64,000 bases of DNA from Candidatus Bathyarchaeota archaeon (GTDB lineage Archaea; Thermoproteota; Bathyarchaeia; Bathyarchaeales; WUQV01), in NCBI GenBank assembly GCA_021158125.1, contig JAGGVF010000007.1, forward strand, positions 1-64,000. Reading direction: 5' to 3'. A model generated the notes under the pieces. The model was not told where the DNA came from, did not search any database, and worked only from the letters and a program-made list of their open reading frames with translations. Position 1 is the stretch's first letter. Each line of letters opens with the position of its first letter. The translations under genes were made by a program, and so were the position numbers. Positions 1 through 64,000 of this stretch are shown here, one piece after another.

Positions 1-95
1 CCTACCCGGGGCCTATCGCGGCTTGCCGCGCCCTTCTTCGGCGCTCAAGCCGAGCCATCCACCAGACGGCGTGGCGTGTCGGGCCTTAATCCGGC
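1..95 (-). rRNA. 23S ribosomal RNA, 5' end only (partial)
   Basis: The reverse complement of about positions 1-63 reads as the conserved archaeal 23S start: a GGTGGATGGCTCGGC block, then GCGCCGAAGAAGGGCG and GATAGGCC. The gene runs leftward off the window, so only its first ~95 bases are here. The mature 5' end is placed at about 90-100 by analogy with other 23S genes and is not exact. No 16S gene lies upstream within the window; protein genes begin at 441. Confidence 0.9.
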
Positions 96-275
96 TGGTG
101 TCTTTTGGTTGTCGGGGGTAGCGAGGCGTATGCCTTGCTAAATGGCCTTTGCGTGGTGTTCACTGTGAGCTTGAGCTCACTTGCACCGCTTCGCTCCCAA
201 TCTTTTGATTGAGAGCTGCATTTAACCATGTGAGTGGCATGTAATAGCCAAGTTTATTTTAGACTGAGAATGGCC
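96..275 (-). other. pre-23S rRNA leader with stable hairpins
   Basis: This stretch holds no convincing ORF. Read leftward as RNA it forms a 10-bp hairpin around 193-217 (GCTCTCAATC, loop AAAA, GATTGGGAGC, with one G-U pair). A second perfect 7-bp inverted repeat lies at 165-180 (GTGAGCT/AGCTCAC). Together with the TATA-like element upstream, it looks like a transcribed and processed leader of the 23S gene. Positions 287-440 further upstream show nothing I can support beyond AT-rich sequence. Confidence 0.5.
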
Positions 276-286
276 GATATAAAGAT
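276..286 (-). promoter_or_regulatory. TATA-like promoter for the 23S rRNA gene
   Basis: On the minus strand this reads ATCTTTATATC, a good archaeal TATA box. Transcription would begin about 25 bases downstream, near 250, giving a leader of about 155 bases before the 23S 5' end. It faces away from the CBS gene ending at 441, so it is best explained as the rRNA promoter. Confidence 0.45.
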
Positions 287-440
287 TACTCTTTGAAGAT
301 AAATTAGAAAATGTGGGTTTTTCCATGTTTACTTATTTTTTGAGCGTTTCAATTTTTACATTTTTGTGTTTATGTAGAGAGGCAATTAGCTTGTATGAAG
401 GAATAAATCCAAACCAATGAGGGTGTGTTCGCTGGCTGTT

Positions 441-893
441 TTAGGCTATATAATATCTGATAACCTTGCTTATTCTCCTTGGCACCGCATATTTTTTCAT
501 TAATTGCCTAATCGTTTTCTCCATGACTGGCTGAATACGTGCAATATCCGTGAAGGTGACTAACCCAACAAGTTTTCCGCCTTCAACTACTGGAAGCTTC
601 TTAATTTTATGCTTAAACATAGCTTCTATGGCTTCTTCTAGGCTTGTCTCCGGACTTGTAACTATAAGCGGCTTGGACATAACTTCGCTAACAAGAGTTT
701 TGTTTGGGTCTTTACCTTCAACAACTACTCTTTTTAGAATGTCTCTTTCAGTTATTATTCCAATGGCTTCGCCTCTTTCCACTACGATTAAGCAGCCTAT
801 CTCAAAATCGTTCATAACTTCTACAGCCTTCTTCACGGTGACGTCAGCTTTCACAGTAACCAAGTCGGTAACCATAACATCCTTAACCTTCAA
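441..893 (-). CDS. two-CBS-domain protein
   Basis: A 150-aa soluble protein made of a tandem CBS pair (about residues 5-60 and 66-120). Each repeat shows the VxDVM opening and the GIIT/GLVT-x-x-D loop. Such Bateman modules bind adenosine nucleotides or SAM and sense energy or cofactor state. A 30-residue basic tail (MKKYAVPRR...) follows and has no domain I recognise. The gene stands alone, divergent from aEF1-beta, so its target cannot be inferred from context. Three more CBS proteins occur at 36.5-38.8 kb. Confidence 0.85.
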   Translation of the reverse strand: MKVKDVMVTDLVTVKADVTVKKAVEVMNDFEIGCLIVVERGEAIGIITERDILKRVVVEGKDPNKTLVSEVMSKPLIVTSPETSLEEAIEAMFKHKIKKLPVVEGGKLVGLVTFTDIARIQPVMEKTIRQLMKKYAVPRRISKVIRYYIA

Positions 894-969
894 TATCCGG
901 TCTCCTCAAAGACAACTCATGTCACATACTTAAAAGCATTAGCTAATATCTAGTTCAAGGTTAGCATAG

Positions 970-980
970 TCTATATATGG
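970..980 (+). promoter_or_regulatory. TATA box upstream of aEF1-beta
   Basis: The sequence TCTATATATGG lies about 60 bases before the ATG of the aEF1-beta gene and matches an archaeal TATA element. It predicts a short 5' leader that includes the GGAG-like ribosome binding site at about 1021-1025. Confidence 0.4.
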
Positions 981-1034
981 GAGTTTGTGGATAGTGAACG
1001 AAACCGTGTTAAAATAATATGGAGAAAATGAGAA

Positions 1035-1307
1035 ATGGCTAAAATAGTTGTTTCGTACAAGATATTTCCGTCCGACGTAAATGTGGACTTCGAAAAGTTG
1101 AAGCAGACCATAGAGAAAAGCCTTCCAGCCGACGTTGAAGTTTACGGGTATGGAATTGAACCGATAGCGTTCGGCTTAAATGCGCTGATAGCCCACTTGA
1201 TACTTCCGGAAGATAAAAGCGGAATACTGGAAAATCTTGAAGAATATTTGAAAAACATTCCAGAAATAAGCCAGATTCAAACGGTGATGGTTAGACGTAC
1301 ACATTAG
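1035..1307 (+). CDS. translation elongation factor 1-beta
   Basis: A 90-aa protein of the length and pattern of archaeal aEF-1beta, the guanine nucleotide exchange factor that recharges aEF-1alpha with GTP. It opens with a beta-strand/long-helix unit (IVVSYKIFPSDVNVDF) and carries the family's YGIEPIAFGLNAL segment around residues 39-52. The ATG follows a GGAGAAAATGAGAA leader. It lies 69 bases before cdc48 on the same strand, but cdc48 has its own TATA box. Homology is judged from motif pattern. Confidence 0.88.
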   Translation: MAKIVVSYKIFPSDVNVDFEKLKQTIEKSLPADVEVYGYGIEPIAFGLNALIAHLILPEDKSGILENLEEYLKNIPEISQIQTVMVRRTH

Positions 1308-1336
1308 GCGTTTATCACTTATCGCAAATTTGTAAA

Positions 1337-1347
1337 CTTTATAAATT
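1337..1347 (+). promoter_or_regulatory. TATA box of the cdc48 gene
   Basis: CTTTATAAATT lies about 35-40 bases before the cdc48 ATG at 1377, with purine-rich bases just upstream as expected for a BRE. It predicts a very short leader containing GGTGAGCAGC as ribosome binding site. Confidence 0.5.
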
Positions 1348-1376
1348 ACCAAGCGTCCACAAAAAGGTGAGCAGCA

Positions 1377-3566
1377 ATGAGCAGTAAGAATTCGGTTCCA
1401 GAAGTTCAATTGAAAGTTGCAGATGCTAGGCAAAGAGACGTAGGCAGAGGAATAGCAAGAATAGACCAGAAAACAATGCAAAAACTCGGAATAACCGCTG
1501 GAGACGTAATAGAAATTTACGGAAAGAGAAGAACATCAGCTATAGCATGGCCAGCATACTCTGAGGATCAAGGCAGAGAAATCATAAGAATGGACGGGTT
1601 CACCAGGAAAAACGCTGGAGTTGCAATAAACGAGTATGTGATTGTTAGGCCAGCCAAGGTGAAAGATGCTATAAGCGTAACTTTGTCTCCTGTTGACATG
1701 CGTCTAAATGTGGATGAAGACTTTACGCATTTTGTTAAAAACCGCCTTATGGAACGCACATTTACCGAAGGCGACACAACGCTCGTTATGATGCTTGGCC
1801 ACGCAATCCCTTTCACAGTTGTTAAAACTCGCCCTCACGGAATAGTTCGCATAACTCATGACACACATTTACAAATATTAAATGAGCCAGCCCCAGAGGC
1901 TAGAGGAGTACCAAGAACAACCTATGAGGATATAGGAGGACTACATGAGGAAATACAGAGAATAAGAGAAATGGTTGAACTTCCGTTGAGACATCCAGAA
2001 CTCTTCCAAAGACTTGGAATAGACCCGCCTAAAGGCGTTTTACTGTACGGTCCACCAGGCTGCGGAAAAACCTTACTTGCAAGAGCAGTTGCAAACGAGA
2101 GCGAAGCCAACTTCTTCTCAATCAACGGACCGGAAATTATGAGCAAGTTTTACGGCGAATCCGAAGCTAGGCTTAGAGAAATCTTCCAGCAAGCCCAGCA
2201 AAACGCCCCAAGCATAATCTTCATCGACGAACTCGACGCAATTGCACCTAAACGCGAAGAGGTCACAGGAGAAGTTGAAAGACGAGTTGTCGCACAGTTA
2301 CTCGCCCTAATGGACGGCTTAGCCGCCAGAGGAAACGTAATCGTAATAGGCGCAACCAACAGACCGGACGCCCTAGATCCAGCCCTAAGAAGACCTGGCA
2401 GGTTCGACCGCGAAATAGAAATAGGCGTTCCAGACAAGCAGGCACGATATGAGATTCTGCAGATTCACACTCGAGGAATGCCCTTAGCAGAAGATGTTGA
2501 CTTGAAGAAATTAGCAGAAATTACGCATGGCTATACTGGCGCCGATTTGGCTGCGCTTTGCAGAGAAACAGCCATGAAAGCTTTGAGGCGGTACTTGCCA
2601 GAAATAAACCTTGAGGAGGAAAGAATTCCGCCGAGTGTCCTTGAAAAAATGGAAGTCCGCATGGAAGACTTCTTAAACGCCTACAAGGAGATTACGCCTA
2701 CTGCCATGCGTGAAGTATACATAGAAGTCCCCACAGTGCATTGGGAAGACATTGGAGGACTAGAAGACGTTAAAAGAGAGCTAAGGGAAGCCGTTGAATG
2801 GCCTCTGAAGAACCCCGAAGTCTTCAAACGGTTCGGCATTCGACCGCCTAAAGGAATACTTCTTTATGGCCCTCCAGGCTGCGGGAAGACTTTGCTTGCA
2901 AGAGCAGTTGCAACTGAGTCTGAAGCTAACTTCATAACGATTAAAGGGCCTGAAGTCTTTTCGAAGTGGGTTGGCGAGTCGGAGAAAGCCATCAGAGAAG
3001 TTTTCCGCAAGGCCAGAATGGCTGCTCCAGCCATAATATTCTTTGACGAGTTTGATTCCCTTGTGCCCAAGCGTGGCATGGGCTTCGGCGACAGCGGAGT
3101 AACTGAGCGTGTTATAAGCCAGCTTCTAACTGAAATGGACGGTATAATGCGGCTAGAAGACGTTGTAGTTATTGCAGCTACAAATAGGCCTGACATAATT
3201 GACCCGGCGGTTCTGAGGCCCGGCCGTTTTGATAGGCTTATCTTTGTGCCGGCTCCAGACGAGAAGGGTAGACTTGAAATTTTCAAGATTTACACGAAGA
3301 ATATGCCCTTGGCCAAGGACGTTAGCCTTGAAGAACTTGCTAAGGCTACTAATGGCTATAGCGGAGCTGACATTGAAGCCTTATGTAGGGAAGCAGCCCT
3401 AAACGCTTTAAGAAGAGACATAAACGCCAAGGAAGTTACTAAAGCAGATTTTGACTCTGCAATGGAGAAGATTGGCCCAAGCATTAGGCCTGAAATCGTC
3501 GAGTGGTATAAGAGCTTTATGCGTCAAGTGAGAAGAATTCAGAAACCACCGCCTCTTGTGGCGTAG
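1377..3566 (+). CDS. AAA+ ATPase Cdc48/VCP-like
   Basis: A 729-aa archaeal Cdc48 homologue, a hexameric unfoldase that extracts and unfolds proteins, usually ahead of the proteasome. An N-domain of about 190 residues is followed by two AAA modules. Walker A GPPGCGKT appears near residues 225 and 498. Walker B appears as IIFIDELD near 280 and IIFFDEFD near 554. Second-region-of-homology arginines are present in both modules ([17 protein letters not shown] and [17 protein letters not shown]). The C-terminus is short and proline-rich, without a recognisable docking motif. ATG start after GGTGAG. Confidence 0.95.
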
Positions 3567-3649
3567 CCTTCAGGGATCTTTCCCTTCAATCCTTTCTTAA
3601 ATTACATAATTCTTTAATATGCAAAGGTAGAAGCTAGATTGGAATTTGA

Positions 3650-4846
3650 ATGATTGACATCGTTGTAATCTTCTACACTATTGCTGTCATCATGTTTTTG
3701 AGTTTCATCGGAGAAGTCGTTTCCCGGAAGGCTCTTATTCCAAACGTAATTTTGCTCATACTTTTAGGTATAGTTTGCGGGCCTGTTCTTCATCTTTTCG
3801 AATATGATGCTTTAGTCAGTATGGTTCCGCTGGTTGCCCCCCTCACAATAGCCTTCATAGGTTTCGAGGCTGGCTTAAAAATGGATTTTTACGAAGCCAT
3901 TGAGCAAAGTCGAAGGGCTGTAATACTTTCTGTCATAGGATTCGTTCTAACATTGGTGATAGTAGGTCTCTTTCTTCGTTATGTTTGCGGGTTAGAATGG
4001 GCTTATGCATTTATGCTGTCTTCTGCTTGGAGCGGAGTTAACACAGCCACGGTCAATGCTGTCTGCAACTACTTAAAACTGAAGGAGAAAACACGTACAA
4101 CCCTTACAATTTCCTCGCTTGTCGACGACGCCATCGTTCTAGTTTCGACACTGATTATTTTAAACTTCATCCTTTTGGGGGAAATAGGCTTCAGAGAAAG
4201 CGTACTCACATTAACTTCCAACTTTTGCATATCAATTTTAATCGGTGTAACATTGGGTTTAGCTTGGATGAACATTCTTTACTTCTTCAGAAAGGCTAAA
4301 TATACCTACACTTTCACTTTAGCGGCAATTCTTTTTGTATATTCAGTGACGGAGACACTGGGCGGAACAGGAGGAATAGCAGTTTTCCTTTTCGGGCTAA
4401 TCCTTGGAAATTCCGTTTCTATCTCGTCAGCTTTGAAACTGCGGCTTAAAAAGCCTGAACTTTCAAATTTAACTCAGTTAATAGAGAATTTCCACTCAGA
4501 ATTAACGTTTATAATATATTCTTTCTTTTTCACTTTCATAGGTTTAATCTACGTATTTACTGGGCTTTCTGAACTTCTCTCTGGATTAGCCATAGGTTTT
4601 CTTCTTCATGCTGCAAGATTGTTGGCTGTTAAAATCGGAACAGTTGGAAGCCCTTTGACTTCTGATTTTCCAGCTATAGGACTTATAGTTGGAAAGGGCG
4701 TAGCCTCGGCTGCGATGAGCACTTTACCGCTGGCTTACAGTCTTCCAAACGCAACATTTTATACAAGTATAGCCCTAAACGTTATACTCTTCACAAATCT
4801 AATCTCGATTCTGCTTCCATTAATATTTGCCAAAGCTTCATCCTAG
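3650..4846 (+). CDS. cation:proton antiporter (Na+/H+ exchanger family)
   Basis: A 398-aa integral membrane protein with about 11-12 hydrophobic helices, typical of monovalent cation:proton antiporters of the CPA superfamily. The segment VDDAIVLVSTL (about residues 158-168) has paired aspartates in the position expected for the ion-binding DD motif. FIGFEAGLKMDF near 73-84 and the closing KGVASAAMST segment are also family-like. It lacks the cytoplasmic TrkA/RCK domain found in many KefB-type proteins. It would exchange Na+ or K+ for H+; which ion cannot be told from sequence alone. Confidence 0.85.
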   Translation: MIDIVVIFYTIAVIMFLSFIGEVVSRKALIPNVILLILLGIVCGPVLHLFEYDALVSMVPLVAPLTIAFIGFEAGLKMDFYEAIEQSRRAVILSVIGFVLTLVIVGLFLRYVCGLEWAYAFMLSSAWSGVNTATVNAVCNYLKLKEKTRTTLTISSLVDDAIVLVSTLIILNFILLGEIGFRESVLTLTSNFCISILIGVTLGLAWMNILYFFRKAKYTYTFTLAAILFVYSVTETLGGTGGIAVFLFGLILGNSVSISSALKLRLKKPELSNLTQLIENFHSELTFIIYSFFFTFIGLIYVFTGLSELLSGLAIGFLLHAARLLAVKIGTVGSPLTSDFPAIGLIVGKGVASAAMSTLPLAYSLPNATFYTSIALNVILFTNLISILLPLIFAKASS

Positions 4847-4888
4847 CCTAACTAAAATGTTTATTTATGCAAAGAATTTACTGAATTA

Positions 4889-5041
4889 ATGAAAATTAGG
4901 AGAGTTATTTGTTTGAGTAAAGTAAAATTGAAAAGGCTTTCCGCAATTTCACTTATTGCCCTAAGTTTCTTTTTGCTATCCTACTTCTCAGCCGAGCTAA
5001 TTCTTGCTTGGTGTTCATTGAGGTGTCTCCCTTATGGGTAA
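4889..5041 (+). CDS. possible small single-TM protein
   Basis: An ORF of 50 codons starting at ATG. A better start is the TTG at 4913, 10 bases after AGGAG at 4898-4902, giving 42 residues. The product has a basic N-terminus (SKVKLKRL) followed by one hydrophobic helix (AISLIALSFFLLSYFSAELILA) and a short Cys-containing tail. It lies in the gap between the antiporter and threonine synthase genes. No family recognised; it could be chance coding. Confidence 0.3.
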   Translation: MKIRRVICLSKVKLKRLSAISLIALSFFLLSYFSAELILAWCSLRCLPYG

Positions 5042-5099
5042 CTGCAATTTTAGCTTTATTCATATTTAAAAGGTTAAATGTTGAAGAAATCCATTAAAC

Positions 5100-6218
5100 T
5101 TGGAGGTTTCGAAGCTGGAGTACATGGCAAAATGCACTAAATGTTCAGCCCTTTCGTCGAACCCGTTGGATTATAGATGTGGTTGTGGTTCTCCTTTTGA
5201 AATGGATGTGAAAGTCGTATTTGAAAAGGCAAAGATAAGAGTTCATGATTACAGTTTTTGGCGTTATAGGGCGTTTTTCCCTTACATAAACGAACATACA
5301 ATTGTAAGTCTCGGCGAGGGCTGGACTCCACTTGTCAAGTTCAGCGGAAACGTTTATTTTAAGCTTGATTTCCTGAATCCAACCGGGTCGTTTAAAGACA
5401 GAGGTTCAACCGCCCTAATTTCAGCAATTCACAAACAAGTTAAAAAGGCGAGTGGCTATGTTTCAGAGGACTCATCGGGAAATGCTGGCGCTTCGATTGC
5501 TGCCTATGCTGCCAGAGCCGGTCTAAAGGCTAAAATATTCGTTCCAGCGGAAGTTTCCGGCCAAAAGTTTAATCAAATACTCTTCTATGGTGCAGAAGTT
5601 GAAAGAGTTGAAGGCGAGAGAAGCAAGGTTGCAGCTGAGGCTCAAAAGCCGGAAAAGGGAAAGTTTTACATAGGTCACATTTGGCATCCGATTTTCCGAG
5701 ACGGAATCAAAACTTTAGCCTACGAGATAGCTGAACAGTTTGAATGGAGGCTTCCAGACCGTGTTTACTTGCCAGTTTCAGCTGGAACGCTGCTGCTTGG
5801 TGTCATAGAAGGATTTAAAGACTTGCTGGAGTCCGGAGTGGTAAGCGGGTTTCCAACAATTGTGGCTTGCCAAACCGAGCAAGTTTCACCGCTTTATCAC
5901 AGATTGAAGAATATGCCTTACACTCCTCCGGAAAAAATAACTTCAATTGCGGATGCCCTTGTCAGCACTAATCCTCCGCTTTTAGAACTGATGGTGAAAA
6001 AAATGACTGAAATAAGGGGTGATACGGAAATTGTGAATGAAAATCAAATTTACGACGGCTTTGTTGAGCTTGCTAAGAAGGGCTTCTTTGTTGAGCCGAG
6101 TTCGGCTGTTGCTTATGCCGCTTATAAGAAACAAGTTGAAAGTGGAAAAGTGTTGAAGGATGAAAGTGCAGTCATAGTTTTAACCGGTATGGGGTTGAAA
6201 TCGAAGCTTAAACCTTAA
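5100..6218 (+). CDS. thrC: threonine synthase (PLP-dependent)
   Basis: A 372-aa fold-type II PLP enzyme that converts O-phosphohomoserine to threonine. An N-terminal zinc-ribbon-like segment with Cys12, Cys15, Cys27 and Cys29 precedes the catalytic domain. The PLP lysine is K99 in [11 protein letters not shown]. The glycine-rich phosphate loop appears as SAGT near residues 226-229, and the end reads VLTGMGLKS. The start is uncertain: TTG at 5100 or ATG at 5124 (residue 9). Related cysteate synthase has the same fold, but threonine synthase is the simpler call. It is convergent with the broken ABC gene just downstream. Confidence 0.82.
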
Positions 6219-6352
6219 CGGTACTGGGCATTTGGGCCTAGAAAACCGTAGATTTCCCCTTCTTTAACCTCAAAGTTTACGTGGTCAACTGCGACTAAAT
6301 ATCCGTTAAAAACTTTCGTTAGCTCCTTAGCTTCAATGATGTTTTCAGTCAA
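6215..6352 (-). pseudogene. truncated ABC transporter ATP-binding protein remnant
   Basis: Forty-five codons starting with a TTG that overlaps the PadR stop (TTGA). The product opens like an ABC ATPase ([19 protein letters not shown], then [13 protein letters not shown]) and stops four codons later, exactly where the Walker A GxxGxGKT should follow. All catalytic parts and any permease gene are missing. The intact ancestor was probably a PadR-regulated drug or lipid exporter. The break lies between about 6218 and 6230, against the 3' end of thrC. Confidence 0.75.
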
Positions 6353-6936
6353 GCTCTTACACCTTCTTTTAACTTCTTATTTATCTCCTCAATCTTCTGC
6401 GAAGCCTCATCTAAAATCTTCTTAACGTCGTTCAATGCTTCCTTTGAAAATTTAGCCTCTAAATTTTCAATAAACTCGAAAAGAGCTGAAATGAATTTTC
6501 TTTCGGCTTCTTGGAGCTCTACTGCTTCCTCATATTCATGCGGAGCAGCCCAAAGTAACCCAAAGATTAGTGGCGGCATTAAGAACTTTAGCTTGGCTTT
6601 CAACTCCTTTTTAATTGCAGTTTCTTTTTCGAGGATTTTTTGACCTTTTTCTGTGAGTTTGTAGCGTTTTACGCCGGCTTCTTCTGTTGGTACTTCCTGT
6701 ATGACTCCGTGGTCTTGTAGCCATGCAAGCAGAGGATAAATTGAGCCTGGGCTGGGCTTCCATTCCCCACAAGTTCTTTTTCCAACTTCCTCAATTATTT
6801 CTGCCCCAGACATCGGCTTTTGACTTAAAAGCTTCAATACAAAGTAGCGTAAGAACCCCTTTGGAATAGCTGCTGTATGCCTTATCCAGTGTCTTGCTGG
6901 GAACACTTTGTGTTCGTGGTGGTGATGCCCAAACAT
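6349..6936 (-). CDS. PadR-family transcriptional regulator
   Basis: A 195-aa regulator with a PadR winged helix at about residues 27-100 ([41 protein letters not shown]) and a long C-terminal alpha-helical dimerisation region. An unusual histidine run (FGHHHHEHK) sits at residues 2-10 and could bind metal. It overlaps by one base-step an ABC ATPase start, the standard PadR-exporter arrangement, but that ATPase is now a stub. A palindromic repeat in its promoter suggests autorepression. The regulator is intact although its probable target operon is destroyed. Confidence 0.85.
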
Positions 6937-6958
6937 TCTAATTCACGTTAAACCAAAT

Positions 6959-6988
6959 TTTGATATCAAAGTTGATATCGATAATGAC
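6959..6988 (-). promoter_or_regulatory. promoter and candidate PadR operator
   Basis: On the plus strand TTGATATCAA (a perfect 10-bp palindrome) is followed by a second half-matching copy, TTGATATCGATAA. Reading leftward, a TATA box (TTTAAATG) lies just upstream at about 6988-6996. The palindromes fall where transcription should start, the expected location for an autorepressor site of the adjoining padR gene. Confidence 0.5.
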
Positions 6989-7014
6989 ATTTAAACTTTT
7001 TTCCGTCTCAGAAC

Positions 7015-7833
7015 TTAAGGCATAAGATAAGTAAACTTAAGAATCATCCTAATGCTGGCAATGAGAAGAACTACTCCGAAGATTCTCCGCAAATTTTTTG
7101 CAGAAACCTTAGCTGCGTAATGTGCCCCTATCTGTGCTCCAAAAATTATTCCTAAAATAAGCAAAATTGCGTAATCAAATTTTATGTGTTGAAGCCAAAG
7201 GTGGGTTAGCGTTCCGGAAATAGAAGTGAAAATCATTATGAACATCGAAGTAGCCACTGTTATATGAATTGGCACACCAACTGCCATGTTCATAGCTGGA
7301 ACAAGCACTGCTCCACCGCCTATACCTAAGAGTCCTGAAAAAAAGCCTGCAACCAAACCTAAAATTGGAATCAACAAAAAGTTCACGGAATAAGTAAACG
7401 TGTTACCGTAACTGTCAACTAATTTACGAATTCTACCCTTCCCCTCAATTTTTGTCGTCCTCTCCCCTTCTTTTCCTTCTTTTCTGAGCAGCATCCTTGC
7501 TGCAACAAAAATTAGGAAAAATGCAAAGATTAAGCCTAAAATCTGCTTGTTGATTAGGGAAGTCGCATACGACCCTAAGAATGCTCCGGGAATTGTTGTT
7601 GATGCTAATGCTAATCCAAGCGGGTAATCAATTCTTTTCTGTCTTGAATATCTGAGGGTTGAGGAAAGTGATGTGAAAATTATCATTGCTATGCTTGTTC
7701 CGGAAGCATACGCTGGTTCAAATCCATACAACAATATAAGCGTTGGAACTATGAATACTCCACCGCCTATTCCAGTCATGGCTGCAACTACGCCGACGAG
7801 GAAAGATATTAATGGGAGGATTAATTCCCACAT
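7015..7833 (-). CDS. TauE/SafE-family membrane permease
   Basis: A 272-aa protein with about eight membrane helices in two homologous halves. Each half carries the family's glycine signature: AAMTGIGGGVFIVPTL near residues 18-33 and SGLLGIGGGAVLVPAM in the second half. A charged linker (about 115-140) separates the halves. Members export sulfite, sulfoacetate or other organosulfur anions, but substrate cannot be assigned here. It is divergent from aRF1 and not clearly in an operon with padR. Confidence 0.85.
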   Translation of the reverse strand: MWELILPLISFLVGVVAAMTGIGGGVFIVPTLILLYGFEPAYASGTSIAMIIFTSLSSTLRYSRQKRIDYPLGLALASTTIPGAFLGSYATSLINKQILGLIFAFFLIFVAARMLLRKEGKEGERTTKIEGKGRIRKLVDSYGNTFTYSVNFLLIPILGLVAGFFSGLLGIGGGAVLVPAMNMAVGVPIHITVATSMFIMIFTSISGTLTHLWLQHIKFDYAILLILGIIFGAQIGAHYAAKVSAKNLRRIFGVVLLIASIRMILKFTYLMP

Positions 7834-7968
7834 TTCTTACGCCTTGAAGAAAGCAGTTTAAATGCAGTAAAGCATTTAAAGGTTAGGTTAGGCAACAAAT
7901 TAGTTTGTGAGGAATTTTTATTTATGAGCTTTCGCTCTTAAGGATAACCGCAAAGTGTGAAATGAACC

Positions 7969-9234
7969 TTGGAAAAAACAAAGAAAAGAACTTCACTTCA
8001 ACGATATCGACTTAAAAAAGCACTGGACATACTAGCCAATAAAGAGGGAAGAGGAACAGAACTTATTTCGCTCTATATTCCGCCAGGCCGCCAAATCAGC
8101 GAAGTAGTGTCAATGCTGAGGCAAGAGTACGGAACAGCCTCAAACATAAAGTCAACTACCACCCGTAAAAACGTTCAAGACGCAATAGTCAAAGTCATGC
8201 AAAGACTAAAGCTCTTCAAGCAAGTTCCAGAAACAGGCTTAGTAATCTTCTGCGGTGCATTGCCCCAAAACGGACCTGGAAGCGAAAAAATAGAAACCTA
8301 CGTGATTATCCCGCCGGAACCCATCCAAATATACCTCTACCGCTGCGACTCCAGATTCCACACAGAGCACCTACAAGAGTTCCTAAAAGAAAGAGAATCA
8401 TACGGGATACTCGTCATGGAAGCTTCCTCAGCGACCTTCGCAGTGCTAAAAGGTAAAAGACTTGAAATAGTGCGAAAAATAACTTCAGGAGTCCCTGGAA
8501 AACATAGGGCTGGAGGCCAATCCGCAAGAAGATTTGAACGTTTAAGGGACATGCGACTGCAAGAATATTTCCGCAGAGTAGGCAATTATGCAAATGAAAT
8601 TTTCCTTTCAATACCCGATTTAAAGGGAATAATCCTAGCCGGGCCAGGCCCAACCAAATATGATTTTCAGAAAGGCGACTACTTAAACTATCAGCTTAAG
8701 GATAAAATCATCGACGTTATTGACACCGCCTACTCGGATGAGCAGGGAGTTGAAGAAGTTGTTGAGAAGGCTCCCGAAATAATGCAGAAAATCCGCTATA
8801 TTGAAGAGAAAAATCTAATTCAAAAATTCCTTTATCATATTGGACATGACACTGGGATGGCAACTTATGGAGAAGAAGAAGTGAGACGGGCCTTAGAAAT
8901 GGGAGCTGTTGAAACTTTGCTGTTATCGGAAGCCATAGACATCGCACGGGTCACAGTTAAATGCAGTGCATGTGGCTATACGGAACAGCATACATTAAAA
9001 ACCAAGGAACTGCCAAGCTTTGAATCAAGCCTTGTGGGGAAACCGTGCCCAAAATGTAAGGCTCCTGCCCTCTCGGTGGTTGATGAAAAAGAACTGATTG
9101 AAGATTTAGCCAAACTCGCAGAGCAGTCAAACACGGAAGTAGAAATAATATCTACAGAAACCGAGGAGGGCCAAATGCTTCTAAAGTCTTTCGGAGGAAT
9201 AGCTGCCATCTTAAGGTTTAAACTTCCAGAATAG
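7969..9234 (+). CDS. prf1: peptide chain release factor aRF1
   Basis: A 421-aa class I release factor that recognises all three stop codons and triggers peptide release on the archaeal ribosome. Stop-codon reading motif NIKS is at residues 59-62. The catalytic GGQ loop is at about 182-184, in HRAGGQSARRFERLRD. The C-terminal domain holds a CxxC...CxxC zinc ribbon (CSACGY and CPKCKA) that binds aRF3/ABCE1-type partners. TTG start; a TATA-like TTTTTATTTA lies near 7914-7923. The gene ends two bases before the stop of the convergent ValRS gene. Confidence 0.96.
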   Translation: MEKTKKRTSLQRYRLKKALDILANKEGRGTELISLYIPPGRQISEVVSMLRQEYGTASNIKSTTTRKNVQDAIVKVMQRLKLFKQVPETGLVIFCGALPQNGPGSEKIETYVIIPPEPIQIYLYRCDSRFHTEHLQEFLKERESYGILVMEASSATFAVLKGKRLEIVRKITSGVPGKHRAGGQSARRFERLRDMRLQEYFRRVGNYANEIFLSIPDLKGIILAGPGPTKYDFQKGDYLNYQLKDKIIDVIDTAYSDEQGVEEVVEKAPEIMQKIRYIEEKNLIQKFLYHIGHDTGMATYGEEEVRRALEMGAVETLLLSEAIDIARVTVKCSACGYTEQHTLKTKELPSFESSLVGKPCPKCKAPALSVVDEKELIEDLAKLAEQSNTEVEIISTETEEGQMLLKSFGGIAAILRFKLPE

Positions 9235-9235
9235 C

Positions 9236-11689
9236 CTAATATTCAGCTTTAAACTTTATTTCCGGGAAGTCTTCAACAGCTTTTCCTTCTCCGCCGCCTG
9301 AAATGATTTGAAGTTCTTTAGCTCTGCATGCTCCAACTATGTCGTCTCTGCAAAGTTCGATTGCTTCTGCATTTTCTTCGTTTCCAGCGTATACGATTAA
9401 CTTTTTTATTTCAGTGTTCAACGGCAGTCTCCTTTTTGCTTTGTCTCTTCTTATTTCGGCGATTAGTGCTATTGTTTTGTCTCCTATCTTTTCTGCCTTT
9501 TCGTCGATTAGTTCTTTGTTTACAGTTGGCCACGGTGAAATGTGTATGCTTTTGTAACCTTTCTCCTCAGCGTACATTGCTTGGTAGATTTCTTCGGTTA
9601 TGTGTGGAATGAATGGGGCAAGCAGTTGTAGGGTTCTGTAAAGCGCATTGTAGAGAGTGTACTGTGCAGCTTTACGTTTCTCTTCTCCATACACTTCTTT
9701 TCTGTAAAGTCTATCCTTTACTGCCTCTATGTACTGGTCGCACAAAACATGCCAAGTAAACTCCCTAGCAGCCTCTATGGCGATGTTAAACTGGTAGTTT
9801 TCAAGAGCCTTGCCCACTTTATCCGTGACCTTTTCAAGTTTGCTTAGAAGCCACTTATCTAAAGGTTGCAATTTCACCGTTTCTTTTGGAGTGTAGTCTT
9901 TTAGGTGTAAGCTTACGAATCTTGCTGCGTTCCAAAGCTTGATTAGAAAGCGCCAACCATATTCGACGTCTGGCCAACGGAAAGGTATGTCGGAGCCTGT
10001 TGCACCGCCGGCTGCAGCCCACTGTCTAGTTGCGTCTGCACCGTATTTTCCAATAACTTCAAGAGTAGTCACGTAGTTTCCCCTTGATTTACTCATTTTT
10101 GTTCCATCTGTTCCGAGGACCATTCCGTTGATTAAGCATGCCTTGTAGGGTTTTTCATCGAAAAGTGCTAGGTGGCGAACCATCAAGTAGTAGGCCCATG
10201 TTCTAATGATGTCGGTTCCAGACGGATGCAAGTCTGCTGGAAACAGTCTTCGCCAGTCTGGTTTGTCGGGCCACCCGGCGTGAACAGCGCAGGTTATTGA
10301 AGAATCAAACCACGTGTCTAGCACATCTCTTTCTGGAATAAACTTGTTATGTCCACATTTTGGACACTTACTTATTTTCGGAGGCTCAAGTTTCGGGTCT
10401 ATCGGCAACCATTCCGGCTCGGCCAAAATGATTTCTCCGCATTTTTCACAGTACCAAATTGGAATTGGAGTTGCAAACACTCTTTGTCTCGAAATTACCC
10501 AGTCCCAGTCTAGGCTTTTAGCCCAGTCAATAAGCCTATACTTCATGTAATCAGGATACCATTTCACTTCGTGGGCAGTCTTTTCCACTTTGTCAGTTAA
10601 TATTCGTGTTTTCATAAACCACTGTTTTCTTTCAAGAATTTCAACTGGGGTCTTGCATCTCCAGCAGACGCCTACTTCTTGCTGAATTTCCTCTGTTTTT
10701 TCAAGCAAGCCTTCTTGCTTTAAATCTTCAACTATAGCCTTTTTTGCCTCTTCTATCGTTAAACCAGCGTATTTTCCAGCTTTCTCATTCATTTTTCCGT
10801 CTTGAGTTATTATCGTTATGACTGGAAGCTTGTTTTTGGCCACGCTTTTCACGTCGGCCTTATCGCCATAAGTGCATATCATCACTACGCCTGTTCCAAA
10901 TTCTGGGTCAACCATCTCGTCGGCTATTATCTTGACTTTCCTGTTTACAATCGGGACTCTAATTTCCTTTCCAACGTAGTCTTTGTATCGTTCATCGTTT
11001 GGATTTACAGCCACGGTTACACATGCTGGTATAAGTTCAGGCCTCGTAGTTGCAATTGTTAGGTGTCCGCCTTCTTCTAATGGAAACTTTATGTAATGCA
11101 ATATGCCTTTGCGTTTTTCATGTTCCACTTCTGCATCTGCAATTGCTGTTTCGCATCTTGGACACCAGTTAACTGGATGTGTTCCCTGATAGATGAAGCC
11201 CTTCCGGAAGAGTATTATGAAGGAAAGCTGAGTTTTACGCCAGTAGTTTGGATCCATGGTTTTATACTCTGTTGTCCAGTCAATTGAGCACCCAAGCCTT
11301 ATGATGGCTTTCTTCATTAGTGCAATATATTTCTCCACAAACTGTTCGCATAAACGCCTAAACTTGTCCGGGGGCACTTCAGTTTTCTTTATTCCATATT
11401 TCTCTTCAGTTTCTACTTCTGTTGGGAGTCCGTGGCAGTCCCAGCCTTGGGGGAAATAAACGTTATAGCCTTTCATGCGTTTGTATCTGGCAACTATGTC
11501 GAAGTATGTCCAGTTAAGCACATTTCCCATGTGGAAGTCGCCTGAGGGATAAGGCGGAGGCGTATCAATGCTAAATGTCGGTTTTTCCTTGTCGTTCCAG
11601 TCAAACCGGTAGATACCCATCTCTTCCCAAAGCTTCTGCCACTTCTCCTCGACCGCAAGTATATCGAAATTTTTCGGCAAAGCTTTCAT
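9236..11689 (-). CDS. valS: valyl-tRNA synthetase
   Basis: An 817-aa class Ia synthetase that charges tRNA-Val. HIGH appears as HMGN at residues 53-56 within PPPYPSGDFHMGN, and KMSKS is exact near 533-537 (GTKMSKSRGN). A CP1 editing domain lies between about 150 and 350 (TIATTRPELIPAC), with zinc-knuckle pairs CPRC, CWRC and CEKC/CPKC around the insert. The anticodon-binding domain fills residues 590-740. The C-terminal coiled-coil arm of bacterial ValRS is reduced, as is usual in archaea. Confidence 0.95.
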   Translation of the reverse strand: MKALPKNFDILAVEEKWQKLWEEMGIYRFDWNDKEKPTFSIDTPPPYPSGDFHMGNVLNWTYFDIVARYKRMKGYNVYFPQGWDCHGLPTEVETEEKYGIKKTEVPPDKFRRLCEQFVEKYIALMKKAIIRLGCSIDWTTEYKTMDPNYWRKTQLSFIILFRKGFIYQGTHPVNWCPRCETAIADAEVEHEKRKGILHYIKFPLEEGGHLTIATTRPELIPACVTVAVNPNDERYKDYVGKEIRVPIVNRKVKIIADEMVDPEFGTGVVMICTYGDKADVKSVAKNKLPVITIITQDGKMNEKAGKYAGLTIEEAKKAIVEDLKQEGLLEKTEEIQQEVGVCWRCKTPVEILERKQWFMKTRILTDKVEKTAHEVKWYPDYMKYRLIDWAKSLDWDWVISRQRVFATPIPIWYCEKCGEIILAEPEWLPIDPKLEPPKISKCPKCGHNKFIPERDVLDTWFDSSITCAVHAGWPDKPDWRRLFPADLHPSGTDIIRTWAYYLMVRHLALFDEKPYKACLINGMVLGTDGTKMSKSRGNYVTTLEVIGKYGADATRQWAAAGGATGSDIPFRWPDVEYGWRFLIKLWNAARFVSLHLKDYTPKETVKLQPLDKWLLSKLEKVTDKVGKALENYQFNIAIEAAREFTWHVLCDQYIEAVKDRLYRKEVYGEEKRKAAQYTLYNALYRTLQLLAPFIPHITEEIYQAMYAEEKGYKSIHISPWPTVNKELIDEKAEKIGDKTIALIAEIRRDKAKRRLPLNTEIKKLIVYAGNEENAEAIELCRDDIVGACRAKELQIISGGGEGKAVEDFPEIKFKAEY

Positions 11690-11748
11690 GAACTGCTGCC
11701 TCTCAAATTATAACCAAACGGCTAGAAAATAACCACAAACTCAGATAA

Positions 11749-12594
11749 TTATTTTTTCTGCATGAAAAATTCTTCTAGGCCGAGTTGAGCCTTTTGACGG
11801 GTTTTTAAAATTTCTATTTCCTGACCTACACGTACATGCATGCCGTCGTTTGCTGCTATGGTGGGCACTCCAGTCTTACTTTCTATCAGTTTAGCTTCAT
11901 TCCTTGGGCCTCTAAATATCATTTGCATTCCAAAATGCGTTATTATGGCATTTTCCGGGTTAACTTCCTCAATTATTTTTATTGCGTCTTCGGTTGTCAT
12001 GTGTCCCTTCCATGGCTTTCCAGCCGGCCTCATAACGCATAGGATTAGCAGTCTCACGCCTTCGTAGTGTTTTCCTATTCCCTCGAAGTATTCTGTGTCG
12101 CTTGTATAGGCTATGTCGCCTACATCCTCGGTTTCAAATCTGAAGCCAACGGTGTCTGGGTCTGAATGCCTAGCCTCAGTTACAACAACGTTTAGATCTT
12201 CAACTTGAAACCTTACGCCTGGCCTTGCCTCTATTATTTTTTCTGGCATCTGCTGATGATACCGAGAAATTGACGGTCCGCATGTTTCGTTTCCGTAGAG
12301 AACGCTTCGTGCAGCCGCAAGTACTCCTCTTTTCTTTGTCATTCCACGGGTCATGGCTTCAATGAAAATTTCAGCATCAGTGTAATGGTCTGGGTGGCAG
12401 TGGGAAACAAGTAAAGCATTTATTTTTTCCGGTGGGAGCCCGCTTGCAACCGAATAGACTAGTGCTCCGGGGCCTGGATCCAAATGTAAGTTTATTTTTT
12501 CCCCAAGTATGCGTATTCCAGCTGTTCTTCGTTTCTGCGTTATTGTTGCGAATCTTCCGCCGCCGGTTCCAAGAAAGATTATTTCCAAAGTCAT
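11749..12594 (-). CDS. metallo-beta-lactamase-fold hydrolase
   Basis: A 281-aa protein with the MBL signature SHCHPDH (residues 64-70), further metal ligands in EARHSDP and ITHFGMQ, and an N-terminal FLGTGGGRF strand-loop. It most resembles the archaeal RNase Z/phosphodiesterase-like MBL group, but the tRNase Z exosite arm is not obvious. The substrate is unknown: it could be a nuclease, phosphodiesterase or lactonase. It is divergent from UMP kinase and lies 60 bases upstream of valS on the same strand. Confidence 0.8.
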   Translation of the reverse strand: MTLEIIFLGTGGGRFATITQKRRTAGIRILGEKINLHLDPGPGALVYSVASGLPPEKINALLVSHCHPDHYTDAEIFIEAMTRGMTKKRGVLAAARSVLYGNETCGPSISRYHQQMPEKIIEARPGVRFQVEDLNVVVTEARHSDPDTVGFRFETEDVGDIAYTSDTEYFEGIGKHYEGVRLLILCVMRPAGKPWKGHMTTEDAIKIIEEVNPENAIITHFGMQMIFRGPRNEAKLIESKTGVPTIAANDGMHVRVGQEIEILKTRQKAQLGLEEFFMQKK

Positions 12595-12701
12595 TGTGAA
12601 GCCTTCTTAAATTTAACTTAGCAAAGCCCCCTCTTCAATTTTTGGTTTTCTGTCTAAAGCTTTATCTTTTAATTAAGCAACGAATTAAGTGGCTGAATGG
12701 A

Positions 12702-13382
12702 ATGAGGCTTGTAATACGTTTCGGCGGCTCGGTTGTTGCTTCTCCACTTAATCCGGAACTGATAAGGAAATATGTGGAACTAATGAGGAAACTTAGGGTT
12801 GACGGCCACGAAATAGTGGCGGTTGTCGGCGGAGGAGAAATAGCTAGGCAGTTCATTCAAGCAGCAAAAAAGCTTAATTTAACAGAAGAAGAGCAGGATG
12901 AACTGGCAATCTACGTTTCTAGGCTAATAGCAGAACTTGTACGCAAAAAACTGGGAAAAGATGGATGTAAAAATATTCCTAAATCTGCCCAAGAGGCGAA
13001 AAACTGTCTCGAAAAGGGAAAAATAGTTATTATGGGAGGCATAAAACCGGGAATGACAACAGACACAGTTGCGGCATTAGTAGCTGAAGCTACAAAAGCT
13101 GACTTACTCATAAAGGCAACAGACCAAGAGGGAATCTACACAAAGGATCCTAGAAAACACAAGGATGCGAGGCTGCTGAAAAAAGTGAAAGTCAGCGAAC
13201 TGGAAAAAATATTCGAGGAAAATAGGCATAAGGCTGGGATACATCAAATCCTAGACCCAGAAGCAGTAAAAATTCTGAAGAGACTTGGAATAAAACTGGT
13301 TGTTGTTAACGGGTTTAACCCAGAAAACATTTTGTTAGCCATTAAAGGCGAAGAAGTTGGAACTGTTGTTGAATACCAATAA
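12702..13382 (+). CDS. pyrH: UMP kinase
   Basis: A 226-aa amino-acid-kinase-fold enzyme that phosphorylates UMP to UDP in pyrimidine synthesis. The family signature is present: RFGGSVVASP at residues 5-14, VVGGGEIAR, a central IMGGIKPGMTTD segment, and KATDQEGIYTKDPRKH near residues 138-153. An in-frame extension of 20 codons exists upstream but begins outside homology; ATG 12702 is chosen because the protein then opens as MRLVIRFGGSV, as in other archaeal PyrH. The pathway partner dihydroorotase lies at 38.8 kb. Confidence 0.9.
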   Translation: MRLVIRFGGSVVASPLNPELIRKYVELMRKLRVDGHEIVAVVGGGEIARQFIQAAKKLNLTEEEQDELAIYVSRLIAELVRKKLGKDGCKNIPKSAQEAKNCLEKGKIVIMGGIKPGMTTDTVAALVAEATKADLLIKATDQEGIYTKDPRKHKDARLLKKVKVSELEKIFEENRHKAGIHQILDPEAVKILKRLGIKLVVVNGFNPENILLAIKGEEVGTVVEYQ

Positions 13383-13461
13383 TAAGATTTTATTGGCTTT
13401 GTTAGAATTACTGTGGTTATGTTTACATTTGTGTCTGTAGGCTGGCAACGTAGATGATGCG

Positions 13462-14991
13462 CTATGCTGGTTCATTAATTCTTTTTCCAGTCTTGCTTGT
13501 CCATTCATCGATTGAAATTGCGAACTCTTTTTCAACCTTGTTTCTGTATAGGCTGTTGTATGTGCAGAAAGACCTAATTTTTCCGTCTGGAGTGGCGTAG
13601 TGTATTGCGCATTTTTGCACTCGGTCTAGGTCCATGTTCCAAACGTCTTGGAAGTGCATGATTCCTATCATTACCACTTTATACATGAATTGACCTAGGG
13701 CTTCATAGCTACCTTTAGTTATCACGTTTTTGATTAGACTTCGAATAAGACCAGATTTTATCAAGGATAAGAGCTTTAGAAGCTTCATTTTAGCTCTCGT
13801 CTTCTTCCCTTCAATACCCATATAATATACTTGCCAGAATATGTCCGCAAAGTTATCCACATCAACAACTTTTGTTATAGGCTTATAGGAGCCGTCATCC
13901 TCTACGACTATGAATGTTGCTGCTCCGCACATCGGATGCATGGTAAACTCTGGATACATTCTATTCTTCAGAATTTCCATACCTTTAGAAACTGGAACTG
14001 GCCAGTTAACTGGTCTCCAATCCCAGCGGGTAACTGCTCCTTGAGTTTGCTCCTCTATAAGTTTAAGAGCATCCGGGATTGTGATGCGCATTTTTCTCAT
14101 TTGCTCTTTTCTAGCTCTTCCAGCCATGGAAATGGGCTGAATGTTAACGCATCTAACAACGTCCTTATTCTTAACTGCATAATCAATTATGCTGCCTAAA
14201 TCCTTGTCATTCACATCCTTTGCCAAAGTTACAACCAAAACTATGGATTTTAAGCCTATTTCCCTAGCGTTTTCAATAACTTTCTCCTTGATCGGAACCA
14301 GATCGGCTCTTCCTCTTAATTTTTTGTATATTTCCTCCCTTAAACCGTCAAACTGCAGATAAAGCGTGTCCATTCCGGCTTCTCTTAGCTTTCTGAAGTA
14401 TTCTATGTCTTCGGCCAAGCGGAGGCCGTTACTGTTTACTTCAACATGGGTTATTCCAGCCTTTTTCGCTTCTCTTATTAGGTCTGGCAAGTCGTTTCTT
14501 AGGGTTGGTTCGCCTCCACTAAATTGTAAAGCGTTACAGGGCCAAGGCTTGTTATTTCTAAGGTTTCTGATCATTTCGACTATTTGGTCATAGCTCGGCT
14601 CATAAATGTAATTTGCAGCTCCAGCATAGGCGAAGCAAATCGGGCACGCCATATTGCATCTGTTTGTAACGTCGATTATTCCAAGAACCGTGTGGGTTTT
14701 ATGTTGGGGGCACAAACCGCAATCATAAGGGCATCCATTCGCAATTTCCGTATGTGGATTTTCTAATCCATCGCCAATATATCTGGCTGTGTACCAGTTT
14801 TTGAAAAACCACTTATAGAGTTCAGCGTCTCCCCAGTAGACATCCTCAAACTTTCCATGTTCAGGACAGGTCTTCTCAAGATAAATAACTCCGTCTTCCT
14901 CGTAAATTCTCATGGGAACCCTTCTCTGACAGACAGGGCAGATGCTCGCCGAGTACATCTCAAACTTTTCCTGTTCCTCAGCCTCCAACAT
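13462..14991 (-). CDS. tes: radical SAM tetraether lipid synthase (Tes-like)
   Basis: About 509 residues. An N-terminal Cys-rich segment (CPVC then CPEHG) precedes a CPYDCGLC cluster. The radical-SAM motif CNMACPIC (C-x3-C-x2-C) follows, then QFSGGEPTLR. This order and the surrounding phrases (DVTNRCN, YLQFDG, VNIQPIS) match my recollection of the MJ0619/MA_1486 group shown to join archaeol tails into tetraether lipids (GDGT and macrocyclic archaeol). I infer it makes membrane-spanning lipids here. The start is set at the second ATG (14991), 9 bases after AAGGAA; the first ATG at 15000 is too close to that site. Confidence 0.8.
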   Translation of the reverse strand: MLEAEEQEKFEMYSASICPVCQRRVPMRIYEEDGVIYLEKTCPEHGKFEDVYWGDAELYKWFFKNWYTARYIGDGLENPHTEIANGCPYDCGLCPQHKTHTVLGIIDVTNRCNMACPICFAYAGAANYIYEPSYDQIVEMIRNLRNNKPWPCNALQFSGGEPTLRNDLPDLIREAKKAGITHVEVNSNGLRLAEDIEYFRKLREAGMDTLYLQFDGLREEIYKKLRGRADLVPIKEKVIENAREIGLKSIVLVVTLAKDVNDKDLGSIIDYAVKNKDVVRCVNIQPISMAGRARKEQMRKMRITIPDALKLIEEQTQGAVTRWDWRPVNWPVPVSKGMEILKNRMYPEFTMHPMCGAATFIVVEDDGSYKPITKVVDVDNFADIFWQVYYMGIEGKKTRAKMKLLKLLSLIKSGLIRSLIKNVITKGSYEALGQFMYKVVMIGIMHFQDVWNMDLDRVQKCAIHYATPDGKIRSFCTYNSLYRNKVEKEFAISIDEWTSKTGKRINEPA

Positions 14992-15064
14992 ACTAATCAT
15001 TTCCTTAAAGGGAACTATATTAGGTAAAACCTAACAATTAATAATCTTTCTCATTCTTGAATGA

Positions 15065-15172
15065 TACCCTTATATTTTAAATAGAGTTGAAGTATTCGCA
15101 GACTTCTACGATGCCATAAAAGCTAACATGCTAGTCAAAGCGACTAATCAGGAAAAGCCGTTGAGGTTCTAG
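15065..15172 (+). pseudogene. possible decayed coding remnant
   Basis: A 35-codon open stretch with no start codon near its beginning encodes RVEVFADFYDAIKANMLV followed by KATNQEKPLRF, then a stop. Its amino-acid composition looks protein-like, but it has no start and no family I can name. It may be the tail of a lost gene or chance. It lies between the Tes gene and tRNA-Leu. Confidence 0.15.
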
Positions 15173-15227
15173 TAGAAGTCTAGAGTAAGGTTTATTGGAT
15201 TATGAATTGCTTATTCTGAAGAGGAGT

Positions 15228-15315
15228 GCGGCGGTTGCGGAGCCAGGTCAAACGCGGGGGACTCAAGATCCCCTCCCGTAGGGGTACGTGGGTTCAAATC
15301 CCACCCGCCGCACCA
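15228..15315 (+). tRNA. tRNA-Leu (CAA)
   Basis: An 88-base gene including an encoded CCA. Acceptor strands GCGGCGG and CCGCCGC pair perfectly, with A73. The anticodon loop CTCAAGA gives anticodon CAA, and there is a long class II variable arm (TCCCGTAGGGGTAC) as required for Leu. T arm GTGGG-TTCAAAT-CCCAC. No intron. Confidence 0.95.
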
Positions 15316-15386
15316 ACAATGCTAAAATAGTAGGTGGACCATTCTAGCAAGCTTTATGAGATTCCCAAGCACCCTTCCTATTTTAT

Positions 15387-16349
15387 CTATATGGAAAGTT
15401 TTTCTGCGAGCTTTAACAGTTTGAGATTTAGCGGTTTTTCTTTTGTGAATGATTCCTTTAAGTCGGCTGTTGTTATTTTTCCATTTTGAATGGCGGTTAT
15501 TTTGTTTCTTTCACCTTCAAGTAGCATGTTTACTGCTTTTTCTCCGAAGAGACAAGCTAACATGCGGCTTCTGGCGGTGGGGTGTCCTCCTCTTTGCACA
15601 TGGCCTAGAACCGTTATTCTAACTTCGCATTTTGTTTTCTTCTCTATAATTCTCGCCAGTTTCCTAGTTATGTTAACTCCTTCAGCTGCAACAATTATGT
15701 TGGAACGTTTACCCTTCTTGATGTTTTCAATTATTCTTTCGCATATTTTTTCCGTGTCTACTTTTATTTCTGGAACTAGGATGCTTTCTGCACCTACTGT
15801 GAGGCCTACTTCCAATGCGAGGAACCCTCTTTTTCTACCCATAACTTCTACTATGAAGACTCTTTCATGGGAAACTGCTGTGTCTCTAATTTTGTCTATT
15901 AATGAAACAGCCGTGTTAACCGCCGTGTCGAATCCTATTGTTTCGTCTGTTCCGTAGACGTCGTTGTCAATTGTAGCTGGGACTCCAATTATTGCTGTGC
16001 CGCAGTGTTGACTTAGTTCATATGCTCCTTTAAACGAGCCGTTTCCACCTATAACTATTAGGCCGTCAATTCTGTTCTTCTTCAATGTTTCAGCGGCTTT
16101 AAGCAGTCCTTTCTTTCTTTTGAACTCTGGGCATCTGACTGTATGAAGCATTGTTCCGCCTAAATGTATTATTCCACCAACTGAGCGGGGGTCAAGCTTA
16201 ACCTTGTTATCGTTTATTAGTCCTTCAAACCCCCTTCTGAAACCGAAAATCTTCAAACCTTTCGGATAGGCTGTTCTTACTATTGCCCTTATAGCTGCGT
16301 TCATGCCGGGTGCGTCGCCGCCGCTTGTCACAACAGCTATTCTCTTCAA
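15387..16349 (-). CDS. pfkA: 6-phosphofructokinase, bacterial PfkA type
   Basis: A 320-aa group A phosphofructokinase catalysing fructose 6-phosphate to fructose 1,6-bisphosphate. Key sequences: SGGDAPGMNAAI at 9-20, IGGNGSFKGA at 100-109, PATIDND at 124-130 with the catalytic Asp128, EVMGRKRG and the substrate loop GHVQRGG. Gly104 and Ala125 point to ATP rather than pyrophosphate as donor. Asn103 replaces the usual Asp that helps hold Mg-ATP. Archaea normally use ADP-dependent or PfkB-type kinases, so this is unusual and may be acquired from bacteria. Confidence 0.88.
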   Translation of the reverse strand: MKRIAVVTSGGDAPGMNAAIRAIVRTAYPKGLKIFGFRRGFEGLINDNKVKLDPRSVGGIIHLGGTMLHTVRCPEFKRKKGLLKAAETLKKNRIDGLIVIGGNGSFKGAYELSQHCGTAIIGVPATIDNDVYGTDETIGFDTAVNTAVSLIDKIRDTAVSHERVFIVEVMGRKRGFLALEVGLTVGAESILVPEIKVDTEKICERIIENIKKGKRSNIIVAAEGVNITRKLARIIEKKTKCEVRITVLGHVQRGGHPTARSRMLACLFGEKAVNMLLEGERNKITAIQNGKITTADLKESFTKEKPLNLKLLKLAEKLSI

Positions 16350-16466
16350 GCCAGCTCACTCGAACATTAGTTGATATTATGCATCATTGAAAACAGTTTT
16401 GGCTGCTAAACGTAAGAAAACTAAAATAGAATGTTCATGAAGGGTTTAATCAACGAGAGTGGTGTC

Positions 16467-18299
16467 ATGTATGGTTGGAACGGCCAAATATTACGAGTAA
16501 ATCTTTCTGAAGGCAAGATAGCTGTGCAGAAGTATGACGCCGAGTTTGCAAAGAAGTTCTTTGGTGGAAGAGGATTTGCAGCTAAAATACTCTGGGATGA
16601 ACTTCAGCCTGGCTTAGACCCTTTCAGTCCGGAAAACAAACTTGTTTTAGCTGCGGGTCCTCTAACTGGAATTCCCGGCCCAAGCTCAGGGAAGCTTGTG
16701 GTCGCCTCAAAAAGTCCACTTACTGGAGGATACGGAGACGGAAACATTGGGACTATGGCTGCTGTGCATATGAGAAAAGCCGGATACGACACTGTTGTAA
16801 TTGAGGGAAAAGCCGAGAAGCCAGTTTACCTGTATGTTGAAAATGGGAAGGTAAGTATAAACAGCGCTGAAGGTCTCTGGGGCCAAACAACTTTTGATGC
16901 AGAGAGAAAAATCAAAGAGGTTCATGGAAGAAACGTTGGAGTAATCACCATTGGCCCCGCTGGAGAAAACCTCGTTAGATATGCGACAACTGTTTCCCAA
17001 GAAGGCCGAGCTGGAGGAAGACCTGGAATAGGTGCGGTTATGGGGTCTAAAAATCTTAAGGCAGTAGTTTTTAAGGGAACAAAGGAGGTTTCTTTGGCTG
17101 AGCCGGAAGCTTACAGAAAGCTTGTTACTGAATGTTACAATAGTATAAAGTCTAGTCAAGGTTATGGCTTCTGGATAAGGCAAGGAACCATGATGACTAT
17201 TGAATGGTGTAATGAAAACTCTGTTTTGCCGACAAGCAACTTTAAGGAGGGAATCTTTGAGTATTATCGATGCATAGACGGCTATTCTTTGGAAGCCATG
17301 AAGCTCAAGCGTAGAGGATGCCCCAACTGCAACATGCAATGCGGAAACGTTGTAATCGACCTAGAAGGAAGGGAATCCGAGCTTGACTACGAAAATGTTG
17401 CAATGCTAGGTTCAAACATTGGAGTAAACCAGCTTGGAAAAGTTGCAGTTCTAAACAGAATGGCGGACGAACTTGGACTTGACACAATTTCTTTGGGAAA
17501 CACGTTGGGCTTTGCGATGGAAGCAACGGAAAAGGGACTTTTAAAGGATGGAATAGAGTGGGGAGACTTTGAAAAGGCTAAGTCTCTAGTTGAAGATATC
17601 GCCTACAGACGGGGCTTAGGAGACTTACTTGCCGAGGGAGTTATGCGTTTAAGCCAAAAAATCGGCGGGGGATCCGAAAGGTGGGCTATGCACGTTAAGG
17701 GATTAGAAATTTCAGCCTATGACTGCCACACGGTGCCCGGAATGGCTCTTGCTTTTGCAACTTCGCCTATCGGTGCTCATCATAAAGACGCATGGGTTAT
17801 CTCTTGGGAGGTTAAGACTGACCGGGAAGGCTACACTCAACAAAAGGTTGACAAGGTCATAGAATTTCAAAGAATTCGAGGCGGAATGTTTGAATGTCTA
17901 GTTTCATGTCGACTGCCATGGATTGAACTTGGATTCGAGCTTGAATGGTATCCCAAACTTTTGAAGGCTGCAACCGGTTTAACTTTCACTTTGGAAGAGC
18001 TTACAAGCGTTTTGGGCGACAGAGTTTACGCTTTGATAAGGGCTTTCTGGATTAGAGAAAAGCAAACGTGGAGCAGAAGCTATGACTATCCGCCTGCGAG
18101 ATGGTTTGAAGAACCCTTAACAAAGGGGCCATACGCTGGCAAAAGACTTGACAAAGAAAGATTCGATGAGCTTTTGAGCATGTATTATGAGGCTAGAGGC
18201 TGGGATAATCGAGGGATACCCAGAAAAAGCACTTTTGAGAAATTGGGATTAACCGAAGTGGCGAGTACGCTTGAGAAGTATGTTTCATTAAGCGATTAG
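16467..18299 (+). CDS. aldehyde ferredoxin oxidoreductase (tungsten enzyme)
   Basis: A 610-aa AOR-family enzyme, oxidising aldehydes to acids with ferredoxin as acceptor through a tungstopterin and a [4Fe-4S] cluster. Cluster ligands are CPNCNMQC (Cys285, Cys288, Cys292) and a late cysteine near 477 or 481 in CLVSC. Pterin-binding segments include [10 protein letters not shown] near the N-terminus and [17 protein letters not shown]. The ORF is open 12 codons further up, but ATG 16467 gives the typical [13 protein letters not shown] start. It stands alone, without an adjacent small ferredoxin subunit. The exact aldehyde is unknown. Confidence 0.9.
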
Positions 18300-18305
18300 C
18301 CGTTG

Positions 18306-18626
18306 CTAGCCGAAGAGTGCTCCTAGGCCTTCCAGTGCAGCTTCTTCCTTTTCTTTTTCTTCTTCCTCTTTCTTCTCTTCTTTCTTTTCCTCTTCTGCTG
18401 GAGCGGCTGGTGCAGCTGGCGCTGCGGCTGGAGCAGCCATTAAAGTGGGTGCAGACTTGATGGCTTCTTCTATGTCGACTTCCGATAAGGCTGCAACTAA
18501 AGCCTTAACTCTTGCTTGGTCTGCCTCTACTCCTGCGGCTTTCAAAACTTGGGCTACACTTTCCTCGTTAATTTCCTTTCTCGCTTTATGAAGGAGCATT
18601 GCAGCGTAAATGTATTCCATACCCAT
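18306..18626 (-). CDS. rpl12: ribosomal protein P1/L12 (archaeal stalk)
   Basis: About 106 residues: an N-terminal dimerisation domain ([21 protein letters not shown]), an Ala/Pro hinge ([16 protein letters not shown]), a charged KE-rich stretch and the closing GLGALFG that recruits GTPase factors. The start is taken as the ATG at 18626, about 10 bases after GGGAG; the ATG at 18620 (MEYIYAAM) is an alternative. It follows L10 after a gap with its own TATA-like element, consistent with higher expression of the multi-copy stalk protein. Confidence 0.93.
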
Positions 18627-18719
18627 ATTCATCATTCTCCCATTCTGAAAGTTGAATACTCCCATTTCAACCTTTCGCGTTAGAGCCTTTGAAACGTGTT
18701 TAGTTCTAGGTTAAACTAA

Positions 18720-18731
18720 ACTATATAAACG
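18720..18731 (-). promoter_or_regulatory. TATA box for the L12 gene
   Basis: Reads CGTTTATATAGT on the minus strand, in the 118-base gap between the L10 stop and the L12 start. It suggests that L12 has its own promoter inside the ribosomal operon. Confidence 0.45.
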
Positions 18732-18744
18732 TTGCTGGAAGCTT

Positions 18745-19602
18745 TTAATCAAATTTAATTTGTTGGCTTAGGCTTAGGGCTTCTGCGTAGGCTTTTCTTA
18801 ACAAGTCTTCTATTGTTTCTTTGGTTGGCACTGCAGCGTTAACCGCAAGCGTGTAGGCTTCTTGTTGGGCTTTCTGCAACAGCAGACTTATGTTTTCCGG
18901 CATTGGTATCGCCGCGTTAATTGACAGGTTAAAAGCGTAGCTTTGAGCCTCTTCTATGCTCTTTCTTATTTCCTCCAAGTCAATCATTAAGTCTTCTTCA
19001 GTTATTATCTGTCCATCATCGTAAACAACTTTAAGCGTGAGGCCGATTTCAACAGCCTTTATTCCAAGCTTTGAAAGAATATTCGCCAACTGAAGCGAGA
19101 TTACTTCGCCTTTCTTACATACGAGTGTGTCCTTATTTATCCAGACGCTTCCAGACTCAATTCTCGTTGGAATTCCAACTGAGCTGAATTGGCTTATAAC
19201 CGGGCCTGGAGGCAGCCCCGTATTTCCAGCAGGAACAATAATGTCGTTAACAGCCTTATCTCCAGCCTTTGCTATGGCTTTCACCTTATTTTTCTCCAGA
19301 AGAATTGAAAGCTTAAACGGATTCATGTTTGTAAAGAGGAATATATTAGCTCCAGTTAGGTATTCTTCAAGCTTTTTGAGCCTAGAATCGTTTAGTTCTT
19401 CTATTGCTCTTTTTACAAGAGTATTTTTGAAAACACGCATGTAAACTTGTTTTTCAAGTTTCTTCTTTAACTCTTGAAGTTGAGCCGCCCTAACCTTTTC
19501 TAGACTCGCTATGCCAACAACCTTGTATTGGCTAAGAAGCTTCTTTATTTCTTCAACTTGCTGCGCTTTTTGCGTTAATACTTGTTGGGATGGCATTTCC
19601 AT
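18745..19602 (-). CDS. rplP0: ribosomal protein uL10 (P0, acidic stalk base)
   Basis: A 285-aa uL10. An N-terminal rRNA-binding domain (QQVEEIKKLLSQYKVVGIAS; RVFKNTLVKRAIEE) is followed by the archaeal/eukaryal insertion (GLPPGPVISQFSSVGIP) and a helical tail that carries L12 dimers. The tail contains two similar hydrophobic helices (AYTLAVNAAVPTKETIEDLL and a preceding copy with NLSINAAIPMPENI). The usual acidic C-terminal extension ending in GFGALF is absent, leaving that motif to L12. It lies 4 bases after L1. Confidence 0.93.
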   Translation of the reverse strand: MEMPSQQVLTQKAQQVEEIKKLLSQYKVVGIASLEKVRAAQLQELKKKLEKQVYMRVFKNTLVKRAIEELNDSRLKKLEEYLTGANIFLFTNMNPFKLSILLEKNKVKAIAKAGDKAVNDIIVPAGNTGLPPGPVISQFSSVGIPTRIESGSVWINKDTLVCKKGEVISLQLANILSKLGIKAVEIGLTLKVVYDDGQIITEEDLMIDLEEIRKSIEEAQSYAFNLSINAAIPMPENISLLLQKAQQEAYTLAVNAAVPTKETIEDLLRKAYAEALSLSQQIKFD

Positions 19603-19606
19603 CGCC

Positions 19607-20257
19607 TTACGGCTTTATCTTAACGGGCTCTCCCATCGTAAGTTTGAGGTAAACCGAACTAATGTTCCTTAGGCCTCTTTTAAGTTTGCCTTCCAAACTG
19701 TGAATAACGGCCAAAACGTTTTCCGTTATTTCCTCATCCTTCATCTCTTCGGTTCCAACTTTGCAGTGTAGAACCGGTTGGCCTCTAACCCTAACCATAA
19801 CTGTTTTCCGCATTCTTTCAATTAGCGGCTTAACATCGGCTCCAGGCGGAACCGGAGTAGGCATTTTTCCTCTAGGCCCAAGGATTGGCCCCAAAATCTT
19901 TCCTATTAATGGCATAAGAGGAGCTTCAGCCAAGAAGAAGTCGTAGTTTTTGGCTAGTTGCCTCTGCTTCTTTTTATCTCCAGCCATTCCTTCAAGTTCT
20001 TCTCTTGTTAAAACGTAGTCTGCACCGGCCTTTTTTGCTTTTAAAGCCATTTCTCCGGTTGCTATTACGCAAACTTTCGCTGATTTTCCAAGTCCGTTTG
20101 GCAGTTCAATTGTCTGCTGTATTCTACCTTCCGGCTTTTTCGGGTCCACGTCTTGAAGGTTTATAATAAGCTCTACTGACTGAGAGAAATTCCTCTTCTT
20201 ACTCTTCTCACGGACTTGTTTTAATGCTTCCATTATTGTTTTCTTGTCAAGTGGCAT
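19607..20257 (-). CDS. rpl1: ribosomal protein uL1
   Basis: A 216-aa L1, the mobile-stalk protein that helps release E-site tRNA. Family blocks: KKRNFSQSVELIINLQDVD near the start, PTPVPPGADVKPLIERMRKT in the centre and LKLTMGEP at the end, with GKILGPRGKMPTP-like motif around residue 115-125. An upstream in-frame ATG would add seven residues; ATG 20257 is chosen because GAGGCAGACC precedes it. Archaeal L1 often represses its own operon by binding its mRNA, but I cannot identify the site here. Confidence 0.94.
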   Translation of the reverse strand: MPLDKKTIMEALKQVREKSKKRNFSQSVELIINLQDVDPKKPEGRIQQTIELPNGLGKSAKVCVIATGEMALKAKKAGADYVLTREELEGMAGDKKKQRQLAKNYDFFLAEAPLMPLIGKILGPILGPRGKMPTPVPPGADVKPLIERMRKTVMVRVRGQPVLHCKVGTEEMKDEEITENVLAVIHSLEGKLKRGLRNISSVYLKLTMGEPVKIKP

Positions 20258-20312
20258 TGGTCTGCCTCGCTTTTTCACCTAGAGGCGGGCTTTTATAAAA
20301 ATGTTGCCGAAA

Positions 20313-20816
20313 CTAAGATTCTGCTTTTTCTTCCTCTTGGAAGATTTCGTCATACTTTCCTTCATCTATTTCTCTCTGAACTTCCCGGGGGTCTTTGCCT
20401 TCAACAGTTATCCCCATGCTCACACAGCTGCCTAAAATCTCCTTCGCAGCTTTCTTCAAGTTTTTGGCCAAAAGCTCTAAACGTTTCATCTTTGCAATTT
20501 TAATGATCTGCTGTATTGTTAGATTTCCAACTTTCTGTTTGCCGGGGTCTCCGGAGCCTTTATCGATTCCCAATTCTTTAATAATCAAAGCCGAAGTTGT
20601 AGGTGTTCCAACTTCAACCTCAAATTCCTTTGTTTCAACATCAACTGTAATTTTCACTGGAACCTTCATTCCGGCAAAATCTTTCGTTAATTCATTTATT
20701 CTGTTCACTATTGCCATCACGTTTACTCCTAAAGGTCCAAGTGCGGGGCCGAGCGGCGGCCCAGCTGTTGCCTGTCCGCCTGGAACCAGTGCTTCTATAA
20801 CCTTTTTCTCTCCCAT
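20313..20816 (-). CDS. rpl11: ribosomal protein uL11
   Basis: A 167-residue L11 with the proline-rich N-terminal block [20 protein letters not shown] that contacts elongation factors, and the C-terminal rRNA-binding domain ([32 protein letters not shown]). An acidic tail (EEEKAES) is extra. The ATG at 20816 follows AGGTGAATGAA and overlaps the end of nusG, indicating translational coupling. Confidence 0.95.
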
Positions 20817-20817
20817 T

Positions 20818-21318
20818 TCATTCACCTTTTTTGGCTTTTTCAACAAGTTTAACGTAGTCTGCGTGAACAGTTATTGGAAGTGTGAATGTGGCTTCCAAGA
20901 GTTCTAGAGTTACTTCAGATTTCGCCTTGTCTATTCTAGTTATTTTTGCTCTCATTCCCTTAAATGGGCCTCCAATCACTTCAACTATATCGTTTTCGCT
21001 GAGTTCTTCTATTATTGGCTTTGAAACTATGTAGCTTTCCACTTCTTCGAAGTCCACTTTGCCATACTGGACTCTTGAGCGTACATGCTTTATTCCAGCT
21101 ATTGCTTCTTCCACAAAATGAGGGCCTTCAGCCTCAACGAAAATGTATCCCTTTAAGCCTTCCGGTACAAGTATGGCTTTTACTGGAAGATTTTTTAATT
21201 CAACTCTTGCGGCTACAAGGTTTGCTACGTTCTTCTCTTGCCCCGCAGTTGTTCTCACAGCGAATATTGAAGTTGAAAATTTTTTTCCTTTGCTCTTCTT
21301 TTCTTTGTTCTCTTCCAT
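20818..21318 (-). CDS. spt5: transcription elongation factor Spt5 (archaeal NusG)
   Basis: A 166-aa protein with a lysine-rich start, an NGN domain (about 16-100; [26 protein letters not shown]) that clamps RNA polymerase, and a KOW domain (about 108-155; [21 protein letters not shown]). It works with Spt4 to keep polymerase processive and may link it to the ribosome. It sits between SecE and L11, the usual archaeal order. Confidence 0.95.
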
Positions 21319-21336
21319 CTTTTCGACATCCTAAAT

Positions 21337-21525
21337 TTAGGTTTGAGTAACTTGCGTTGGAGCACCCAGTAGGAAGGAGATGAAGGCTATGATGAAGCCT
21401 ATTCCTCCAACTGCCACCATGCCTAATGTGCATATTTTCAGAGACAGCCAAAGCTCACTTCTTGACGGTTTCCTAGCTGTTTTTAACAGCCGCGAACATG
21501 AGGATAGGAAAGACCTTACGCCCAT
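21337..21525 (-). CDS. secE: protein translocase subunit SecE (Sec61 gamma)
   Basis: About 62 residues: an amphipathic N-terminal helix (SFLSSCSRLLKTARKPSRSELW) and one membrane helix (GMVAVGGIGFIIAFISFLL). This is the standard layout of the gamma subunit that clamps the SecY pore. ATG 21525 after GGTAGGATT is preferred over an upstream in-frame ATG. First gene of the SecE-NusG-L11-L1-L10-L12 operon. Confidence 0.88.
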   Translation of the reverse strand: MGVRSFLSSCSRLLKTARKPSRSELWLSLKICTLGMVAVGGIGFIIAFISFLLGAPTQVTQT

Positions 21526-21555
21526 GGCTAATCCTACCAACTCAATTTCAATCAA

Positions 21556-21565
21556 GTATAAAAAT
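21556..21565 (-). promoter_or_regulatory. TATA box of the SecE-NusG-L11-L1-L10 operon
   Basis: TTTTTATACT on the minus strand lies about 30-40 bases upstream of the SecE start. It overlaps nothing else except the short gap after dtdA, making it the likely promoter of the whole operon. Confidence 0.5.
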
Positions 21566-21594
21566 GTAGCTTTAACCCTAATAAAACGTAATCC

Positions 21595-22413
21595 TTAAAC
21601 TTTCCTAACGTTTATCCTGAGAGTTCTTAACTTCTCCATTAAAGGCTGCTTGTCAGCTCCTTTAATTCCCTTCCAGTCTAAAACGGCTAACTCGACTTTT
21701 TCCAACGTTCTTTCGATGCACTGCCTCAAAACTTCTAAGTCAACCCTACCGATCATATGCTTCGGAATCATATGTCCAAAAGCAACGTCTTCTCTAAGAG
21801 ACAGCTTCGTAAACTTCTCATTGTAGTGTGGGCCTCCTAAGCCTAAGACTGCTGAATAAGTATTCTCGTTTGTCGCCGCCTGCATCGCCGCATGGGCCAC
21901 CGCCTCTGCAGCCTTTGAATCTTTCCACTGCGGAAGCGAACTTCCAAGTTCAACGAACATTGTGGGTACGTTAAGTGACGGCCCGTGGTGGGTGCATTCA
22001 TAACAGACTTTGTAGTTCAAATTCCATTCATTTTTCAGTTTTTCCATTTCCTTTAAAGCGTTTTTCATGGCGCTGGCGGGTGAAACGGAAATTTTCTTTG
22101 GTAATCCTCCATAATTTGCCTCTTCTGTTAAGTTTCCAGGGGTATGCACGGACAGTGTGGGTGTTCCGCTTGCGCTGCTGTGGCGTGAAATATAAATTAT
22201 GAGTTTGGGGCTAAAGTGTTCTGTGATGTTTTGCGTGTATATCAGGTCTTGTTTGGTGAAGATGAGTTTGATTTCGCGGTTTCGAATTTTCATGATGTAA
22301 GTTGGTTTCCCTTGATATTCCTCCGAAGTTTTTTCGAAGTCGTAGTGTTCAAGCAATTGCTGGGCTATATTTATGCTTGCAACATCCTTTTCTGAGGCCA
22401 CCATCAGAATCAA
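21595..22413 (-). CDS. dtdA: D-aminoacyl-tRNA deacylase, archaeal/plant type
   Basis: A 272-aa zinc enzyme that hydrolyses D-aminoacyl-tRNA, protecting translation from D-amino acids. Recognisable blocks: a SRHSSASGTPTLSVHTPGN region near residue 75-93, YECTHHGPSLNVPTMFVELG near 139-158, and LGLGGPHYNEKFT near 196-208. The closely spaced histidines fit metal ligands. It lies 40-70 bases upstream of secE on the same strand and is divergent from the carbamoyltransferase gene. Confidence 0.88.
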   Translation of the reverse strand: MILMVASEKDVASINIAQQLLEHYDFEKTSEEYQGKPTYIMKIRNREIKLIFTKQDLIYTQNITEHFSPKLIIYISRHSSASGTPTLSVHTPGNLTEEANYGGLPKKISVSPASAMKNALKEMEKLKNEWNLNYKVCYECTHHGPSLNVPTMFVELGSSLPQWKDSKAAEAVAHAAMQAATNENTYSAVLGLGGPHYNEKFTKLSLREDVAFGHMIPKHMIGRVDLEVLRQCIERTLEKVELAVLDWKGIKGADKQPLMEKLRTLRINVRKV

Positions 22414-22507
22414 TTGTTCATCTTCCTTCCTAGATGCATCTTCAAGTTGTAGTAATCACAAAGCTTTAAAAGGATTTTACAGTTCGAAATACAGAAGGTT
22501 GAAAGTT

Positions 22508-23431
22508 ATGAAACCCAGACACCTAATCAACTTTAAAAACTGGAACAGCGAAGAACTTCTTGAAATAATTGATAAGTCGATAGAAATTAAAAGGAATCCC
22601 GAAAAATACTGTAATGCATTAGAGGGCAAATCTTTAGCAATGATTTTTCAAAAAACATCCACAAGAACTAGGGTTTCATTTGAAGTTGCCATGACTCAAC
22701 TTGGCGGACACGCCATATTCTTGGACTGGAGAGCAACCCAGTTTGTTTTGGCTGACATACGTGACGAAACAAGTTATCTTTCAAGAAATGTTGACTGCAT
22801 AATGGCCAGATTACTAAAAAATGCTGACTTACAATTAATGGCTGAAGCGTCGCTTGTCCCAGTCATAAATGGATGCGACGAAAAATATCATCCATGCCAA
22901 GCCTTAACAGACTTAATGACCATGAAGGAGAAGAAGGGCCGCTTAGAAGGCTTAAAACTTGTCTACATAGGCGTTCACAACAATGTTTGTAACTCGTTGA
23001 TAGAGGCATGCACAAAGCTTGGAGTAGAAATTACAACTGTAACGCCAATCATCCATGAACCAGCATTAGACGAGGAAATAATTGAACAAGCAAAGAAAAC
23101 AGGCCTATACAAGACTGAAAAGGACGTCAAAAAAGCAGTTAGAGACGCAGACTTCGTTTATACGGACACGTGGATTGACATGGAGCTCTTCTTAGACCCA
23201 AAATTCAAAGAGGAGAAGGAAAAACGAATTAAACTTATGATGCCCTACCAAGTTAACAGCCAACTGCTTGCTGAAAGCAAAGCTCTAATCATGCATGACA
23301 TGCCAATTCACAGAGGATACGAAATAAGCGGCGAGGCAGTTGAAAGCGAACGTTCAATAATCTACGAACAGGCTGAAAATAGGCTTTACACGGCAAAAGC
23401 AATATTATTAAAGCTTCTGGGGAAACTGTGA
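22508..23431 (+). CDS. ornithine-carbamoyltransferase-family enzyme, atypical substrate loop
   Basis: A 307-aa carbamoyltransferase. The carbamoyl-phosphate site is intact: STRTR at 51-55 and HPCQ at 128-131. The amino-acid side differs from classical ornithine carbamoyltransferase. The DxWxSMG loop reads TDTWIDM (219-225), and the HCLP motif with its catalytic cysteine reads HDMP (263-266). It may use ornithine by another geometry, or a modified or different amine. ATG 22508 opens at the family start; the longer ORF overlaps dtdA. No other arginine genes lie nearby. Confidence 0.75.
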   Translation: MKPRHLINFKNWNSEELLEIIDKSIEIKRNPEKYCNALEGKSLAMIFQKTSTRTRVSFEVAMTQLGGHAIFLDWRATQFVLADIRDETSYLSRNVDCIMARLLKNADLQLMAEASLVPVINGCDEKYHPCQALTDLMTMKEKKGRLEGLKLVYIGVHNNVCNSLIEACTKLGVEITTVTPIIHEPALDEEIIEQAKKTGLYKTEKDVKKAVRDADFVYTDTWIDMELFLDPKFKEEKEKRIKLMMPYQVNSQLLAESKALIMHDMPIHRGYEISGEAVESERSIIYEQAENRLYTAKAILLKLLGKL

Positions 23432-23437
23432 AAAGGG

Positions 23438-24343
23438 CTATTTCAAAATCATTTCAACAAACATTTCGGGGTTAAATCTTTCCAAATCCTCGTATGTCTG
23501 ACCTGTTCCAATGTAGATTATGGGTTTTCCAGTAACGTAAGTTACGCTTAGCGCTGAGCCTCCTTTCACGTCGGCGTCAACTTTGGTTAAAACTGTTCCG
23601 TCGATTCCTACAGCTTTATTGAATTCTTCAGCTTGCATGACTGCATCGTTTCCTGTTAAAGCATCGACTACTAGTATGGTTAGGTCGGGATTTATGACAC
23701 GTTTAATCTTGGCGAGTTTGTTCATTAAGTTTCTATCGGTTTGTATTCTTCCGGCAGTGTCGATTAATACTGCGTTTATTCCATGTGCCTTTGCATAGTT
23801 TGTTGCGTCGTAGGCTACTGCAGCTGGGTCAGCCCCGTATGTATGCTTTATCATTCTTATTCCTAAACGTCTAGCGTGTTCTCCGAGTTGTTCTATTGAG
23901 CCAGCTCTATAGGTGTCGCTGCAAGCCAGAACAACTGAAAATCCTTTCTTGGAGAACATTTTTGCAATTTTAGCTATGGTTGTGGTTTTTCCTGTTCCGT
24001 TTATTCCAACAAAGACTATTACGAGCGGTTCGCCTTTCTTTCTTTTTTCTTCAGCCATTTTGAGCAAGTCGATTTTTTCGCCTGTGTTCAGTATCTCAAG
24101 TAGAACTTGTTGCAGATTTTCTTTCACTATTTTCCTTTTATCTTCTAATCGTTTTACTTGTAGTCCTTCTAGGCGTTTGCCGAGTTCTTCGCATATTTTT
24201 TCGGCTACTGGGAAGGCGACGTCGTTTTCCACCAGGCTTAGTTTGAATTCTTCTAGGATTGGCTGCAGTTGCTCCGCTTTTAATTCTGTTGTTGTTATTT
24301 TGTTTACTAGGCTGTTAAGTCTTGCCTTCAGTTTTTCGAACAC
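23438..24343 (-). CDS. ftsY: signal recognition particle receptor FtsY
   Basis: A 301-aa SRP GTPase that docks ribosome-SRP complexes at the membrane. A short helical N domain (1-90) precedes the G domain with P-loop GINGTGKTT at 113-121, the insertion-box region CSDTYRAGSIEQL, DTAGR near 195 and TKVDAD for guanine specificity. The long acidic A domain of bacterial FtsY is absent, normal for archaea. Its start lies inside the end of the prefoldin alpha gene. Confidence 0.95.
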   Translation of the reverse strand: MFEKLKARLNSLVNKITTTELKAEQLQPILEEFKLSLVENDVAFPVAEKICEELGKRLEGLQVKRLEDKRKIVKENLQQVLLEILNTGEKIDLLKMAEEKRKKGEPLVIVFVGINGTGKTTTIAKIAKMFSKKGFSVVLACSDTYRAGSIEQLGEHARRLGIRMIKHTYGADPAAVAYDATNYAKAHGINAVLIDTAGRIQTDRNLMNKLAKIKRVINPDLTILVVDALTGNDAVMQAEEFNKAVGIDGTVLTKVDADVKGGSALSVTYVTGKPIIYIGTGQTYEDLERFNPEMFVEMILK

Positions 24344-24779
24344 TTGGCCGTTGCCCCCGAGCTATTCTCTGTGATATTTCCTCAAGTTTAGCTCTGTCCT
24401 CTTGAATTTTCTGTGCTATTTGGGCGAGTTGCTGCTGTAATCTTCCGAGAAGTTTTTCAAGTTGCTCTATTCTTTTCGAAAGTGTTTCCTTAGCTTCTTT
24501 TGTTGTTTTCTCAATTGCTACTCCGGCTCCTATTCCTACAACAACCGTGTCTTTGCTTTCGATTTTAGCTTTGACATATGAGCCTCCGCCGATTGGAACG
24601 AGAAGTGACGTTTCAACTTTCTCTTTTTCTAAGCCCTCCAAATTCATTTTTGCATAGTTTAGTTCTGTTAGGGCGGCGTTTACGAAGTTTATTCTTGACT
24701 GTATGGAGTCGACTGTAGTCTCCAATAATCGAATTTCTGTAGCTATTTTCCTAAATGCTTCTTCATCTTCTTTCGACAA
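24315..24779 (-). CDS. pfdA: prefoldin subunit alpha
   Basis: A 154-aa chaperone subunit with two coiled-coil helices (about 1-60 and 95-145) flanking the beta-hairpin block LLVPIGGGSYVKAKI and GIGAGVAIEKT. It forms a hexamer with beta subunits and passes unfolded proteins to the thermosome (gene at 41.5-43.1 kb). TTG start, nine bases after AGGAG. It overlaps ftsY by 29 bases. Confidence 0.93.
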   Translation of the reverse strand: MSKEDEEAFRKIATEIRLLETTVDSIQSRINFVNAALTELNYAKMNLEGLEKEKVETSLLVPIGGGSYVKAKIESKDTVVVGIGAGVAIEKTTKEAKETLSKRIEQLEKLLGRLQQQLAQIAQKIQEDRAKLEEISQRIARGQRPSVRKTEGKT

Positions 24780-24783
24780 TTGT

Positions 24784-25020
24784 TTATTCTCCTAAAGCTA
24801 ACTTTCTTATTATTGGGTCTTCAGCTTCTTCAGGCTTTATTTCTTCAACCTTTAAAATTTTTATATGGAATCTTTTAACCCTGTGTTTGCTTCCTAATTC
24901 CATGTAAACTTTTTCCATGGCTTGTTCAGGCTTTAAGGCTCTAACTTCCTTTTCAAAATCCGTTCTAAAATTCGGCTTAGTTATTCTTCCAATCACACGG
25001 AATATTTTAACTTCACTCAT
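24784..25020 (-). CDS. rplX: ribosomal protein LX (eL20)
   Basis: A 78-aa archaeal LX/L18a protein: KIFRVIGRITKPNF at the start, the central RALKPEQAMEKVYMELGSKH block and RFHIKI. A five-codon upstream extension is open but ATG 25020 has GGAAGAAA before it and gives the usual MSEVKIFRV start. It overlaps the 3' end of aIF6. Confidence 0.92.
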   Translation of the reverse strand: MSEVKIFRVIGRITKPNFRTDFEKEVRALKPEQAMEKVYMELGSKHRVKRFHIKILKVEEIKPEEAEDPIIRKLALGE

Positions 25021-25696
25021 TTTCTTCCACCACATTTAGGATGTTTCCGATTATGAACATTTCAGGCCCAGTTGTTAGGGAACCTGCAACCACGTTTCGG
25101 CTGTTCCCTATTAGGCCTGTTGCAATGTAGGGTATTCCACAGTTAACTGTTCCTACGTCAACTGGAACCTTTAAAACTTCCTCTATAAGTTTTCGTTCTT
25201 CCTCTCTAATTAATGGATGTGCTAGTACTCCTTTATTTGTTGCTATGGCTAAAGAGCCAACGTAAGGCAGTCCGGCTATTTCGCCTTGTACAGCCTCAAC
25301 GTCTAAAACGTCTGAAATGATTTTAACTTCTTGAGGTTTAAGTCTAGGGTCAACTATTGCCCCTTTATCGTTTGCTAAAACCATGTTTCCATAAGCAGTC
25401 CGCTTTGTTTCCATAACTTGAATGTTCAAATCCTTTGCGACTGCTTTAATCTCTTTGATTTCTTCGTCCAAAATGAAATGGGGTAAGAGCATGCCGTAGG
25501 AGTTTGCGCATACTAGTGCTCCCAATAAGACGGAGTTTCCAACGTTCGTTCTTATCAGCGGGACTTTCAGCCATTTTTCAAGTTTTTTCGCTTTTGTTTC
25601 TGGAGCTGGTTTTGGAACCATCACAAATTTTTCATTTGCAATTGTATAGACGCCTATGCTGGCTGTTCCGAAAAGGCTGAGGAGGTATATTCCCAA
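25013..25696 (-). CDS. eif6: translation initiation factor aIF6
   Basis: A 227-aa anti-association factor that binds the large ribosomal subunit. The pentameric repeat fold shows as recurring NSYG/NDKG/NKG turns (VCANSYGMLLP, VLANDKGAIVDP, IATNKGVLAHP). TTG start just after the eL31 stop; co-transcribed with eL31 and LX, the common archaeal order. Confidence 0.94.
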   Translation of the reverse strand: MGIYLLSLFGTASIGVYTIANEKFVMVPKPAPETKAKKLEKWLKVPLIRTNVGNSVLLGALVCANSYGMLLPHFILDEEIKEIKAVAKDLNIQVMETKRTAYGNMVLANDKGAIVDPRLKPQEVKIISDVLDVEAVQGEIAGLPYVGSLAIATNKGVLAHPLIREEERKLIEEVLKVPVDVGTVNCGIPYIATGLIGNSRNVVAGSLTTGPEMFIIGNILNVVEENE

Positions 25697-25697
25697 C

Positions 25698-26192
25698 TTA
25701 GTCTCCTTCAGCGAGATAAACTGTGACGTTTCCGTCCTTATCCTTTACAGCCCTAACCCTCACCTTCCTCGGGGGCTTCTCTATTCCCCTACGCCAAACC
25801 CACTCATTAACTTCATTACTTATAATCAGGCGGCCTTCCTCTTCTTCCTCTTCTTCAAGGCCAACCTTTAAACCTATTTTCATGTGGCGTTGAATAAAGT
25901 TCCTAATTAGGCGCATTGCCCTCGGAGTCCTATTCTTACGTGGGCTTCTCCATGCTTCACGTAAAGGAATGGTGTATATTCTTTCTTCAACAATTTCTTC
26001 TTCTGGAATTTCCTCTCTAATGCGTGGTCTTTCTTCAACAGCCTCTTCCTCAGTTATTTCCTCTTCTTCCTTTTCCTCCGCTTTCTCTTCTTCCGCTGCT
26101 TCGGTAACTTCTTCCTCTGCTAAAGTAACCTCTTCTTCTGTCAATGCTTCAGCTTCTTCAGTTTCTTCTTCCTTTTCTTCAGTTTCCTCCAT
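25698..26192 (-). CDS. rpl31e: ribosomal protein eL31 with long acidic N-terminal extension
   Basis: A 164-aa protein. Residues from about 71 onward are standard eL31 (RIYTIPLREAWRSPRKNRTP, AMRLIRNFIQRHMK, VNEWVWRRGIEKPPRKVRV). The first 70 residues are almost wholly Glu with some Ala, Thr and Val, an unusual acidic extension on a normally basic protein near the tunnel exit. An internal start cannot be excluded, but the reading frame and leader AGGTGAAGTTTA support the full length. It may be disordered and contact export factors or chaperones. Confidence 0.9.
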   Translation of the reverse strand: MEETEEKEEETEEAEALTEEEVTLAEEEVTEAAEEEKAEEKEEEEITEEEAVEERPRIREEIPEEEIVEERIYTIPLREAWRSPRKNRTPRAMRLIRNFIQRHMKIGLKVGLEEEEEEEGRLIISNEVNEWVWRRGIEKPPRKVRVRAVKDKDGNVTVYLAEGD

Positions 26193-26205
26193 TAAACTTC
26201 ACCTG

Positions 26206-26361
26206 TTATGCCCTTATCTTGCTCCTTCTCCAATGCTTCTTTTTGGGGTGAGTTCTAACTTTTCCATTTGTTTTTGCTATTACCCACGTTGGGACGGCTT
26301 GTCTTTGTTTTCCGGCTTTTATGAGTCTTCTCTTTTTGGCTGTTGGCTTATTTCTGGCCAT
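26206..26361 (-). CDS. rpl39e: ribosomal protein eL39
   Basis: A 51-aa, very basic protein read directly from the sequence: it begins [13 protein letters not shown], continues [20 protein letters not shown] and ends HWRRSKIRA. This is the exit-tunnel protein eL39 at its usual length. It lies between the PDCD5-like gene and eL31 with the usual tight spacing. Confidence 0.95.
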
Positions 26362-26362
26362 T

Positions 26363-26695
26363 TTATATTCTCCTAATTTTGAATTCGCGTTTTTGTGGTT
26401 GTAAATGTTTAAGGATTATTTTTAGTTGTTCATCTGTTACTGGGATTCTCAATTTTCCAGCTTGGGCGAGTTGGATTAGCTGGATTTCAAGTTGAGAGGC
26501 GAATTCCGGTCTGACTATTTTGATGTTTGTTAGGCGTTGTCTAGCTTGAGGTGTAAGTATCCGCCTTAGAATCGCCTGTTTTTGCATTTCTATTTGCTGT
26601 TGCATTTGTATTCTTCTCTGTTCTTCCGCTAGTTTCTGCTGTAGTTCAAGCATTTTTCTTCTGCGAATTTCCTCAAGCTCTTGGTCTTCAGCCAA
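26363..26695 (-). CDS. PDCD5/TFAR19-related DNA-binding protein
   Basis: A 110-aa protein of the archaeal PDCD5-like family: a charged, Gln-rich N-terminal helix ([19 protein letters not shown]) and a three-helix core ([34 protein letters not shown]). Archaeal members bind nucleic acids; function is not settled. TTG start after GAGGGCG. Co-transcribed with eS19 and eL39, a conserved archaeal neighbourhood. Confidence 0.9.
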
Positions 26696-26713
26696 TTTTT
26701 CGCCCTCTCAACC

Positions 26714-27169
26714 CTAATACTTTTTAAGTTCTGGAATTTGCTTTTCTAACTCCTTCTTTATCTCAGTTGACAACCTGTCCAGTAGACGTCTTCCTTCACG
26801 TGAAATTATGCGTCCCTTCCCCTTTACTGTTTCTATTAGGCCGGCGGCTTCCAACTGTTGAAGGGCTTTACGGATAATTGCTCCTCCGCCTTTACGGACA
26901 TGTTCGGGTCTCGCACCGAAGTCTTTTCTTCCTCCATACTCTGCCCTCAAATGCTCAACGCCTATTGGCCCCTTTAAGTAAATTTTGCGAAGCAAGGAAG
27001 CGCATCTTGTAAACCACCAGTCTGGGTTCTGCGGAGGCCTTTCCTTGTGGCTGCCAGTTTTTACGAATTCAGCCCAAGGCGGAGGCTCAACCTCCGTTAC
27101 GTTATCCTTTAAGTATTTGGCTAACCTTTCAATGAGGATTGAAGCTGGAACATCATGAGGGGTCGGCAA
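26714..27169 (-). CDS. rps19e: ribosomal protein eS19
   Basis: A 151-aa small-subunit protein. Diagnostic blocks: [43 protein letters not shown] and [18 protein letters not shown] start. It is separated from its usual upstream partners YhbY and Rnp4 by the frameshifted nuclease-like gene. Confidence 0.95.
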
Positions 27170-27324
27170 CTACTGCTTCTCCTTTAAAGTTTTCCTTTTG
27201 TAAAGACTAAAGGGAACATATAAACATATTTCACTTTCGATAGGCTGAAACATTAAAGGATAAAAGACTGAATAATTTTGTTGCAGGGTAGGGGTGAGAG
27301 GTTATAGAGCAATTGATGCTGCTC

Positions 27325-28295
27325 TTAGGAATCACTTCTTATAAACTCTTCTCTGTATCTTTTTTGTTTTTCTTCATGTTCATACCGCCATTGACTTATT
27401 TTATTATTTAGTTTCTTCCATTCAGTCCTACCAAGTTGCTTTTCAATTATTTTTCGTATTTCATTCAAGAAGAAAAATGAGGTATCGCTTAGACTCCATA
27501 GGTAGTCAAGCGTTCCATAACTTCGACACACCGCAAGGTTACATAGCTCCAGTTTTTCTAAGCTAAAACTTCTCCAACCAAGATCCCTGCAATAATTATT
27601 GTAAAGCTCGTCAATAGAGAAAAATCTATGTACACTTGTAGAGAGATGTGCGCCATAAAGTATCGCTAATCCTCTCCAATCTCTTTTAATAAAAGAGAGT
27701 TCTGAAAATTCTTCAGTTCTTCTATATCTACGATTGAACGCAACCCAAAAACAACCATCTTCAAGAACAGTTTCAGAAAGCCTATCTAAAGGTTCACGAT
27801 CCAAAGTACGAATATTTTTTAGGTACTCCATGTCATCAAACCACATGTCCTTCCATATTTGGTTATATTGACGTTCTATTCGTTTCGCCTTACGGATTAT
27901 GTGAGATCTAAAAAGTGCAATAGAGATTAACCCAACGTCAGGATAGAACGACTCTTTCAATTCGCTAAGGTAAATAGCTTGCCCAACAACATTAGCCGGA
28001 TATGCAAGGAACACTCCATTTAAGAACTTAGAATATTTCCTTGCTTGCTCAAAGTCGTTCTTATGAGGAAAACCTTTCTTAACTTCAATTCCATAAACTT
28101 CATTTCCGTACCTTACAACATAGTCTATACGGTTTCCTTTGCCGAATGATACTTGCGAATACCAGCCATCATGACATTTAAAAATCGCTTCTCTGTCAAG
28201 ATCTCTTTCGATAATGTAGTAAAGCGATCGTTCATCAACCAGCTTTTGTTTACGTACAAATTTCCCTTTTTCTTTTCTTTCCTTTCCTTCCTCAT
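27325..28295 (-). CDS. PD-(D/E)XK-like nuclease protein, frameshifted
   Basis: Read leftward from ATG 28295 (after AGGGGG) the first ten codons are MRKERKEKKK, then the frame is lost in an A5 run (T5 on plus, 28267-28271). Adding one A restores an open frame of about 323 residues to 27325. The restored N-terminal domain has Asp58 (RIDYVV) and Glu71-x-Lys73 (IEVKKG), followed by a Q-containing helix: a PD-(D/E)XK nuclease pattern. The C-terminal 200 residues are unknown. Without correction the only start is GTG 28014, which removes the catalytic domain. Accessory insertion in the ribosomal cluster. Confidence 0.6.
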
Positions 28296-28352
28296 TTAAT
28301 AAACCCCCTACATGGATTTATCTGACTAGGAAACCTCGATTAAGATTTTTTA

Positions 28353-28634
28353 TCAAATAGTAAATTTTTTCTTTCTATATAAAGTGAATGTGTGGCCTCT
28401 GACCTCCACTAGAGTAGCTTCAACTTTGGCCGTAACTTCTGATGCAACTTCTTTAGCCTTCTTTTCAGCCAAAGCTGACTTCAAAATCTTAATCTTTACC
28501 ACTTCGTTCTTGTCAAGCTGCTTTTCTATTTCACTTAAAACGGTTGGTGTTATGCCATTTTTTCCAATGCGTACTGTAGCCTTTTCCATGCTGAATTCAC
28601 GTTTTATTCTACGCCTCATTCTAGGAGTTGCCAT
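28353..28634 (-). CDS. YhbY/CRM-domain RNA-binding protein
   Basis: A 93-aa CRM-domain protein: GKNGITPTVLSEIEKQL with the GxxG loop at residues 24-27, then VVKIKIL, and the final RGHTFTLYRKKK. Single-domain YhbY proteins bind pre-ribosomal large-subunit RNA in bacteria; a ribosome-assembly role is likely here. It lies 20 bases after the RNase P protein gene. Confidence 0.88.
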   Translation of the reverse strand: MATPRMRRRIKREFSMEKATVRIGKNGITPTVLSEIEKQLDKNEVVKIKILKSALAEKKAKEVASEVTAKVEATLVEVRGHTFTLYRKKKFTI

Positions 28635-28654
28635 TTTACATTCAAACCTAACGT

Positions 28655-28996
28655 TTAACTTTTAAACTTGCTGTTAATACTTTTCCTTCTTCTCTTTCTC
28701 AAAGGAATTCGCATATGTTTTCCGCATTCTAGGCACGTTATCACCACGTGAGGTTCCCGACGTTGCTGGATGCGAACTCGACAGTTTACGCCTGGCAGTA
28801 TAAAGCTTTTACAATGCCTACAAACTTGCCGTCTATATTCACGTGGAAGTTTAACTCTGGCCGCCATGGCTAAACGTCTGGCTATCTGAACGTAACGTTG
28901 AGCCAAGGCCTTATCTTCATGAATAGTTTCACGGGCTAATCTAAACAGTATGTGTATACGCTCTAATGCAATACGCCTAGTCTCTGGGTCAACCAA
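28655..28996 (-). CDS. rnp4: ribonuclease P protein component 4 (Rpp21)
   Basis: A 113-aa protein with an N-terminal helical domain and a zinc ribbon formed by Cys59, Cys62, Cys88 and Cys91 (CRHCKSF and CLECGKH). It pairs with Rnp1 (Rpp29) on the specificity domain of RNase P RNA for tRNA 5' processing. TTG start; first gene of the leftward YhbY-eS19 cluster and divergent from nep1. Confidence 0.92.
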   Translation of the reverse strand: MVDPETRRIALERIHILFRLARETIHEDKALAQRYVQIARRLAMAARVKLPREYRRQVCRHCKSFILPGVNCRVRIQQRREPHVVITCLECGKHMRIPLRKRRRKSINSKFKS

Positions 28997-29075
28997 GCCG
29001 AGGAAGCCTCTACAATTAATTATTAAACCTTAATTTGGAATAACTTTACCTTTCATAATAGAAAAGGTTTCAGCC

Positions 29076-29774
29076 TTGCTAACCCTAATTCTAGCCGAGT
29101 CCGCACTTGAAACAGTTCCCGAAGAAATTCAGAATCACCCATCCATTCTAAAACAGGCAAGAGCGAAGGATAAGAGGCCAAACCAAATAATCCTCGACCG
29201 TTCTTACCATCATCATGCAATGCTTAAACTTCCAAACAACGAGAAAAGAGGCCGCCCAGACATAGTTCATTTCAGCCTCCTTTCAGCACTTGGAACACCC
29301 CTTAACTTGGAAGGTCTCCTAAAAGTCTACGTACACACAATAGCCAACTACGTAATAGATGTCAATCCAAAGGTTAGACTTCCGAGAAACTACAATCGCT
29401 TCGTAGGGTTGATGGAACAACTCTTCCAATATGGCCGTGTCCCGCCCAAGAGCGGGGAACCACTGTTAAAACTTGAAAAGAAGACACTAAAAGAACTAAT
29501 AACTCAAGTAAATCCAGTTTATGTCCTAGCATTTACACGTAAAGGAAAAATGCAAACCCTAGAAAAGGCTGTTTCAAAATTAGCTGAAAAAGAAAATTCA
29601 GCTGTAATTGTTGGAGGCTTTCCCCACGGCAGTTTTTCAGAAGAAACCCTAAAACTCGCCGATGAAACTGCTTGCATAGACCCGGAAACCCTTGAAGCGT
29701 GGACGGTAACGGCAAGAATAATATACGAATACGAAAAAATTATTGGAATTCCGCAAAAGAGAACTCTGAAGTGA
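29076..29774 (+). CDS. nep1: rRNA pseudouridine methyltransferase Nep1
   Basis: A 232-aa SPOUT-class methyltransferase that N1-methylates a pseudouridine in 16S rRNA and assists small-subunit assembly. Blocks: ILDRSYHHHAML near residue 38-49, GRPDIVHFSLL, VDVNPKVRLPRNYNRF-like region near 93-108, and the SAM knot GGFPHGSFSEE. TTG start. It ends 6 bases before the flavodoxin gene. Confidence 0.93.
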   Translation: MLTLILAESALETVPEEIQNHPSILKQARAKDKRPNQIILDRSYHHHAMLKLPNNEKRGRPDIVHFSLLSALGTPLNLEGLLKVYVHTIANYVIDVNPKVRLPRNYNRFVGLMEQLFQYGRVPPKSGEPLLKLEKKTLKELITQVNPVYVLAFTRKGKMQTLEKAVSKLAEKENSAVIVGGFPHGSFSEETLKLADETACIDPETLEAWTVTARIIYEYEKIIGIPQKRTLK

Positions 29775-29780
29775 GCTAGA

Positions 29781-30281
29781 ATGTCCAATGAAATAAATGT
29801 TCTAATTGTCTACGATTCAGGAACTGGTAATACCGAGAAAATGGCCTTCGCTGTTGCAGAGGGCGCAAAAGAGGTGGAAGGAGCCAAAGTAACGGTTAAA
29901 AGGGCAGATAAAACAAAGCTTGAAGACCTGCTTAAAGCAGACGCAATCATAGTGGGCTCTCCAACCTACTATGGGCAGATGTCATCAAAGATTAAAGCCT
30001 TATTCGATAAGTCGGTTGAAGTTCACGGAGAACTTGAGGGAAAGGTAGGCGCAGCTTTCACAAGTTCCGGCGGAACAGCAACAGGAGCCGAAACAACTCT
30101 TCTTTCAATAATTAAAGCTATGTTAATCCATGGAATGATAATTCAAGGAAGAGCCAGAGGAAAACATTATGGAGCCGCAGCAGTTGGGAAACCGGACAAA
30201 AGAGAATTGGAAGTATGCAGGGAACTTGGGAGGAGAACGGCTAAGCTCGCTTATAAACTAAAACATGGCGGCGAAAAGTAG
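29781..30281 (+). CDS. flavodoxin / WrbA-like FMN protein
   Basis: A 166-aa flavodoxin-fold protein. The FMN phosphate loop is SGTGNTEKMA at residues 13-22, and GSPTYYGQMSSK near 59-70 and SSGGTATGAE near 95-104 cover the isoalloxazine ring. The pattern is nearer to WrbA-type quinone reductases than to short electron-transfer flavodoxins. Directly after nep1 with a 6-base gap, so probably co-transcribed, though functionally unrelated. Its end overlaps the convergent pyrophosphatase gene. Confidence 0.85.
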   Translation: MSNEINVLIVYDSGTGNTEKMAFAVAEGAKEVEGAKVTVKRADKTKLEDLLKADAIIVGSPTYYGQMSSKIKALFDKSVEVHGELEGKVGAAFTSSGGTATGAETTLLSIIKAMLIHGMIIQGRARGKHYGAAAVGKPDKRELEVCRELGRRTAKLAYKLKHGGEK

Positions 30282-32243
30282 GGCTATTGAACCTATAACA
30301 TTTATGAGAATGTCTAGTGAAGGACCAGCCGTATCCTTAAACGGGTCACCGATAGTATCGCCTATAACTGCCGCTGCATGAGCCGGAGTACCTTTTCCTC
30401 CCAGTTCTCCAGATTCTATATATTTTTTGGCGTTGTCCCAAGCTGTTCCGCTGTTCATTAGAAGAAGGGCCATAGGCAAGACTGTAGCTATGTTTCCAAC
30501 GATTAAGCCGCCGACGGCTTCAGCTCCAAATATGAAGCCTACAGCTAATGGAACAATTATCGATATTGCCGCAGGAGCGAAAAGTCCCTTCAATGCAGAT
30601 TTTGAACTTATGTCAATGCATTTTACATAGTTTGGGTCGGCTTTCCCCTCGGCGAGTCCCGCTATCTCTTTGAATTGCCGTCTGACCTCAGCTATCATTT
30701 CAAAGGCTGCTTTTCCAACGGCTTTGAATAAAAATGAAGAGAACAGAAAAGTTGTCATTCCGCCGATTATTGCTCCTATGATGACTTGGGGGTTCATAAG
30801 ATTAATGCTGTTTAAGTTTGCGGCCTCTATGAAAGCAGAGAAAAGCGCTACTTGAGCTAAACCAGAGGCTCCAACAGCATAACTTTTACAAATTGCCTTT
30901 GCAGTGTTTCCAATGGAATCAAGGGTGTGAGCATTTTCAGAAGCCTTTTCATCTTTAACATGCGCCATCTTAATAATGCCCTGCGAATTGTCAACTATAG
31001 GCCCATAAGCAGACATCGACATTATTATAGCAGTAATTGAAAGGAAGCCAATTGAAAGTAGGGAGATGCCGAAAAGCCCAGAAATCTGATAAGAAAGGAA
31101 AATTGCAACGCAAAAAACTATTATTGGGATTGCTGTGCTTTCCAAACCTACTGCAAGCCCCATCAAAACATTGGTAGCAGCTCCAGTTCGGCAAGAGTTA
31201 GCGATTGCCTTAACCGGTGAATAACCATGCAAAGTATAATATTCCGTAAAGAAGGCGAAAAGGAAAACAGTTACAATCCCTACAACTATGACGTAGAAAG
31301 GGTTAAGGTTCCCTTCAAAAACGAAGTTTGTAACAAAATATGAAGCCGCCACTACGAAAAGGCTTGCTGCAAAAATCCCCTGATCAACCACGATTAGGGT
31401 TCTGTCTTTGTCAACTCTGATAAGTAGAAGCGCAAAAATCGAGGCGAAAACCCCAACAGACATAATTACTATTGGGAAGAAGGACCATTCTAACGCCTTT
31501 TCTAGTCCGCCAACTTTCATTCCTTCTTGGAATCCGACGAGGATGGCTGCTATAAGCGTGCAAATGTATGATTGGAAGACGTCAGCGCCTGTACCAGCAA
31601 TGTCACCTACATTGTCACCTACTTGGTCCGCAATCACCGCAGGATTTCTCGGATCATCCTCAGGTATTCCTTTCTCAACCTTTCCAACTAAATCTGCGCC
31701 CATATCCGCTGCTTTTGTGAATATTCCACCGCCAACTCTCGCAAAAAGGGCCGTTAAAGAGGCTCCGAAGCCTAAACCGATTATTCGTGAGGGGTCTTCT
31801 CCGCAGAATAAGTAAAGAACTGTTACGCCCAGTAAACCTATCCCAGTGAGCGTTAAACCCATTATGGCGCCGCTGTGAAAAGCCGTTTTGAAGGCTTCTT
31901 TAAGGCTTGAACGGGAGGCCTCTGCTGTCCGCAAATTGGCGTTAACTGCAACTATCATTCCAACGTAGCCGGCAAAAGCCGAAAGAAAAGCTCCTAAAGC
32001 AAACGTTAATCCGGGAAAGGGACTTTGCAGGGAAAAACCCAAAATTAAAGCTAAAACTATTATAAACGGAGTTATAATCTTAAATTGCTTGTGAATGTAT
32101 GCTTTCGCCCCTTCCTTTATGGCTTCGTGAACCCTCACCATCTCTTTCGTTCCTATTTTCTTTCTCAGCATCTTTAAAGCAACAAACAACGCGGAGACTA
32201 ATGCTATCACTCCAGCAGATAGCGTTATGAACACTAATTCCAT
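30258..32243 (-). CDS. hppA: membrane-bound proton-translocating pyrophosphatase
   Basis: A 661-aa protein with about 16 membrane helices that couples PPi hydrolysis to ion pumping. Catalytic sequences: GGGIFTKAADMGADLVGKVE, then DDPRNPAVIADQVGDNVGD, and late DTIGDPFKDTAGPS. The position that sets K+ dependence reads GNTAKA (near residue 445) with Lys, which marks the K+-independent, H+-pumping class. It would recycle PPi from biosynthesis into proton gradient. Confidence 0.93.
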   Translation of the reverse strand: MELVFITLSAGVIALVSALFVALKMLRKKIGTKEMVRVHEAIKEGAKAYIHKQFKIITPFIIVLALILGFSLQSPFPGLTFALGAFLSAFAGYVGMIVAVNANLRTAEASRSSLKEAFKTAFHSGAIMGLTLTGIGLLGVTVLYLFCGEDPSRIIGLGFGASLTALFARVGGGIFTKAADMGADLVGKVEKGIPEDDPRNPAVIADQVGDNVGDIAGTGADVFQSYICTLIAAILVGFQEGMKVGGLEKALEWSFFPIVIMSVGVFASIFALLLIRVDKDRTLIVVDQGIFAASLFVVAASYFVTNFVFEGNLNPFYVIVVGIVTVFLFAFFTEYYTLHGYSPVKAIANSCRTGAATNVLMGLAVGLESTAIPIIVFCVAIFLSYQISGLFGISLLSIGFLSITAIIMSMSAYGPIVDNSQGIIKMAHVKDEKASENAHTLDSIGNTAKAICKSYAVGASGLAQVALFSAFIEAANLNSINLMNPQVIIGAIIGGMTTFLFSSFLFKAVGKAAFEMIAEVRRQFKEIAGLAEGKADPNYVKCIDISSKSALKGLFAPAAISIIVPLAVGFIFGAEAVGGLIVGNIATVLPMALLLMNSGTAWDNAKKYIESGELGGKGTPAHAAAVIGDTIGDPFKDTAGPSLDILINVIGSIALLFAAMF

Positions 32244-32451
32244 ACTTTAATTCTCCAACTTTCATAGGGCTTTCATTTCTTTAGCAAGGGAAGAATTTAA
32301 CCTTTACTTCACTTTTATTCCCTGGCCACTTCAATTGAGCCGCTGTCTTAGCACATAACTTACACCAACTTCTCTGAGTATGTATGTGAAATTGACGACG
32401 TCAAACTGTTTAGAAAAGGGAAGTGAAAACGCTGAAGTTTTATGCCGATAA

Positions 32452-32529
32452 TGGTGCGGCCGCCGGGATTTGAACCCGGGTCCTCAGCGTGGCAGGCTGA
32501 CGTCCTAGTCCAGGCTAGACTACGGCCGC
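32452..32529 (-). tRNA. tRNA-Gly (GCC)
   Basis: A 78-base gene including CCA. Acceptor GCGGCCG/CGGCCGC, A73. Anticodon stem TCAGC/GCTGA with loop CTGCCAC gives anticodon GCC. T arm CCGGG-TTCAAAT-CCCGG. No intron. Confidence 0.95.
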
Positions 32530-32571
32530 CAATATCTTTTAATTCTAAGGTCATCTTTAAGTCTTTTACCT

Positions 32572-32739
32572 TCAGTATAATCGTTGTTGTGAATGATTGT
32601 GTAGGATTAGGAGAAAAATGGAGTAAATGTAAAGTAGAGTTCCATCGGGTGCTTTAACTGGATGAATGCTAAGCAAAAATGCAATTGAGCCGACTAAAAG
32701 CAGAATTAGAATTATCGAAAATTTTCCAAGTTGAAGCAC
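32572..32739 (-). CDS. possible small two-TM membrane protein
   Basis: A 55-codon ORF from GTG 32739 just downstream of the response regulator gene. The product has two hydrophobic segments (FSIILILLLVGSIAFLLSI and LLYIYSIFLLILH) joined by HPVKAPDG. The frame is open a further 30 codons upstream (overlapping the regulator) without a standard start codon. No ribosome binding site is evident. No family recognised. Confidence 0.3.
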   Translation of the reverse strand: MLQLGKFSIILILLLVGSIAFLLSIHPVKAPDGTLLYIYSIFLLILHNHSQQRLY

Positions 32740-32794
32740 ATAAATAATTAGAAAGGTGAAAGTAATGAATTTTAGAATAAATTGGTAAATTTTG

Positions 32795-33256
32795 CTACTT
32801 TCTGACTTTTTCCTTTGCTTCCAACTCCTTTACTCTTGTCTCTATGAATTCTACCATCTTTTGTTCACTGTATTTCCTTTCTTCTTCTTGTTTTTTCAGA
32901 TGTTCCCTGATTATTTTCAATATTTCTTCAATGTTTATTGGCTTTACTATGTATCCGTCTGCTCCCTTGTTGACGGCTTCTATCGCGTTTTGGAGAGTTG
33001 GATATCCAGTTATTATTATCTTCACCATTTTTGGTACCGTGTCCTTCATTTCTGTTAGAAGTTTTGTTCCTTCCATGTCGGGCAGTCGTATGTCTATTAA
33101 AGCTAGGTTGTAGAATTTCTGTTGGGTTGCTTGAATAGCCTTTTCTCCAGTGTCTACTGCCTCCACTATGTAGCCTTCATCCCTTAGTATAGCCGTTAAA
33201 ACTTCTCTTATGCTTTCGTCGTCGTCGACAATAAGGATTCTGGCTGGATCACCCAA
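32795..33256 (-). CDS. response regulator, receiver domain with coiled-coil tail
   Basis: A 153-aa protein: CheY-like receiver (1-118) with acidic pocket DDD at 11-13, phospho-acceptor Asp55 in LALIDIRLPD and the VKP lysine near 104. A 35-residue charged helix follows in place of any DNA-binding output domain. TTG start after a strong AGGAGGTGA; it overlaps the kinase gene by 49 bases, so the pair is translationally coupled. The output mode is unknown; it may act by protein contact. Confidence 0.9.
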   Translation of the reverse strand: MGDPARILIVDDDESIREVLTAILRDEGYIVEAVDTGEKAIQATQQKFYNLALIDIRLPDMEGTKLLTEMKDTVPKMVKIIITGYPTLQNAIEAVNKGADGYIVKPINIEEILKIIREHLKKQEEERKYSEQKMVEFIETRVKELEAKEKVRK

Positions 33257-35475
33257 ACTTTCTCACCTCCTTCCTTAATTTTCGGCTTTAAAGGCAAAGT
33301 GACCGTGAAGGTTGTGCCTTTTCCAACTTTACTTTTAACAGATATGGTTCCGCCGTGAGCTTCAACAATACGTTTACATATGCTTAAACCTAGCCCCATA
33401 CCCTTTGACTTAGTTGTAAAGAGAGGCCCCCAAATTTTCTCCATATTCTCCTCAGGTATGCCTACTCCAGTGTCTCTGAAGAAGATTTTCACGTGCGTAG
33501 TTGAAGTTTGACTTCGGATTGTTAGGGTTCCACCATTGGGCATAGCGTCAAACGCGTTTATTATTAGATTTAGAAATACGCGTTGCATATAACCGACGTC
33601 AACTACGAGTTTGTGCTTATGACTAGTTCTATTGATAACTTTCACGTTATCTGGAACTTTAACGCTTGAAAGTGCTTTCTCGACGAGTGCTCTGACAGTT
33701 ATCGAAGTTGGTTGTAGATGGTATTCTCTTGAGAATTCAAGGAGGTCGTTAACTATTTTGTTGGCGTATCTCGCATCTTTCTCTATTATTTCCAGCATTT
33801 TCCTAGATTCTTCGTCCAGCTTTGAGTATGCTTTCTTTTTCAAGTAGTAGACTGCGCCTGTTATTCCAGTTAATGGATTTCGAAGGTCATGTCCAACTTG
33901 GCCGGCGAGCTGTCCAATTGCAGCTAATCTTTCAGCCTTCAACAGTTTCTTCTGGGACTCTCTTAATTCCCTTGTTCTCTCTTCAACTTTCAACTCAAGT
34001 TTTTCGGCGTAATCCTTTAGTTCCTTCCTTGCTTTTTCCAGCTCTTCTATAAGTCTAGCGTTTTCGATGGCAACTGCTGCAAGGTTTAGGAAAATCTCAA
34101 GGGGGGCTAAGGATTCACGTGTAGGTTTTCTTCCATCAACGGGGTCGTCAATGCTTATTATTCCTACGATTTTCTCGTCTGGAGTGCGTAGAGGGGCATA
34201 AAGCATATCTTGCGGGTGCCAGTCAACCATTTCATCTGGGCTAAGCCTACTTGGAACGCCGGCCATAAATTCTACGCTATCCGAAGGCGCCTCTGGAGGA
34301 ACACCGTGAACGTGTTCACGAACCCACGGGTCATTCCATGGAAGATAGAAGAACTCTCCTATTTTAAAACGTTGGAATTTTGGGCCGAGTCGTTCACGCC
34401 AAACATGTCCTGGTGCTCTTCTTTCCCATAGAAGTTTTTTCTCTTCTCTAGTTAAGCCCACAGTTACAAGATCGGTGATTTCTAAGTTTTCGTCTCTTAC
34501 GGATATGACAACTCTTCTCCAACCAAGCGATTTTATGGCTTTTGCGATCACTTTAAGTCTTGAACGTAAGTCCTTTGCACGTACAATTTCAGCTGAACTT
34601 TTCATTAAAGCGGCTAGCTGTTTTGATTTTTTCTCCTCTTTTTGCTGTTTTCTTAATCCGCTTATGGCTATTGCAGTGTGTGCTGCGAGAATTTCAAGGA
34701 GTTCTATATCCCCTTTATCGAAGGCGTTCGCCCTTTTACTCTCAATGTTTAAAACTCCGATAACCTTTTTTCCAATCATTATTGGAACTGCCAACTCAGA
34801 ACGAATTCCCGGTACAGTTTTTATATATGCTGGATCTTTCTGCACGTCCGGGATAAGCATAGGTCTTTTCGTCTTAGCTGCTCTGGCGGTTATTCCTTTT
34901 TCTTCATGGAGTGGCACTTTATGACCTAGAGATTCGGGAAATCCATGTTGAGCAACCACTTTTAAAGCGTTTTTCTCCAGCATCAAAATACTTGCAACTT
35001 CAAATCCTAATGTTTCTTTGATGGCGTTAAATGTTAATGCATAGATTTCCTCCATGTTTTTGGCCATATGGAGATGTTGACTATACTTGTGAAGAGCCGC
35101 TAATCTCTCCTCAAATTTTTTCCTTTCCGTGATATCTATGGCAATTTCGAACCGAACATGCCTTCCGTCATGCCAGCGTATGGCTCTATCTATACAGTGG
35201 TACCATCTACCGTTCTTTCTGTTTTTAAAGTCCCAAATGTAAGTTTTTCCAAGGTTTTTTCCAAAAATATACTTGTTAGTGCAGAAAGGACAAGGTTTAT
35301 CAAAACCTTGAAAAACCCTATAACATTTCTTGCCAATTACATCTTCGCCAACAAATTTCTTCAAATTTTTATTTACATAGAGGACTTCATAGGTTTCAGG
35401 ATCAGCAACGTAAACTGGTTCATCGATCTCATCAAAAAAGGCGAAAAAATCATTTTGAATTAGCCTTTTTCGCAT
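33208..35475 (-). CDS. PAS-GAF-GAF sensor histidine kinase
   Basis: A 755-aa soluble kinase with no membrane helices. PAS domain about 10-118 (with CPFC and ITERKKFEERL linker), GAF about 135-275 (VPGIRSELAVPIMIG), a second, longer GAF-like domain about 290-475, a coiled coil, HisKA with phospho-His near residue 530 (VGHDLRNPLTG), and HATPase with N box NLIINAFDAM and G boxes DTGVGIP and GMGLGL. It senses a cytoplasmic cue, with Cys62 and Cys65 of the PAS as possible redox or metal ligands, and signals to the overlapping regulator. Confidence 0.93.
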   Translation of the reverse strand: MRKRLIQNDFFAFFDEIDEPVYVADPETYEVLYVNKNLKKFVGEDVIGKKCYRVFQGFDKPCPFCTNKYIFGKNLGKTYIWDFKNRKNGRWYHCIDRAIRWHDGRHVRFEIAIDITERKKFEERLAALHKYSQHLHMAKNMEEIYALTFNAIKETLGFEVASILMLEKNALKVVAQHGFPESLGHKVPLHEEKGITARAAKTKRPMLIPDVQKDPAYIKTVPGIRSELAVPIMIGKKVIGVLNIESKRANAFDKGDIELLEILAAHTAIAISGLRKQQKEEKKSKQLAALMKSSAEIVRAKDLRSRLKVIAKAIKSLGWRRVVISVRDENLEITDLVTVGLTREEKKLLWERRAPGHVWRERLGPKFQRFKIGEFFYLPWNDPWVREHVHGVPPEAPSDSVEFMAGVPSRLSPDEMVDWHPQDMLYAPLRTPDEKIVGIISIDDPVDGRKPTRESLAPLEIFLNLAAVAIENARLIEELEKARKELKDYAEKLELKVEERTRELRESQKKLLKAERLAAIGQLAGQVGHDLRNPLTGITGAVYYLKKKAYSKLDEESRKMLEIIEKDARYANKIVNDLLEFSREYHLQPTSITVRALVEKALSSVKVPDNVKVINRTSHKHKLVVDVGYMQRVFLNLIINAFDAMPNGGTLTIRSQTSTTHVKIFFRDTGVGIPEENMEKIWGPLFTTKSKGMGLGLSICKRIVEAHGGTISVKSKVGKGTTFTVTLPLKPKIKEGGEKVWVIQPESLLSTTTKA

Positions 35476-35481
35476 TTATAT

Positions 35482-35823
35482 TCACCTTTTCCGTTTGAGT
35501 TCTTTTCTGGCGAGAAGACGTTTTACTTCATCAACGTAATCGGCAAAACCGTAGTTTTCTCTATATTTGAATTCCAGCCCGACGTTTTCGTAAAGTCTTT
35601 TTAAAATGAGTTTTTCAATGTAATTGGAGCCGTCTTTAAATAATGCTTCAAGGTCTTGAGAAAAATCTTTTGGCTTTTTTGGGATTTCATCCTTTTTTAG
35701 TCCAAATGAATTTTCAAGGTGAAAGTATATGGAACATTTAACAGAACTGCCCAGACATTCTAATCCTTCATCAACTGCCTTAATAAGCAAGCATTCGAAT
35801 TTGTATTTGCCCAATTCTTTCAC
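35482..35823 (-). CDS. small archaeal protein, NitrOD5/DUF3227-like
   Basis: A 113-aa helical protein (YKFECLLIKAVDEGLECLG; KCSIYFHLENSFGLKKDEIP; LEALFKDGSNYIEKLILKRLYENVG). The pattern resembles a short archaeal output domain often fused to or encoded beside sensor proteins (NitrOD5/DUF3227 as I recall; not verified). It ends six bases before the histidine kinase start, so kinase, regulator and this protein form one operon, and it may be part of the signal output. Basic tail KELKRKR. Confidence 0.5.
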   Translation of the reverse strand: MKELGKYKFECLLIKAVDEGLECLGSSVKCSIYFHLENSFGLKKDEIPKKPKDFSQDLEALFKDGSNYIEKLILKRLYENVGLEFKYRENYGFADYVDEVKRLLARKELKRKR

Positions 35824-35987
35824 AGCTCATAGTATTACTTATTTCATGTTCCAATTCAGAACTTTAATCAACGAAATTTTATTCTTATGAATCAACAGTA
35901 AAGATTAGTGATAACAAACCGTTTCGTGTTTTTGGTGATTCCTTAATTTTATCTATGTTAGTTAAGCAAGCTACACACATTCTCTTA

Positions 35988-36010
35988 TTAGCATAGCTAA
36001 GGCATGCTAA
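35988..36010. promoter_or_regulatory. inverted repeat upstream of a small membrane protein gene
   Basis: TTAGCAT and ATGCTAA form a perfect 7-bp inverted repeat separated by 9 bases, 26 bases before the ATG at 36036 and downstream of a TATA-like TTAATTTTAT near 35943-35952. It could be an operator or a leader hairpin. Confidence 0.3.
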
Positions 36011-36035
36011 GAACAGATAAAAGGAGAATTTCATA

Positions 36036-36413
36036 ATGGCCGTGGCCACTGCAGCAGTAGCGAATACTCTTAAGCGGAGAGAAGAATCTAAAGCGAAGCC
36101 GCTAAACGCTGAACAAGCAACGGTAATAGCTGTTGACTTTTTGAGGCGTTTAGGGAATAAACATAAACTTAAGCCTAAAAGTGCAACTTTACAAAACGAT
36201 ATTTACGTAATTGAAGTTGAACTGAAAAAGGCTACAGCAACAGTTCAGATAAATTCTCTCACTAGGGAAATCAAGGAATACTCAATAGAATCTAAAACTG
36301 AAGAGACTACTTCTTTTCTTCCGGTAAATTTTAAAAGCATACTTGTAATGGTTGCAGTGTCGGCAGCTACCTATATCGCCTTAAGCTTTTTGAATATTCA
36401 GTCATTTTTCTGA
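36036..36413 (+). CDS. unknown protein with PepSY-like domain and C-terminal TM helix
   Basis: A 125-aa protein not recognised as a named family. Residues 22-90 look like a small alpha-beta domain (NAEQATVIAVDFLRRLG; SATLQNDIYVIEVELKK; ATVQINSLTREIKEYSIE), similar in pattern to PepSY repeats, followed by one membrane helix at 102-121. The topology suggests a tail-anchored protein with a cytoplasmic head. It precedes the CBS operon by 68 bases and may be co-expressed with it. Confidence 0.6.
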   Translation: MAVATAAVANTLKRREESKAKPLNAEQATVIAVDFLRRLGNKHKLKPKSATLQNDIYVIEVELKKATATVQINSLTREIKEYSIESKTEETTSFLPVNFKSILVMVAVSAATYIALSFLNIQSFF

Positions 36414-36481
36414 GCGGGTGGTCATGTGTTTGAACAACATTTTAAAATAGCTGGTTTATTATGTTGTTGTGAGGGGTAGCT

Positions 36482-37060
36482 TTGGCTGATATTGGAATAA
36501 GGGAACCGATGCTCGTGAAAGACGTTATGAGCAGTCCAGTTATAACTGTTCATGAGAACGAACCAGTAGATAAGGTTGCCCAGCTTATGGACAAGTACAA
36601 GCTGGGCTGCATAATAGTTACAAGCGAAGATGGAAAACCGCTTGGCATAATAACGGAAAGGGATTTAGTAGTTCGTGTTTTGGCAAAAAATCTTCTTCCA
36701 AGCAAGTTAAAGGCGAAAGATGTTATGAGTTCTCCTCTTATAACCATCGGGCCGGATGCAAAAATAAATGAGGCTGCAAGGATGATGAGCCGGCTTAACA
36801 TAAGGAGACTTGGAGTAATCTACAGGGGAGAACTTGTAGGAATAGTTTCAAGTAAAGACATTTTAGCTGTAACTCCTGAACTAATTGAAATAATCCAAGA
36901 GAAAGCTCGAATACAAGCTGAAGGTTCAAGCAGGGAGTATTCTGAATCTACACCGTTTACGGGTTATTGCGACCGATGCGGAGCTTGGTCCGACAACCTC
37001 AAAGAGGTTGAAGGCCAATTTCTATGCGAAGATTGCCGTTTAGAACTTGAAGAAAAGTAG
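36482..37060 (+). CDS. CBS-pair protein with C-terminal zinc ribbon
   Basis: A 192-aa protein: two CBS domains (about 12-70 and 78-135; VKDVMSSPVITV, PLGIITERDLV, AKDVMSSPLITI, LVGIVSSKDIL) then a CDRCGAW...CEDCRLE zinc ribbon (about 160-187). CBS plus zinc ribbon implies nucleotide sensing coupled to nucleic-acid or protein binding. TTG start after GAGGGG. First of three tandem CBS genes. Confidence 0.88.
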   Translation: MADIGIREPMLVKDVMSSPVITVHENEPVDKVAQLMDKYKLGCIIVTSEDGKPLGIITERDLVVRVLAKNLLPSKLKAKDVMSSPLITIGPDAKINEAARMMSRLNIRRLGVIYRGELVGIVSSKDILAVTPELIEIIQEKARIQAEGSSREYSESTPFTGYCDRCGAWSDNLKEVEGQFLCEDCRLELEEK

Positions 37061-37072
37061 AGAGGGCGGAGC

Positions 37073-37855
37073 TTGCGTGTTAAGGATATAATGGACCGAA
37101 GCTACCCCTCCCTTTATGTCGATGAGCTAGCAACGAAGGCCCGGGCAATTCTCCGTGACATGGGATTAAGAATTCTTCCAATAATAGATGAAGATAAACG
37201 CCTAGTCGGCATCGTTACGAGAAGCGATTTAATGGCTATAACATCCTCGGTTTCTCCAATTCGTGTGCAAGGCGTAATGTCTAGGCCGAAATTTGTTGCA
37301 ACTCTTGAAATGTACGCTGATAAAGCCGTACGTGAAATGCTGCGTCTTGATGAGTGGTATTCTCCAGTTATACGGTCTGAACAGGACAAAGCCTATATGG
37401 GTGTTTTAGGGCTCGAAAACTACATTGCCGCCGCTATAAATAGAGGAGTAGAAGCTCTTTTCAAGCCTATTTCCAGCATAATGTCAACAGAAGTGATAAC
37501 GTGTTCTCCAGACGATGAAATAGACAATGTTTGGCGTCTAATGATGAAAAAAGCGTTTGCAGGGCTTCCAGTTGTCAGAAAAAATAGAGTTATTGGAATG
37601 ATAACTCAGAAAGACCTACTTGACAGTGGAGCTGCATTTCCTGTTTTTGAAGCAAAAAAGGGAAGGTTTAAGGCTCCGCCGAAAGTTTCATCCGTTATGC
37701 GGGTTCCAGTCATAACTTTGAAGCCAAACAATCTGGTCAGAGATGCAGCTAAACTAATAATTGAAAAAAACATTGGGAGAATACCCATAGTTAATGATAA
37801 GGATGTGCTCGTCGGCATAGTTGACCGAGAAGACGTTGTTAAGGCCCTCTTATAG
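37073..37855 (+). CDS. four-CBS-domain protein
   Basis: A 260-aa protein built of four CBS repeats starting near residues 3, 66, 136 and 203 (VKDIM, VQGVMSRP, ISSIMSTE, VSSVMRVP), each with an Ixx-(R/Q)xD loop such as GIVTRSDL, GMITQKDL and GIVDRED. No catalytic or DNA-binding domain is attached. TTG start 12 bases after the previous gene. It could act as an adenine-nucleotide sensor on a partner. Confidence 0.88.
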   Translation: MRVKDIMDRSYPSLYVDELATKARAILRDMGLRILPIIDEDKRLVGIVTRSDLMAITSSVSPIRVQGVMSRPKFVATLEMYADKAVREMLRLDEWYSPVIRSEQDKAYMGVLGLENYIAAAINRGVEALFKPISSIMSTEVITCSPDDEIDNVWRLMMKKAFAGLPVVRKNRVIGMITQKDLLDSGAAFPVFEAKKGRFKAPPKVSSVMRVPVITLKPNNLVRDAAKLIIEKNIGRIPIVNDKDVLVGIVDREDVVKALL

Positions 37856-37869
37856 TTGGAGGTTAAATC

Positions 37870-38790
37870 TTGAGTAGACGTGTAGGAAAAAGGGAAACGT
37901 TCAGATCGCTGAGAGAAGGCGGCCCAGTGTCTTTAAAGGGTCATCCGTCGAAGAAACGTGAAGGAGAAATAATGAGAATAGCAAAGAAGCCAGTCATTAC
38001 GATGGCACCGACAACTCCGGTCTATGATGCAATAAACATCATGGTCAAAGAAGGGTTCCGTCGAATACCAGTAGCAGACCCTGGAACCAAAAAACTGCTT
38101 GGAATAATAACCGCTATGGACATAATAAACTACCTTGGCGGAGGAGAAAAATTCAAAATAATTCAGAAGAGGCATGGCGGGAACTTCTATAAGGCAATTT
38201 ATGAACCTATAAAGGCAATAATGACGACTAAGGTAATTTCGATAAAAACCACCGGAGGGATTGATGAGGCAATAGAACTTATGAAAGAACATAATGTAGG
38301 CGGATTGCCAGTAATAGACGAAGAAGAGAAAATATGGGGGATAGTAACTGAAAGGGACATAGCCTTCCTTTTCGCCGGGACGATAAGCGGAGCCAAAGTC
38401 TCAAGCATAATGTCAACAAACGTTATTACAACAAAACCTGAAGCATCAATATTTCAAGCTGAAAAAACAATGGTTGAAAGGGGCTTTAGACGACTGCCGC
38501 TCGTTTCCGAAGGAAAACTAGCCGGAATAGTAACCGTAATGGACATTCTAAGATTTTTCGGCACAAGCCAAGTTTTCCAGCATTTGAAGTCCGGAACAAT
38601 CATGCAGGTTCTGCAAACACCAGTGGACGAAATAGCAAAGAAAAAGCTGATTACTATAGCCCCTGAGGAAGACTTAGGAAAAGCAGCAAAGCTTATGGAA
38701 GAAAACAATGTAGGAGCGCTCCCAGTGGTTCAAAACGAGAAACTGGTCGGCATAATCACTGAAAGAGACTTCTTTAAAGCAGTAGTTTAG
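37870..38790 (+). CDS. four-CBS-domain protein with basic N-terminal tail
   Basis: A 306-aa protein: a basic 45-residue N-terminal tail (SRRVGKRETFRSLR, HPSKKREGE) then four CBS repeats (VITMAPTTPVYDAIN; IKAIMTTKVISI; VSSIMSTNVITT; the last from about 250), with loops GIITAMDI, GIVTERDI, GIVTVMDI and GIITERDF. TTG start after GGAGG. The basic tail could bind RNA or acidic partners. It ends 10 bases before dihydroorotase. Confidence 0.88.
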   Translation: MSRRVGKRETFRSLREGGPVSLKGHPSKKREGEIMRIAKKPVITMAPTTPVYDAINIMVKEGFRRIPVADPGTKKLLGIITAMDIINYLGGGEKFKIIQKRHGGNFYKAIYEPIKAIMTTKVISIKTTGGIDEAIELMKEHNVGGLPVIDEEEKIWGIVTERDIAFLFAGTISGAKVSSIMSTNVITTKPEASIFQAEKTMVERGFRRLPLVSEGKLAGIVTVMDILRFFGTSQVFQHLKSGTIMQVLQTPVDEIAKKKLITIAPEEDLGKAAKLMEENNVGALPVVQNEKLVGIITERDFFKAVV

Positions 38791-38800
38791 AGGAAAACAC

Positions 38801-40144
38801 TTGCTGGTTGATAGAACCATCGTAAACTGCAAAGTATATTTAGAAGGGGAAATTTTAGAAGCTGGAATAGCCATAGAAAACGGAAAAATAGTCAAGATAG
38901 GAAAGGAACCAAATCTGCCGAAAAGCTCTGAAAAAATAAACCTTAATGGCTGTTTAGCTCTTCCAGGCTTAATAGACGTTCACGTTCACCTAAGAGACCA
39001 AAGGCAAGCTTACGAAGAAACATTTTATACTGGTACTGCTGCAGCCGCAGCCGGTGGAATAACCACCGTACTGGACATGCCGAATAACGAACCAGTAACT
39101 ATGAGCGTTCAAACACTTCGGGAACGTATGAAAACTGCTGAAAAACAAGCTTTAACGAATATTGCGTTTTATTCCGCCTTTCCAGAGGAGAAAAATCAAA
39201 TAATACAGATAGTGAAAGAGGGCGCTGTAGCATTCAAAATTTTTCTAATAAAAAAGATTGGAGGCCTAAACATAGACGATGATTATGAAATTTTAAAGGC
39301 GCTGGAAGAAACGGGAAATTTGAATGTTCCAGTTTGCTTTCACGCTGAAAACCGAAGAGAAGTTGAAGATTTGATGCAAAAACTGATATTTGAAGGTCGA
39401 AATGATATAAAAGCCTACTTAGAGGCTCATAATCCAGATATTGAAGCAAAATCAGTGGAAAGAGTGATAAAATTTGCTGAGAAATCAAAGGCGAAGGTTC
39501 ACGTTTGCCATGTAAGTTCAAGTAAGTCTCTAATGTTAATCTCAGAAGCAAAGGAAAAGGGCTTAAACATCACATGCGAAGTTACCCCTCATCACCTTCT
39601 TCTTTCAACTGAAGATTTCGGAGAGAAAGGTTCGCTGCTAATCACTGACCCGCCGGTACGAAGCGAAAAGGAACGGCGAAGTCTATGGAACGGACTAAAA
39701 AACGGTATAATAGATGTTCTGGCTTCTGATCATGCTCCGCATTTGTTGGAGGAAAAATTTTCAGACGAAATTTGGAAAGTTAAACCTGGCATACCTGGAT
39801 TAGAGACAACTTTGCCCTTAATGCTTACGCAAATAAATAAGGGATTATTTTCAATTCAAGAATTGGTGCGTTTAATGGCTGAAAATCCAGCAAAAATTTT
39901 CGGTTTAGATGGGAAAGGCATGTTAAAAGAAGGATTTTCGGCTGATATAACCGTGATAGATCTGCATAAAAGAGGAGTAATTGACTCTTCAAAGTTCCAT
40001 TCTAAGGCTAAGTATTCTCCATTTGACGGATGGCAAGTTAAAGGAATGCCGGTTAAAACATTCGTGAACGGCGTTCTCGTTATGGACAACGGAGAAATAT
40101 TTGCTGAACCTGGAGTTGGCGAGATAATTCGTAAAAAGTTTTAA
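38801..40144 (+). CDS. pyrC: dihydroorotase
   Basis: A 447-aa amidohydrolase that cyclises carbamoyl-aspartate to dihydroorotate in pyrimidine synthesis. The zinc motif is DVHVHLRDQ (His61 and His63), then GGITTVLDMPNNEP, a likely carboxylated lysine in AFKIFLIKK, a CHVSS segment, TPHHLLL and the final Asp ligand in SDHAPH. TTG start after GAGG, 10 bases after the last CBS gene, so it appears co-transcribed with the CBS cluster; hydantoinase or allantoinase is less likely given HVHLRD plus MPNN. Confidence 0.88.
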   Translation: MLVDRTIVNCKVYLEGEILEAGIAIENGKIVKIGKEPNLPKSSEKINLNGCLALPGLIDVHVHLRDQRQAYEETFYTGTAAAAAGGITTVLDMPNNEPVTMSVQTLRERMKTAEKQALTNIAFYSAFPEEKNQIIQIVKEGAVAFKIFLIKKIGGLNIDDDYEILKALEETGNLNVPVCFHAENRREVEDLMQKLIFEGRNDIKAYLEAHNPDIEAKSVERVIKFAEKSKAKVHVCHVSSSKSLMLISEAKEKGLNITCEVTPHHLLLSTEDFGEKGSLLITDPPVRSEKERRSLWNGLKNGIIDVLASDHAPHLLEEKFSDEIWKVKPGIPGLETTLPLMLTQINKGLFSIQELVRLMAENPAKIFGLDGKGMLKEGFSADITVIDLHKRGVIDSSKFHSKAKYSPFDGWQVKGMPVKTFVNGVLVMDNGEIFAEPGVGEIIRKKF

Positions 40145-40147
40145 AGG

Positions 40148-40597
40148 TTACACTTCGTCGCTTTCCCTTTTTGTTACATAAACTATTGAGTCATGGACGG
40201 TGTATCCAAGCTTTTTAAACAGATTTATTGAAGCTGGATTAGGCAGCTCGATGAGAGCGGCTATTACCACTGCTCCTCTTTCTTTCAGTGTTTTTTCCAT
40301 TCTTGTTACAAGTTCTTTTGCTATTCCTCTTCCCCGATAAGCTGGGTCTACAGCTAATCTGTTTATCCATCCCTTCATTCTGAAGTCACAGCTTCCAATG
40401 ACTGTTCCAATCAATTTGCCGTTGTGAAATGCTCCTAGAAAGAAGTTTGGTTCTGTTTCCATCTGTTTTTCCATTGCTTTTTTACTGTCTCTTCCCTTCG
40501 GCTTGTATGGTAAGCCTGCCCGTTTCCACAAGTTAATTATTTCTTCATAATCCTCTATTGTTAGTTTCCGAAATTCTATGTCATGCATAGCCATCAT
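40148..40597 (-). CDS. GNAT-family N-acetyltransferase
   Basis: A 149-aa acetyltransferase with the acetyl-CoA motif A around residues 82-100 (NRLAVDPAYRGRGIAKELVT) and motif B NPASINLFKKLGY. A single-domain GNAT; its target (protein N-terminus or small amine) cannot be told. It is convergent with pyrC, with three bases between stops. Confidence 0.85.
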   Translation of the reverse strand: MMAMHDIEFRKLTIEDYEEIINLWKRAGLPYKPKGRDSKKAMEKQMETEPNFFLGAFHNGKLIGTVIGSCDFRMKGWINRLAVDPAYRGRGIAKELVTRMEKTLKERGAVVIAALIELPNPASINLFKKLGYTVHDSIVYVTKRESDEV

Positions 40598-40684
40598 TTC
40601 GGTGGGCCTCGCTTATAGACTAGATAGGTTTACATGGGAAAAGCCTCTTTTAATTGTTAACATAGCAGTATCATAGAGTTTAGG

Positions 40685-41176
40685 GTGAAGGGTTTGAAAT
40701 TTATAGTTGATGGGATGCTTGGAAAACTTGCACGTTGGCTCCGCATGCTTGGGCACAACGTTAAATATTCAAGCGCCCTAGGCGATGAACAACTTCTAAA
40801 AATAGCCAAAAATGAGCATAGAACATTGTTAACGAGAGATTTGGAACTTTATCAACAAGCAGTTGCCCGTGGGGTTCAAGCACTTTATGTGGAAGGAGAA
40901 GACGAAGCTGAAAAACTGGCGAAACTTGCCAAAAGATACGGTTTTCCACTTGAAATTAACCTAGAAAATTCTAGATGTCCAAAATGTAACGCTAGAATTA
41001 AACCTATCAGTAAAGAGCTCGTTAAGGGAAAGGTTCCGGAAACAACTTACAAGTACTACAATGAATTTTGGGAATGCCAGAAATGCGGCCAAATCTACTG
41101 GCAAGGAGCCCATTGGAAAAGAATAAATGAAACTCTAACTAAAGCGAGAAGTCTAATTGAGAAAAATAAAACGTAG
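40685..41176 (+). CDS. Mut7-C RNase-like protein with zinc ribbon
   Basis: A 163-aa protein of the Mut7-C family (PIN-like RNase fold): FIVDGMLGKLARWLRMLGH at residues 6-24 with Asp9, then LLTRDLEL with Asp52, and a C-terminal zinc ribbon (Cys98, Cys101, Cys131, Cys134: CPKCNAR and CQKCGQIYW). Family members are predicted RNases; the physiological RNA is unknown. GTG start. Confidence 0.88.
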   Translation: MKGLKFIVDGMLGKLARWLRMLGHNVKYSSALGDEQLLKIAKNEHRTLLTRDLELYQQAVARGVQALYVEGEDEAEKLAKLAKRYGFPLEINLENSRCPKCNARIKPISKELVKGKVPETTYKYYNEFWECQKCGQIYWQGAHWKRINETLTKARSLIEKNKT

Positions 41177-41191
41177 GGTTTTGAGCTTTTA

Positions 41192-41467
41192 TTATTCTGT
41201 TTCCAGTAGCCATCTTAAGGGAATGTCTTGGTAGGTTCCATCTGGCAGCGTTCTTCGAATAGTTATTGGAAGTATTCCAGCTTCAAGTTCTTTCAGTGCT
41301 ATATCTATTGGGCTCATCTGTTTTTCCGGGGGAGGGATGAGTATTGGGGCTCCCATTGCTATTTGTAGGGCTCTAGCCCCTACTATTCTAGCCCTTTCAA
41401 AGCGGGTTAGCTTTGGAGGGCCAACTAAAATTTTTCTTTCTTGCGTCGTTCCCTTAATATCCTGCAC
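41192..41467 (-). CDS. rpoK: DNA-directed RNA polymerase subunit K (Rpb6/omega)
   Basis: A 91-aa Rpo[21 protein letters not shown] (residues 20-39), [23 protein letters not shown] and the closing IPLRWL. It helps assemble the largest polymerase subunit. GTG start, overlapping the thermosome stop by 14 bases, so the two are co-transcribed, a less usual partner for rpoK. Confidence 0.93.
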
Positions 41468-43091
41468 CCTCAGGGCCTTTAGGCATTTTGGGAGGCTTCA
41501 TCTTAGCGGCGGCAATTACATCGTCGATTTTAAGTATCATGGTTGAGGCTTCGGTTGCCGACTTGATAACTTGCTTTTTAACCGATACAGGTTCCAAAAC
41601 GTTTGTTTGATAAGTATCTATGACCTTTCCTTCGTGGACACCTACTCCCACCCATTTTTCGCCTTTATCGTGGCGTGCCCTAAGTTCTGACAGTATATCT
41701 ATTGGGTCTAAGCCAGCGTTTTCAGCCAGCGTTACTGGTATGCTTTCTAAGGCTTCGGCGAAGCTCATAACTGCAAGTTGTTCCCTTCCGGGAAGGCTTT
41801 CAGCGTAGTTTCTAAGTATTCGGGCAACTTCTATTTCTGGGGCTCCTCCACCTGCAACTATTTTCGGCTCTTCTACGACGTCTCTTACGACGCAGAGTGC
41901 GTCGTGAATTGAACGTTCTGCTTCGTCTATTACTCGTTCTGTTCCCCCTCTAATTAGTATGGTAACTGACTTCGGATGTTTGCATCCTTCTATGAAAGTC
42001 ATTTTGTCGTCGCCGATTTTTCTTTCTTCTACAAGTGCTGCGTAGCCCAAGTCTGCCTCTGTCATGTCGTCAAGGTTTGTAATTATCTTTCCACCCGTGG
42101 CTTTTGACAACTTCTCCATATCTGACTTTTTAACTCTTCTTAACGCTAGAATCTTCTTCCTAGCCAAGAAGTGTTGGGCTGCGTCGTCTATTCCCTTCTG
42201 GCATATAACAACGTTTGCACCTACCGACGCTATTTTGTTCACCATTTCTTGAAGCATGCGTTCCTCTTCTTTGAGGAAGGCTTCCATTTGTTCAGGTGAT
42301 TCTATGTTGATTTTTGCGTCAAATTCTGTTTTTTCAATTTCTAATGGGCAGTTTAGCAAGGCTATTTTTGCATTTTCAACTCTTTTCGGCATGCCTGGAT
42401 GTACAACTTCTTTGTCAATAACTATGCCTTTGATTAACTTCGTGTCAGTTACTGATTCACCCGGTTTTTTCTCAACTTTAACGTCGTCAACGTCCACTCG
42501 GTAGCCTTCTTCTGTTTTCTCGGCTACTTGTAGAATTGCCTCGACAGCGAGTTTTGCAAGGTATTCTCTGTTCTCAGATACAAGTTTGCTTGCCATAGAG
42601 GTCATGGCTACTTTTGTTAGGAACTCCTTGTCGGTTGGGTCAACTTTTATGGCTATTTGGTCGAGGGCTTCAAGGGCTTTTTCAGCCGCTTTTTTATATC
42701 CGTCAATTATAATTGTTGGGTGAACGTTCTTTTCGATTAGTTCTTCGGCTTTTCCAAGAAGTTCTCCTGATAATACGACTACTGTTGTTGTTCCGTCTCC
42801 AACTTCGTTGTCTTGGGTTTTTGCAACTTCAACCATCATTTTTGCTGCTGGATGTTGGACGTCCATTTCGTCTAGGATGGTGCGTCCGTCGCTTGTTATG
42901 GTTACGTCTCCGAAGCTGTCAACTAGCATTTTGTCCATGCCCTTCGGTCCAAGCGATGTCTTAACTGCTTCTGCAACTATTCTTGCTGCCATTATGTTTG
43001 CGTGTTGAGCTTCCCTTCCTCTAGAACGTGAGGATCCTTCCTTCAATATGAGAACTGGGATTCCGGCTGCTTGTGTTGGTCCTGCAGACAA
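41454..43091 (-). CDS. thermosome subunit (group II chaperonin)
   Basis: A 545-aa chaperonin subunit. Nucleotide-binding motifs [12 protein letters not shown] near 45-56, [10 protein letters not shown] near 98-107 and the GGGAPE segment near 410 are intact, with helical protrusion residues typical of CCT/thermosome around 245-280. The C-terminal tail is short ([11 protein letters not shown]) and lacks the GGM repeat. TTG start after AGGAGG, with a TATA-like CTTATATTG near 43140-43150. Only one subunit gene is visible here; others may lie elsewhere. Confidence 0.95.
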
Positions 43092-43215
43092 GATACAATA
43101 ACCTCCTAATTTAATGCAGAAAGAGGAAAACCAGCATTACAATATAAGTTTTTCGAGTTCTACAAGTATAAAGAATGTTGTGGACTTTACACTTGCGGCT
43201 TTAGAGAGGGTGTTT

Positions 43216-44436
43216 TCAGCGGTAAGGCAGATACTCTCTTCCCAGAAGTTCTCTTGCTATCACTATTCTTTGGATGTTAAGCGTTCCTTCCGCACCTATC
43301 ATGTAGGACATTATTCCCCTTAGTCCCATTTCAAGCGGACACTCCTTTGTGTAGCCATAAGCCCCAAACCAGAGCATGACACGCTTGAAGACGTCAAAGG
43401 CGAACGGCGGAATCTTAAGCTTACATGCAGAAATGTACTTGCTAACCTCTCTAGGCGAAAACTTTCCTTCCTTATACTTCATGTCCATCATCCACGCTGT
43501 ACGGTAAACAAGCGATCTTAGGGCTTCCAGTTCAGCCCAGTCGTCGGCTAGTTCAAATTGGATTCCTTCAAACTTGGCTATTGGACGGCCGAAGGCTACT
43601 CTCTCCTTAATGTACTGCATTCCGATTTCTAGCGCTCTTCTCGCTGCGCCTAGGCATGTTGCCCCTATCAGAAGCCTAGCAGCGTCAAAGCCCTCCATTG
43701 TTAAGTAGAAGCCTTTTCCTTCTTCGCCTAGTCTATGGTAATCCGGCAGCCGTACATCATTCATTACGAAGCCGCCTGTCGAGATTCCCATCCTTCCCAT
43801 ATCCTCGAATCTTTTGACTACTTCCACTCCGGGCGCATCTATTGGAAGGAAGAAGGCTGTCATACCCAAATGATGCTTTTCCGGAGTTGGCGGAGGCGAA
43901 GTTCTAACTAGAACGAAGTAGCCTCCTCCCCATTTTTTCGCTTCTTCTGTTCCGCTTGTGTAGAGTTTTTCTCCGTTTAAAATCCAGTTTTCTCCTTCTT
44001 TTCTGCCAGTTGACTTTACGTTTGCTACGTCGCTTCCCCCTCCAGCTTCGGTTGTTGCTATTCCTATGAAGCCTTCGCCTTGAATCGCCTTTTTCACGTA
44101 TTGTTCTCTTATCTGTTCAGTGCAGTATCTGTCAACTACGAATCCCCATGAAGATTCAACTAGGAAAAGTACGGGTATGGCTATGCTTATGTCCGCATAT
44201 CCTAACTCCTCGGCTGCGATGCATGTCATAACCCAGTCGGCGCCAACTCCACCATGCTCCTCCGGAACGGTCATTAAGAGCAAACCTAAATCAGCCATTC
44301 CCTTTAGAATTTCTTTTGGAATCTCATGTTTATTGTCGATTTCTCTAATCCTTTCTAATGGAAGGTTCTTCATGCACCATTCACGTAGCGATTTTCTGAA
44401 AAGCTCTTGTTCTTCGGTAAAGCTGAAATCAACCAT
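43216..44436 (-). CDS. acyl-CoA dehydrogenase
   Basis: A 406-aa FAD enzyme oxidising acyl-CoA to enoyl-CoA. N-terminal helical domain with PEEHGG, the FAD and substrate segment IATTEAGGGSDVANVKS, then GEKLYTSG, and a C-terminal helical domain with AFGRPIAKFEGIQFELAD and the closing EGTLNIQRIVIARELLG. The start is set at ATG 44436 after AAGGTGAAAAGT. No electron-transfer flavoprotein or thiolase gene adjoins, so the pathway (fatty-acid or amino-acid degradation) is open. Confidence 0.9.
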   Translation of the reverse strand: MVDFSFTEEQELFRKSLREWCMKNLPLERIREIDNKHEIPKEILKGMADLGLLLMTVPEEHGGVGADWVMTCIAAEELGYADISIAIPVLFLVESSWGFVVDRYCTEQIREQYVKKAIQGEGFIGIATTEAGGGSDVANVKSTGRKEGENWILNGEKLYTSGTEEAKKWGGGYFVLVRTSPPPTPEKHHLGMTAFFLPIDAPGVEVVKRFEDMGRMGISTGGFVMNDVRLPDYHRLGEEGKGFYLTMEGFDAARLLIGATCLGAARRALEIGMQYIKERVAFGRPIAKFEGIQFELADDWAELEALRSLVYRTAWMMDMKYKEGKFSPREVSKYISACKLKIPPFAFDVFKRVMLWFGAYGYTKECPLEMGLRGIMSYMIGAEGTLNIQRIVIARELLGREYLPYR

Positions 44437-44509
44437 ACTTTTCACCTTGAAGAATAGGCTTTTGTTAGCTAAAGCATATAAAGTTAGCTTTAGGTAAATT
44501 CGAACGGCA

Positions 44510-45562
44510 TCATTCCCTTTGTTTCTTTCGCATTATTAGGAAAGTTGAAGCAACTCCAGCTAAAGTGCATACTGCGCCGAGCAGAGTGTATGAGATCAAC
44601 AAGTTCCAAGGAATATTCACTTCAACGGTTACATTGTCCGTTATTGGCGCATCTTCTGAAATCATGAAATCTCTAGTTAGCCAGCCTAATTTTCCATTAA
44701 ATTGAAGAACTGTGAGCCATGCGAGGTCTTGGAATATTTCTGCTATTCTCAAGTCTATCTTTGACAAGTCGCCTTTTGAAAGTGCGAATTGTATGGGTTT
44801 TAGCAGTATTAACCCCGAATGATCATAAGTTTTGTAGTAGGCGTTTTGGAGTGGAAAGTAATCCTTGTCTATTTTGTTTTCAGTAAGAAGGAAGAGCGTT
44901 ATATGAGTGTCTCCTTTAATCGGACTTGATATGACGAGAGGGTAGTAGAGAAAGTCGGAATCAAACCTGTAGAGAATTGGATTGACGCTTTTTTCTTCAG
45001 GGTTGACAATTATAATGTCTAAAACATAGTATCGAAATCCTCTTCCCATATAATTGTCTATAGCTGTTTCATAATCCGCCAAAGTAATCTCTCCGTTTAT
45101 TCCGCTTCCAATAAGAAAATCTTCCATCCATTCAACTAGCTCTGAAGTATCGTTGGCCTTAACAACAGTTATGTTATGGGAACCTATTTTCTCGTGAAAT
45201 ACCACGTCCACGCTTTTTGAGCGAGCTTCACCCTCACTAGAGTACATGAACTGGTTCATTCCTTCCTCCCATATTAACCGCTGAATTTCTTCAAATGCCG
45301 TAAAACTTGCAATCTCCACCTTTGGCTCAGCTGGAAGCGGAAGAACTTCAAGGACAACTGTTTCTTGGTCAGCAGACACATCTGTTGAGAGGATCATTAT
45401 TTCTTCATGTCCATTCCACGCAATTATGGCCTTTTGTCCAGGTTCATATACTGAGGCGGTGGGAATTACGGGAATCATTCCCCTATCAGCATAAACTAGC
45501 TGAGAAAAGAATCCGATAAAAAGCAACGGCAGTAAAAAGAAAAATAAATACTTTTTAGGCAT
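44510..45562 (-). CDS. secreted, membrane-anchored DUF2330-like protein
   Basis: A 350-aa protein with an N-terminal signal helix (KYLFFFLLPLLFIGFFSQLVYA) and a C-terminal membrane anchor (about 322-344) followed by a basic RKKQRE stop-transfer tail; the bulk should be extracellular. The mature start DRGMIPVIPTASVYEPGQKA matches my recollection of DUF2330 proteins. Function unknown. ATG 45562 after AGGTGAATTGACT. A TATA-like TTTTATAAG lies near 45602-45610. Confidence 0.7.
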   Translation of the reverse strand: MPKKYLFFFLLPLLFIGFFSQLVYADRGMIPVIPTASVYEPGQKAIIAWNGHEEIMILSTDVSADQETVVLEVLPLPAEPKVEIASFTAFEEIQRLIWEEGMNQFMYSSEGEARSKSVDVVFHEKIGSHNITVVKANDTSELVEWMEDFLIGSGINGEITLADYETAIDNYMGRGFRYYVLDIIIVNPEEKSVNPILYRFDSDFLYYPLVISSPIKGDTHITLFLLTENKIDKDYFPLQNAYYKTYDHSGLILLKPIQFALSKGDLSKIDLRIAEIFQDLAWLTVLQFNGKLGWLTRDFMISEDAPITDNVTVEVNIPWNLLISYTLLGAVCTLAGVASTFLIMRKKQRE

Positions 45563-45716
45563 AGTCAATTCACCTTCTAAAATTAACAATTTTCTTGGCT
45601 TATAAAATGCTAGAGATTAGAACAGTTGAAACTATGGATTAGAACATGTCTGTAAAGCATATTAACAGTTAATAGGCGTTGAAGCCATAAATACGTGAAG
45701 CTTCAAGGTGAAAGGT

Positions 45717-46820
45717 TTGATTCCGATAAATGCTCCGCAAATTGGGCGGGAAGAAATTGATGCAGTGATTAAAGTTTTGGAAAGCGGGGTCTTAACAACT
45801 GGTCTGGGGAAAGGCCCAAACGTGGAAAGATTTGAGAAGGCGTTCGCAGAATTTGTTAAGGCAAAATATGCAGTAGCAGTCAATAGTGGAACAGCCGCCC
45901 TGCACTCCGCCCTTCTAGCCATAGGAGTTTCAAGAGGAGATGAAGTTATACTTCCAAGCTTCACCTTTGTGGCAACAGCGGAAATGGTTGTTCTAGCAGG
46001 TGCAAAACCAATTTTCGTAGACATAGACCCAATCACATACACTGTAAATCCAGAGAAAATTGAAGAAGCCGTCACAGAGAAAACTAAGGCGATAATACCA
46101 GTAGACTTGTACGGGCTTTCAGCCGACATGCAAGTTATTAAGGAAATTGCGGAAAAACACGATTTAAAGATAATTGAGGACGCCGCACAGGCTCATGGAG
46201 CCCTATATAAGGGAAACCCGCCTGGAAAGTTCGCTGACATTGCCTGCTGGAGCTTTTATGCAAGTAAGAATATGACGACTGGGGAGGGGGGAATGCTAAC
46301 AACCGAAAATGAGGAATATGCGGAAAAACTACGTTATATTAGGTCTCATGGAGAGAAAGTGAAATATCGTTCCCATATGCTTGGGCATAACTACCGCATG
46401 CCAGAAATAGAAGCAGCAATAGGCTATGTTCAACTTAAAAAGCTTCCAAGCTTCCTTGAAAAAAGAAGGAGAAACGCCGAGATATTAACTGAAAAGCTTA
46501 AAGAAAACGATAGCCTTCAGCTTCCAAGCGAACCTGAAGGCTATAGGCACAGCTGGTACCTTTACACGATTAGACTGAAAAACGCCGACGCCACCCAGAG
46601 AAACAGTTTTGCCGAAGAATTAAGAAAACGCGGCATAGGCATTGGAATATACTATCATATTCCAATTCATCTGATGCCTTACTACCGTCAATTTGGAGAA
46701 TATAAACTTCCAGAAACAGAAAGAGCAGCTAACCAAGTCTTATCTTTACCTGTCCACCCCGGAGTCTCAGAGGAACAAGCCAGTTTTATAGCGGAAACAG
46801 TCATACAACTGCTAAGTTAG
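45717..46820 (+). CDS. DegT/DnrJ/EryC1 sugar aminotransferase
   Basis: A 367-aa PLP enzyme of the family that transaminates keto-sugar nucleotides for surface polysaccharides. PLP lysine lies in SFYASKNMTTGEGGM; SGTAALHSAL near 58-67 and EDAAQAHGALYKG near 155-167 are cofactor contacts, and GHNYRMPEIEAAIG completes the pattern. TTG 45717 after AAGGTGA gives the typical MIPINAPQIG start; a GTG at 45708 is the longer alternative. No glycosyltransferases adjoin. Confidence 0.88.
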   Translation: MIPINAPQIGREEIDAVIKVLESGVLTTGLGKGPNVERFEKAFAEFVKAKYAVAVNSGTAALHSALLAIGVSRGDEVILPSFTFVATAEMVVLAGAKPIFVDIDPITYTVNPEKIEEAVTEKTKAIIPVDLYGLSADMQVIKEIAEKHDLKIIEDAAQAHGALYKGNPPGKFADIACWSFYASKNMTTGEGGMLTTENEEYAEKLRYIRSHGEKVKYRSHMLGHNYRMPEIEAAIGYVQLKKLPSFLEKRRRNAEILTEKLKENDSLQLPSEPEGYRHSWYLYTIRLKNADATQRNSFAEELRKRGIGIGIYYHIPIHLMPYYRQFGEYKLPETERAANQVLSLPVHPGVSEEQASFIAETVIQLLS

Positions 46821-46905
46821 CCTCATTTAACAGTTAAGATTTATATGTTACCGTGTACTGCATACTATAATCCGTCTGAATTATGCTTATCTCCGAGGTA
46901 TCTGC

Positions 46906-48228
46906 ATGGCTAAAAAACGCGTTATTATAATGGGCGCAGCAGGAAGGGACTTCCATAACTTCAACGTATACTTTAGAGGAAACGACGAGTACGAAGTAGT
47001 TGCTTTCACCGCAACCCAAATTCCAGGCATAGAAGGCCGCACATACCCCCCTGAACTTGCAGGCCCTAACTATCCAAGTGGAATTCCAATTTATCCGGAA
47101 GAGGAACTGCCAAGTCTAATTAAGAAATTCAACGTTGATGAAGTGGTGTTCGCCTACAGCGATGTTTCCCACGAGTATGTCATGCATAAAGCATCAATTG
47201 CCCTAGCGGCAGGTGCAGACTTTAGGCTTATGGGGCCATCCACTACGATGCTTAAAGCGAAAGTTCCAGTTGTCTCGGTTTGTGCTGTTAGAACTGGAAG
47301 TGGAAAAAGTCAAACTTCAAGAAAAGTAGCGAAAATTTTGAGGTCAAACGGCTATCGGGTAGTTGTTATTAGACATCCAATGCCCTATGGAGATTTAAGG
47401 AAACAAGTTTGCCAAAGATTTGCAACATTCGAAGATTTAGACAAATACGAATGCACAATTGAGGAAAGAGAGGAATATGAACCGCACATAAGAAACGGGG
47501 TCATCGTCTACGCTGGTGTTGACTACGAAAAAATTCTGAGAGAAGCAGAGAAAGAAGCAGACGTAATCGTTTGGGACGGAGGAAACAACGACTTACCCTT
47601 CTATAAACCCGACCTACACATAGTTGTAGCCGACCCTCACAGGCCGGGGCATGAGCTGAAATATCATCCGGGAGAAGCAAATCTAAGGATGGCAAACGTA
47701 GTAGTAATAAACAAAGTTGACACTGCAGAGCCAGAAAACATAGAAAAAGTTGAAAATAACGTGAAAAAAGCTAATCCAAACGCCATAATAGTTAAAGCTG
47801 CTTCTCCAATGAAAGTTGATAACCCCGAACTTATCAAAGGGAAACGAGCCCTCGTAATCGAGGACGGCCCAACCCTGACACACGGCGAAATGCCCTACGG
47901 AATAGCAACTATAGCAGCCAAAAAATTAGGGGCAAGCGAAATCGTTGACCCAAGACCCTACGCGGTAGGTTCAATAATTGAAGCTTATAAAAAATACAAG
48001 CATTTAGGAGCCATACTACCGGCGCTTGGATATGGAGAACATCAAATCAGAGAATTAGAAGAAACAATAAATGCAACACCCTGCGATGTCGTCGTGGTAG
48101 GTACGCCGATCGACTTAAGAAGAATTGTAAAGATTAACAAGTCAGCCGTTTATGTTAGATATGAACTTCAGGAAGTAGGTTCACCGAACTTAGAGGAGAT
48201 ACTTAACAAACATTTCCCACCTAAATAG
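46906..48228 (+). CDS. cyclic 2,3-diphosphoglycerate synthetase-like GTPase
   Basis: A 440-aa protein. An N-terminal Rossmann-like start (VIIMGAAGRDFHNFNVYFR) is followed by a P-loop near residues 130-135 (RTGSGKSQTSRK), then DGGNND and VINKVD, which fits a P-loop NTPase. The whole matches the pattern of archaeal proteins annotated as cyclic 2,3-diphosphoglycerate synthetase, the enzyme making the thermoprotectant cDPG in Methanothermus. Many homologues occur in organisms without cDPG, so the activity is uncertain. ATG start; 12 bases before the next gene. Confidence 0.65.
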   Translation: MAKKRVIIMGAAGRDFHNFNVYFRGNDEYEVVAFTATQIPGIEGRTYPPELAGPNYPSGIPIYPEEELPSLIKKFNVDEVVFAYSDVSHEYVMHKASIALAAGADFRLMGPSTTMLKAKVPVVSVCAVRTGSGKSQTSRKVAKILRSNGYRVVVIRHPMPYGDLRKQVCQRFATFEDLDKYECTIEEREEYEPHIRNGVIVYAGVDYEKILREAEKEADVIVWDGGNNDLPFYKPDLHIVVADPHRPGHELKYHPGEANLRMANVVVINKVDTAEPENIEKVENNVKKANPNAIIVKAASPMKVDNPELIKGKRALVIEDGPTLTHGEMPYGIATIAAKKLGASEIVDPRPYAVGSIIEAYKKYKHLGAILPALGYGEHQIRELEETINATPCDVVVVGTPIDLRRIVKINKSAVYVRYELQEVGSPNLEEILNKHFPPK

Positions 48229-48240
48229 CGAGGGAAAAAC

Positions 48241-48618
48241 TTGAACGAAGAAAGTACCTCAAGAATACAAATAAAATTTATAATAGATGGAATAGGCGAA
48301 GCAGAAGGAGAATTAATACGTTACTTGGCTCCAAGAACCGTAGACGCCATAGTTAATCGGCTTCCAATTGAAGGAAGAGCCGCTCTGTGGAAGGAAGAAG
48401 TCTACTTTGAAATTCCAGTTAAAATGGGTGAGGAAAAAGCGAAATCTACGGTTGAAACTGGAACAATTGCCTACTGGCCTATGGGAAGCGCGCTCTGCAT
48501 ATTTTACGGTTCATCACAACCCTACAGCCCAGTAAACGTTGTTGGAAGGATAACTAAAAACCTAGAAATTTTCAAGCAAGTGAAGAGTGGAACTAAAATC
48601 CGAGTTGAAATTTTATAA
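48241..48618 (+). CDS. cyclophilin-like fold protein (TM1367-type)
   Basis: A 125-aa beta-barrel protein: KFIIDGIGEAEGELIRYLAPRT, RAALWKEEVYFEIPVK, TGTIAYWPMGSALCIFYG, then NVVGRI. This resembles the DUF369/TM1367 cyclophilin-like family; prolyl isomerase activity is not established for it. TTG start; likely co-transcribed with the upstream GTPase. Confidence 0.78.
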   Translation: MNEESTSRIQIKFIIDGIGEAEGELIRYLAPRTVDAIVNRLPIEGRAALWKEEVYFEIPVKMGEEKAKSTVETGTIAYWPMGSALCIFYGSSQPYSPVNVVGRITKNLEIFKQVKSGTKIRVEIL

Positions 48619-48718
48619 ATTTAAAATCATATTTTCAAAAATTAACTGTGTTCTCTTATTTTTAATTCATAAAATCTTTAAAAACTTGTAGAAAACTTTC
48701 CAGCGAAGGTTCAACTCA

Positions 48719-49102
48719 ATGCGAGCAACCGTTTCGGTTCTGTTACTTACGTTTATTACGGCAGTTAGCGCAGGCTTCCTTGTTTATCCATGGATTATGA
48801 GCTTCTTCAACAAAATTAGCACAACATTTCCTCAGAATTACCTTTACGTAAAAGAAACTCAAATAGATAATTCACATCTGAAGTTAGTTCTTGAAAATTC
48901 AGGGCAAGTTCCAATTGAAGTTTTCTCTGTAAAAGTGAACAATAATCCGGCGAAAGATGTGGATTTAGAACTCTTACCCGGTAGAAGTGCAAATCTAACC
49001 GTTGAGGGAGTCTATTCCAAAGGAAACACGTATCTAGTCCAAATTTTTTACAAAACCTACACGCTAACAAACAAGTTAGAAGTAACGATTAGATACGATT
49101 AA
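48719..49102 (+). CDS. small exported protein with N-terminal membrane helix
   Basis: A 127-aa protein: a hydrophobic N-terminus (RATVSVLLLTFITAVSAGFLVYPWI) and a beta-rich extracellular domain (SHLKLVLENSGQVPIEVFSV; LELLPGRSANLTVEG). The layout resembles archaeal type IV pilin-like or small immunoglobulin-like secreted proteins, but a clear class III cleavage site is not seen. Function unknown. Confidence 0.6.
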   Translation: MRATVSVLLLTFITAVSAGFLVYPWIMSFFNKISTTFPQNYLYVKETQIDNSHLKLVLENSGQVPIEVFSVKVNNNPAKDVDLELLPGRSANLTVEGVYSKGNTYLVQIFYKTYTLTNKLEVTIRYD

Positions 49103-49153
49103 TCTTAAAAGCTAATTATTCCGTTTTGTCAATAACGTTTAGGAGACGATTAT

Positions 49154-49501
49154 ATGGGATTTAAAGCTGTTCATTACACCGAAGTTAAAGTTGAGGAAGT
49201 TAAAGAAGAAGGATTCAAAGGAGTAACTGTAAGATGGCTAGTATCAAAGGAAGACGGCGCAGAAAATTTCGCTATGAGATGCTTTGAAATAAAACCTGGT
49301 GGGAAAACTGCTTTTCACTCTCACGACTGGGAGCATGAAGTCTTCGTCCTAAACGGTACGGGAAAAGTTAGATGCAACAACACAGTAAAGGAGATTAAAC
49401 CCGGCTACGTAGTCTTTATTCCAGCTAATTGCCCCCACAACTTTGAAAATTCCGGCGAAGAAATTCTGAGATTTCTATGTTTAATTCCATATAAGAAGTA
49501 A
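49154..49501 (+). CDS. cupin-domain protein
   Basis: A 115-aa single cupin barrel. Metal-binding motif 1 is GKTAFHSHDWEHEVFVLNG (His, His, Glu-His) and motif 2 is PANCPHNFENS. Small cupins like this bind Fe, Mn or Zn and may be isomerases, dioxygenases or sensors; the substrate is unknown. ATG after GGAGACG. Confidence 0.85.
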   Translation: MGFKAVHYTEVKVEEVKEEGFKGVTVRWLVSKEDGAENFAMRCFEIKPGGKTAFHSHDWEHEVFVLNGTGKVRCNNTVKEIKPGYVVFIPANCPHNFENSGEEILRFLCLIPYKK

Positions 49502-49553
49502 AATTTTCTTTTGTATCTTTGTTGTACATTTAAACGGAAAAATTTATTAAATA

Positions 49554-49578
49554 TTCCGATACAAGATATATATCGGAA
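49554..49578. promoter_or_regulatory. inverted-repeat operator candidate
   Basis: TTCCGATA and TATCGGAA form a perfect 8-bp inverted repeat with a 9-base spacer, just downstream of a TATA-like TTTATTAAATATT (49542-49554) and 28 bases before the ATG at 49606. The position over the expected transcription start suggests a repressor site for the small membrane protein gene. Confidence 0.45.
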
Positions 49579-49605
49579 ATAGACCTATTCGCAAAGTGAA
49601 CACCA

Positions 49606-49824
49606 ATGTTCGGAGCAATAATTTTCATAATATTCTTCGCAATCTTCACAACAGCCTCTATACTGCTCCCAGTCCAATTTTTCCCCGGAAGCCTACTAGA
49701 AAATCTGGCAATAATCCCTGACGAATACGAACAATACGTTTCCGCTATAACCAACGGCCTAATCTACAGTACAATAATATGGCTAATATCCTTGGCAATA
49801 AACAAAAAAATAAAGGAAGAATAA
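49606..49824 (+). CDS. small two-TM membrane protein
   Basis: A 72-aa protein with two hydrophobic helices (about 2-24 and 48-65) joined by a polar loop containing EDE-type acids (IPDEYEQYVSAI) and ending in KKIKEE. No family recognised. Its promoter carries a striking inverted repeat, so expression may be tightly controlled. Confidence 0.6.
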   Translation: MFGAIIFIIFFAIFTTASILLPVQFFPGSLLENLAIIPDEYEQYVSAITNGLIYSTIIWLISLAINKKIKEE

Positions 49825-49873
49825 TGCCAAATTCCTCAGCAAAGCATTTTAGGACATATCATAACTCTTAATT

Positions 49874-50320
49874 TTGATGAAAATGAGGAAATATGAAATA
49901 AAATTGAGACCCATAGGCTTTGTGAGAAAGAATTCTCAGAAAAATGAAACATCCAAAATCGTATTGTTTGATGAATTCAAGGAGGGATTAGAAGGGCTTA
50001 AAGATTTTTCCCACGCTTTCATAATCTTTTGGATGCATAAAGTATCTGAAGGGCAAAGGAAAATTTTGAAGGTTTATCCGAGAGGAAAACCAGAACTACC
50101 TTTAACCGGTGTTTTTGCAACTCGTTCACCTGCTAGACCCAACCCTATAGGATTAACTCTAGTTAGAATTCTGAAAGTTGAAGGGAACATTTTAACGGTC
50201 AAAGGGTTAGACGCCTTTGACATGACCCCTGTTTTAGATATAAAACCCTTTGGAAGAAGAAGTTTTAACGAAGAAGTTAGAGTTCCGGAATGGTGGAAGA
50301 GAATGAAAAACAGGGCTTAA
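49874..50320 (+). CDS. tsaA: TrmO-family tRNA t6A37 N6-methyltransferase
   Basis: A 148-aa protein of the TsaA/TrmO family: RPIGFVRKNS near 12-21, LEGLKDFSHAFIIFWMH, then GVFATRSPARPNPIGLTLVRI and GLDAFDMTPVLDIKP. The bacterial enzyme methylates t6A at position 37 of tRNA-Thr with SAM; the archaeal role is inferred. Start uncertain (TTG 49874, or ATG at 49877 or 49883). Confidence 0.88.
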   Translation: MMKMRKYEIKLRPIGFVRKNSQKNETSKIVLFDEFKEGLEGLKDFSHAFIIFWMHKVSEGQRKILKVYPRGKPELPLTGVFATRSPARPNPIGLTLVRILKVEGNILTVKGLDAFDMTPVLDIKPFGRRSFNEEVRVPEWWKRMKNRA

Positions 50321-50331
50321 ATTTGTTGATT

Positions 50332-50571
50332 TCATTCAACTTGGCTGGTTAAGCATGAAAGGAAGCCTGTCAGCCTTATTATGCTTCCACAAACGTTACA
50401 TCGGATTATAAGTTCTTCAAGTTCTTCTCCTTTCATTTTCGTCTCAATGATGCTGTAGACAGTTTCTGTTTCATCGTCTGGAGATATCAATGCGCCACAT
50501 TTCGGACATGGAAATGATCCGTCACCCTCTATCTCCATCAAATTAACCACATATTCAGATTTTTTAGCCAT
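50332..50571 (-). CDS. small zinc-ribbon protein
   Basis: A 79-aa protein with two CxxC pairs, CPKCG at residues 22-26 and CNVCG at 58-62, forming a single zinc ribbon around an acidic hairpin. No named family recognised; such proteins may bind nucleic acid or partner proteins. It is convergent with the trmO-like gene. Confidence 0.7.
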   Translation of the reverse strand: MAKKSEYVVNLMEIEGDGSFPCPKCGALISPDDETETVYSIIETKMKGEELEELIIRCNVCGSIIRLTGFLSCLTSQVE

Positions 50572-50714
50572 TTCATTTCACCTTTTGGATTTCACTGCTG
50601 GGAAGTGCTTATAATAATTTATGAATTCAGAATACAATTTCAACTCTGAAACTCAAAGCCAAATCTTAAGAGGAAGCAAGTACAACTTAACCTTAATAAG
50701 TAGGAGTTGAACCG

Positions 50715-51719
50715 TTGAAGAAAATCTTAAAGAATGTTCCTCCTCTCGGATGGGGCAAAAATATAGAATGCACATTTTTCGGCTCTTTAAATTCAGCCCT
50801 TCAGTTCTTAGGAGAACCAGTGAACTACGCTTATCTTATGGGGGTTTCAGCGGCAGCCTTCCGGTTAAAGTTTCACCAGCCAGAATGGTGTGCAAGTTCT
50901 CCAGACGCTGCGCTTGACGGCACCTATCCAGAAGCGGCGATGAAGGCAGTTGGCTATGAAGGCGAGTTCATAGTAAGGATGATACCCGGGCAAAAAGCGA
51001 TAGAAAAAATGTTCCAAATCATAAGGGAAGAAATAGATTCTGGAAAACCCCTTTTAGCCATAGGCCTCACAAGATTTCCAGATTGGGGAGTAATAGTCGG
51101 ATATGAAGGTGAAAAGATTCTTTGTAGAACCTACTACGACGAGGATGAAGAGTACTCCGTAGCTGAGGAATTTCCGTGGATAATGTTCAGAATGAAAAAG
51201 AAAGAAGAAAAACCTTCAACCGAAGAGAATATAATTAACTCTATTAAATTGGCCGTAGATATAGTAAACATACCAAGCATAGATCATTACGCAAATGGAA
51301 TAGCAGCCTACGACGCATGGATAAAAGACCTAGAGAACGAAGAAGCCTTTCAGAAAATGAATCAAAGAGAACTCTTCATACACTGGCACATAAACGGATG
51401 GATATACGACAGCCTCTACGACGCAAGGAACGCCGCTGTAAACTATCTTAGAAAAGCAACAAAGGAACTAAAAGGAAGAAATAAGGAAATCCTAAAAAAA
51501 GCAGCTGAAAAATTCGAGAAAGTAAGGGCAGAACTATTTGAAAACTGGATATACTTCACAATGCCCCACTGGATAAAGAAAGGAAAAACTTGGACGCCGA
51601 AAGCGGTAATAAACACTGACAAGTGGACAACAGAAATGAGAAAAAATGGGGCGGAAGCCCTAAAAAACATAAAAATCCTGGAAAAGAAAGCATTTGAAAC
51701 ACTTGAAAAAATAAAATAA
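50715..51719 (+). CDS. BtrH N-terminal / C39-like domain protein
   Basis: A 334-aa protein. The first 160 residues look like a papain/C39-type fold related to the BtrH N-terminal domain: GKNIECTFFGSLNSALQFLG with Cys19, and GKPLLAIGLTRFPDWGVIVGY near 114-134 where Cys/His would be found in peptidases. A helical C-terminal half (about 170-334) is unknown and contains HWHINGW. BtrH transfers an acyl group from a carrier protein; whether this one is enzymatic is open. Confidence 0.55.
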   Translation: MKKILKNVPPLGWGKNIECTFFGSLNSALQFLGEPVNYAYLMGVSAAAFRLKFHQPEWCASSPDAALDGTYPEAAMKAVGYEGEFIVRMIPGQKAIEKMFQIIREEIDSGKPLLAIGLTRFPDWGVIVGYEGEKILCRTYYDEDEEYSVAEEFPWIMFRMKKKEEKPSTEENIINSIKLAVDIVNIPSIDHYANGIAAYDAWIKDLENEEAFQKMNQRELFIHWHINGWIYDSLYDARNAAVNYLRKATKELKGRNKEILKKAAEKFEKVRAELFENWIYFTMPHWIKKGKTWTPKAVINTDKWTTEMRKNGAEALKNIKILEKKAFETLEKIK

Positions 51720-52126
51720 CGGAAAAACCGACTACTGAAATTTTAGAATGAAGTTTTAACCAATTTTTAACTTTTAGGCTTACAGAGAAGGGGCGTGGAT
51801 TTCTTCACTTTTTCATCAAGGAAACTTCATAGTCGTTTAGAAACCTCATTAAATGTTTCCCTTTCTCTTGCTTGCATACTGCGAATTCCAAATAACAATA
51901 GGTTAAAATAAAATTTCCTAAGGGCGAATTGGCGAAAATAAGTCTTAAAAAGAACTTATTCTCCATGCGTACAACATTGATACATGTTATGGGGTTTAAA
52001 GTCTAATTTTTATTCGGAATTGAACATAATACTTATATCGTAAGAAACAATAAACCAATCATGGATATATCCGAAAAAGAACATAATGTATAAGTGTAGA
52101 ACAAAAATACGTCTGGGTGATGAAGC
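51720..52126. other. 407-base gap with no supported gene
   Basis: AT-rich sequence with only very short ORFs (10-13 codons). I find no tRNA, C/D-box pattern or repeat that I can support. The last 60 bases contain TATA-like stretches (GTATAAGTG near 52088-52096) that may serve the small gene at 52127. Confidence 0.5.
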
Positions 52127-52408
52127 ATGTTAGAACCGCTCGTAGCGGCAATATGGATGGGTTTTGGCGCATATACATTGTGGTTTCTTACTTTAGCTAA
52201 AGAGTATGTGCCATTAACCACAGAGGAGGCAGAATTCCTGTGGAAACTCCATAAACAGTTTGACCAATGCAACGCCAAAACATGGCAAAAGATAACACAC
52301 AACGGAAAGATAGTCGGCTTCAAATGCGAATGCGGGTACCGATATGTACAAAGACGCCCAATAACAGCCAACTCGCCAGCCACCATTCAAATACCCCAAG
52401 CAAACTAA
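52127..52408 (+). CDS. unknown small membrane protein with Cys pair
   Basis: A 93-aa protein: an N-terminal membrane helix (about 2-24; LVAAIWMGFGAYTLWFLTLA), a helix (TTEEAEFLWKLHKQFD) and a possible Cys48...CECGY (residues 68-72) metal site near YVQRRPI. No family recognised. Another ORF in a different frame overlaps its last 142 bases and may be the next gene. Confidence 0.5.
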   Translation: MLEPLVAAIWMGFGAYTLWFLTLAKEYVPLTTEEAEFLWKLHKQFDQCNAKTWQKITHNGKIVGFKCECGYRYVQRRPITANSPATIQIPQAN

Positions 52409-52566
52409 CATCACCTAACATCGCACCCTTATTTAAAGAACAGAAGAATGATGAATTCATATGTAAAATTGCTAGGACGCCTAAGGAGATATCGCAGCTA
52501 ATAGAGCTGGGCTTCGAGTATGTATGCGAGCAGGATGGCTTAAAGTTCTTTAGGAAGAGGAAATAA
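52267..52566 (+). CDS. overlapping ORF with conserved-looking C-terminus
   Basis: A 99-codon ORF. Its first half is low-complexity and lies out of frame over the preceding gene. Its last 45 residues look like a real protein (FICKIARTPKEISQLIELGFEYVCEQDG, then KFFRKRK). That part has no ATG, GTG or TTG of its own near residue 50, and a TATA-like TTATTTAAA sits just before it. Either a real overlapping gene, a frameshifted C-terminal part of the gene at 52127, or a gene with a rare start codon. Confidence 0.35.
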   Translation: MQRQNMAKDNTQRKDSRLQMRMRVPICTKTPNNSQLASHHSNTPSKLTSPNIAPLFKEQKNDEFICKIARTPKEISQLIELGFEYVCEQDGLKFFRKRK

Positions 52567-52597
52567 GTATCGGGGGGTTCATCCAAAAGTATATAAA

Positions 52598-52706
52598 TGG
52601 TGCCGGGGGCGGGCTTCGAACCCGCGACCTCCAGATGTCCTATCTCCTAGGCCCCATTCTTCGAGATTATGAGTCTGGCGCCCTCACCAGGCTAGGCTAC
52701 CCCGGC
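52598..52706 (-). tRNA. tRNA-Met (CAT), elongator, with 31-base intron
   Basis: Acceptor GCCGGGG/CCCCGGC, A73 and encoded CCA. The exon anticodon arm is CCAGA-CTCATAA-TCTGG, anticodon CAT. A 31-base intron occupies 52637-52667, inserted after position 37, the canonical archaeal site cut by the bulge-helix-bulge endonuclease. T arm GCGGG-TTCGAAC-CCGC. The sequence is of the elongator, not initiator, type. Confidence 0.92.
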
Positions 52707-52917
52707 TACTTTTTCCGGATTCAGTATGATTTTGATTTGACGTCCCCTTATTTCATTTACGCTTTCTAAAGAATAGTGATCTATCTTTCTTGCAGAGATA
52801 TTCGAAGTTGACTTTCAGTAGCACTTGTATCTCGCCATTACAATCTTGATAGTAATCTGCGTATTGAAAAATTTAAAATAAGGGTATTGGAGTAATTGGT
52901 TCTGAAGTGGTGGGGAT

Positions 52918-53238
52918 ATGGCGTTTAGGGTTGTTTTTCTTGCTCATGCTCCCGACGCTGACGCTGAGAGGCATAGGTGCGTGGTTGATACTGGCAAGTA
53001 TAAACTATTCGTAGTAGTTGTTAAAAACCAGAGGGAAGCAGTTGAAGTTTGTAGAAAACTCGTTAGAGATGAAGGCATCCACTCTGTTCTGCTTTGTCCA
53101 GGATTTACGCATAGAGATGTCGCAGAAATAGCCGAAACCGTCGGAGAAAACGTCGGCGTCTTCGTAGCCAGAGGAGACGGTCCAAGCTACAGAGCCTCAA
53201 TGGAAACAATGAAAAAAGAAGGATGGTTTTCAAAATAA
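52918..53238 (+). CDS. conserved small protein, DUF6506-like
   Basis: A 106-aa alpha-beta protein with a strongly conserved-looking text: FLAHAPDADAERHRCVVDTG near 8-27, KLFVVVVKNQREAVEVCRKL, LLCPGFTHRDVAEIAE and VFVARGDGPSYRASMET. I associate this with a DUF (6506) of unknown function; the assignment is from memory. The preserved Asp, His and Cys residues suggest an enzyme or ligand-binding protein. Confidence 0.6.
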   Translation: MAFRVVFLAHAPDADAERHRCVVDTGKYKLFVVVVKNQREAVEVCRKLVRDEGIHSVLLCPGFTHRDVAEIAETVGENVGVFVARGDGPSYRASMETMKKEGWFSK

Positions 53239-53317
53239 GCCATCAAGTAAAAACGAAAATAATGCGGTTCACATTCTTTTAATCTTTCCTAACTGAAAAT
53301 GCAGAATCGTTACCGGT

Positions 53318-53641
53318 TTAGTTGTGTGAATTTCTAGCACATTTCTGTCTCCTTTTTGCTGAGTTTTTCTTGTGCCAGATTACTGCGCTTATGGCGAATG
53401 CTATGCCTGCTCCGAAAACTCCGCTTATTACGAGTAATAGCGTGGAGTTCGGATGTAGCGACAGTTTTTCAAGTTTGGCATATCGTTCCGACAGAAAGTT
53501 TATTTCATAAAATCCTTGAAAATCTCCATATCCGATGAGGAGGTAAACTATTTTAAACGTGTGTTCGCCTTCCTCATTTATCGCCTCTTTACGCCATGAA
53601 AAATTTGTTCCAATAGTGGACATATTAAGAACTTCTGTCAT
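53318..53641 (-). CDS. unknown protein with C-terminal TM helix
   Basis: A 107-aa protein with a polar, likely extracellular N-terminal part (about 1-63), one membrane helix (LLLVISGVFGAGIAFAISAVIW, about 68-89) and a basic cytoplasmic tail KKNSAKRRQK. No signal peptide is visible, so it may be the remnant of a longer exported protein. No family recognised. Confidence 0.45.
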   Translation of the reverse strand: MTEVLNMSTIGTNFSWRKEAINEEGEHTFKIVYLLIGYGDFQGFYEINFLSERYAKLEKLSLHPNSTLLLVISGVFGAGIAFAISAVIWHKKNSAKRRQKCARNSHN

Positions 53642-53784
53642 TTCTCTTCTATGGGCTCCTTGGAACTTTATCTGCTATAATTTTTGATTATCTTTCTTTG
53701 AAACCGGAAATTCATTTTCTTTTAGAATAGCCGACGTTTCGTTGCTATTGTTTGGTTTGTGATAGGCATCTTCTCTTTATTTTG

Positions 53785-54489
53785 CTATCTTTCTAATCTT
53801 CTAATGTTTCCTTCTCTCTTACCTATGTAAACGATGTCGGCTGTTTCTATGAAAATGCCTGTTTCAACCACGCCTGGGATAAGCTTTATTTTTTGATTGA
53901 GCTCTATTGCGTTCATTATTTTTCCGAAGTTTACGTCTAAAATGTAGTTTCCGTTGTCAGTAATTACGGGTCCAACCTTTCCTTTTCCTTCTCTTAGTTT
54001 GGGTTTTCCTCCTAGCTCTTCGATTTTTGAAATTACATGTTTTAGTGCAAAGGGTAATATTTCTATTGGGACTGGTTGGTTTTCGCCAAGATTTTTTGTA
54101 AGTTTTGTTTCGTCGGCAACTATTATGACCAACTTGGAGCATGAAGCCACAATTTTCTCTCTTGCTAGTGCTCCACCCATTCCTTTAATTAGATTTAGTT
54201 TTTTGTCGATTTGGTCTGCACCGTCTATTGTCAAGTCAATGACTGGGTGTTCGTCGAGAGTTGTGGTGGGTATCCCATATTTTACCGCTAAGTAAAATGC
54301 TTGACTCGAAGTTGGTATCCCAAATATTTCTAGGTCTTCCTCACGTATTTTTCGGCTAATCTCAGCTATGGCATAAGCAGCTGTGCTTCCGCTTCCTAAC
54401 CCTACGATGAACCCGTCTTTTACATGCTTTATTGCTTCTATGGCAGCATTTTTCTTTGCTTTTTCTTTCCAATCAATTTTAGGCTTCAA
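53785..54489 (-). CDS. rpiA: ribose-5-phosphate isomerase A
   Basis: A 234-aa enzyme interconverting ribose 5-phosphate and ribulose 5-phosphate. Motifs: GLGSGSTAAYAIAE near 31-44, DLTIDGADQIDKKLNLIKGMGGAL near 85-108 with the catalytic acid, ADETKL near 126, and the strand LREGKGKVGPVITDNGNYILD. Its start overlaps the 3' end of the coiled-coil gene upstream by 11 bases. Confidence 0.94.
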   Translation of the reverse strand: MKPKIDWKEKAKKNAAIEAIKHVKDGFIVGLGSGSTAAYAIAEISRKIREEDLEIFGIPTSSQAFYLAVKYGIPTTTLDEHPVIDLTIDGADQIDKKLNLIKGMGGALAREKIVASCSKLVIIVADETKLTKNLGENQPVPIEILPFALKHVISKIEELGGKPKLREGKGKVGPVITDNGNYILDVNFGKIMNAIELNQKIKLIPGVVETGIFIETADIVYIGKREGNIRRLER

Positions 54490-55183
54490 CTTCCATTTGC
54501 CCCAATCTAGCCAAAACTTTCTCTATTTCAGCTTTAATTTCTTCTATTCTGCGTTCAGCTTCGCTTTTTTTGGTTTCAGGTGCTTTCTTCCTTTCTCTTC
54601 TTCTTTTCTTTGCTGTAGTTTTCTTTGAAGTTCTCGTTGGCGTTGGTGACGGAGTAGGGGTCGCTATTTGAATCGGTTTTATTTCCTTTATTTGGGGGAC
54701 TTGCACCTTTCCTCTTAACTCTTCAATTTTTCTGTTTAGTTCGTCGAATCTTTCGTTAAAGAGTTTTATTAGGTCTTCTTGCATTGCTTCAAGTTCATGG
54801 AGGGCTACTATCGATTGATTTTTGTCTATTGCCTCTTTTACACTTATCATTCTTTCTTTATAGTAGGCCAGAAGCCGGTCTCGTTCTTCCTCTGAAATTT
54901 TTCCTTCAGCTTGGGCTTCATACAATTTACGTATCGCATCGCTTAAAATTTCTCTTTCAAGTTCAAGCGTTCTAAGCTGTTCCCTAGCCTTTTCAGCTTC
55001 CTCCAAACTCACACTACGCCCAATTTTAAAACGTTCTTTCTCGAAACTTTCAACTTTCGAAACTTCCAACTCAGAAACCTTTCCTTTTCTCTCTTTAAAT
55101 CTCATAACAAGAAAAATAACAATGAAAACTGCGGCTGCGCTTGCTGTAAGTATGGCAATTATCATAGCAGTGGCAAAATCCAC
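54479..55183 (-). CDS. membrane-anchored coiled-coil protein
   Basis: A 234-aa protein: N-terminal membrane helix (MIIAILTASAAAVFIVIFLVM, about 7-27), a long heptad-like coiled coil (about 55-160), a Pro/Thr linker (IATPTPSPTPTRTSK) and a very basic KKRRRERKK stretch followed by a last helix. The bulk is probably cytoplasmic. No family recognised; the form suggests a scaffold or nucleic-acid-tethering membrane protein. Coupled to rpiA by overlap, without obvious functional link. Confidence 0.65.
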   Translation of the reverse strand: MDFATAMIIAILTASAAAVFIVIFLVMRFKERKGKVSELEVSKVESFEKERFKIGRSVSLEEAEKAREQLRTLELEREILSDAIRKLYEAQAEGKISEEERDRLLAYYKERMISVKEAIDKNQSIVALHELEAMQEDLIKLFNERFDELNRKIEELRGKVQVPQIKEIKPIQIATPTPSPTPTRTSKKTTAKKRRRERKKAPETKKSEAERRIEEIKAEIEKVLARLGQMEVEA

Positions 55184-55387
55184 TTAAGTCCCCCATTCAA
55201 ATTCAAGTTTTCCATAATCTACTATATAAATTTGAGCAAAATAACAGAATAAAATCGAAAGCATCATTGAGAACCCTCAAGTTCATAATCTATACTTTTT
55301 AAGCATATTCAACTTTTAAACCCACCAATCAAGTTTAAAATTGCATAAGCTAACTAGTCATTTTCTCGCTTCACCATACCACAAATA

Positions 55388-55425
55388 TGGAGCCCCGGGC
55401 GGGATTTGAACCCGCAACCTGCAGC
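55388..55425 (-). tRNA. 3' half of an interrupted tRNA gene
   Basis: Reads GCTGC (anticodon-stem 3' strand), AGGTT variable loop, T arm GCGGG-TTCAAAT-CCCGC, acceptor CCGGGGC, U73 and CCA. The acceptor strand is the exact complement of GCCCCGG in the 5' half at 58707-58713 on the same strand. Upstream of the stem the sequence runs straight into the stop region of the gene ending at 55436. U73 is seen in archaeal tRNA-Thr and tRNA-Cys. The anticodon cannot be read. Confidence 0.7.
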
Positions 55426-55435
55426 TTTCCTGTCT

Positions 55436-56362
55436 CTAGCTCAGAGTCATCATTCTCTCAAGTCCTTTCTTGATGAATTTTTTGATCAGATCAGCCTCTG
55501 GAAGCTCTTGAGAAGCAGGTTTGAAAACATTTTCTTTGAATCTATTGTAAAATTTGTTAAACGAATCTCTTTCTTTTGCTATATATACAGCACTACTACC
55601 GGATTTTTCGATTACCGCTGTTTCTTTGGCAATCTGCTTAAACATCCTTTGAACAGCCTTCTGTTCAATTATTGAACTTATGTAAAATCCACTGTCTATA
55701 GGTGCTACTTTGTTTTTAATCCAAGGTTCTTCTTCTTTTCGAAGCTTGGCATATAGAAAACGAATCATATCACGCCAATCTTGGAGATGAAGAGCAATTA
55801 AGTTCTCGACTTCACCATATTCAGGAGCTCCTATGGAAAAGTAGATTTCTCTGGGTTTTGCTAATTGTTTTGCCCCTGCTAGTTTCATCTCTTTTGTAAA
55901 GCTTATTGCTACAGTTTCGATCATGTTTTTAGCCCATAAAGCATCAATTAGGTCCTCTACTTCGCCTTTACCATAAGCGTCAATTTCTACATCAAAATAT
56001 GCCCTACGCCAAGAATATTCATTATTGCAGGAAATAAAACCAGCGAGCTTCATCCCATCCAAATCCCATGTACCAGTAACCATTACAATAGATGAGAAGA
56101 GTTCTTCGGTATAGAATCTCTTCTCGAAATATGATTGCAGTTCTTTTATATCTCTATGGAGATCGTAAATCAATACTTGACGCTTTAGGCTTCCTCCGAG
56201 AGCTTCTGATGGAGCTTTCATCCAGATCATTATCTTATCAGGTATAAAGAAACGGCCTTCATAGAAATACTTGATTGACTCATAACAATAATGCACTCGG
56301 GCCAAAGCTTTAGCAAGAGGAGACATCCTTACGGAGGATAGAAGATGGATATAAATTCCCAT
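55436..56362 (-). CDS. unknown 308-aa protein of the tRNA-bounded island
   Basis: Not recognised. A mixed alpha-beta protein (ALARVHYCYESIKYFYEG; IMVTGTWDLDGM-type strand; RRAYFDVEIDAYGKGEVEDLI; LIALHLQDWRDMIRFLYAK) with a Lys-rich C-terminus. Its ATG shares a base with the stop of the upstream PD-(D/E)XK-like gene, so the two form a coupled pair. It ends only 11 bases from the tRNA 3' half. Partner of a nuclease or an accessory mobile-element function is plausible but unproven. Confidence 0.55.
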   Translation of the reverse strand: MGIYIHLLSSVRMSPLAKALARVHYCYESIKYFYEGRFFIPDKIMIWMKAPSEALGGSLKRQVLIYDLHRDIKELQSYFEKRFYTEELFSSIVMVTGTWDLDGMKLAGFISCNNEYSWRRAYFDVEIDAYGKGEVEDLIDALWAKNMIETVAISFTKEMKLAGAKQLAKPREIYFSIGAPEYGEVENLIALHLQDWRDMIRFLYAKLRKEEEPWIKNKVAPIDSGFYISSIIEQKAVQRMFKQIAKETAVIEKSGSSAVYIAKERDSFNKFYNRFKENVFKPASQELPEADLIKKFIKKGLERMMTLS

Positions 56363-56814
56363 TAATTTTCACCTCCAAAATATCTATCAAGGCTATAATA
56401 CATTTTGTCTATCTCACTACTGTAAAATAGAAGAACAGGCATAGATTTACTTCCAGTTCTAATTATGTACGGCTTATTTGTTTCTGGGTTATATAATATG
56501 TGATCTTTTCCTCTCTTGAATATTCTTTTTTCCCAACGGCTTAGCCTCTTTGCAACTATAATAGGAAAATCGACATTTTTCCCAAGAGCAACCAATTGTT
56601 CTACAGTGGCCTGTATTTGATCTACCGCTTTTCTTAGTGTAGAACTCTTGAATTCTATGACGGCATGTTTACAATTTTTGTAGTGAACGTATTTGTCTGC
56701 AATTTTCGTTGATATACGAGTGTTTAGTCCTAATGTGCGAAGATCAAGTTCGTTGTCAAGATCATACTCTTTGTTGGGTTCCACGCCATTCAAAATAGGC
56801 GGTCTCTTCTTCAT
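56362..56814 (-). CDS. PD-(D/E)XK-like small protein of the island
   Basis: A 150-aa protein with Asp40 (KIADKYVHY), then a beta hairpin ending in Glu54-x-Lys56 (AVIEFKSSTLRKAVDQIQ) and a helix with Gln, the layout of the PD-(D/E)XK nuclease core. The C-terminal part (HILYNPETNKPYIIRTG) is unknown. Coupled to the following 308-aa gene by a one-base overlap. Nuclease activity is an inference from motif spacing. Confidence 0.5.
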   Translation of the reverse strand: MKKRPPILNGVEPNKEYDLDNELDLRTLGLNTRISTKIADKYVHYKNCKHAVIEFKSSTLRKAVDQIQATVEQLVALGKNVDFPIIVAKRLSRWEKRIFKRGKDHILYNPETNKPYIIRTGSKSMPVLLFYSSEIDKMYYSLDRYFGGEN

Positions 56815-57051
56815 TAATAGCCCTATATCATAATGTTTGCATATTATTTTATTAACAATTTCTAATGTATCTCAAGAATGTTTCCTGCGAAATTGTAGAG
56901 TTCCCTTTTTTCGTACATTTTTACTTGGATCTATGATTAAACTCTGCGACTTTTATATTTAAAATAGCGGAAGAACTGTTTGCAAGCTATTTATCTTTCC
57001 GAATAGCTTATTTTTATGTGTGTTTAGAGCATATTTGATAAGTTGATAACT

Positions 57052-57128
57052 GCCCCCGTAGCCTAGCTGGTTAAGGCGTCAGCCTTGTAAGCTGAAGATC
57101 CCGGGTTCGAATCCCGGCGGGGGCTCCA
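57052..57128 (+). tRNA. tRNA-Thr (TGT)
   Basis: A 77-base gene with encoded CCA. Acceptor GCCCCCG/CGGGGGC, U73. Anticodon stem TCAGC/GCTGA, loop CTTGTAA, anticodon TGT. T arm CCGGG-TTCGAAT-CCCGG. No intron. It lies inside the island bounded by the split tRNA halves but on the opposite strand, 63 bases before the LAGLIDADG gene. Confidence 0.95.
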
Positions 57129-57190
57129 AACTAGAATTTAAATACAAAATAAACCTTAATATTTTCAAAAACAAACAGAAAAGGATTAAA

Positions 57191-57832
57191 ATGACAGAAA
57201 CAATCCAAAAAGTATCAGAAATTTTAAATCAATTAAAAGTTTGGCATAAAATTCAGGAAAACTACATAATCACTAGGAGAAAACAAATTCGAATACCAGA
57301 AATAAACTCGGAAATAGCTTATCTAGCTGGAGTTATAGCTGGAGACGGAGCAATAACAAAAACCAAAAGAAAAATGGGAGGATATTACTATAGAATACAA
57401 ATAGTCGGACGCAAAAACTACATAGAAAAGCTAATTCCGCTTATTAATCGACTTTTCAATTATAAAATTAAAATCCTTAGAGACAAAAGGAAACAAAACA
57501 CCTACTACATCAACATTCAAACTGCTGCAATCTATGCATACTTCATAATGCTAGGTCTAAAACCAGGAAAGAAACTACGTCCAAACGTGCCATCCATCAT
57601 AGCAGAAAATCCAATTCTGTTCAAGTATTATTTGAAAGGACTAATAGACACAGATGGTCATGTGAAACACACGGGAAGAGTTCAACTGAAACAACGAAGC
57701 AAAACCTACCTACAACAAATAGTCCACCTACTAGAGAAACACATGAAAATTAAAGCTTCACAACCAAGGGTAAACTACACAGAGGGAAAACCATACTACT
57801 ACATAAGATTCAAACTACCCGATGATTTCTAG
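57191..57832 (+). CDS. free-standing LAGLIDADG homing endonuclease
   Basis: A 213-aa protein with two LAGLIDADG helices: YLAGVIAGDGAI near 44-55 and YLKGLIDTDGHV near 147-158, each followed by a beta-rich DNA-contact region. Both acidic catalytic residues (the Asp of GDG and TDG) are kept, so it is probably an active monomeric endonuclease. It is not inside an intein or rRNA intron. Its end overlaps the convergent HEPN gene by 18 bases. Confidence 0.9.
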   Translation: MTETIQKVSEILNQLKVWHKIQENYIITRRKQIRIPEINSEIAYLAGVIAGDGAITKTKRKMGGYYYRIQIVGRKNYIEKLIPLINRLFNYKIKILRDKRKQNTYYINIQTAAIYAYFIMLGLKPGKKLRPNVPSIIAENPILFKYYLKGLIDTDGHVKHTGRVQLKQRSKTYLQQIVHLLEKHMKIKASQPRVNYTEGKPYYYIRFKLPDDF

Positions 57833-58648
57833 CCCCTTTAGGACATCATAGGCGTTGTTTAATGCATCTAAAGCATCATTTTTACCATAAGGAAAGCTTG
57901 ACTGTATATGGTGGATAAGTTTCTCAAGTGAAAGTCTTCTATCAATCAGTTTCTTGAAGAAAGAGGAAGTAAGGAACTTACCTGTCATTTCACGTGAAAA
58001 ATTTGAAAGTCTTTTCCTATGGAAAGCCAGAGTACTCTGCCTAGCGGCCCAATCAACATCAGGTATTTTGTCTAATACCTTGATACGATTCACCATTTCA
58101 TTTAACACTCCTTTAAAATGCTCCGATGTTAACTTTTCAATAAGCTCTTTAGGCATCTTTTGAGCAAATTCTTCTACCATCTTACGAGGAAGGAGGTTTT
58201 CTCCTAAAGAGTACATTTTGCGGTAGTAATCCTTAACAAATGCCACGATATTGGCTGGATGAGCGTACATATGCCTTAACTGATTGAGTTCTCTACATTT
58301 CTTAGCAAGCTCCTTACTCAAAATCTTCTTTTTCTCTCCCAAATCGATCATCTCGCCGAAGTGTAATCCTCTCCCTTTCTCTTGAATCTCCAACCTTTCC
58401 TTTTTGTCCATTTTCTCGTCAAGTCTGAAAAGTAAAGCTATTTCAACAGAAAGTGAAGAATGAAGAACACTATCATCAAACCTTCCATCAATATAATGTA
58501 CGGCAGCGGCATAAAGCTGTTGACGAGATAGGTCATAATGTTCATGAATCTCTTTAATTCTGCTCTTAGACGGGAGACTATTCAAAATATTCTTTATTTC
58601 CTTTCTTCTTTTTGTCCTTTGGCGTCTAATTTCGGTTTTTTCACCCAT
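57815..58648 (-). CDS. HEPN-motif protein of the island
   Basis: A 277-aa, all-alpha protein. Residues 45-135 resemble a HEPN domain: AAAVHYIDGRFDDSVLHSSL, SVEIALLFRL, and the R-x4-H signature RHMYAH at 125-130 in NQLRHMYAHP. HEPN proteins are often RNases in toxin or defence systems. A basic N-terminal tail (RRQRTKRRKE) and an unassigned C-terminal half follow. The ATG lies about 40 bases after the 5' tRNA half. No adjacent nucleotidyltransferase partner is seen. Confidence 0.65.
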   Translation of the reverse strand: MGEKTEIRRQRTKRRKEIKNILNSLPSKSRIKEIHEHYDLSRQQLYAAAVHYIDGRFDDSVLHSSLSVEIALLFRLDEKMDKKERLEIQEKGRGLHFGEMIDLGEKKKILSKELAKKCRELNQLRHMYAHPANIVAFVKDYYRKMYSLGENLLPRKMVEEFAQKMPKELIEKLTSEHFKGVLNEMVNRIKVLDKIPDVDWAARQSTLAFHRKRLSNFSREMTGKFLTSSFFKKLIDRRLSLEKLIHHIQSSFPYGKNDALDALNNAYDVLKGLEIIG

Positions 58649-58686
58649 CTTATCTTAACCACCCTGGCTTGCACAAAAAATAAGCT

Positions 58687-58713
58687 GCTATGACCGGGCT
58701 TAGCTACCGGGGC
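58687..58713 (-). tRNA. 5' half of an interrupted tRNA gene
   Basis: Reads acceptor GCCCCGG, TA, then D arm GCTA-AGCCCGGTCA-TAGC, with all standard positions. After the D arm the sequence is AGCTTATTTTTTGTGC and does not form an anticodon arm matching the distant 3' half. No T arm or acceptor 3' strand follows locally. Its acceptor pairs exactly with the half at 55392-55398. A GCAGCTT here (straddling the D stem) is complementary to AAGCTGC at the 3' half. Confidence 0.7.
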
Positions 58714-58860
58714 TTGGACTTTACTATTTCCGAAAATATTGTTCTCATTTAAAGCTGTTTCTGAATTTGTAATGGAAAATGGGTATTGTTTTATCTTCCC
58801 TGCTATGGTTATTTTCTCTTGTAATTGTTAATGTATGCTTGATAAAATGCTGAAAAAGTC

Positions 58861-60186
58861 CTAATATTTCTTTTTGGGTTCGGTAACGAACAGCCAGAAA
58901 AGAATTGTTGTAAAAAGGCCTAGAATGGCTGTTATCCAGAATGGGATGAATATTCCATTAATGGTTGATCCGAGAAGATTAAAGTTTATGTTTGATACTA
59001 CTGCGCAGAGGTATCCTCCTATTAGGGCTCCGGCGGCTGTTCCAGAATTGAAAAATGTTTGTTGAAATCCGAATATTGTTCCTCTAACCTCGGTTGGGGT
59101 TAAATCTGCCTGTAAAACTCGCATTAGGGGCATTCCAATTCCGAATGAAAGGGTTGCAAGTGAGTAAAATCCGATCAGTATCCATAAGCTTTTAATGAAC
59201 GGAATTATGAAGAAGACTGGTCTTGATATAAGGTAGCCGGCTATTATAAGCTGCTTTCTTTTCCCAATCTTATCGCTTAAATGACCAGCCAAAATGGAGG
59301 AGATTATAGTTACTATTCCGCTTATGCTGTAGAGCATTCCTAATCCCGCTGGGTCTTTTGCGACTTCTTGGATGATATATACTATAGCGGAAGTGTTCAC
59401 TATGCCCATTCCAAATCCGTTTACTACCCCGTTTACGTAAATAACATAGATGCTTCGTTTTGCTTCTGTAGATAGCTTGTTTAAGGAGTCTTTTATTCCT
59501 TGAAAGTTGAAATGTGACCTGTCAGTTGTAATGTTGCTTTTTCTTCCTTTTGGGAGGGAAAGGGATGAAATTAAAGCAATCAAGCTTACAATGGCCAAAA
59601 AGATAAAAGGTGTTCTAAGCGCAGTGAATAGGTCTGGATTGCTTACTGAGGTTATGTAAAGCTTGTAGATGGCAACTCCTATGGATGGACCAAATATGCC
59701 AGCGAAGTTCATTAATGAAACGTAAATTGACATGGCCTTTCCTCTCTGCAGTTTGTCAACTATTTCCGTGAGCAAGGTTTCTGCAACTGGCCAAACCATG
59801 GCTGAGGAAACTCCCTGCAATATCCTAACAATAATTAGAGAGGGTATGTTCGGGCTTAGAATAAACCCTACAGCTGTAAGAAAGTAAAGTGTAAGCCCTA
59901 ATGCAATTATTTTCTTCCTTCCCATTCTGTCGCTTAGATAACCTACAAAAGCAGCCATTGGTGCCCTTGAAATCATAAAAGCAGCCATTAAAGCCCCTAA
60001 CTCAACTGAAGCCTTATAAGCTTCAATAGTTCCCACGAGCTCTTCCGGTAATTCTGTTAAAATTCCTTTCAAGGCGAGAACGTAGTATGGAAAAACAGGG
60101 GAGATGCATGAAAATCCAAGGTTTACAAAAAACGATATTAAAAAGATTATGGCAACATGCTTGGTAAGAAACTTTGGCAAGTGCAT
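58861..60186 (-). CDS. MFS transporter
   Basis: A 441-aa protein with 12 predicted membrane helices. The loop 2-3 signature appears as GYLSDRMGRKKII and its second-half copy as GHLSDKIGKRKQLI. A central charged loop (about 215-245) separates the halves. Motifs in helix 5 suggest a drug or metabolite exporter of the DHA-like group; the substrate is unknown. Stands alone. Confidence 0.87.
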   Translation of the reverse strand: MHLPKFLTKHVAIIFLISFFVNLGFSCISPVFPYYVLALKGILTELPEELVGTIEAYKASVELGALMAAFMISRAPMAAFVGYLSDRMGRKKIIALGLTLYFLTAVGFILSPNIPSLIIVRILQGVSSAMVWPVAETLLTEIVDKLQRGKAMSIYVSLMNFAGIFGPSIGVAIYKLYITSVSNPDLFTALRTPFIFLAIVSLIALISSLSLPKGRKSNITTDRSHFNFQGIKDSLNKLSTEAKRSIYVIYVNGVVNGFGMGIVNTSAIVYIIQEVAKDPAGLGMLYSISGIVTIISSILAGHLSDKIGKRKQLIIAGYLISRPVFFIIPFIKSLWILIGFYSLATLSFGIGMPLMRVLQADLTPTEVRGTIFGFQQTFFNSGTAAGALIGGYLCAVVSNINFNLLGSTINGIFIPFWITAILGLFTTILFWLFVTEPKKKY

Positions 60187-60289
60187 AGCGCGTTCTTCTC
60201 GCTTTGGAGTTTAAAATAGAAGATTAAGCAAAGTATAAAAGCTTTAATTTTGCTAGTGGTTAGCTAAAAAGAACGGGTGAAATAGGTAT

Positions 60290-61177
60290 TTGGCTTTCAA
60301 ACGAACTCGAAAACTTGCATTGACTGAAGGGTTAATAGCTGGAATGCTCTTCGGAACAGCTTCAATTTTCGTGCGGTTCTTAGGGGAAGTTGACACTTTT
60401 TCGATTGCTTTTTGGCGGCTTGTAATTGCATCTACGATGTTAGCTATAATTCTCGTAGTATTGAAAAAGCCGTTTATGTTTAGTACTATGTTAAGGAACT
60501 TTAAAGACTTAATTGTTTTAAGCGTTTTTCTGGGGCTTCACTTTATACTTTTTGTGTCTGCGGTTAAAGATACAACAATACTTAATGCAACAGTGTTTGT
60601 TAATACGACGCCTATCTTCTCAATGTTTATTTCAAGTTTCATCTTTAAGGTTAAGCCCTCTCGCTTAGCCGTTTTGGGTTTAATAACATCTTTTATTGGT
60701 GCTTTAATAATAGCTTATGCGGAATCTTCGCCAAACGGTTTTTCTCCAAGCATAAGGGGAGATATAGAAGCTGTTTTAGCTGCACTTGTTGAAGCTTTTT
60801 ACTTAAACTTTGGAAGAAAAATGCGTAGTAAGATGCCTCTTCTTTCAACTATGCTTCCTATATGTTTGTTAGCCGCGGTAGTTGTAGGCTTTATAAGTAT
60901 CCCTATGGGGCATACTTTAACTGTTCCTTTAGAATTTGAATTTCTTGCTCCACTTATATGTTTGGGCCTACTGCCAACTGCAATGGCGCATACGCTCTAT
61001 TTTTCCTCTCTTTCGAATCTGAAATCTTTCGAAACCGCTACTATGGCTTTACTTGAACCAATCGGAGCAACGATTTTAGGCATGATAATTTTTCAGGAAA
61101 TTCCAAAATTGTTATTCGTTTTTGGTGCTTCTCTCATTTTACTTGGTATAGTGTTCGTCGCTGTGCAACAGGAATGA
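60290..61177 (+). CDS. EamA-family (DMT) transporter
   Basis: A 295-aa protein with ten hydrophobic helices in two EamA repeats: GMLFGTASIFVRFLG with SIAFWRLVIAS in the first half and LSSLSNLKSFETATMALLEPIGATILG in the second. Members export amino acids or other metabolites. TTG start. It is convergent with the tldE gene. Confidence 0.87.
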   Translation: MAFKRTRKLALTEGLIAGMLFGTASIFVRFLGEVDTFSIAFWRLVIASTMLAIILVVLKKPFMFSTMLRNFKDLIVLSVFLGLHFILFVSAVKDTTILNATVFVNTTPIFSMFISSFIFKVKPSRLAVLGLITSFIGALIIAYAESSPNGFSPSIRGDIEAVLAALVEAFYLNFGRKMRSKMPLLSTMLPICLLAAVVVGFISIPMGHTLTVPLEFEFLAPLICLGLLPTAMAHTLYFSSLSNLKSFETATMALLEPIGATILGMIIFQEIPKLLFVFGASLILLGIVFVAVQQE

Positions 61178-61203
61178 ATTTACAAAATAAGGGAAGAAGA
61201 CGC

Positions 61204-62589
61204 CTAATAGGCTGAAATGCCGACGAATCTCAGTTTGTTAAGTTTCATGGCTGGAACAGTTGTTTCTTCAACTATTTCTAGAGCTTTGCCTATCAATGGG
61301 ATTTCCTTTAAGGCTGAGAGCATGCTGTCGGTGAATCGCATGTTGACTATGGGCTTTGTGATTTCGCCGTTTTCTATGAGGAAGGTTCCATCTCTTGTAA
61401 GTCCTGTTAATATTGCCTTAGTTGGTTCAACTGGATTAACGTAATGAAGATAGGTTACAAATATTCCGTGTTTGGTTTCTTTAATCATCTCCTCCATCGT
61501 TGAGTCGCCTGGTTCAACTATTAGGTTGAAGGGGACTGGTTGTTCATAGAACCATCTTGTAATAGGCGGAATGGAATGCCCAGTGCTTTTCTTATTTTCC
61601 TTTCCAGCTCTTAGAGAATCGTAGCATATGCTTTCTTCGGAGACCACCCCGTTTTTTATAAGGTTTAACGCCTTTTTGGGTACTCCTTCGCCGTCTACTG
61701 GGGTCATGTAGAATGTTCTGGGGTCTTTTGCATCGTCTTTCAAGTTTAGTTTTGCGTCGAAAACTTGCTTGTTTAGGAAGTATTTAACAAATGAGCTTCC
61801 GTTTTGGTATGGTACGGCTGAGAATCCTATATAGCCTAAATATGAAAATATTGTTCCTACTGCTAGTGGAGAAAGGACAACTTCGTATTCTCCGGGCTGA
61901 ATTTTAATTGGTTTAACGCTCTTTACTGATTTTTCAGCGGCGTCTTCCGCCAGTAAAGTTGGGTTTATGTCTCTGACATGCCTTGAATATTTTTCGGCTG
62001 TTCCGAAACCTTCTGACCCTTCGCTTTCGGATATGACCGTTGTCTTCATGCTTGCTGTTGTTAGACTTGCGTAGGCTGAAACTCCCAGGGAGTTGGCTAC
62101 AGCAAAGTAAATTGCGTTTGTGGAGAGGTATCCTGCAACAGCTCTTACGATTGGCGATTTTTCATGCGCGGTTTCAATTGCTTCTTTAACTTTTTCTGCT
62201 CGATATTCAGGTGTGCAGAAAGCGGTTTCTTTATCGAATGCGTCTTCAATTGGAGACCAAGGTTCTGGTTCAGGTAGGCTTTTAAAGTCCGTGTTTGGCT
62301 TGGCGGATTTAGCTATTTTTATGGCTGTTTCGGCTACTCTTTCTATTTCAGCCTCTTCGAGAGTGTTAGCCCTAAAGCTTCCTATCCTCTTGTCTGGAAG
62401 AACAGCCTTTACTATTATGCCTCCGTTTTTTGAGGCTACGTTCTGATGTATCTGCGAATTTGCGTATCGTGTTAGGGCATTATCAAGAAGGAAAGCGCTG
62501 GCTTGAGCTTGACTTGCACCCAATTTAACGGTTGCCTTCACGGCTTTTTCAGCTATTTCAACAAGTCTTTCAATCACCACACTCTTCAC
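61204..62589 (-). CDS. pmbA: TldE/PmbA-family protease subunit
   Basis: A 461-aa partner of TldD. The blocks KPNTDFKSLPEPEP, VLSPLAVGTIFSYLGYIGFSA and the closing IVNMRFTDSML fit TldE, which lacks the zinc motif (no HExxxH is present). With TldD it forms a heterodimeric metallopeptidase that processes small unfolded peptides in bacteria. It begins 3 bases after the tldD stop. Confidence 0.9.
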   Translation of the reverse strand: MKSVVIERLVEIAEKAVKATVKLGASQAQASAFLLDNALTRYANSQIHQNVASKNGGIIVKAVLPDKRIGSFRANTLEEAEIERVAETAIKIAKSAKPNTDFKSLPEPEPWSPIEDAFDKETAFCTPEYRAEKVKEAIETAHEKSPIVRAVAGYLSTNAIYFAVANSLGVSAYASLTTASMKTTVISESEGSEGFGTAEKYSRHVRDINPTLLAEDAAEKSVKSVKPIKIQPGEYEVVLSPLAVGTIFSYLGYIGFSAVPYQNGSSFVKYFLNKQVFDAKLNLKDDAKDPRTFYMTPVDGEGVPKKALNLIKNGVVSEESICYDSLRAGKENKKSTGHSIPPITRWFYEQPVPFNLIVEPGDSTMEEMIKETKHGIFVTYLHYVNPVEPTKAILTGLTRDGTFLIENGEITKPIVNMRFTDSMLSALKEIPLIGKALEIVEETTVPAMKLNKLRFVGISAY

Positions 62590-62592
62590 CTC

Positions 62593-64000
62593 TTAGATTA
62601 GACCTACACGGATATTTCGGAATCTAGCTGTTCCACATCCATGTCCAACGTACATGACTTGACCCGGCACTCCCTTGCCGCAGTTTGGGGTTCCCCACAT
62701 TCTCCAGTCGTCTCTGCTTACTGCGTCGCATGAACCCCAAAATTGCGGTGTAACCCCTATATAAGTTGGATTTTTAACCATATTTTCTCTGCTTCCATTC
62801 TTTATTCTCCAACCTATTTCGGTTCCGAACTGGAAGTTTATCCGTTTGTCGTCTATGCTCCAAGAACGGTTGGTCATCATTAAAATTCCATCTTTTGTTT
62901 CTTCAATTATTTCTTCAGCTTTCCAGTCGCCCGGCAGCAAGTTAATGTTTGTCATACGTATTAATGGCAAAGTTAACGGTGAATCGGCGCGCATTCCGCC
63001 GCTGCTTTCGCCTAGGTTGAGCTCAACTGCTGTTTCACGTGAACTTTGGTAGCCAACAAACAAGCCTTGCTTAACCAAGTAAACTTTCTTGGCTGGTGTT
63101 CCTTCATCGTCATAGCCGAAAGTGCCTAATCCTCCTGGAACTGTTGCGTCGGCTACTATGTTCACATATTCAGAACCATACTTGAATTTTCCAAGTTTTT
63201 CCGGAGTCAAGAAGCTTGTGCCTGCGTAGTCGGCTTCTGTTCCTAGAACACGGTCAAGTTCTGTTGGGTGACCGCAGCTTTCATGTATTTGGAGTGCAAG
63301 TTGGTCTCCCGTTAAGATAAGGTCTGTTACTGTGGATGGGCATTTTTCAGCTTCGAAAAGTTTTAGGAGTTCTCGGCCGACCTTTTTCGCGTTTTCAATT
63401 AAAGCTAGTGACTCGAAGAATTCGTAGCCCGCTGTTGAAAAGTCCCCTCTGAAGGAGGCTGGATAGGACCTCACCTGCATTTCACCATTTTTTACTGCTA
63501 TCGCCATTAAGCCTCCGCCACACCAAGTTATTGTCTGAGAAATTTCAGCGCCTTCAGTGTTCATGAAGAATTTCTTTTCTCTAAAGCCTCGATAGTAACT
63601 GTATGAAGCTTTGATAAGCGGAGACTGCTCAGCCAACAACCGTTCTGCTTCAAAAAGAACCCTAAGCTTTTCTTCTAATGGAACTTCGAACGGATCCTTT
63701 TTGTAAGGAGTTTCATATCTATCTTGCCTTACCTCTTCTTTGCTTAGTTGTACATCTTTCTTTTTAAGCGTGGCACTTGCTTTTGCAATGCTGACTGCCT
63801 TTTCAACTATGCGCAATATTTCTTCCTTGTTTATGTCAACTGAAGCCGCAAAGCCCCAGGCGCCGTTTACTATGACTCTAACTCCAAAACCCTTTGTTTG
63901 CACGAGTCTAACTTCTTCAGGCGCCCCATTTTTGATTGTTAAAACTTCGTCGGATATTTCGCCTATCCTTATGTCAGCATAGCTTGCTCCCCTCTTCTTA
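62593..64000 (-). CDS. tldD: TldD-family metalloprotease subunit (partial at right edge)
   Basis: The reading frame stays open to position 63999, so the gene continues beyond the window; GTG 63903 is not the true start. The extra residues read SYADIRIGEISDEVLTIKNG, a normal TldD N-terminus. The catalytic HESCGH zinc motif is present (LQIHESCGHPTELDR), followed by further metal ligands near the C-terminus (YVGHGCG, with a final Cys-rich region). It forms an operon with tldE. Confidence 0.92.
   Translation of the reverse strand, partial: KKRGASYADIRIGEISDEVLTIKNGAPEEVRLVQTKGFGVRVIVNGAWGFAASVDINKEEILRIVEKAVSIAKASATLKKKDVQLSKEEVRQDRYETPYKKDPFEVPLEEKLRVLFEAERLLAEQSPLIKASYSYYRGFREKKFFMNTEGAEISQTITWCGGGLMAIAVKNGEMQVRSYPASFRGDFSTAGYEFFESLALIENAKKVGRELLKLFEAEKCPSTVTDLILTGDQLALQIHESCGHPTELDRVLGTEADYAGTSFLTPEKLGKFKYGSEYVNIVADATVPGGLGTFGYDDEGTPAKKVYLVKQGLFVGYQSSRETAVELNLGESSGGMRADSPLTLPLIRMTNINLLPGDWKAEEIIEETKDGILMMTNRSWSIDDKRINFQFGTEIGWRIKNGSRENMVKNPTYIGVTPQFWGSCDAVSRDDWRMWGTPNCGKGVPGQVMYVGHGCGTARFRNIRVGLI

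Follow-up and report, generated by a model that had tools for sequence, protein, structure and literature searches.

A rare nuclease-like gene with a broken reading frame between the YhbY and eS19 genes of a Bathyarchaeota archaeon

The 64,000-nucleotide stretch of Candidatus Bathyarchaeota archaeon DNA analysed here (the window, contig C7 of a 1.37 Mb source genome in 22 contigs) contains a nuclease-like gene whose long reading frame is separated from its likely start codon by a one-base discrepancy. An acquired mobile nuclease gene with a real and recent frameshift is the moderately favoured reading. According to it, a solitary gene from a small family on mobile elements of Bathyarchaeia would have been acquired horizontally and, in the source lineage, would have landed in the space that separates YhbY from eS19. 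Its product would have a PD-(D/E)xK-like catalytic region and, behind it, a region that probably binds DNA through a winged helix. Later, the gain or loss of one base in the purine-only tract right after the start codon would have broken the frame and ended synthesis of the complete enzyme.

Table 1. Coordinates of the nuclease-like gene, its sequence elements and its neighbours in the window.
Feature	Position	Strand	Basis or remark
RNase P subunit Rpr2/Rnp4	28655..28996	-	Pfam PF04032, E 1.3e-19
YhbY/CRM domain protein, upstream neighbour	28353..28634	-	Pfam PF01985, E 3.3e-21
Frame of the nuclease-like protein P0001, 330 codons plus stop, no standard start before 28014	27325..28317	-	
AGGGGG, Shine-Dalgarno-like	28304..28309	-	8 nt between AGGGGG and ATG 28295
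ATG, likely ancestral start, not in register with the long frame	28293..28295	-	68 nt before SLYYI block
ORF from ATG 28295 (zero frame), 56 codons plus stop	28125..28295	-	
Purine-only tract with A5 run 28267-28271, probable break site	28261..28292	-	sequence
PD-(D/E)xK-like core: SLYYI-ERDLDREA, RIDY (D65), GIEVKK (E78, K80)	28075..28227	-	three-sequence alignment
ORF of 229 aa from GTG 28014, product would begin behind the core	27325..28014	-	
Predicted winged-helix region	27391..27702	-	model residues 190-293 of the 27325-28269 frame
Ribosomal protein eS19, downstream neighbour	26714..27169	-	Pfam PF01090, E 3.8e-56

The disrupted frame and its homologues

On the minus strand, Pfam matches give the order Rnp4/Rpr2, YhbY, nuclease-like gene and eS19 (Table 1), and flavodoxin-like and pyrophosphatase-like genes, both named by eye, lie beyond them. 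The long frame (28317 to 27328) runs through its 330 codons without any stop, and not one ATG, GTG or TTG occurs in it upstream of the GTG at 28014 (codon 102). The ATG at 28295 with its AGGGGG site is out of frame with it, as an earlier note on this DNA had described; the coordinates and residue positions of that description hold, its D58, E71 and K73 corresponding to D65, E78 and K80 in the 330-codon numbering used here. Under a chance model of a purine Shine-Dalgarno-like hexamer 5-9 nt 5' of an ATG, 0.0023 such pairs are expected per 60 nt, and both strands of the window together hold seven against 5.0 expected; these sites show no window-wide enrichment, yet a chance occurrence at this one spot is unlikely.

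Codon usage fits the long frame better than either alternative in every sliding window from 28320 to 27420, 16 of the 17 scored, with a small margin (<1.5 units) in those at 27660 and 27600; the sole exception is the last one, at 27360, which extends beyond the stop. The per-codon score of the nuclease frame (0.083) is the second lowest among 39 long training frames, itself included (0.072-0.336), as may be expected of acquired DNA. The GC content is 0.35-0.38 across the gene and 0.37-0.46 over most of 20000-34999, and it is equally low at 32500-32999 (0.346) and from 35250 on (about 0.33); since other parts of the window are as GC-poor, composition alone is weak evidence of acquisition.

Two full-length homologues align with the long frame from residue 15-19 to residue 327, beginning far 5' of the GTG at 28014. 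The viral one is encoded on the IMG/VR contig IMGVR_UViG_3300018062_000110 (L038; 57% identity over 19-327, tblastn E 9e-118), where the gene at 5977-6942 has a TTG start behind a GAGGTC sequence and remains in a single frame within an open stretch of 324 codons. The other, from the Bathyarchaeota MAG PFL18 of the same class (G441; 35% over 15-327, or 17-327 depending on the search, E 1.5e-53), is also single-frame, its first ATG lying further upstream; its host is uncertain, since the PFL18 genome is listed with 7% contamination. Between P0001 and the L038 protein, codon positions 1, 2 and 3 differ at 108, 79 and 187 codons, with synonymous sites saturated, and at 20, 17 and 48 codons before the GTG at 28014; the long frame thus behaves as coding, and it is real.

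In both homologues the start and the D...ExK core share one frame. The three full-length sequences hardly differ in the blocks SLYYI-ERDLDREA, IDY and GIEVKK, all of which lie 5' of the GTG at 28014, and D65, E78 and K80, which are the conserved D...(D/E)xK residues, do not vary among them at all. P0001 and the viral protein are 67% identical before this GTG and 53% after it. By this alignment, a product started there would miss the best-conserved part, including the core, in agreement with the loss of the active site foreseen in the earlier note, and a gene call made from it would fall into an annotation trap, yielding just the C-terminal part of the protein with the catalytic core missing. 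Neither homologue starts at the GTG position, a comparison of N-termini that left the proposed frameshift standing, and both begin well upstream in one frame, as expected if the window copy is broken near its start.

The ATG at 28295 is the likely ancestral start, because it precedes the SLYYI block by 68 nt and the viral TTG precedes the same block by 60 nt. The break most probably lies within the purine tract 28292-28261 and is not placeable more exactly. The earlier note had put it at the A5 run (plus-strand T5 at 28271-28267), which does lie inside this tract; the exact site is not established, since the tract is purine-only throughout and the one-base discrepancy is therefore not assignable to that run, and the alignment of the three sequences offers no firm homology anchor inside it.

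Insertion at the YhbY-eS19 junction and a rare family on mobile DNA

Of the 30 relatives searched, 24 yielded a YhbY gene; the six without a YhbY hit were left out of the junction counts. The gene for eS19 lies within 110 bp of it in 13 of these 24, some of which are close kin, and 207-926 bp away in five; no eS19 is present in the flank examined in the other six, and none of the 24 encodes the nuclease in the DNA examined there. In G001, of the same family, the gene downstream of YhbY is unrelated and convergent, and eS19 is on another contig. The eS19 spacing in the 24 loci and in G001 suggests that the adjacency of YhbY and eS19 is probably ancestral, that the junction is unstable and that the nuclease gene is an insert, in keeping with the accessory nuclease-like gene that the earlier note saw inside the ribosomal cluster. 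As in homing endonucleases, the gene is found in one lineage and relatives have the site without it. No target-site duplication was found around the insert, only short, imperfect direct-repeat pairs. The YhbY-eS19 junction appears to be a place of gene insertion.

The widened or eS19-free junctions (11 of 24, L008-L031) carry various other genes. A TATA-like and a BRE-like sequence, read by eye, lie 5' of eS19 at 27216-27240 (minus strand); since the insert now parts eS19 from YhbY, eS19 may have its own promoter there. An Rfam search of 26000-30000, up to E 1, gave no match, and a sigma-70-type promoter scan, not built for archaeal promoters, gave nothing above shuffle level and no terminator.

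Sequence searches indicate that the nuclease family is rare. Among 61 near genomes the long-frame protein matched the source genome itself and none of its 60 relatives, and among 398 genomes of the phylum P0001 matched four at E 0.01, namely itself and three at chance level: the frames in G003 and G275 are, by eye, undecaprenyl-pyrophosphate-phosphatase-like and CofE-like, and the match in G317 (52 residues, E 0.0017) was likewise dropped as chance. Five of the 256 class genomes were matched by P0001, with G441 as a clear homologue and three weak matches (G003, G044 and G567, E 0.003-0.008) that were also dropped. A two-row profile matched one of 397 phylum genomes, G441 itself, and a three-row profile matched three of the 256 class genomes, namely the source, G441 and G059 (E 0.009), whose match carries four stops and was set aside as chance. 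A peptide-pattern search of genome contigs returned ten pattern stretches and no relative, and the same patterns gave nothing beyond the window copy against viral contigs. Phage and plasmid records gave no tblastn match with P0001, nor did the phages with the viral protein. Further scans of viral contigs led to L038 and L039 only, and the latter, a 134-codon phage-contig ORF (tblastn E 2e-5), was excluded from the family as unsupported by the three-sequence profile.

The best matches of P0001 in the family libraries (PADLOC Csx1 E 0.0066, PHROG 1529 E 0.0084, Pfam Rv2949c-like E 0.075) are not convincing, NCBIfam gave no match, and neither homologue had a better match than P0001 in Pfam, PHROGs or PADLOC. 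Among PDB sequences, the best E was 0.41 with P0001 and 0.34 (4r5q_A) with the family profile. Moreover, the family is untreated in the literature found on Bathyarchaeia viruses, homing endonucleases, Bathyarchaeota frameshifts or pseudogenes, and the ribosomal superoperon, S19e or RNase P.

The L038 contig is that of a head-tailed virus, with terminase (Pfam E 3.2e-12) and portal (Pfam E 2.1e-6) genes, and its nuclease gene sits a few genes from the terminase, directly behind a type IIG restriction-methylation gene at 2498-5839 (PADLOC E 9.7e-82). Its host is likely a member of the Bathyarchaeia, since relatives of its terminase (E 1e-10 or better) occur in 106 of the 256 class genomes, the source genome included. 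The stretches around related terminases (L055-L057) match the L038 terminase and portal, and no match to the nuclease or the type IIG gene was found in them, L056 starting at a contig end with its left side unseen. The PFL18 locus has Cdc6-lid/AAA, MT-A70 and UDG matches, together with an Ndc10_N match just below the cut-off, and is judged here to be mobile-looking. Together, the window copy, the L038 gene and the PFL18 gene place a nuclease-like family with no convincing match in four family libraries in a host ribosomal cluster, on a viral contig and at a locus that looks mobile.

Some details of these loci may be added. The terminase of the source genome (G000:C5:39648-40877; L050, L058) is 50% identical to that of L038 and is perhaps part of a provirus. 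An ORF between the L038 terminase and portal (9453-9974) has a CHAT-domain match below the cut-off (Pfam E 9.4e-4), and an MT-A70 methylase fragment (Pfam E 6.5e-6), with an EVE-domain match below the cut-off, lies near the PFL18 homologue at L036 7021-8153.

Predicted activity and comparison with known systems

The D...ExK pattern of P0001 is that of the PD-(D/E)xK nucleases, a superfamily that includes Cas4, Hjc, Mrr, VRR-NUC and others. P0001 resembles them in its D...ExK spacing behind the SLYYI-ERDLDREA block and in a weak match of the family profile, over the D...ExK stretch, to the Cas4 chain 4r5q_A (E 0.34), but it differs in having no convincing family match and in its predicted C-terminal winged helix.

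A first fold, made without an alignment, was discarded as poor (mean pLDDT 35). The second AlphaFold model, made with the three-sequence alignment, has a mean pLDDT of 49 and is confident only at about residues 191-310. Residues 1-191 are below 50, and the core order modelled there at this low confidence (H16-24, E36-43, E47-54, E57-64, H70-80, E86-89) fits an alpha-beta-beta-beta-alpha-beta order. Residues 29-106, in the same low-pLDDT region, align with tRNA-splicing-endonuclease chains at a Z of about 6 (VIA-align). From residue 191, block-mean pLDDT is 62-94, falling below 50 at 252-254, and the confident region consists of three helices followed by two strands. Among the VIA-align matches listed, Orc/Cdc6 winged helices reach a Z of 8.3 and MarR, ArsR and Fur types 6-7; since a Z of 8 is in the common range according to the tool's own note, the winged helix names a fold type and not a family. 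Foldseek gave nothing at E 0.001 or better against PDB and BFVD. The model thus points to a probable DNA-binding winged helix in the C-terminal third; the PD-(D/E)xK-like region could cleave DNA recognized by the winged helix.

A putative DNA cutter with a recognition module, found singly on a virus and, in the host, as an insert in a chromosomal gene cluster, would most resemble in its role a free-standing homing or restriction-like endonuclease. PD-(D/E)xK nucleases are listed among six homing endonuclease families in a passage of PMC6083498, and inactivation following invasion is described for homing endonuclease genes in part of PMC13405050. In its context the nuclease gene resembles free-standing homing endonuclease genes, being solitary, intergenic and sporadic, adjoining conserved genes and lying near the terminase on L038; a cleavage site and homing would be hypothetical features of P0001. 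The likeness to type IIG restriction enzymes comes from the one directly upstream on L038, whereas the window copy has no adjacent methyltransferase gene, and no cognate one was found among its neighbours (eS19, YhbY, Rnp4, and the flavodoxin-like and pyrophosphatase-like genes).

Bathyarchaeia viruses carry Cas4-like nucleases and stand-alone methyltransferases, as stated in part of PMC10848311. The Cas4-like nucleases that this source places in head-tailed viruses are of the PD-(D/E)xK type and come from viruses of the same host class, but P0001 showed no significant sequence similarity to Cas4 in the four family libraries or among PDB sequences, nor did the family profile among PDB sequences; the main text of that paper gives neither the sample number of the L038 contig nor PFL18. 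A bolder and rather unlikely conjecture is that of a new selfish, winged-helix-guided PD-(D/E)xK family which moves between Bathyarchaeia head-tailed viruses and host chromosomes and invades gaps beside essential ribosomal genes, the window copy having just been inactivated. If true, the history of this copy would resemble the homing endonuclease life cycle.

Possible origins of the break

The window copy is broken and its homologues are intact, and no second lesion is present in its frame, a pattern of recent pseudogenes which an assembly error would also produce. It is possible, if somewhat unlikely, that the organism carries an intact gene and that a mistake in assembly or consensus calling introduced the break into the record: the genome is a draft in 22 contigs, there is a single one-base discrepancy in a 330-codon frame that is otherwise open with a conserved core, and the absence of a second lesion also suits an intact gene. 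Nevertheless, A5 is a short run, and the window holds 312 A5/T5 runs, 94 of six and seven of seven. A scan of the window for frame breaks, based on codon usage only, found no widespread breaks and no other clear one like that of the nuclease gene, flagging besides it 43110-43277 (+), 57062-57829 (+) and 58597-58827 (-), each with a good segment well before the first start; the second of these overlaps tRNA-Thr (57052-57128), and the other two are short. Since 312 plus 101 runs are accompanied by no other clear break, a generally error-rich assembly is improbable. The better guess is a real lesion in a gene that was acquired and can be dispensed with, and we infer that the break is biological.

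Control by ribosomal or transcriptional slippage, or phase variation, as the earlier note had also suggested, is very improbable. The ATG at 28295, with its good Shine-Dalgarno site, leads into an A-rich tract that is suitably placed for it, but the run has only five A, and the zero-frame codons, read by eye, give no canonical slippery site, which is X XXY YYZ. The downstream RNA, in a pseudoknot-free model, shows no folding above shuffle level, with a z of -1.12 over 107 nt and 30 of 200 shuffles as good. Moreover, the break is conserved in neither full-length homologue, both having start and core in one frame, which argues against a programmed frameshift. Least probable is a non-standard start codon in the main frame with no break at all: ATC 28317, AAG 28284, AAG 28245 and CTG 28242 all lie 5' of the conserved block, so that a product begun at any of them would include the core, but no near-ATG codon stands 5-10 nt behind AGGGGG or another Shine-Dalgarno-like site, ATC 28317 preceding AGGGGG and AAG 28284 lying 19 nt behind it.

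Elsewhere in the window, a truncated ABC-transporter ATPase of 53 codons (6218-6376, minus strand; named by eye) has a stop just before the expected Walker A and no continuation in the other two frames of the same strand. The flagged frame at 58597-58827 overlaps the next gene and may be an out-of-frame 5' extension or chance.

Follow-up and report, generated by a model that had tools for sequence, protein, structure and literature searches.

The window, the 64,000-nt stretch of Candidatus Bathyarchaeota DNA analysed here, contains two halves of a tRNA-Thr(CGT)-like gene separated by 3.26 kb of unrelated genes. These halves are probably the remains of a second, non-functional copy of tRNA-Thr(CGT), killed either by an insertion or by the decay of an integrated element, the two routes being judged jointly. 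The features concerned are as follows.

58684-58713, minus strand: tRNA-Thr(CGT)-like 5' half, 30 nt, identical at 29 of 30 nt to the intact tRNA-Thr(CGT) gene of the same genome (G000, contig C13, 54780-54857)
55388-55427, minus strand: tRNA-Thr(CGT)-like 3' half, 40 nt, identical at 38 of 40 nt to the same intact gene
55428-58683, no strand: interval between the halves, which replaces 8 nt (GGCCTCGT) of the intact gene

On the minus strand, the 5' half (58713-58684, GCCCCGGTAGCTAAGCCCGGTCATAGCAGC) comprises the acceptor strand, the D arm and bases 1-2 of the anticodon stem, and the 3' half (55427-55388, AAGCTGCAGGTTGCGGGTTCAAATCCCGCCCGGGGCTCCA) comprises the last two bases of the anticodon loop, the 3' strand of the anticodon stem, the variable loop, the T arm, the acceptor strand, U73 and an encoded CCA. 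In a whole-genome search, the 5' half matched positions 1-30 of the intact gene with 97% identity (E = 2.2e-6) and the 3' half matched positions 39-78 with 95% identity (E = 1.9e-10). The match of both halves to an intact tRNA of their own genome exceeds chance, and the CGT type was the best match for both (29/30 and 38/40) among the tRNA-Thr sequences gathered from relatives. The halves keep the normal tRNA order and strand, and their acceptor strands (GCCCCGG and CCGGGGC) show perfect complementarity. An earlier note on this DNA had placed two same-strand halves essentially at these coordinates, with fully complementary acceptors, U73 and CCA, all of which are present; comparison with the intact gene extends the halves to the limits given above. 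The 8 nt missing between them correspond to three anticodon-stem bases and the anticodon, which is found in neither half. The remark in the same note that the anticodon arm does not join cleanly was also borne out, as the sequence 3' of the D arm of the 5' half reads GC-TTA where GCAGC is required, and the register of positions 27-31 is wrong. A TTTAAA box lies upstream of the 5' half at approximately the spacing usual for tRNA genes of this genome, which suggests, but does not prove, that this half was once part of a working gene. The locus has the properties of a pseudogene: it is derived from a tRNA, is interrupted, has lost 8 nt including the anticodon, and coexists with an intact gene. 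No orphan 5' half other than this one occurs among the matches listed from 41 genomes.

The genome searched is a draft of 1.37 Mb in 22 contigs that is 98.4% complete. Intact genes for tRNA-Thr(CGT), tRNA-Thr(TGT) and tRNA-Thr(GGT) were all identified in it by running ARAGORN on tRNA candidates; the GGT gene has a 12-nt intron and the CGT gene on contig C13 is uninterrupted. The gene neighbouring the intact CGT locus is also kept in two other families (f2 and f4), and the intact CGT sequence is 100% identical in two relatives (G011 and G017). Therefore, the intact gene is ancestral and the broken one a derived, redundant duplicate, whose loss was tolerated because the ancestral gene is intact elsewhere. 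By eye, the sequences flanking the tRNA at the two CGT loci did not resemble each other. The earlier note had proposed that sister genomes be checked for an uninterrupted version. The relatives searched lack the broken copy and place the uninterrupted ancestral CGT gene at another locus; an empty version of the broken-copy site was not found among them, so we infer the state of the site before the insertion rather than observe it.

The genomic setting is one in which tRNA-Thr genes have repeatedly been rearranged. Upstream of the coiled-coil gene, and on its strand, several f5, f6 and f7 genomes carry an intact tRNA-Thr gene (TGT in G024, otherwise GGT). In G001, a member of the same family as the present genome, the same coiled-coil/rpiA operon has tRNA-Thr(TGT) about 3 kb upstream on its own strand, a placement that rests on two contigs (C19 and C31) sharing exactly 55 nt inside the tRNA; in the window this gene is on the opposite strand. 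From these placements, the region upstream of the coiled-coil/rpiA operon is a recurrent, repeatedly rearranged tRNA-Thr site. Moreover, tRNA-Thr genes are integration hot spots in this order. In three f5 genomes (G019, G023 and G013), the DNA after tRNA-Thr(GGT) forms segments bounded 3.4-4.1 kb away by a 28-nt fragment of a tRNA-Thr 3' end, with two such fragments in tandem in G019. In G019 and G023, a tyrosine-recombinase gene directly or almost directly follows tRNA-Thr(GGT), and that of G019 matches the Pfam family Phage_integrase. The window itself contains a C-terminal integrase relic (52444-52563), 2.8 kb from the 3' half.

The interval between the halves is densely packed with four ORFs and a complete tRNA-Thr on the other strand from the halves, the content that had been described for it.

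57815-58648, minus strand: HEPN-like protein, 277 aa, with an R125-x4-H130 motif and weak matches to HEPN folds
57191-57832, plus strand: LAGLIDADG homing-endonuclease-like protein, 213 aa (PF14528, E = 4e-11, above the cut-off)
57052-57128, plus strand: complete tRNA-Thr(TGT), with no other TGT gene detected in the genome; its sequence is 100% identical to tRNA-Thr(TGT) in G001 and in G017
56362-56814, minus strand: 150-aa protein, a possible PD-(D/E)XK nuclease (E54-x-K56), overlapping the start of the 308-aa gene
55436-56362, minus strand: 308-aa orphan protein, 33-34% identical to a G014 protein with the same operon order

The distance from the 5' half to the start codon of the HEPN-like gene is 36 nt, and that from the 3' half to the stop codon of the 308-aa gene is 9 nt. 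A whole-genome search found no second copy of the interval. The labels HEPN, LAGLIDADG and PD-(D/E)XK had been proposed for three of the proteins, and they fare differently. The LAGLIDADG domain identity of the 213-aa protein is secure at the sequence level, with PF14528 and two related domains above the Pfam cut-off and PDB matches to 1dq3, 2dch and I-DmoI; its relatives within the order are all weak. The HEPN label draws on the R-x4-H motif, which is invariant across three homologues, and on a fold search with HEPN domains among its weak matches (2hsb, probability 0.60) from a structure model of low confidence (pLDDT 59). The 150-aa protein is 42% identical to a G014 protein and may be a PD-(D/E)XK nuclease, the one basis being the conserved E-x-K (E54-x-K56 is invariant); no family-library or PDB match was found. 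For the 308-aa protein, the structure model is of low confidence (pLDDT 56) and the fold search was uninformative.

The HEPN-like and orphan genes are sporadic, occurring in 2-3 of 257 genomes of the class. Homologues of the HEPN-like protein in this set are limited to two in G053 and a weak relic in G105, and the 308-aa orphan was found in two of the 257 genomes. Within the class, the genes for the 150-aa and 308-aa proteins also form an operon in a single further genome, G014, where they lie beside an IS240-type transposase. No tRNA-Thr fragment was found near the homologues in G014 and G053, and the interval's cargo therefore looks like ordinary sporadic accessory genes rather than one conserved tRNA-targeting element. 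Searches for cargo homologues confirmed none in viral contigs and, for the two proteins tried, none in plasmids, and no similar DNA was found in phages. The 15-mer GCCCCGGTAGCTAAG is present in seven viral contigs, never inside a tRNA.

The favored explanation, a redundant copy opened by insertion or left by a decayed integration, would run as follows. Upstream of the coiled-coil/rpiA operon, a redundant tRNA-Thr gene, presumably whole at this spot, would have served as an insertion target, as such genes do in relatives. By one route, DNA would have entered at the anticodon loop in a non-conservative manner, for example by capture at a break, removing the 8-nt anticodon segment; by the other, an element would have integrated in the classical way and one end would later have lost the tRNA part that integration had restored there. 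The HEPN-like gene, the LAGLIDADG gene and the 150-aa/308-aa operon now lie between the halves together with the host tRNA-Thr(TGT), and the two routes would leave identical remains. The earlier note had reasoned that a classical integration should restore a whole tRNA at one end and had seen none; this holds at both ends of the interval, so that either the insertion was not conservative or one end decayed later. Several observations count against this explanation. A Pfam search found no integrase among the four ORFs of the interval, and neither terminal repeats, a target duplication nor a shared core was found at the junctions, which have only the 4-nt AGCT in common; terminal inverted repeats at the DNA level were not above the genomic background (p 0.43). 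Additionally, the explanation leaves unaccounted for the complementarity of the sequences just inside the junctions (described below), and a simple mobile-element insertion does not account for the host's own TGT gene within the interval.

The second route taken by itself, a decayed classical integration, is a possibility that we hold tentatively. A tyrosine recombinase would have generated one complete and one partial tRNA-Thr, after which the complete copy lost its 3' part (on the 58684 side) or its 5' part (on the 55427 side), and the integrase was lost as well. Such a history would agree with the integrase-bearing elements at tRNA-Thr in relatives, with the integrase relic 2.8 kb away, and with the start of the 3' half in the anticodon loop, a common limit of archaeal attachment sites (PMC8371274); attachment within the 5' half would yield a 1-27 fragment as in Caldiarchaeum (PMC3293823). 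However, the interval is without an integrase, and local alignment detected no remnant of the missing tRNA part next to the two halves (p 0.51 and 0.64).

The nearest published parallel that we found, by analogy, is the disrupted tRNA-Thr(GGU) of Caldiarchaeum subterraneum (Sugahara et al. 2012, PMC3293823), where a 5' fragment ends at position 27, the insert is 1.8 kb, and tRNA-Thr was proposed as a preferred target. Both cases have a tRNA-Thr gene, a 5' fragment and an inserted segment, but in Caldiarchaeum a complete tRNA-Thr stands at the far end and the insert encodes a putative recombinase, whereas here there is a 3' half only and no recombinase. The locus resembles archaeal tyrosine-recombinase integrations of the SSV, pNOB8 and pTN3 types (PMC8371274) in its tRNA gene target and in its limits in the anticodon loop, and related segments of this order end in tRNA-Thr 3' fragments; it differs from them in the absence of a restored tRNA, a direct repeat and an integrase. 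Prokaryotic tRNA gene fragments (van der Gulik et al. 2023, PMC9897764) are likewise partial copies that integration leaves next to an intact gene, but in the present case a single gene has kept its two halves, in order, on either side of the interval. The locus, in a Bathyarchaeota-like genome, is a clear example of a redundant tRNA-Thr gene interrupted at its anticodon loop, and it belongs to an order in which small elements integrate at tRNA-Thr genes. It agrees with the proposal, made from Caldiarchaeum, that insertion at tRNA-Thr is one way in which split tRNA genes originate; in this instance the outcome was a dead gene, owing to the presence of an intact copy.

By its sequence, the tRNA-Thr(TGT) of the interval is of the host's own type, and the sequence just upstream of it also matches that of G001. 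A foreign replacement tRNA-Thr(TGT) was considered and is unlikely, as the gene matches that of the host family. It is thus very unlikely that a selfish insertion carried this gene to compensate for the tRNA that it broke. A complete tRNA-Thr, the only TGT gene found, does lie within the interval, but its identity to the genes of G001 and G017 and the upstream sequence common to G001 argue against such an origin, and the broken gene is CGT-like, with CGT intact elsewhere. An assembly or binning artefact is also very unlikely. The genome is a draft in 22 contigs and tRNA-Thr(TGT) does break assemblies, as in the two G001 contigs that overlap within it; however, erroneous joining within a tRNA would produce a complete but chimeric tRNA rather than two halves flanking unrelated sequence, and the G+C content is even across the region.

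Of the three options offered in the earlier note, insertion of an element into a tRNA gene has the most support, and a very long intron and trans-spliced halves are unsupported. That the halves form a working tRNA-Thr, spliced across a 3.3-kb intron or in trans, is very improbable, although the acceptor halves pair perfectly and the 30-nt arms just inside the interval pair at -29.0 kcal/mol, an energy attained in 4 of 1000 shuffled controls and in 9 of 1000 pairs taken from the genome, in a test that was chosen after the fold had been seen. The signal weakens with longer arms relative to genomic pairs (32/1000 at 40 nt and 152/1000 at 60 nt), and the fold contains only one clear 3-nt bulge. 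The anticodon is in neither half, and none of the splice points examined by eye in these arms yields a seven-nucleotide loop with U33 on an anticodon stem of five pairs. Moreover, such a tRNA would be unnecessary, given the intact CGT, TGT and GGT genes. Still less credible is a version in which the halves are transcribed and rejoined across 3.3 kb that hold another tRNA gene as well as protein genes, the anticodon coming from a third exon. The split tRNA genes of Desulfurococcales and others (Chan et al. 2011, PMC3218864) share with this locus halves near each other, genes between them, complementary sequence beyond the junctions and rearrangement at a tRNA, but the present halves have no anticodon and no clear canonical splice motif, and are not needed for the tRNA-Thr set. 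Perfect acceptor pairing of two halves is thus insufficient to call a split tRNA. The pairing of the junction arms may be an intron relic or chance. Over 15 nt, the sequence after the 5' half also resembles the tRNA-Thr(TGT) promoter, which may be a shared promoter motif.

Segments of 3.4–4.1 kb that terminate in a 28-nt tRNA 3' fragment follow tRNA-Thr(GGT) in three related genomes (L215, G019:C35; L216, G023:C9; L218, G013:C1); G019 carries a tandem pair of these fragments. Among the genes carried in G019 and G023 are those for an integrase and a possible replication protein; the G023 segment also encodes a TIR-domain protein. A relic resembling these integrases is located in the window:

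52444–52563, plus strand, C-terminal relic of a tyrosine recombinase
52598–52706, minus strand, tRNA-Met adjoining the relic

The relic shares 50–52% identity over 40 aa (E 5e-8) with the G019 and G023 integrases, each of which sits after tRNA-Thr(GGT).

At the locus L217 (G031:C1:1534000–1549000), tRNA-Thr(CGT) and tRNA-Thr(TGT) cluster inside 6 kb with two further TGT copies, one partial and one near-identical, and this cluster is adjoined by a TIR/nuclease-like gene.

Similar short sequences lie in the promoter of the complete tRNA-Thr(TGT) and at the inner edge of the 5' half of the broken tRNA-Thr(CGT)-like gene:

57005–57020, plus strand, AGCTTATTTTTATGTG, within the promoter
58686–58672, minus strand, AGCTTATTTTTTGTG, exactly at the 5' junction

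Across the window, AGCTTATTTTT (an 11-mer) is present a single time on each strand.

Of the expected tRNAs, four (Trp-CCA, Gln-TTG, Gly-TCC and Ser-GGA) were absent from those detected in the whole source genome (G000), and may lie at contig ends or carry unusual introns. Inspected by eye, the G000 tRNA at C13:111270, called as 'Ser(tga)', reads as an intron-containing Val-TAC.
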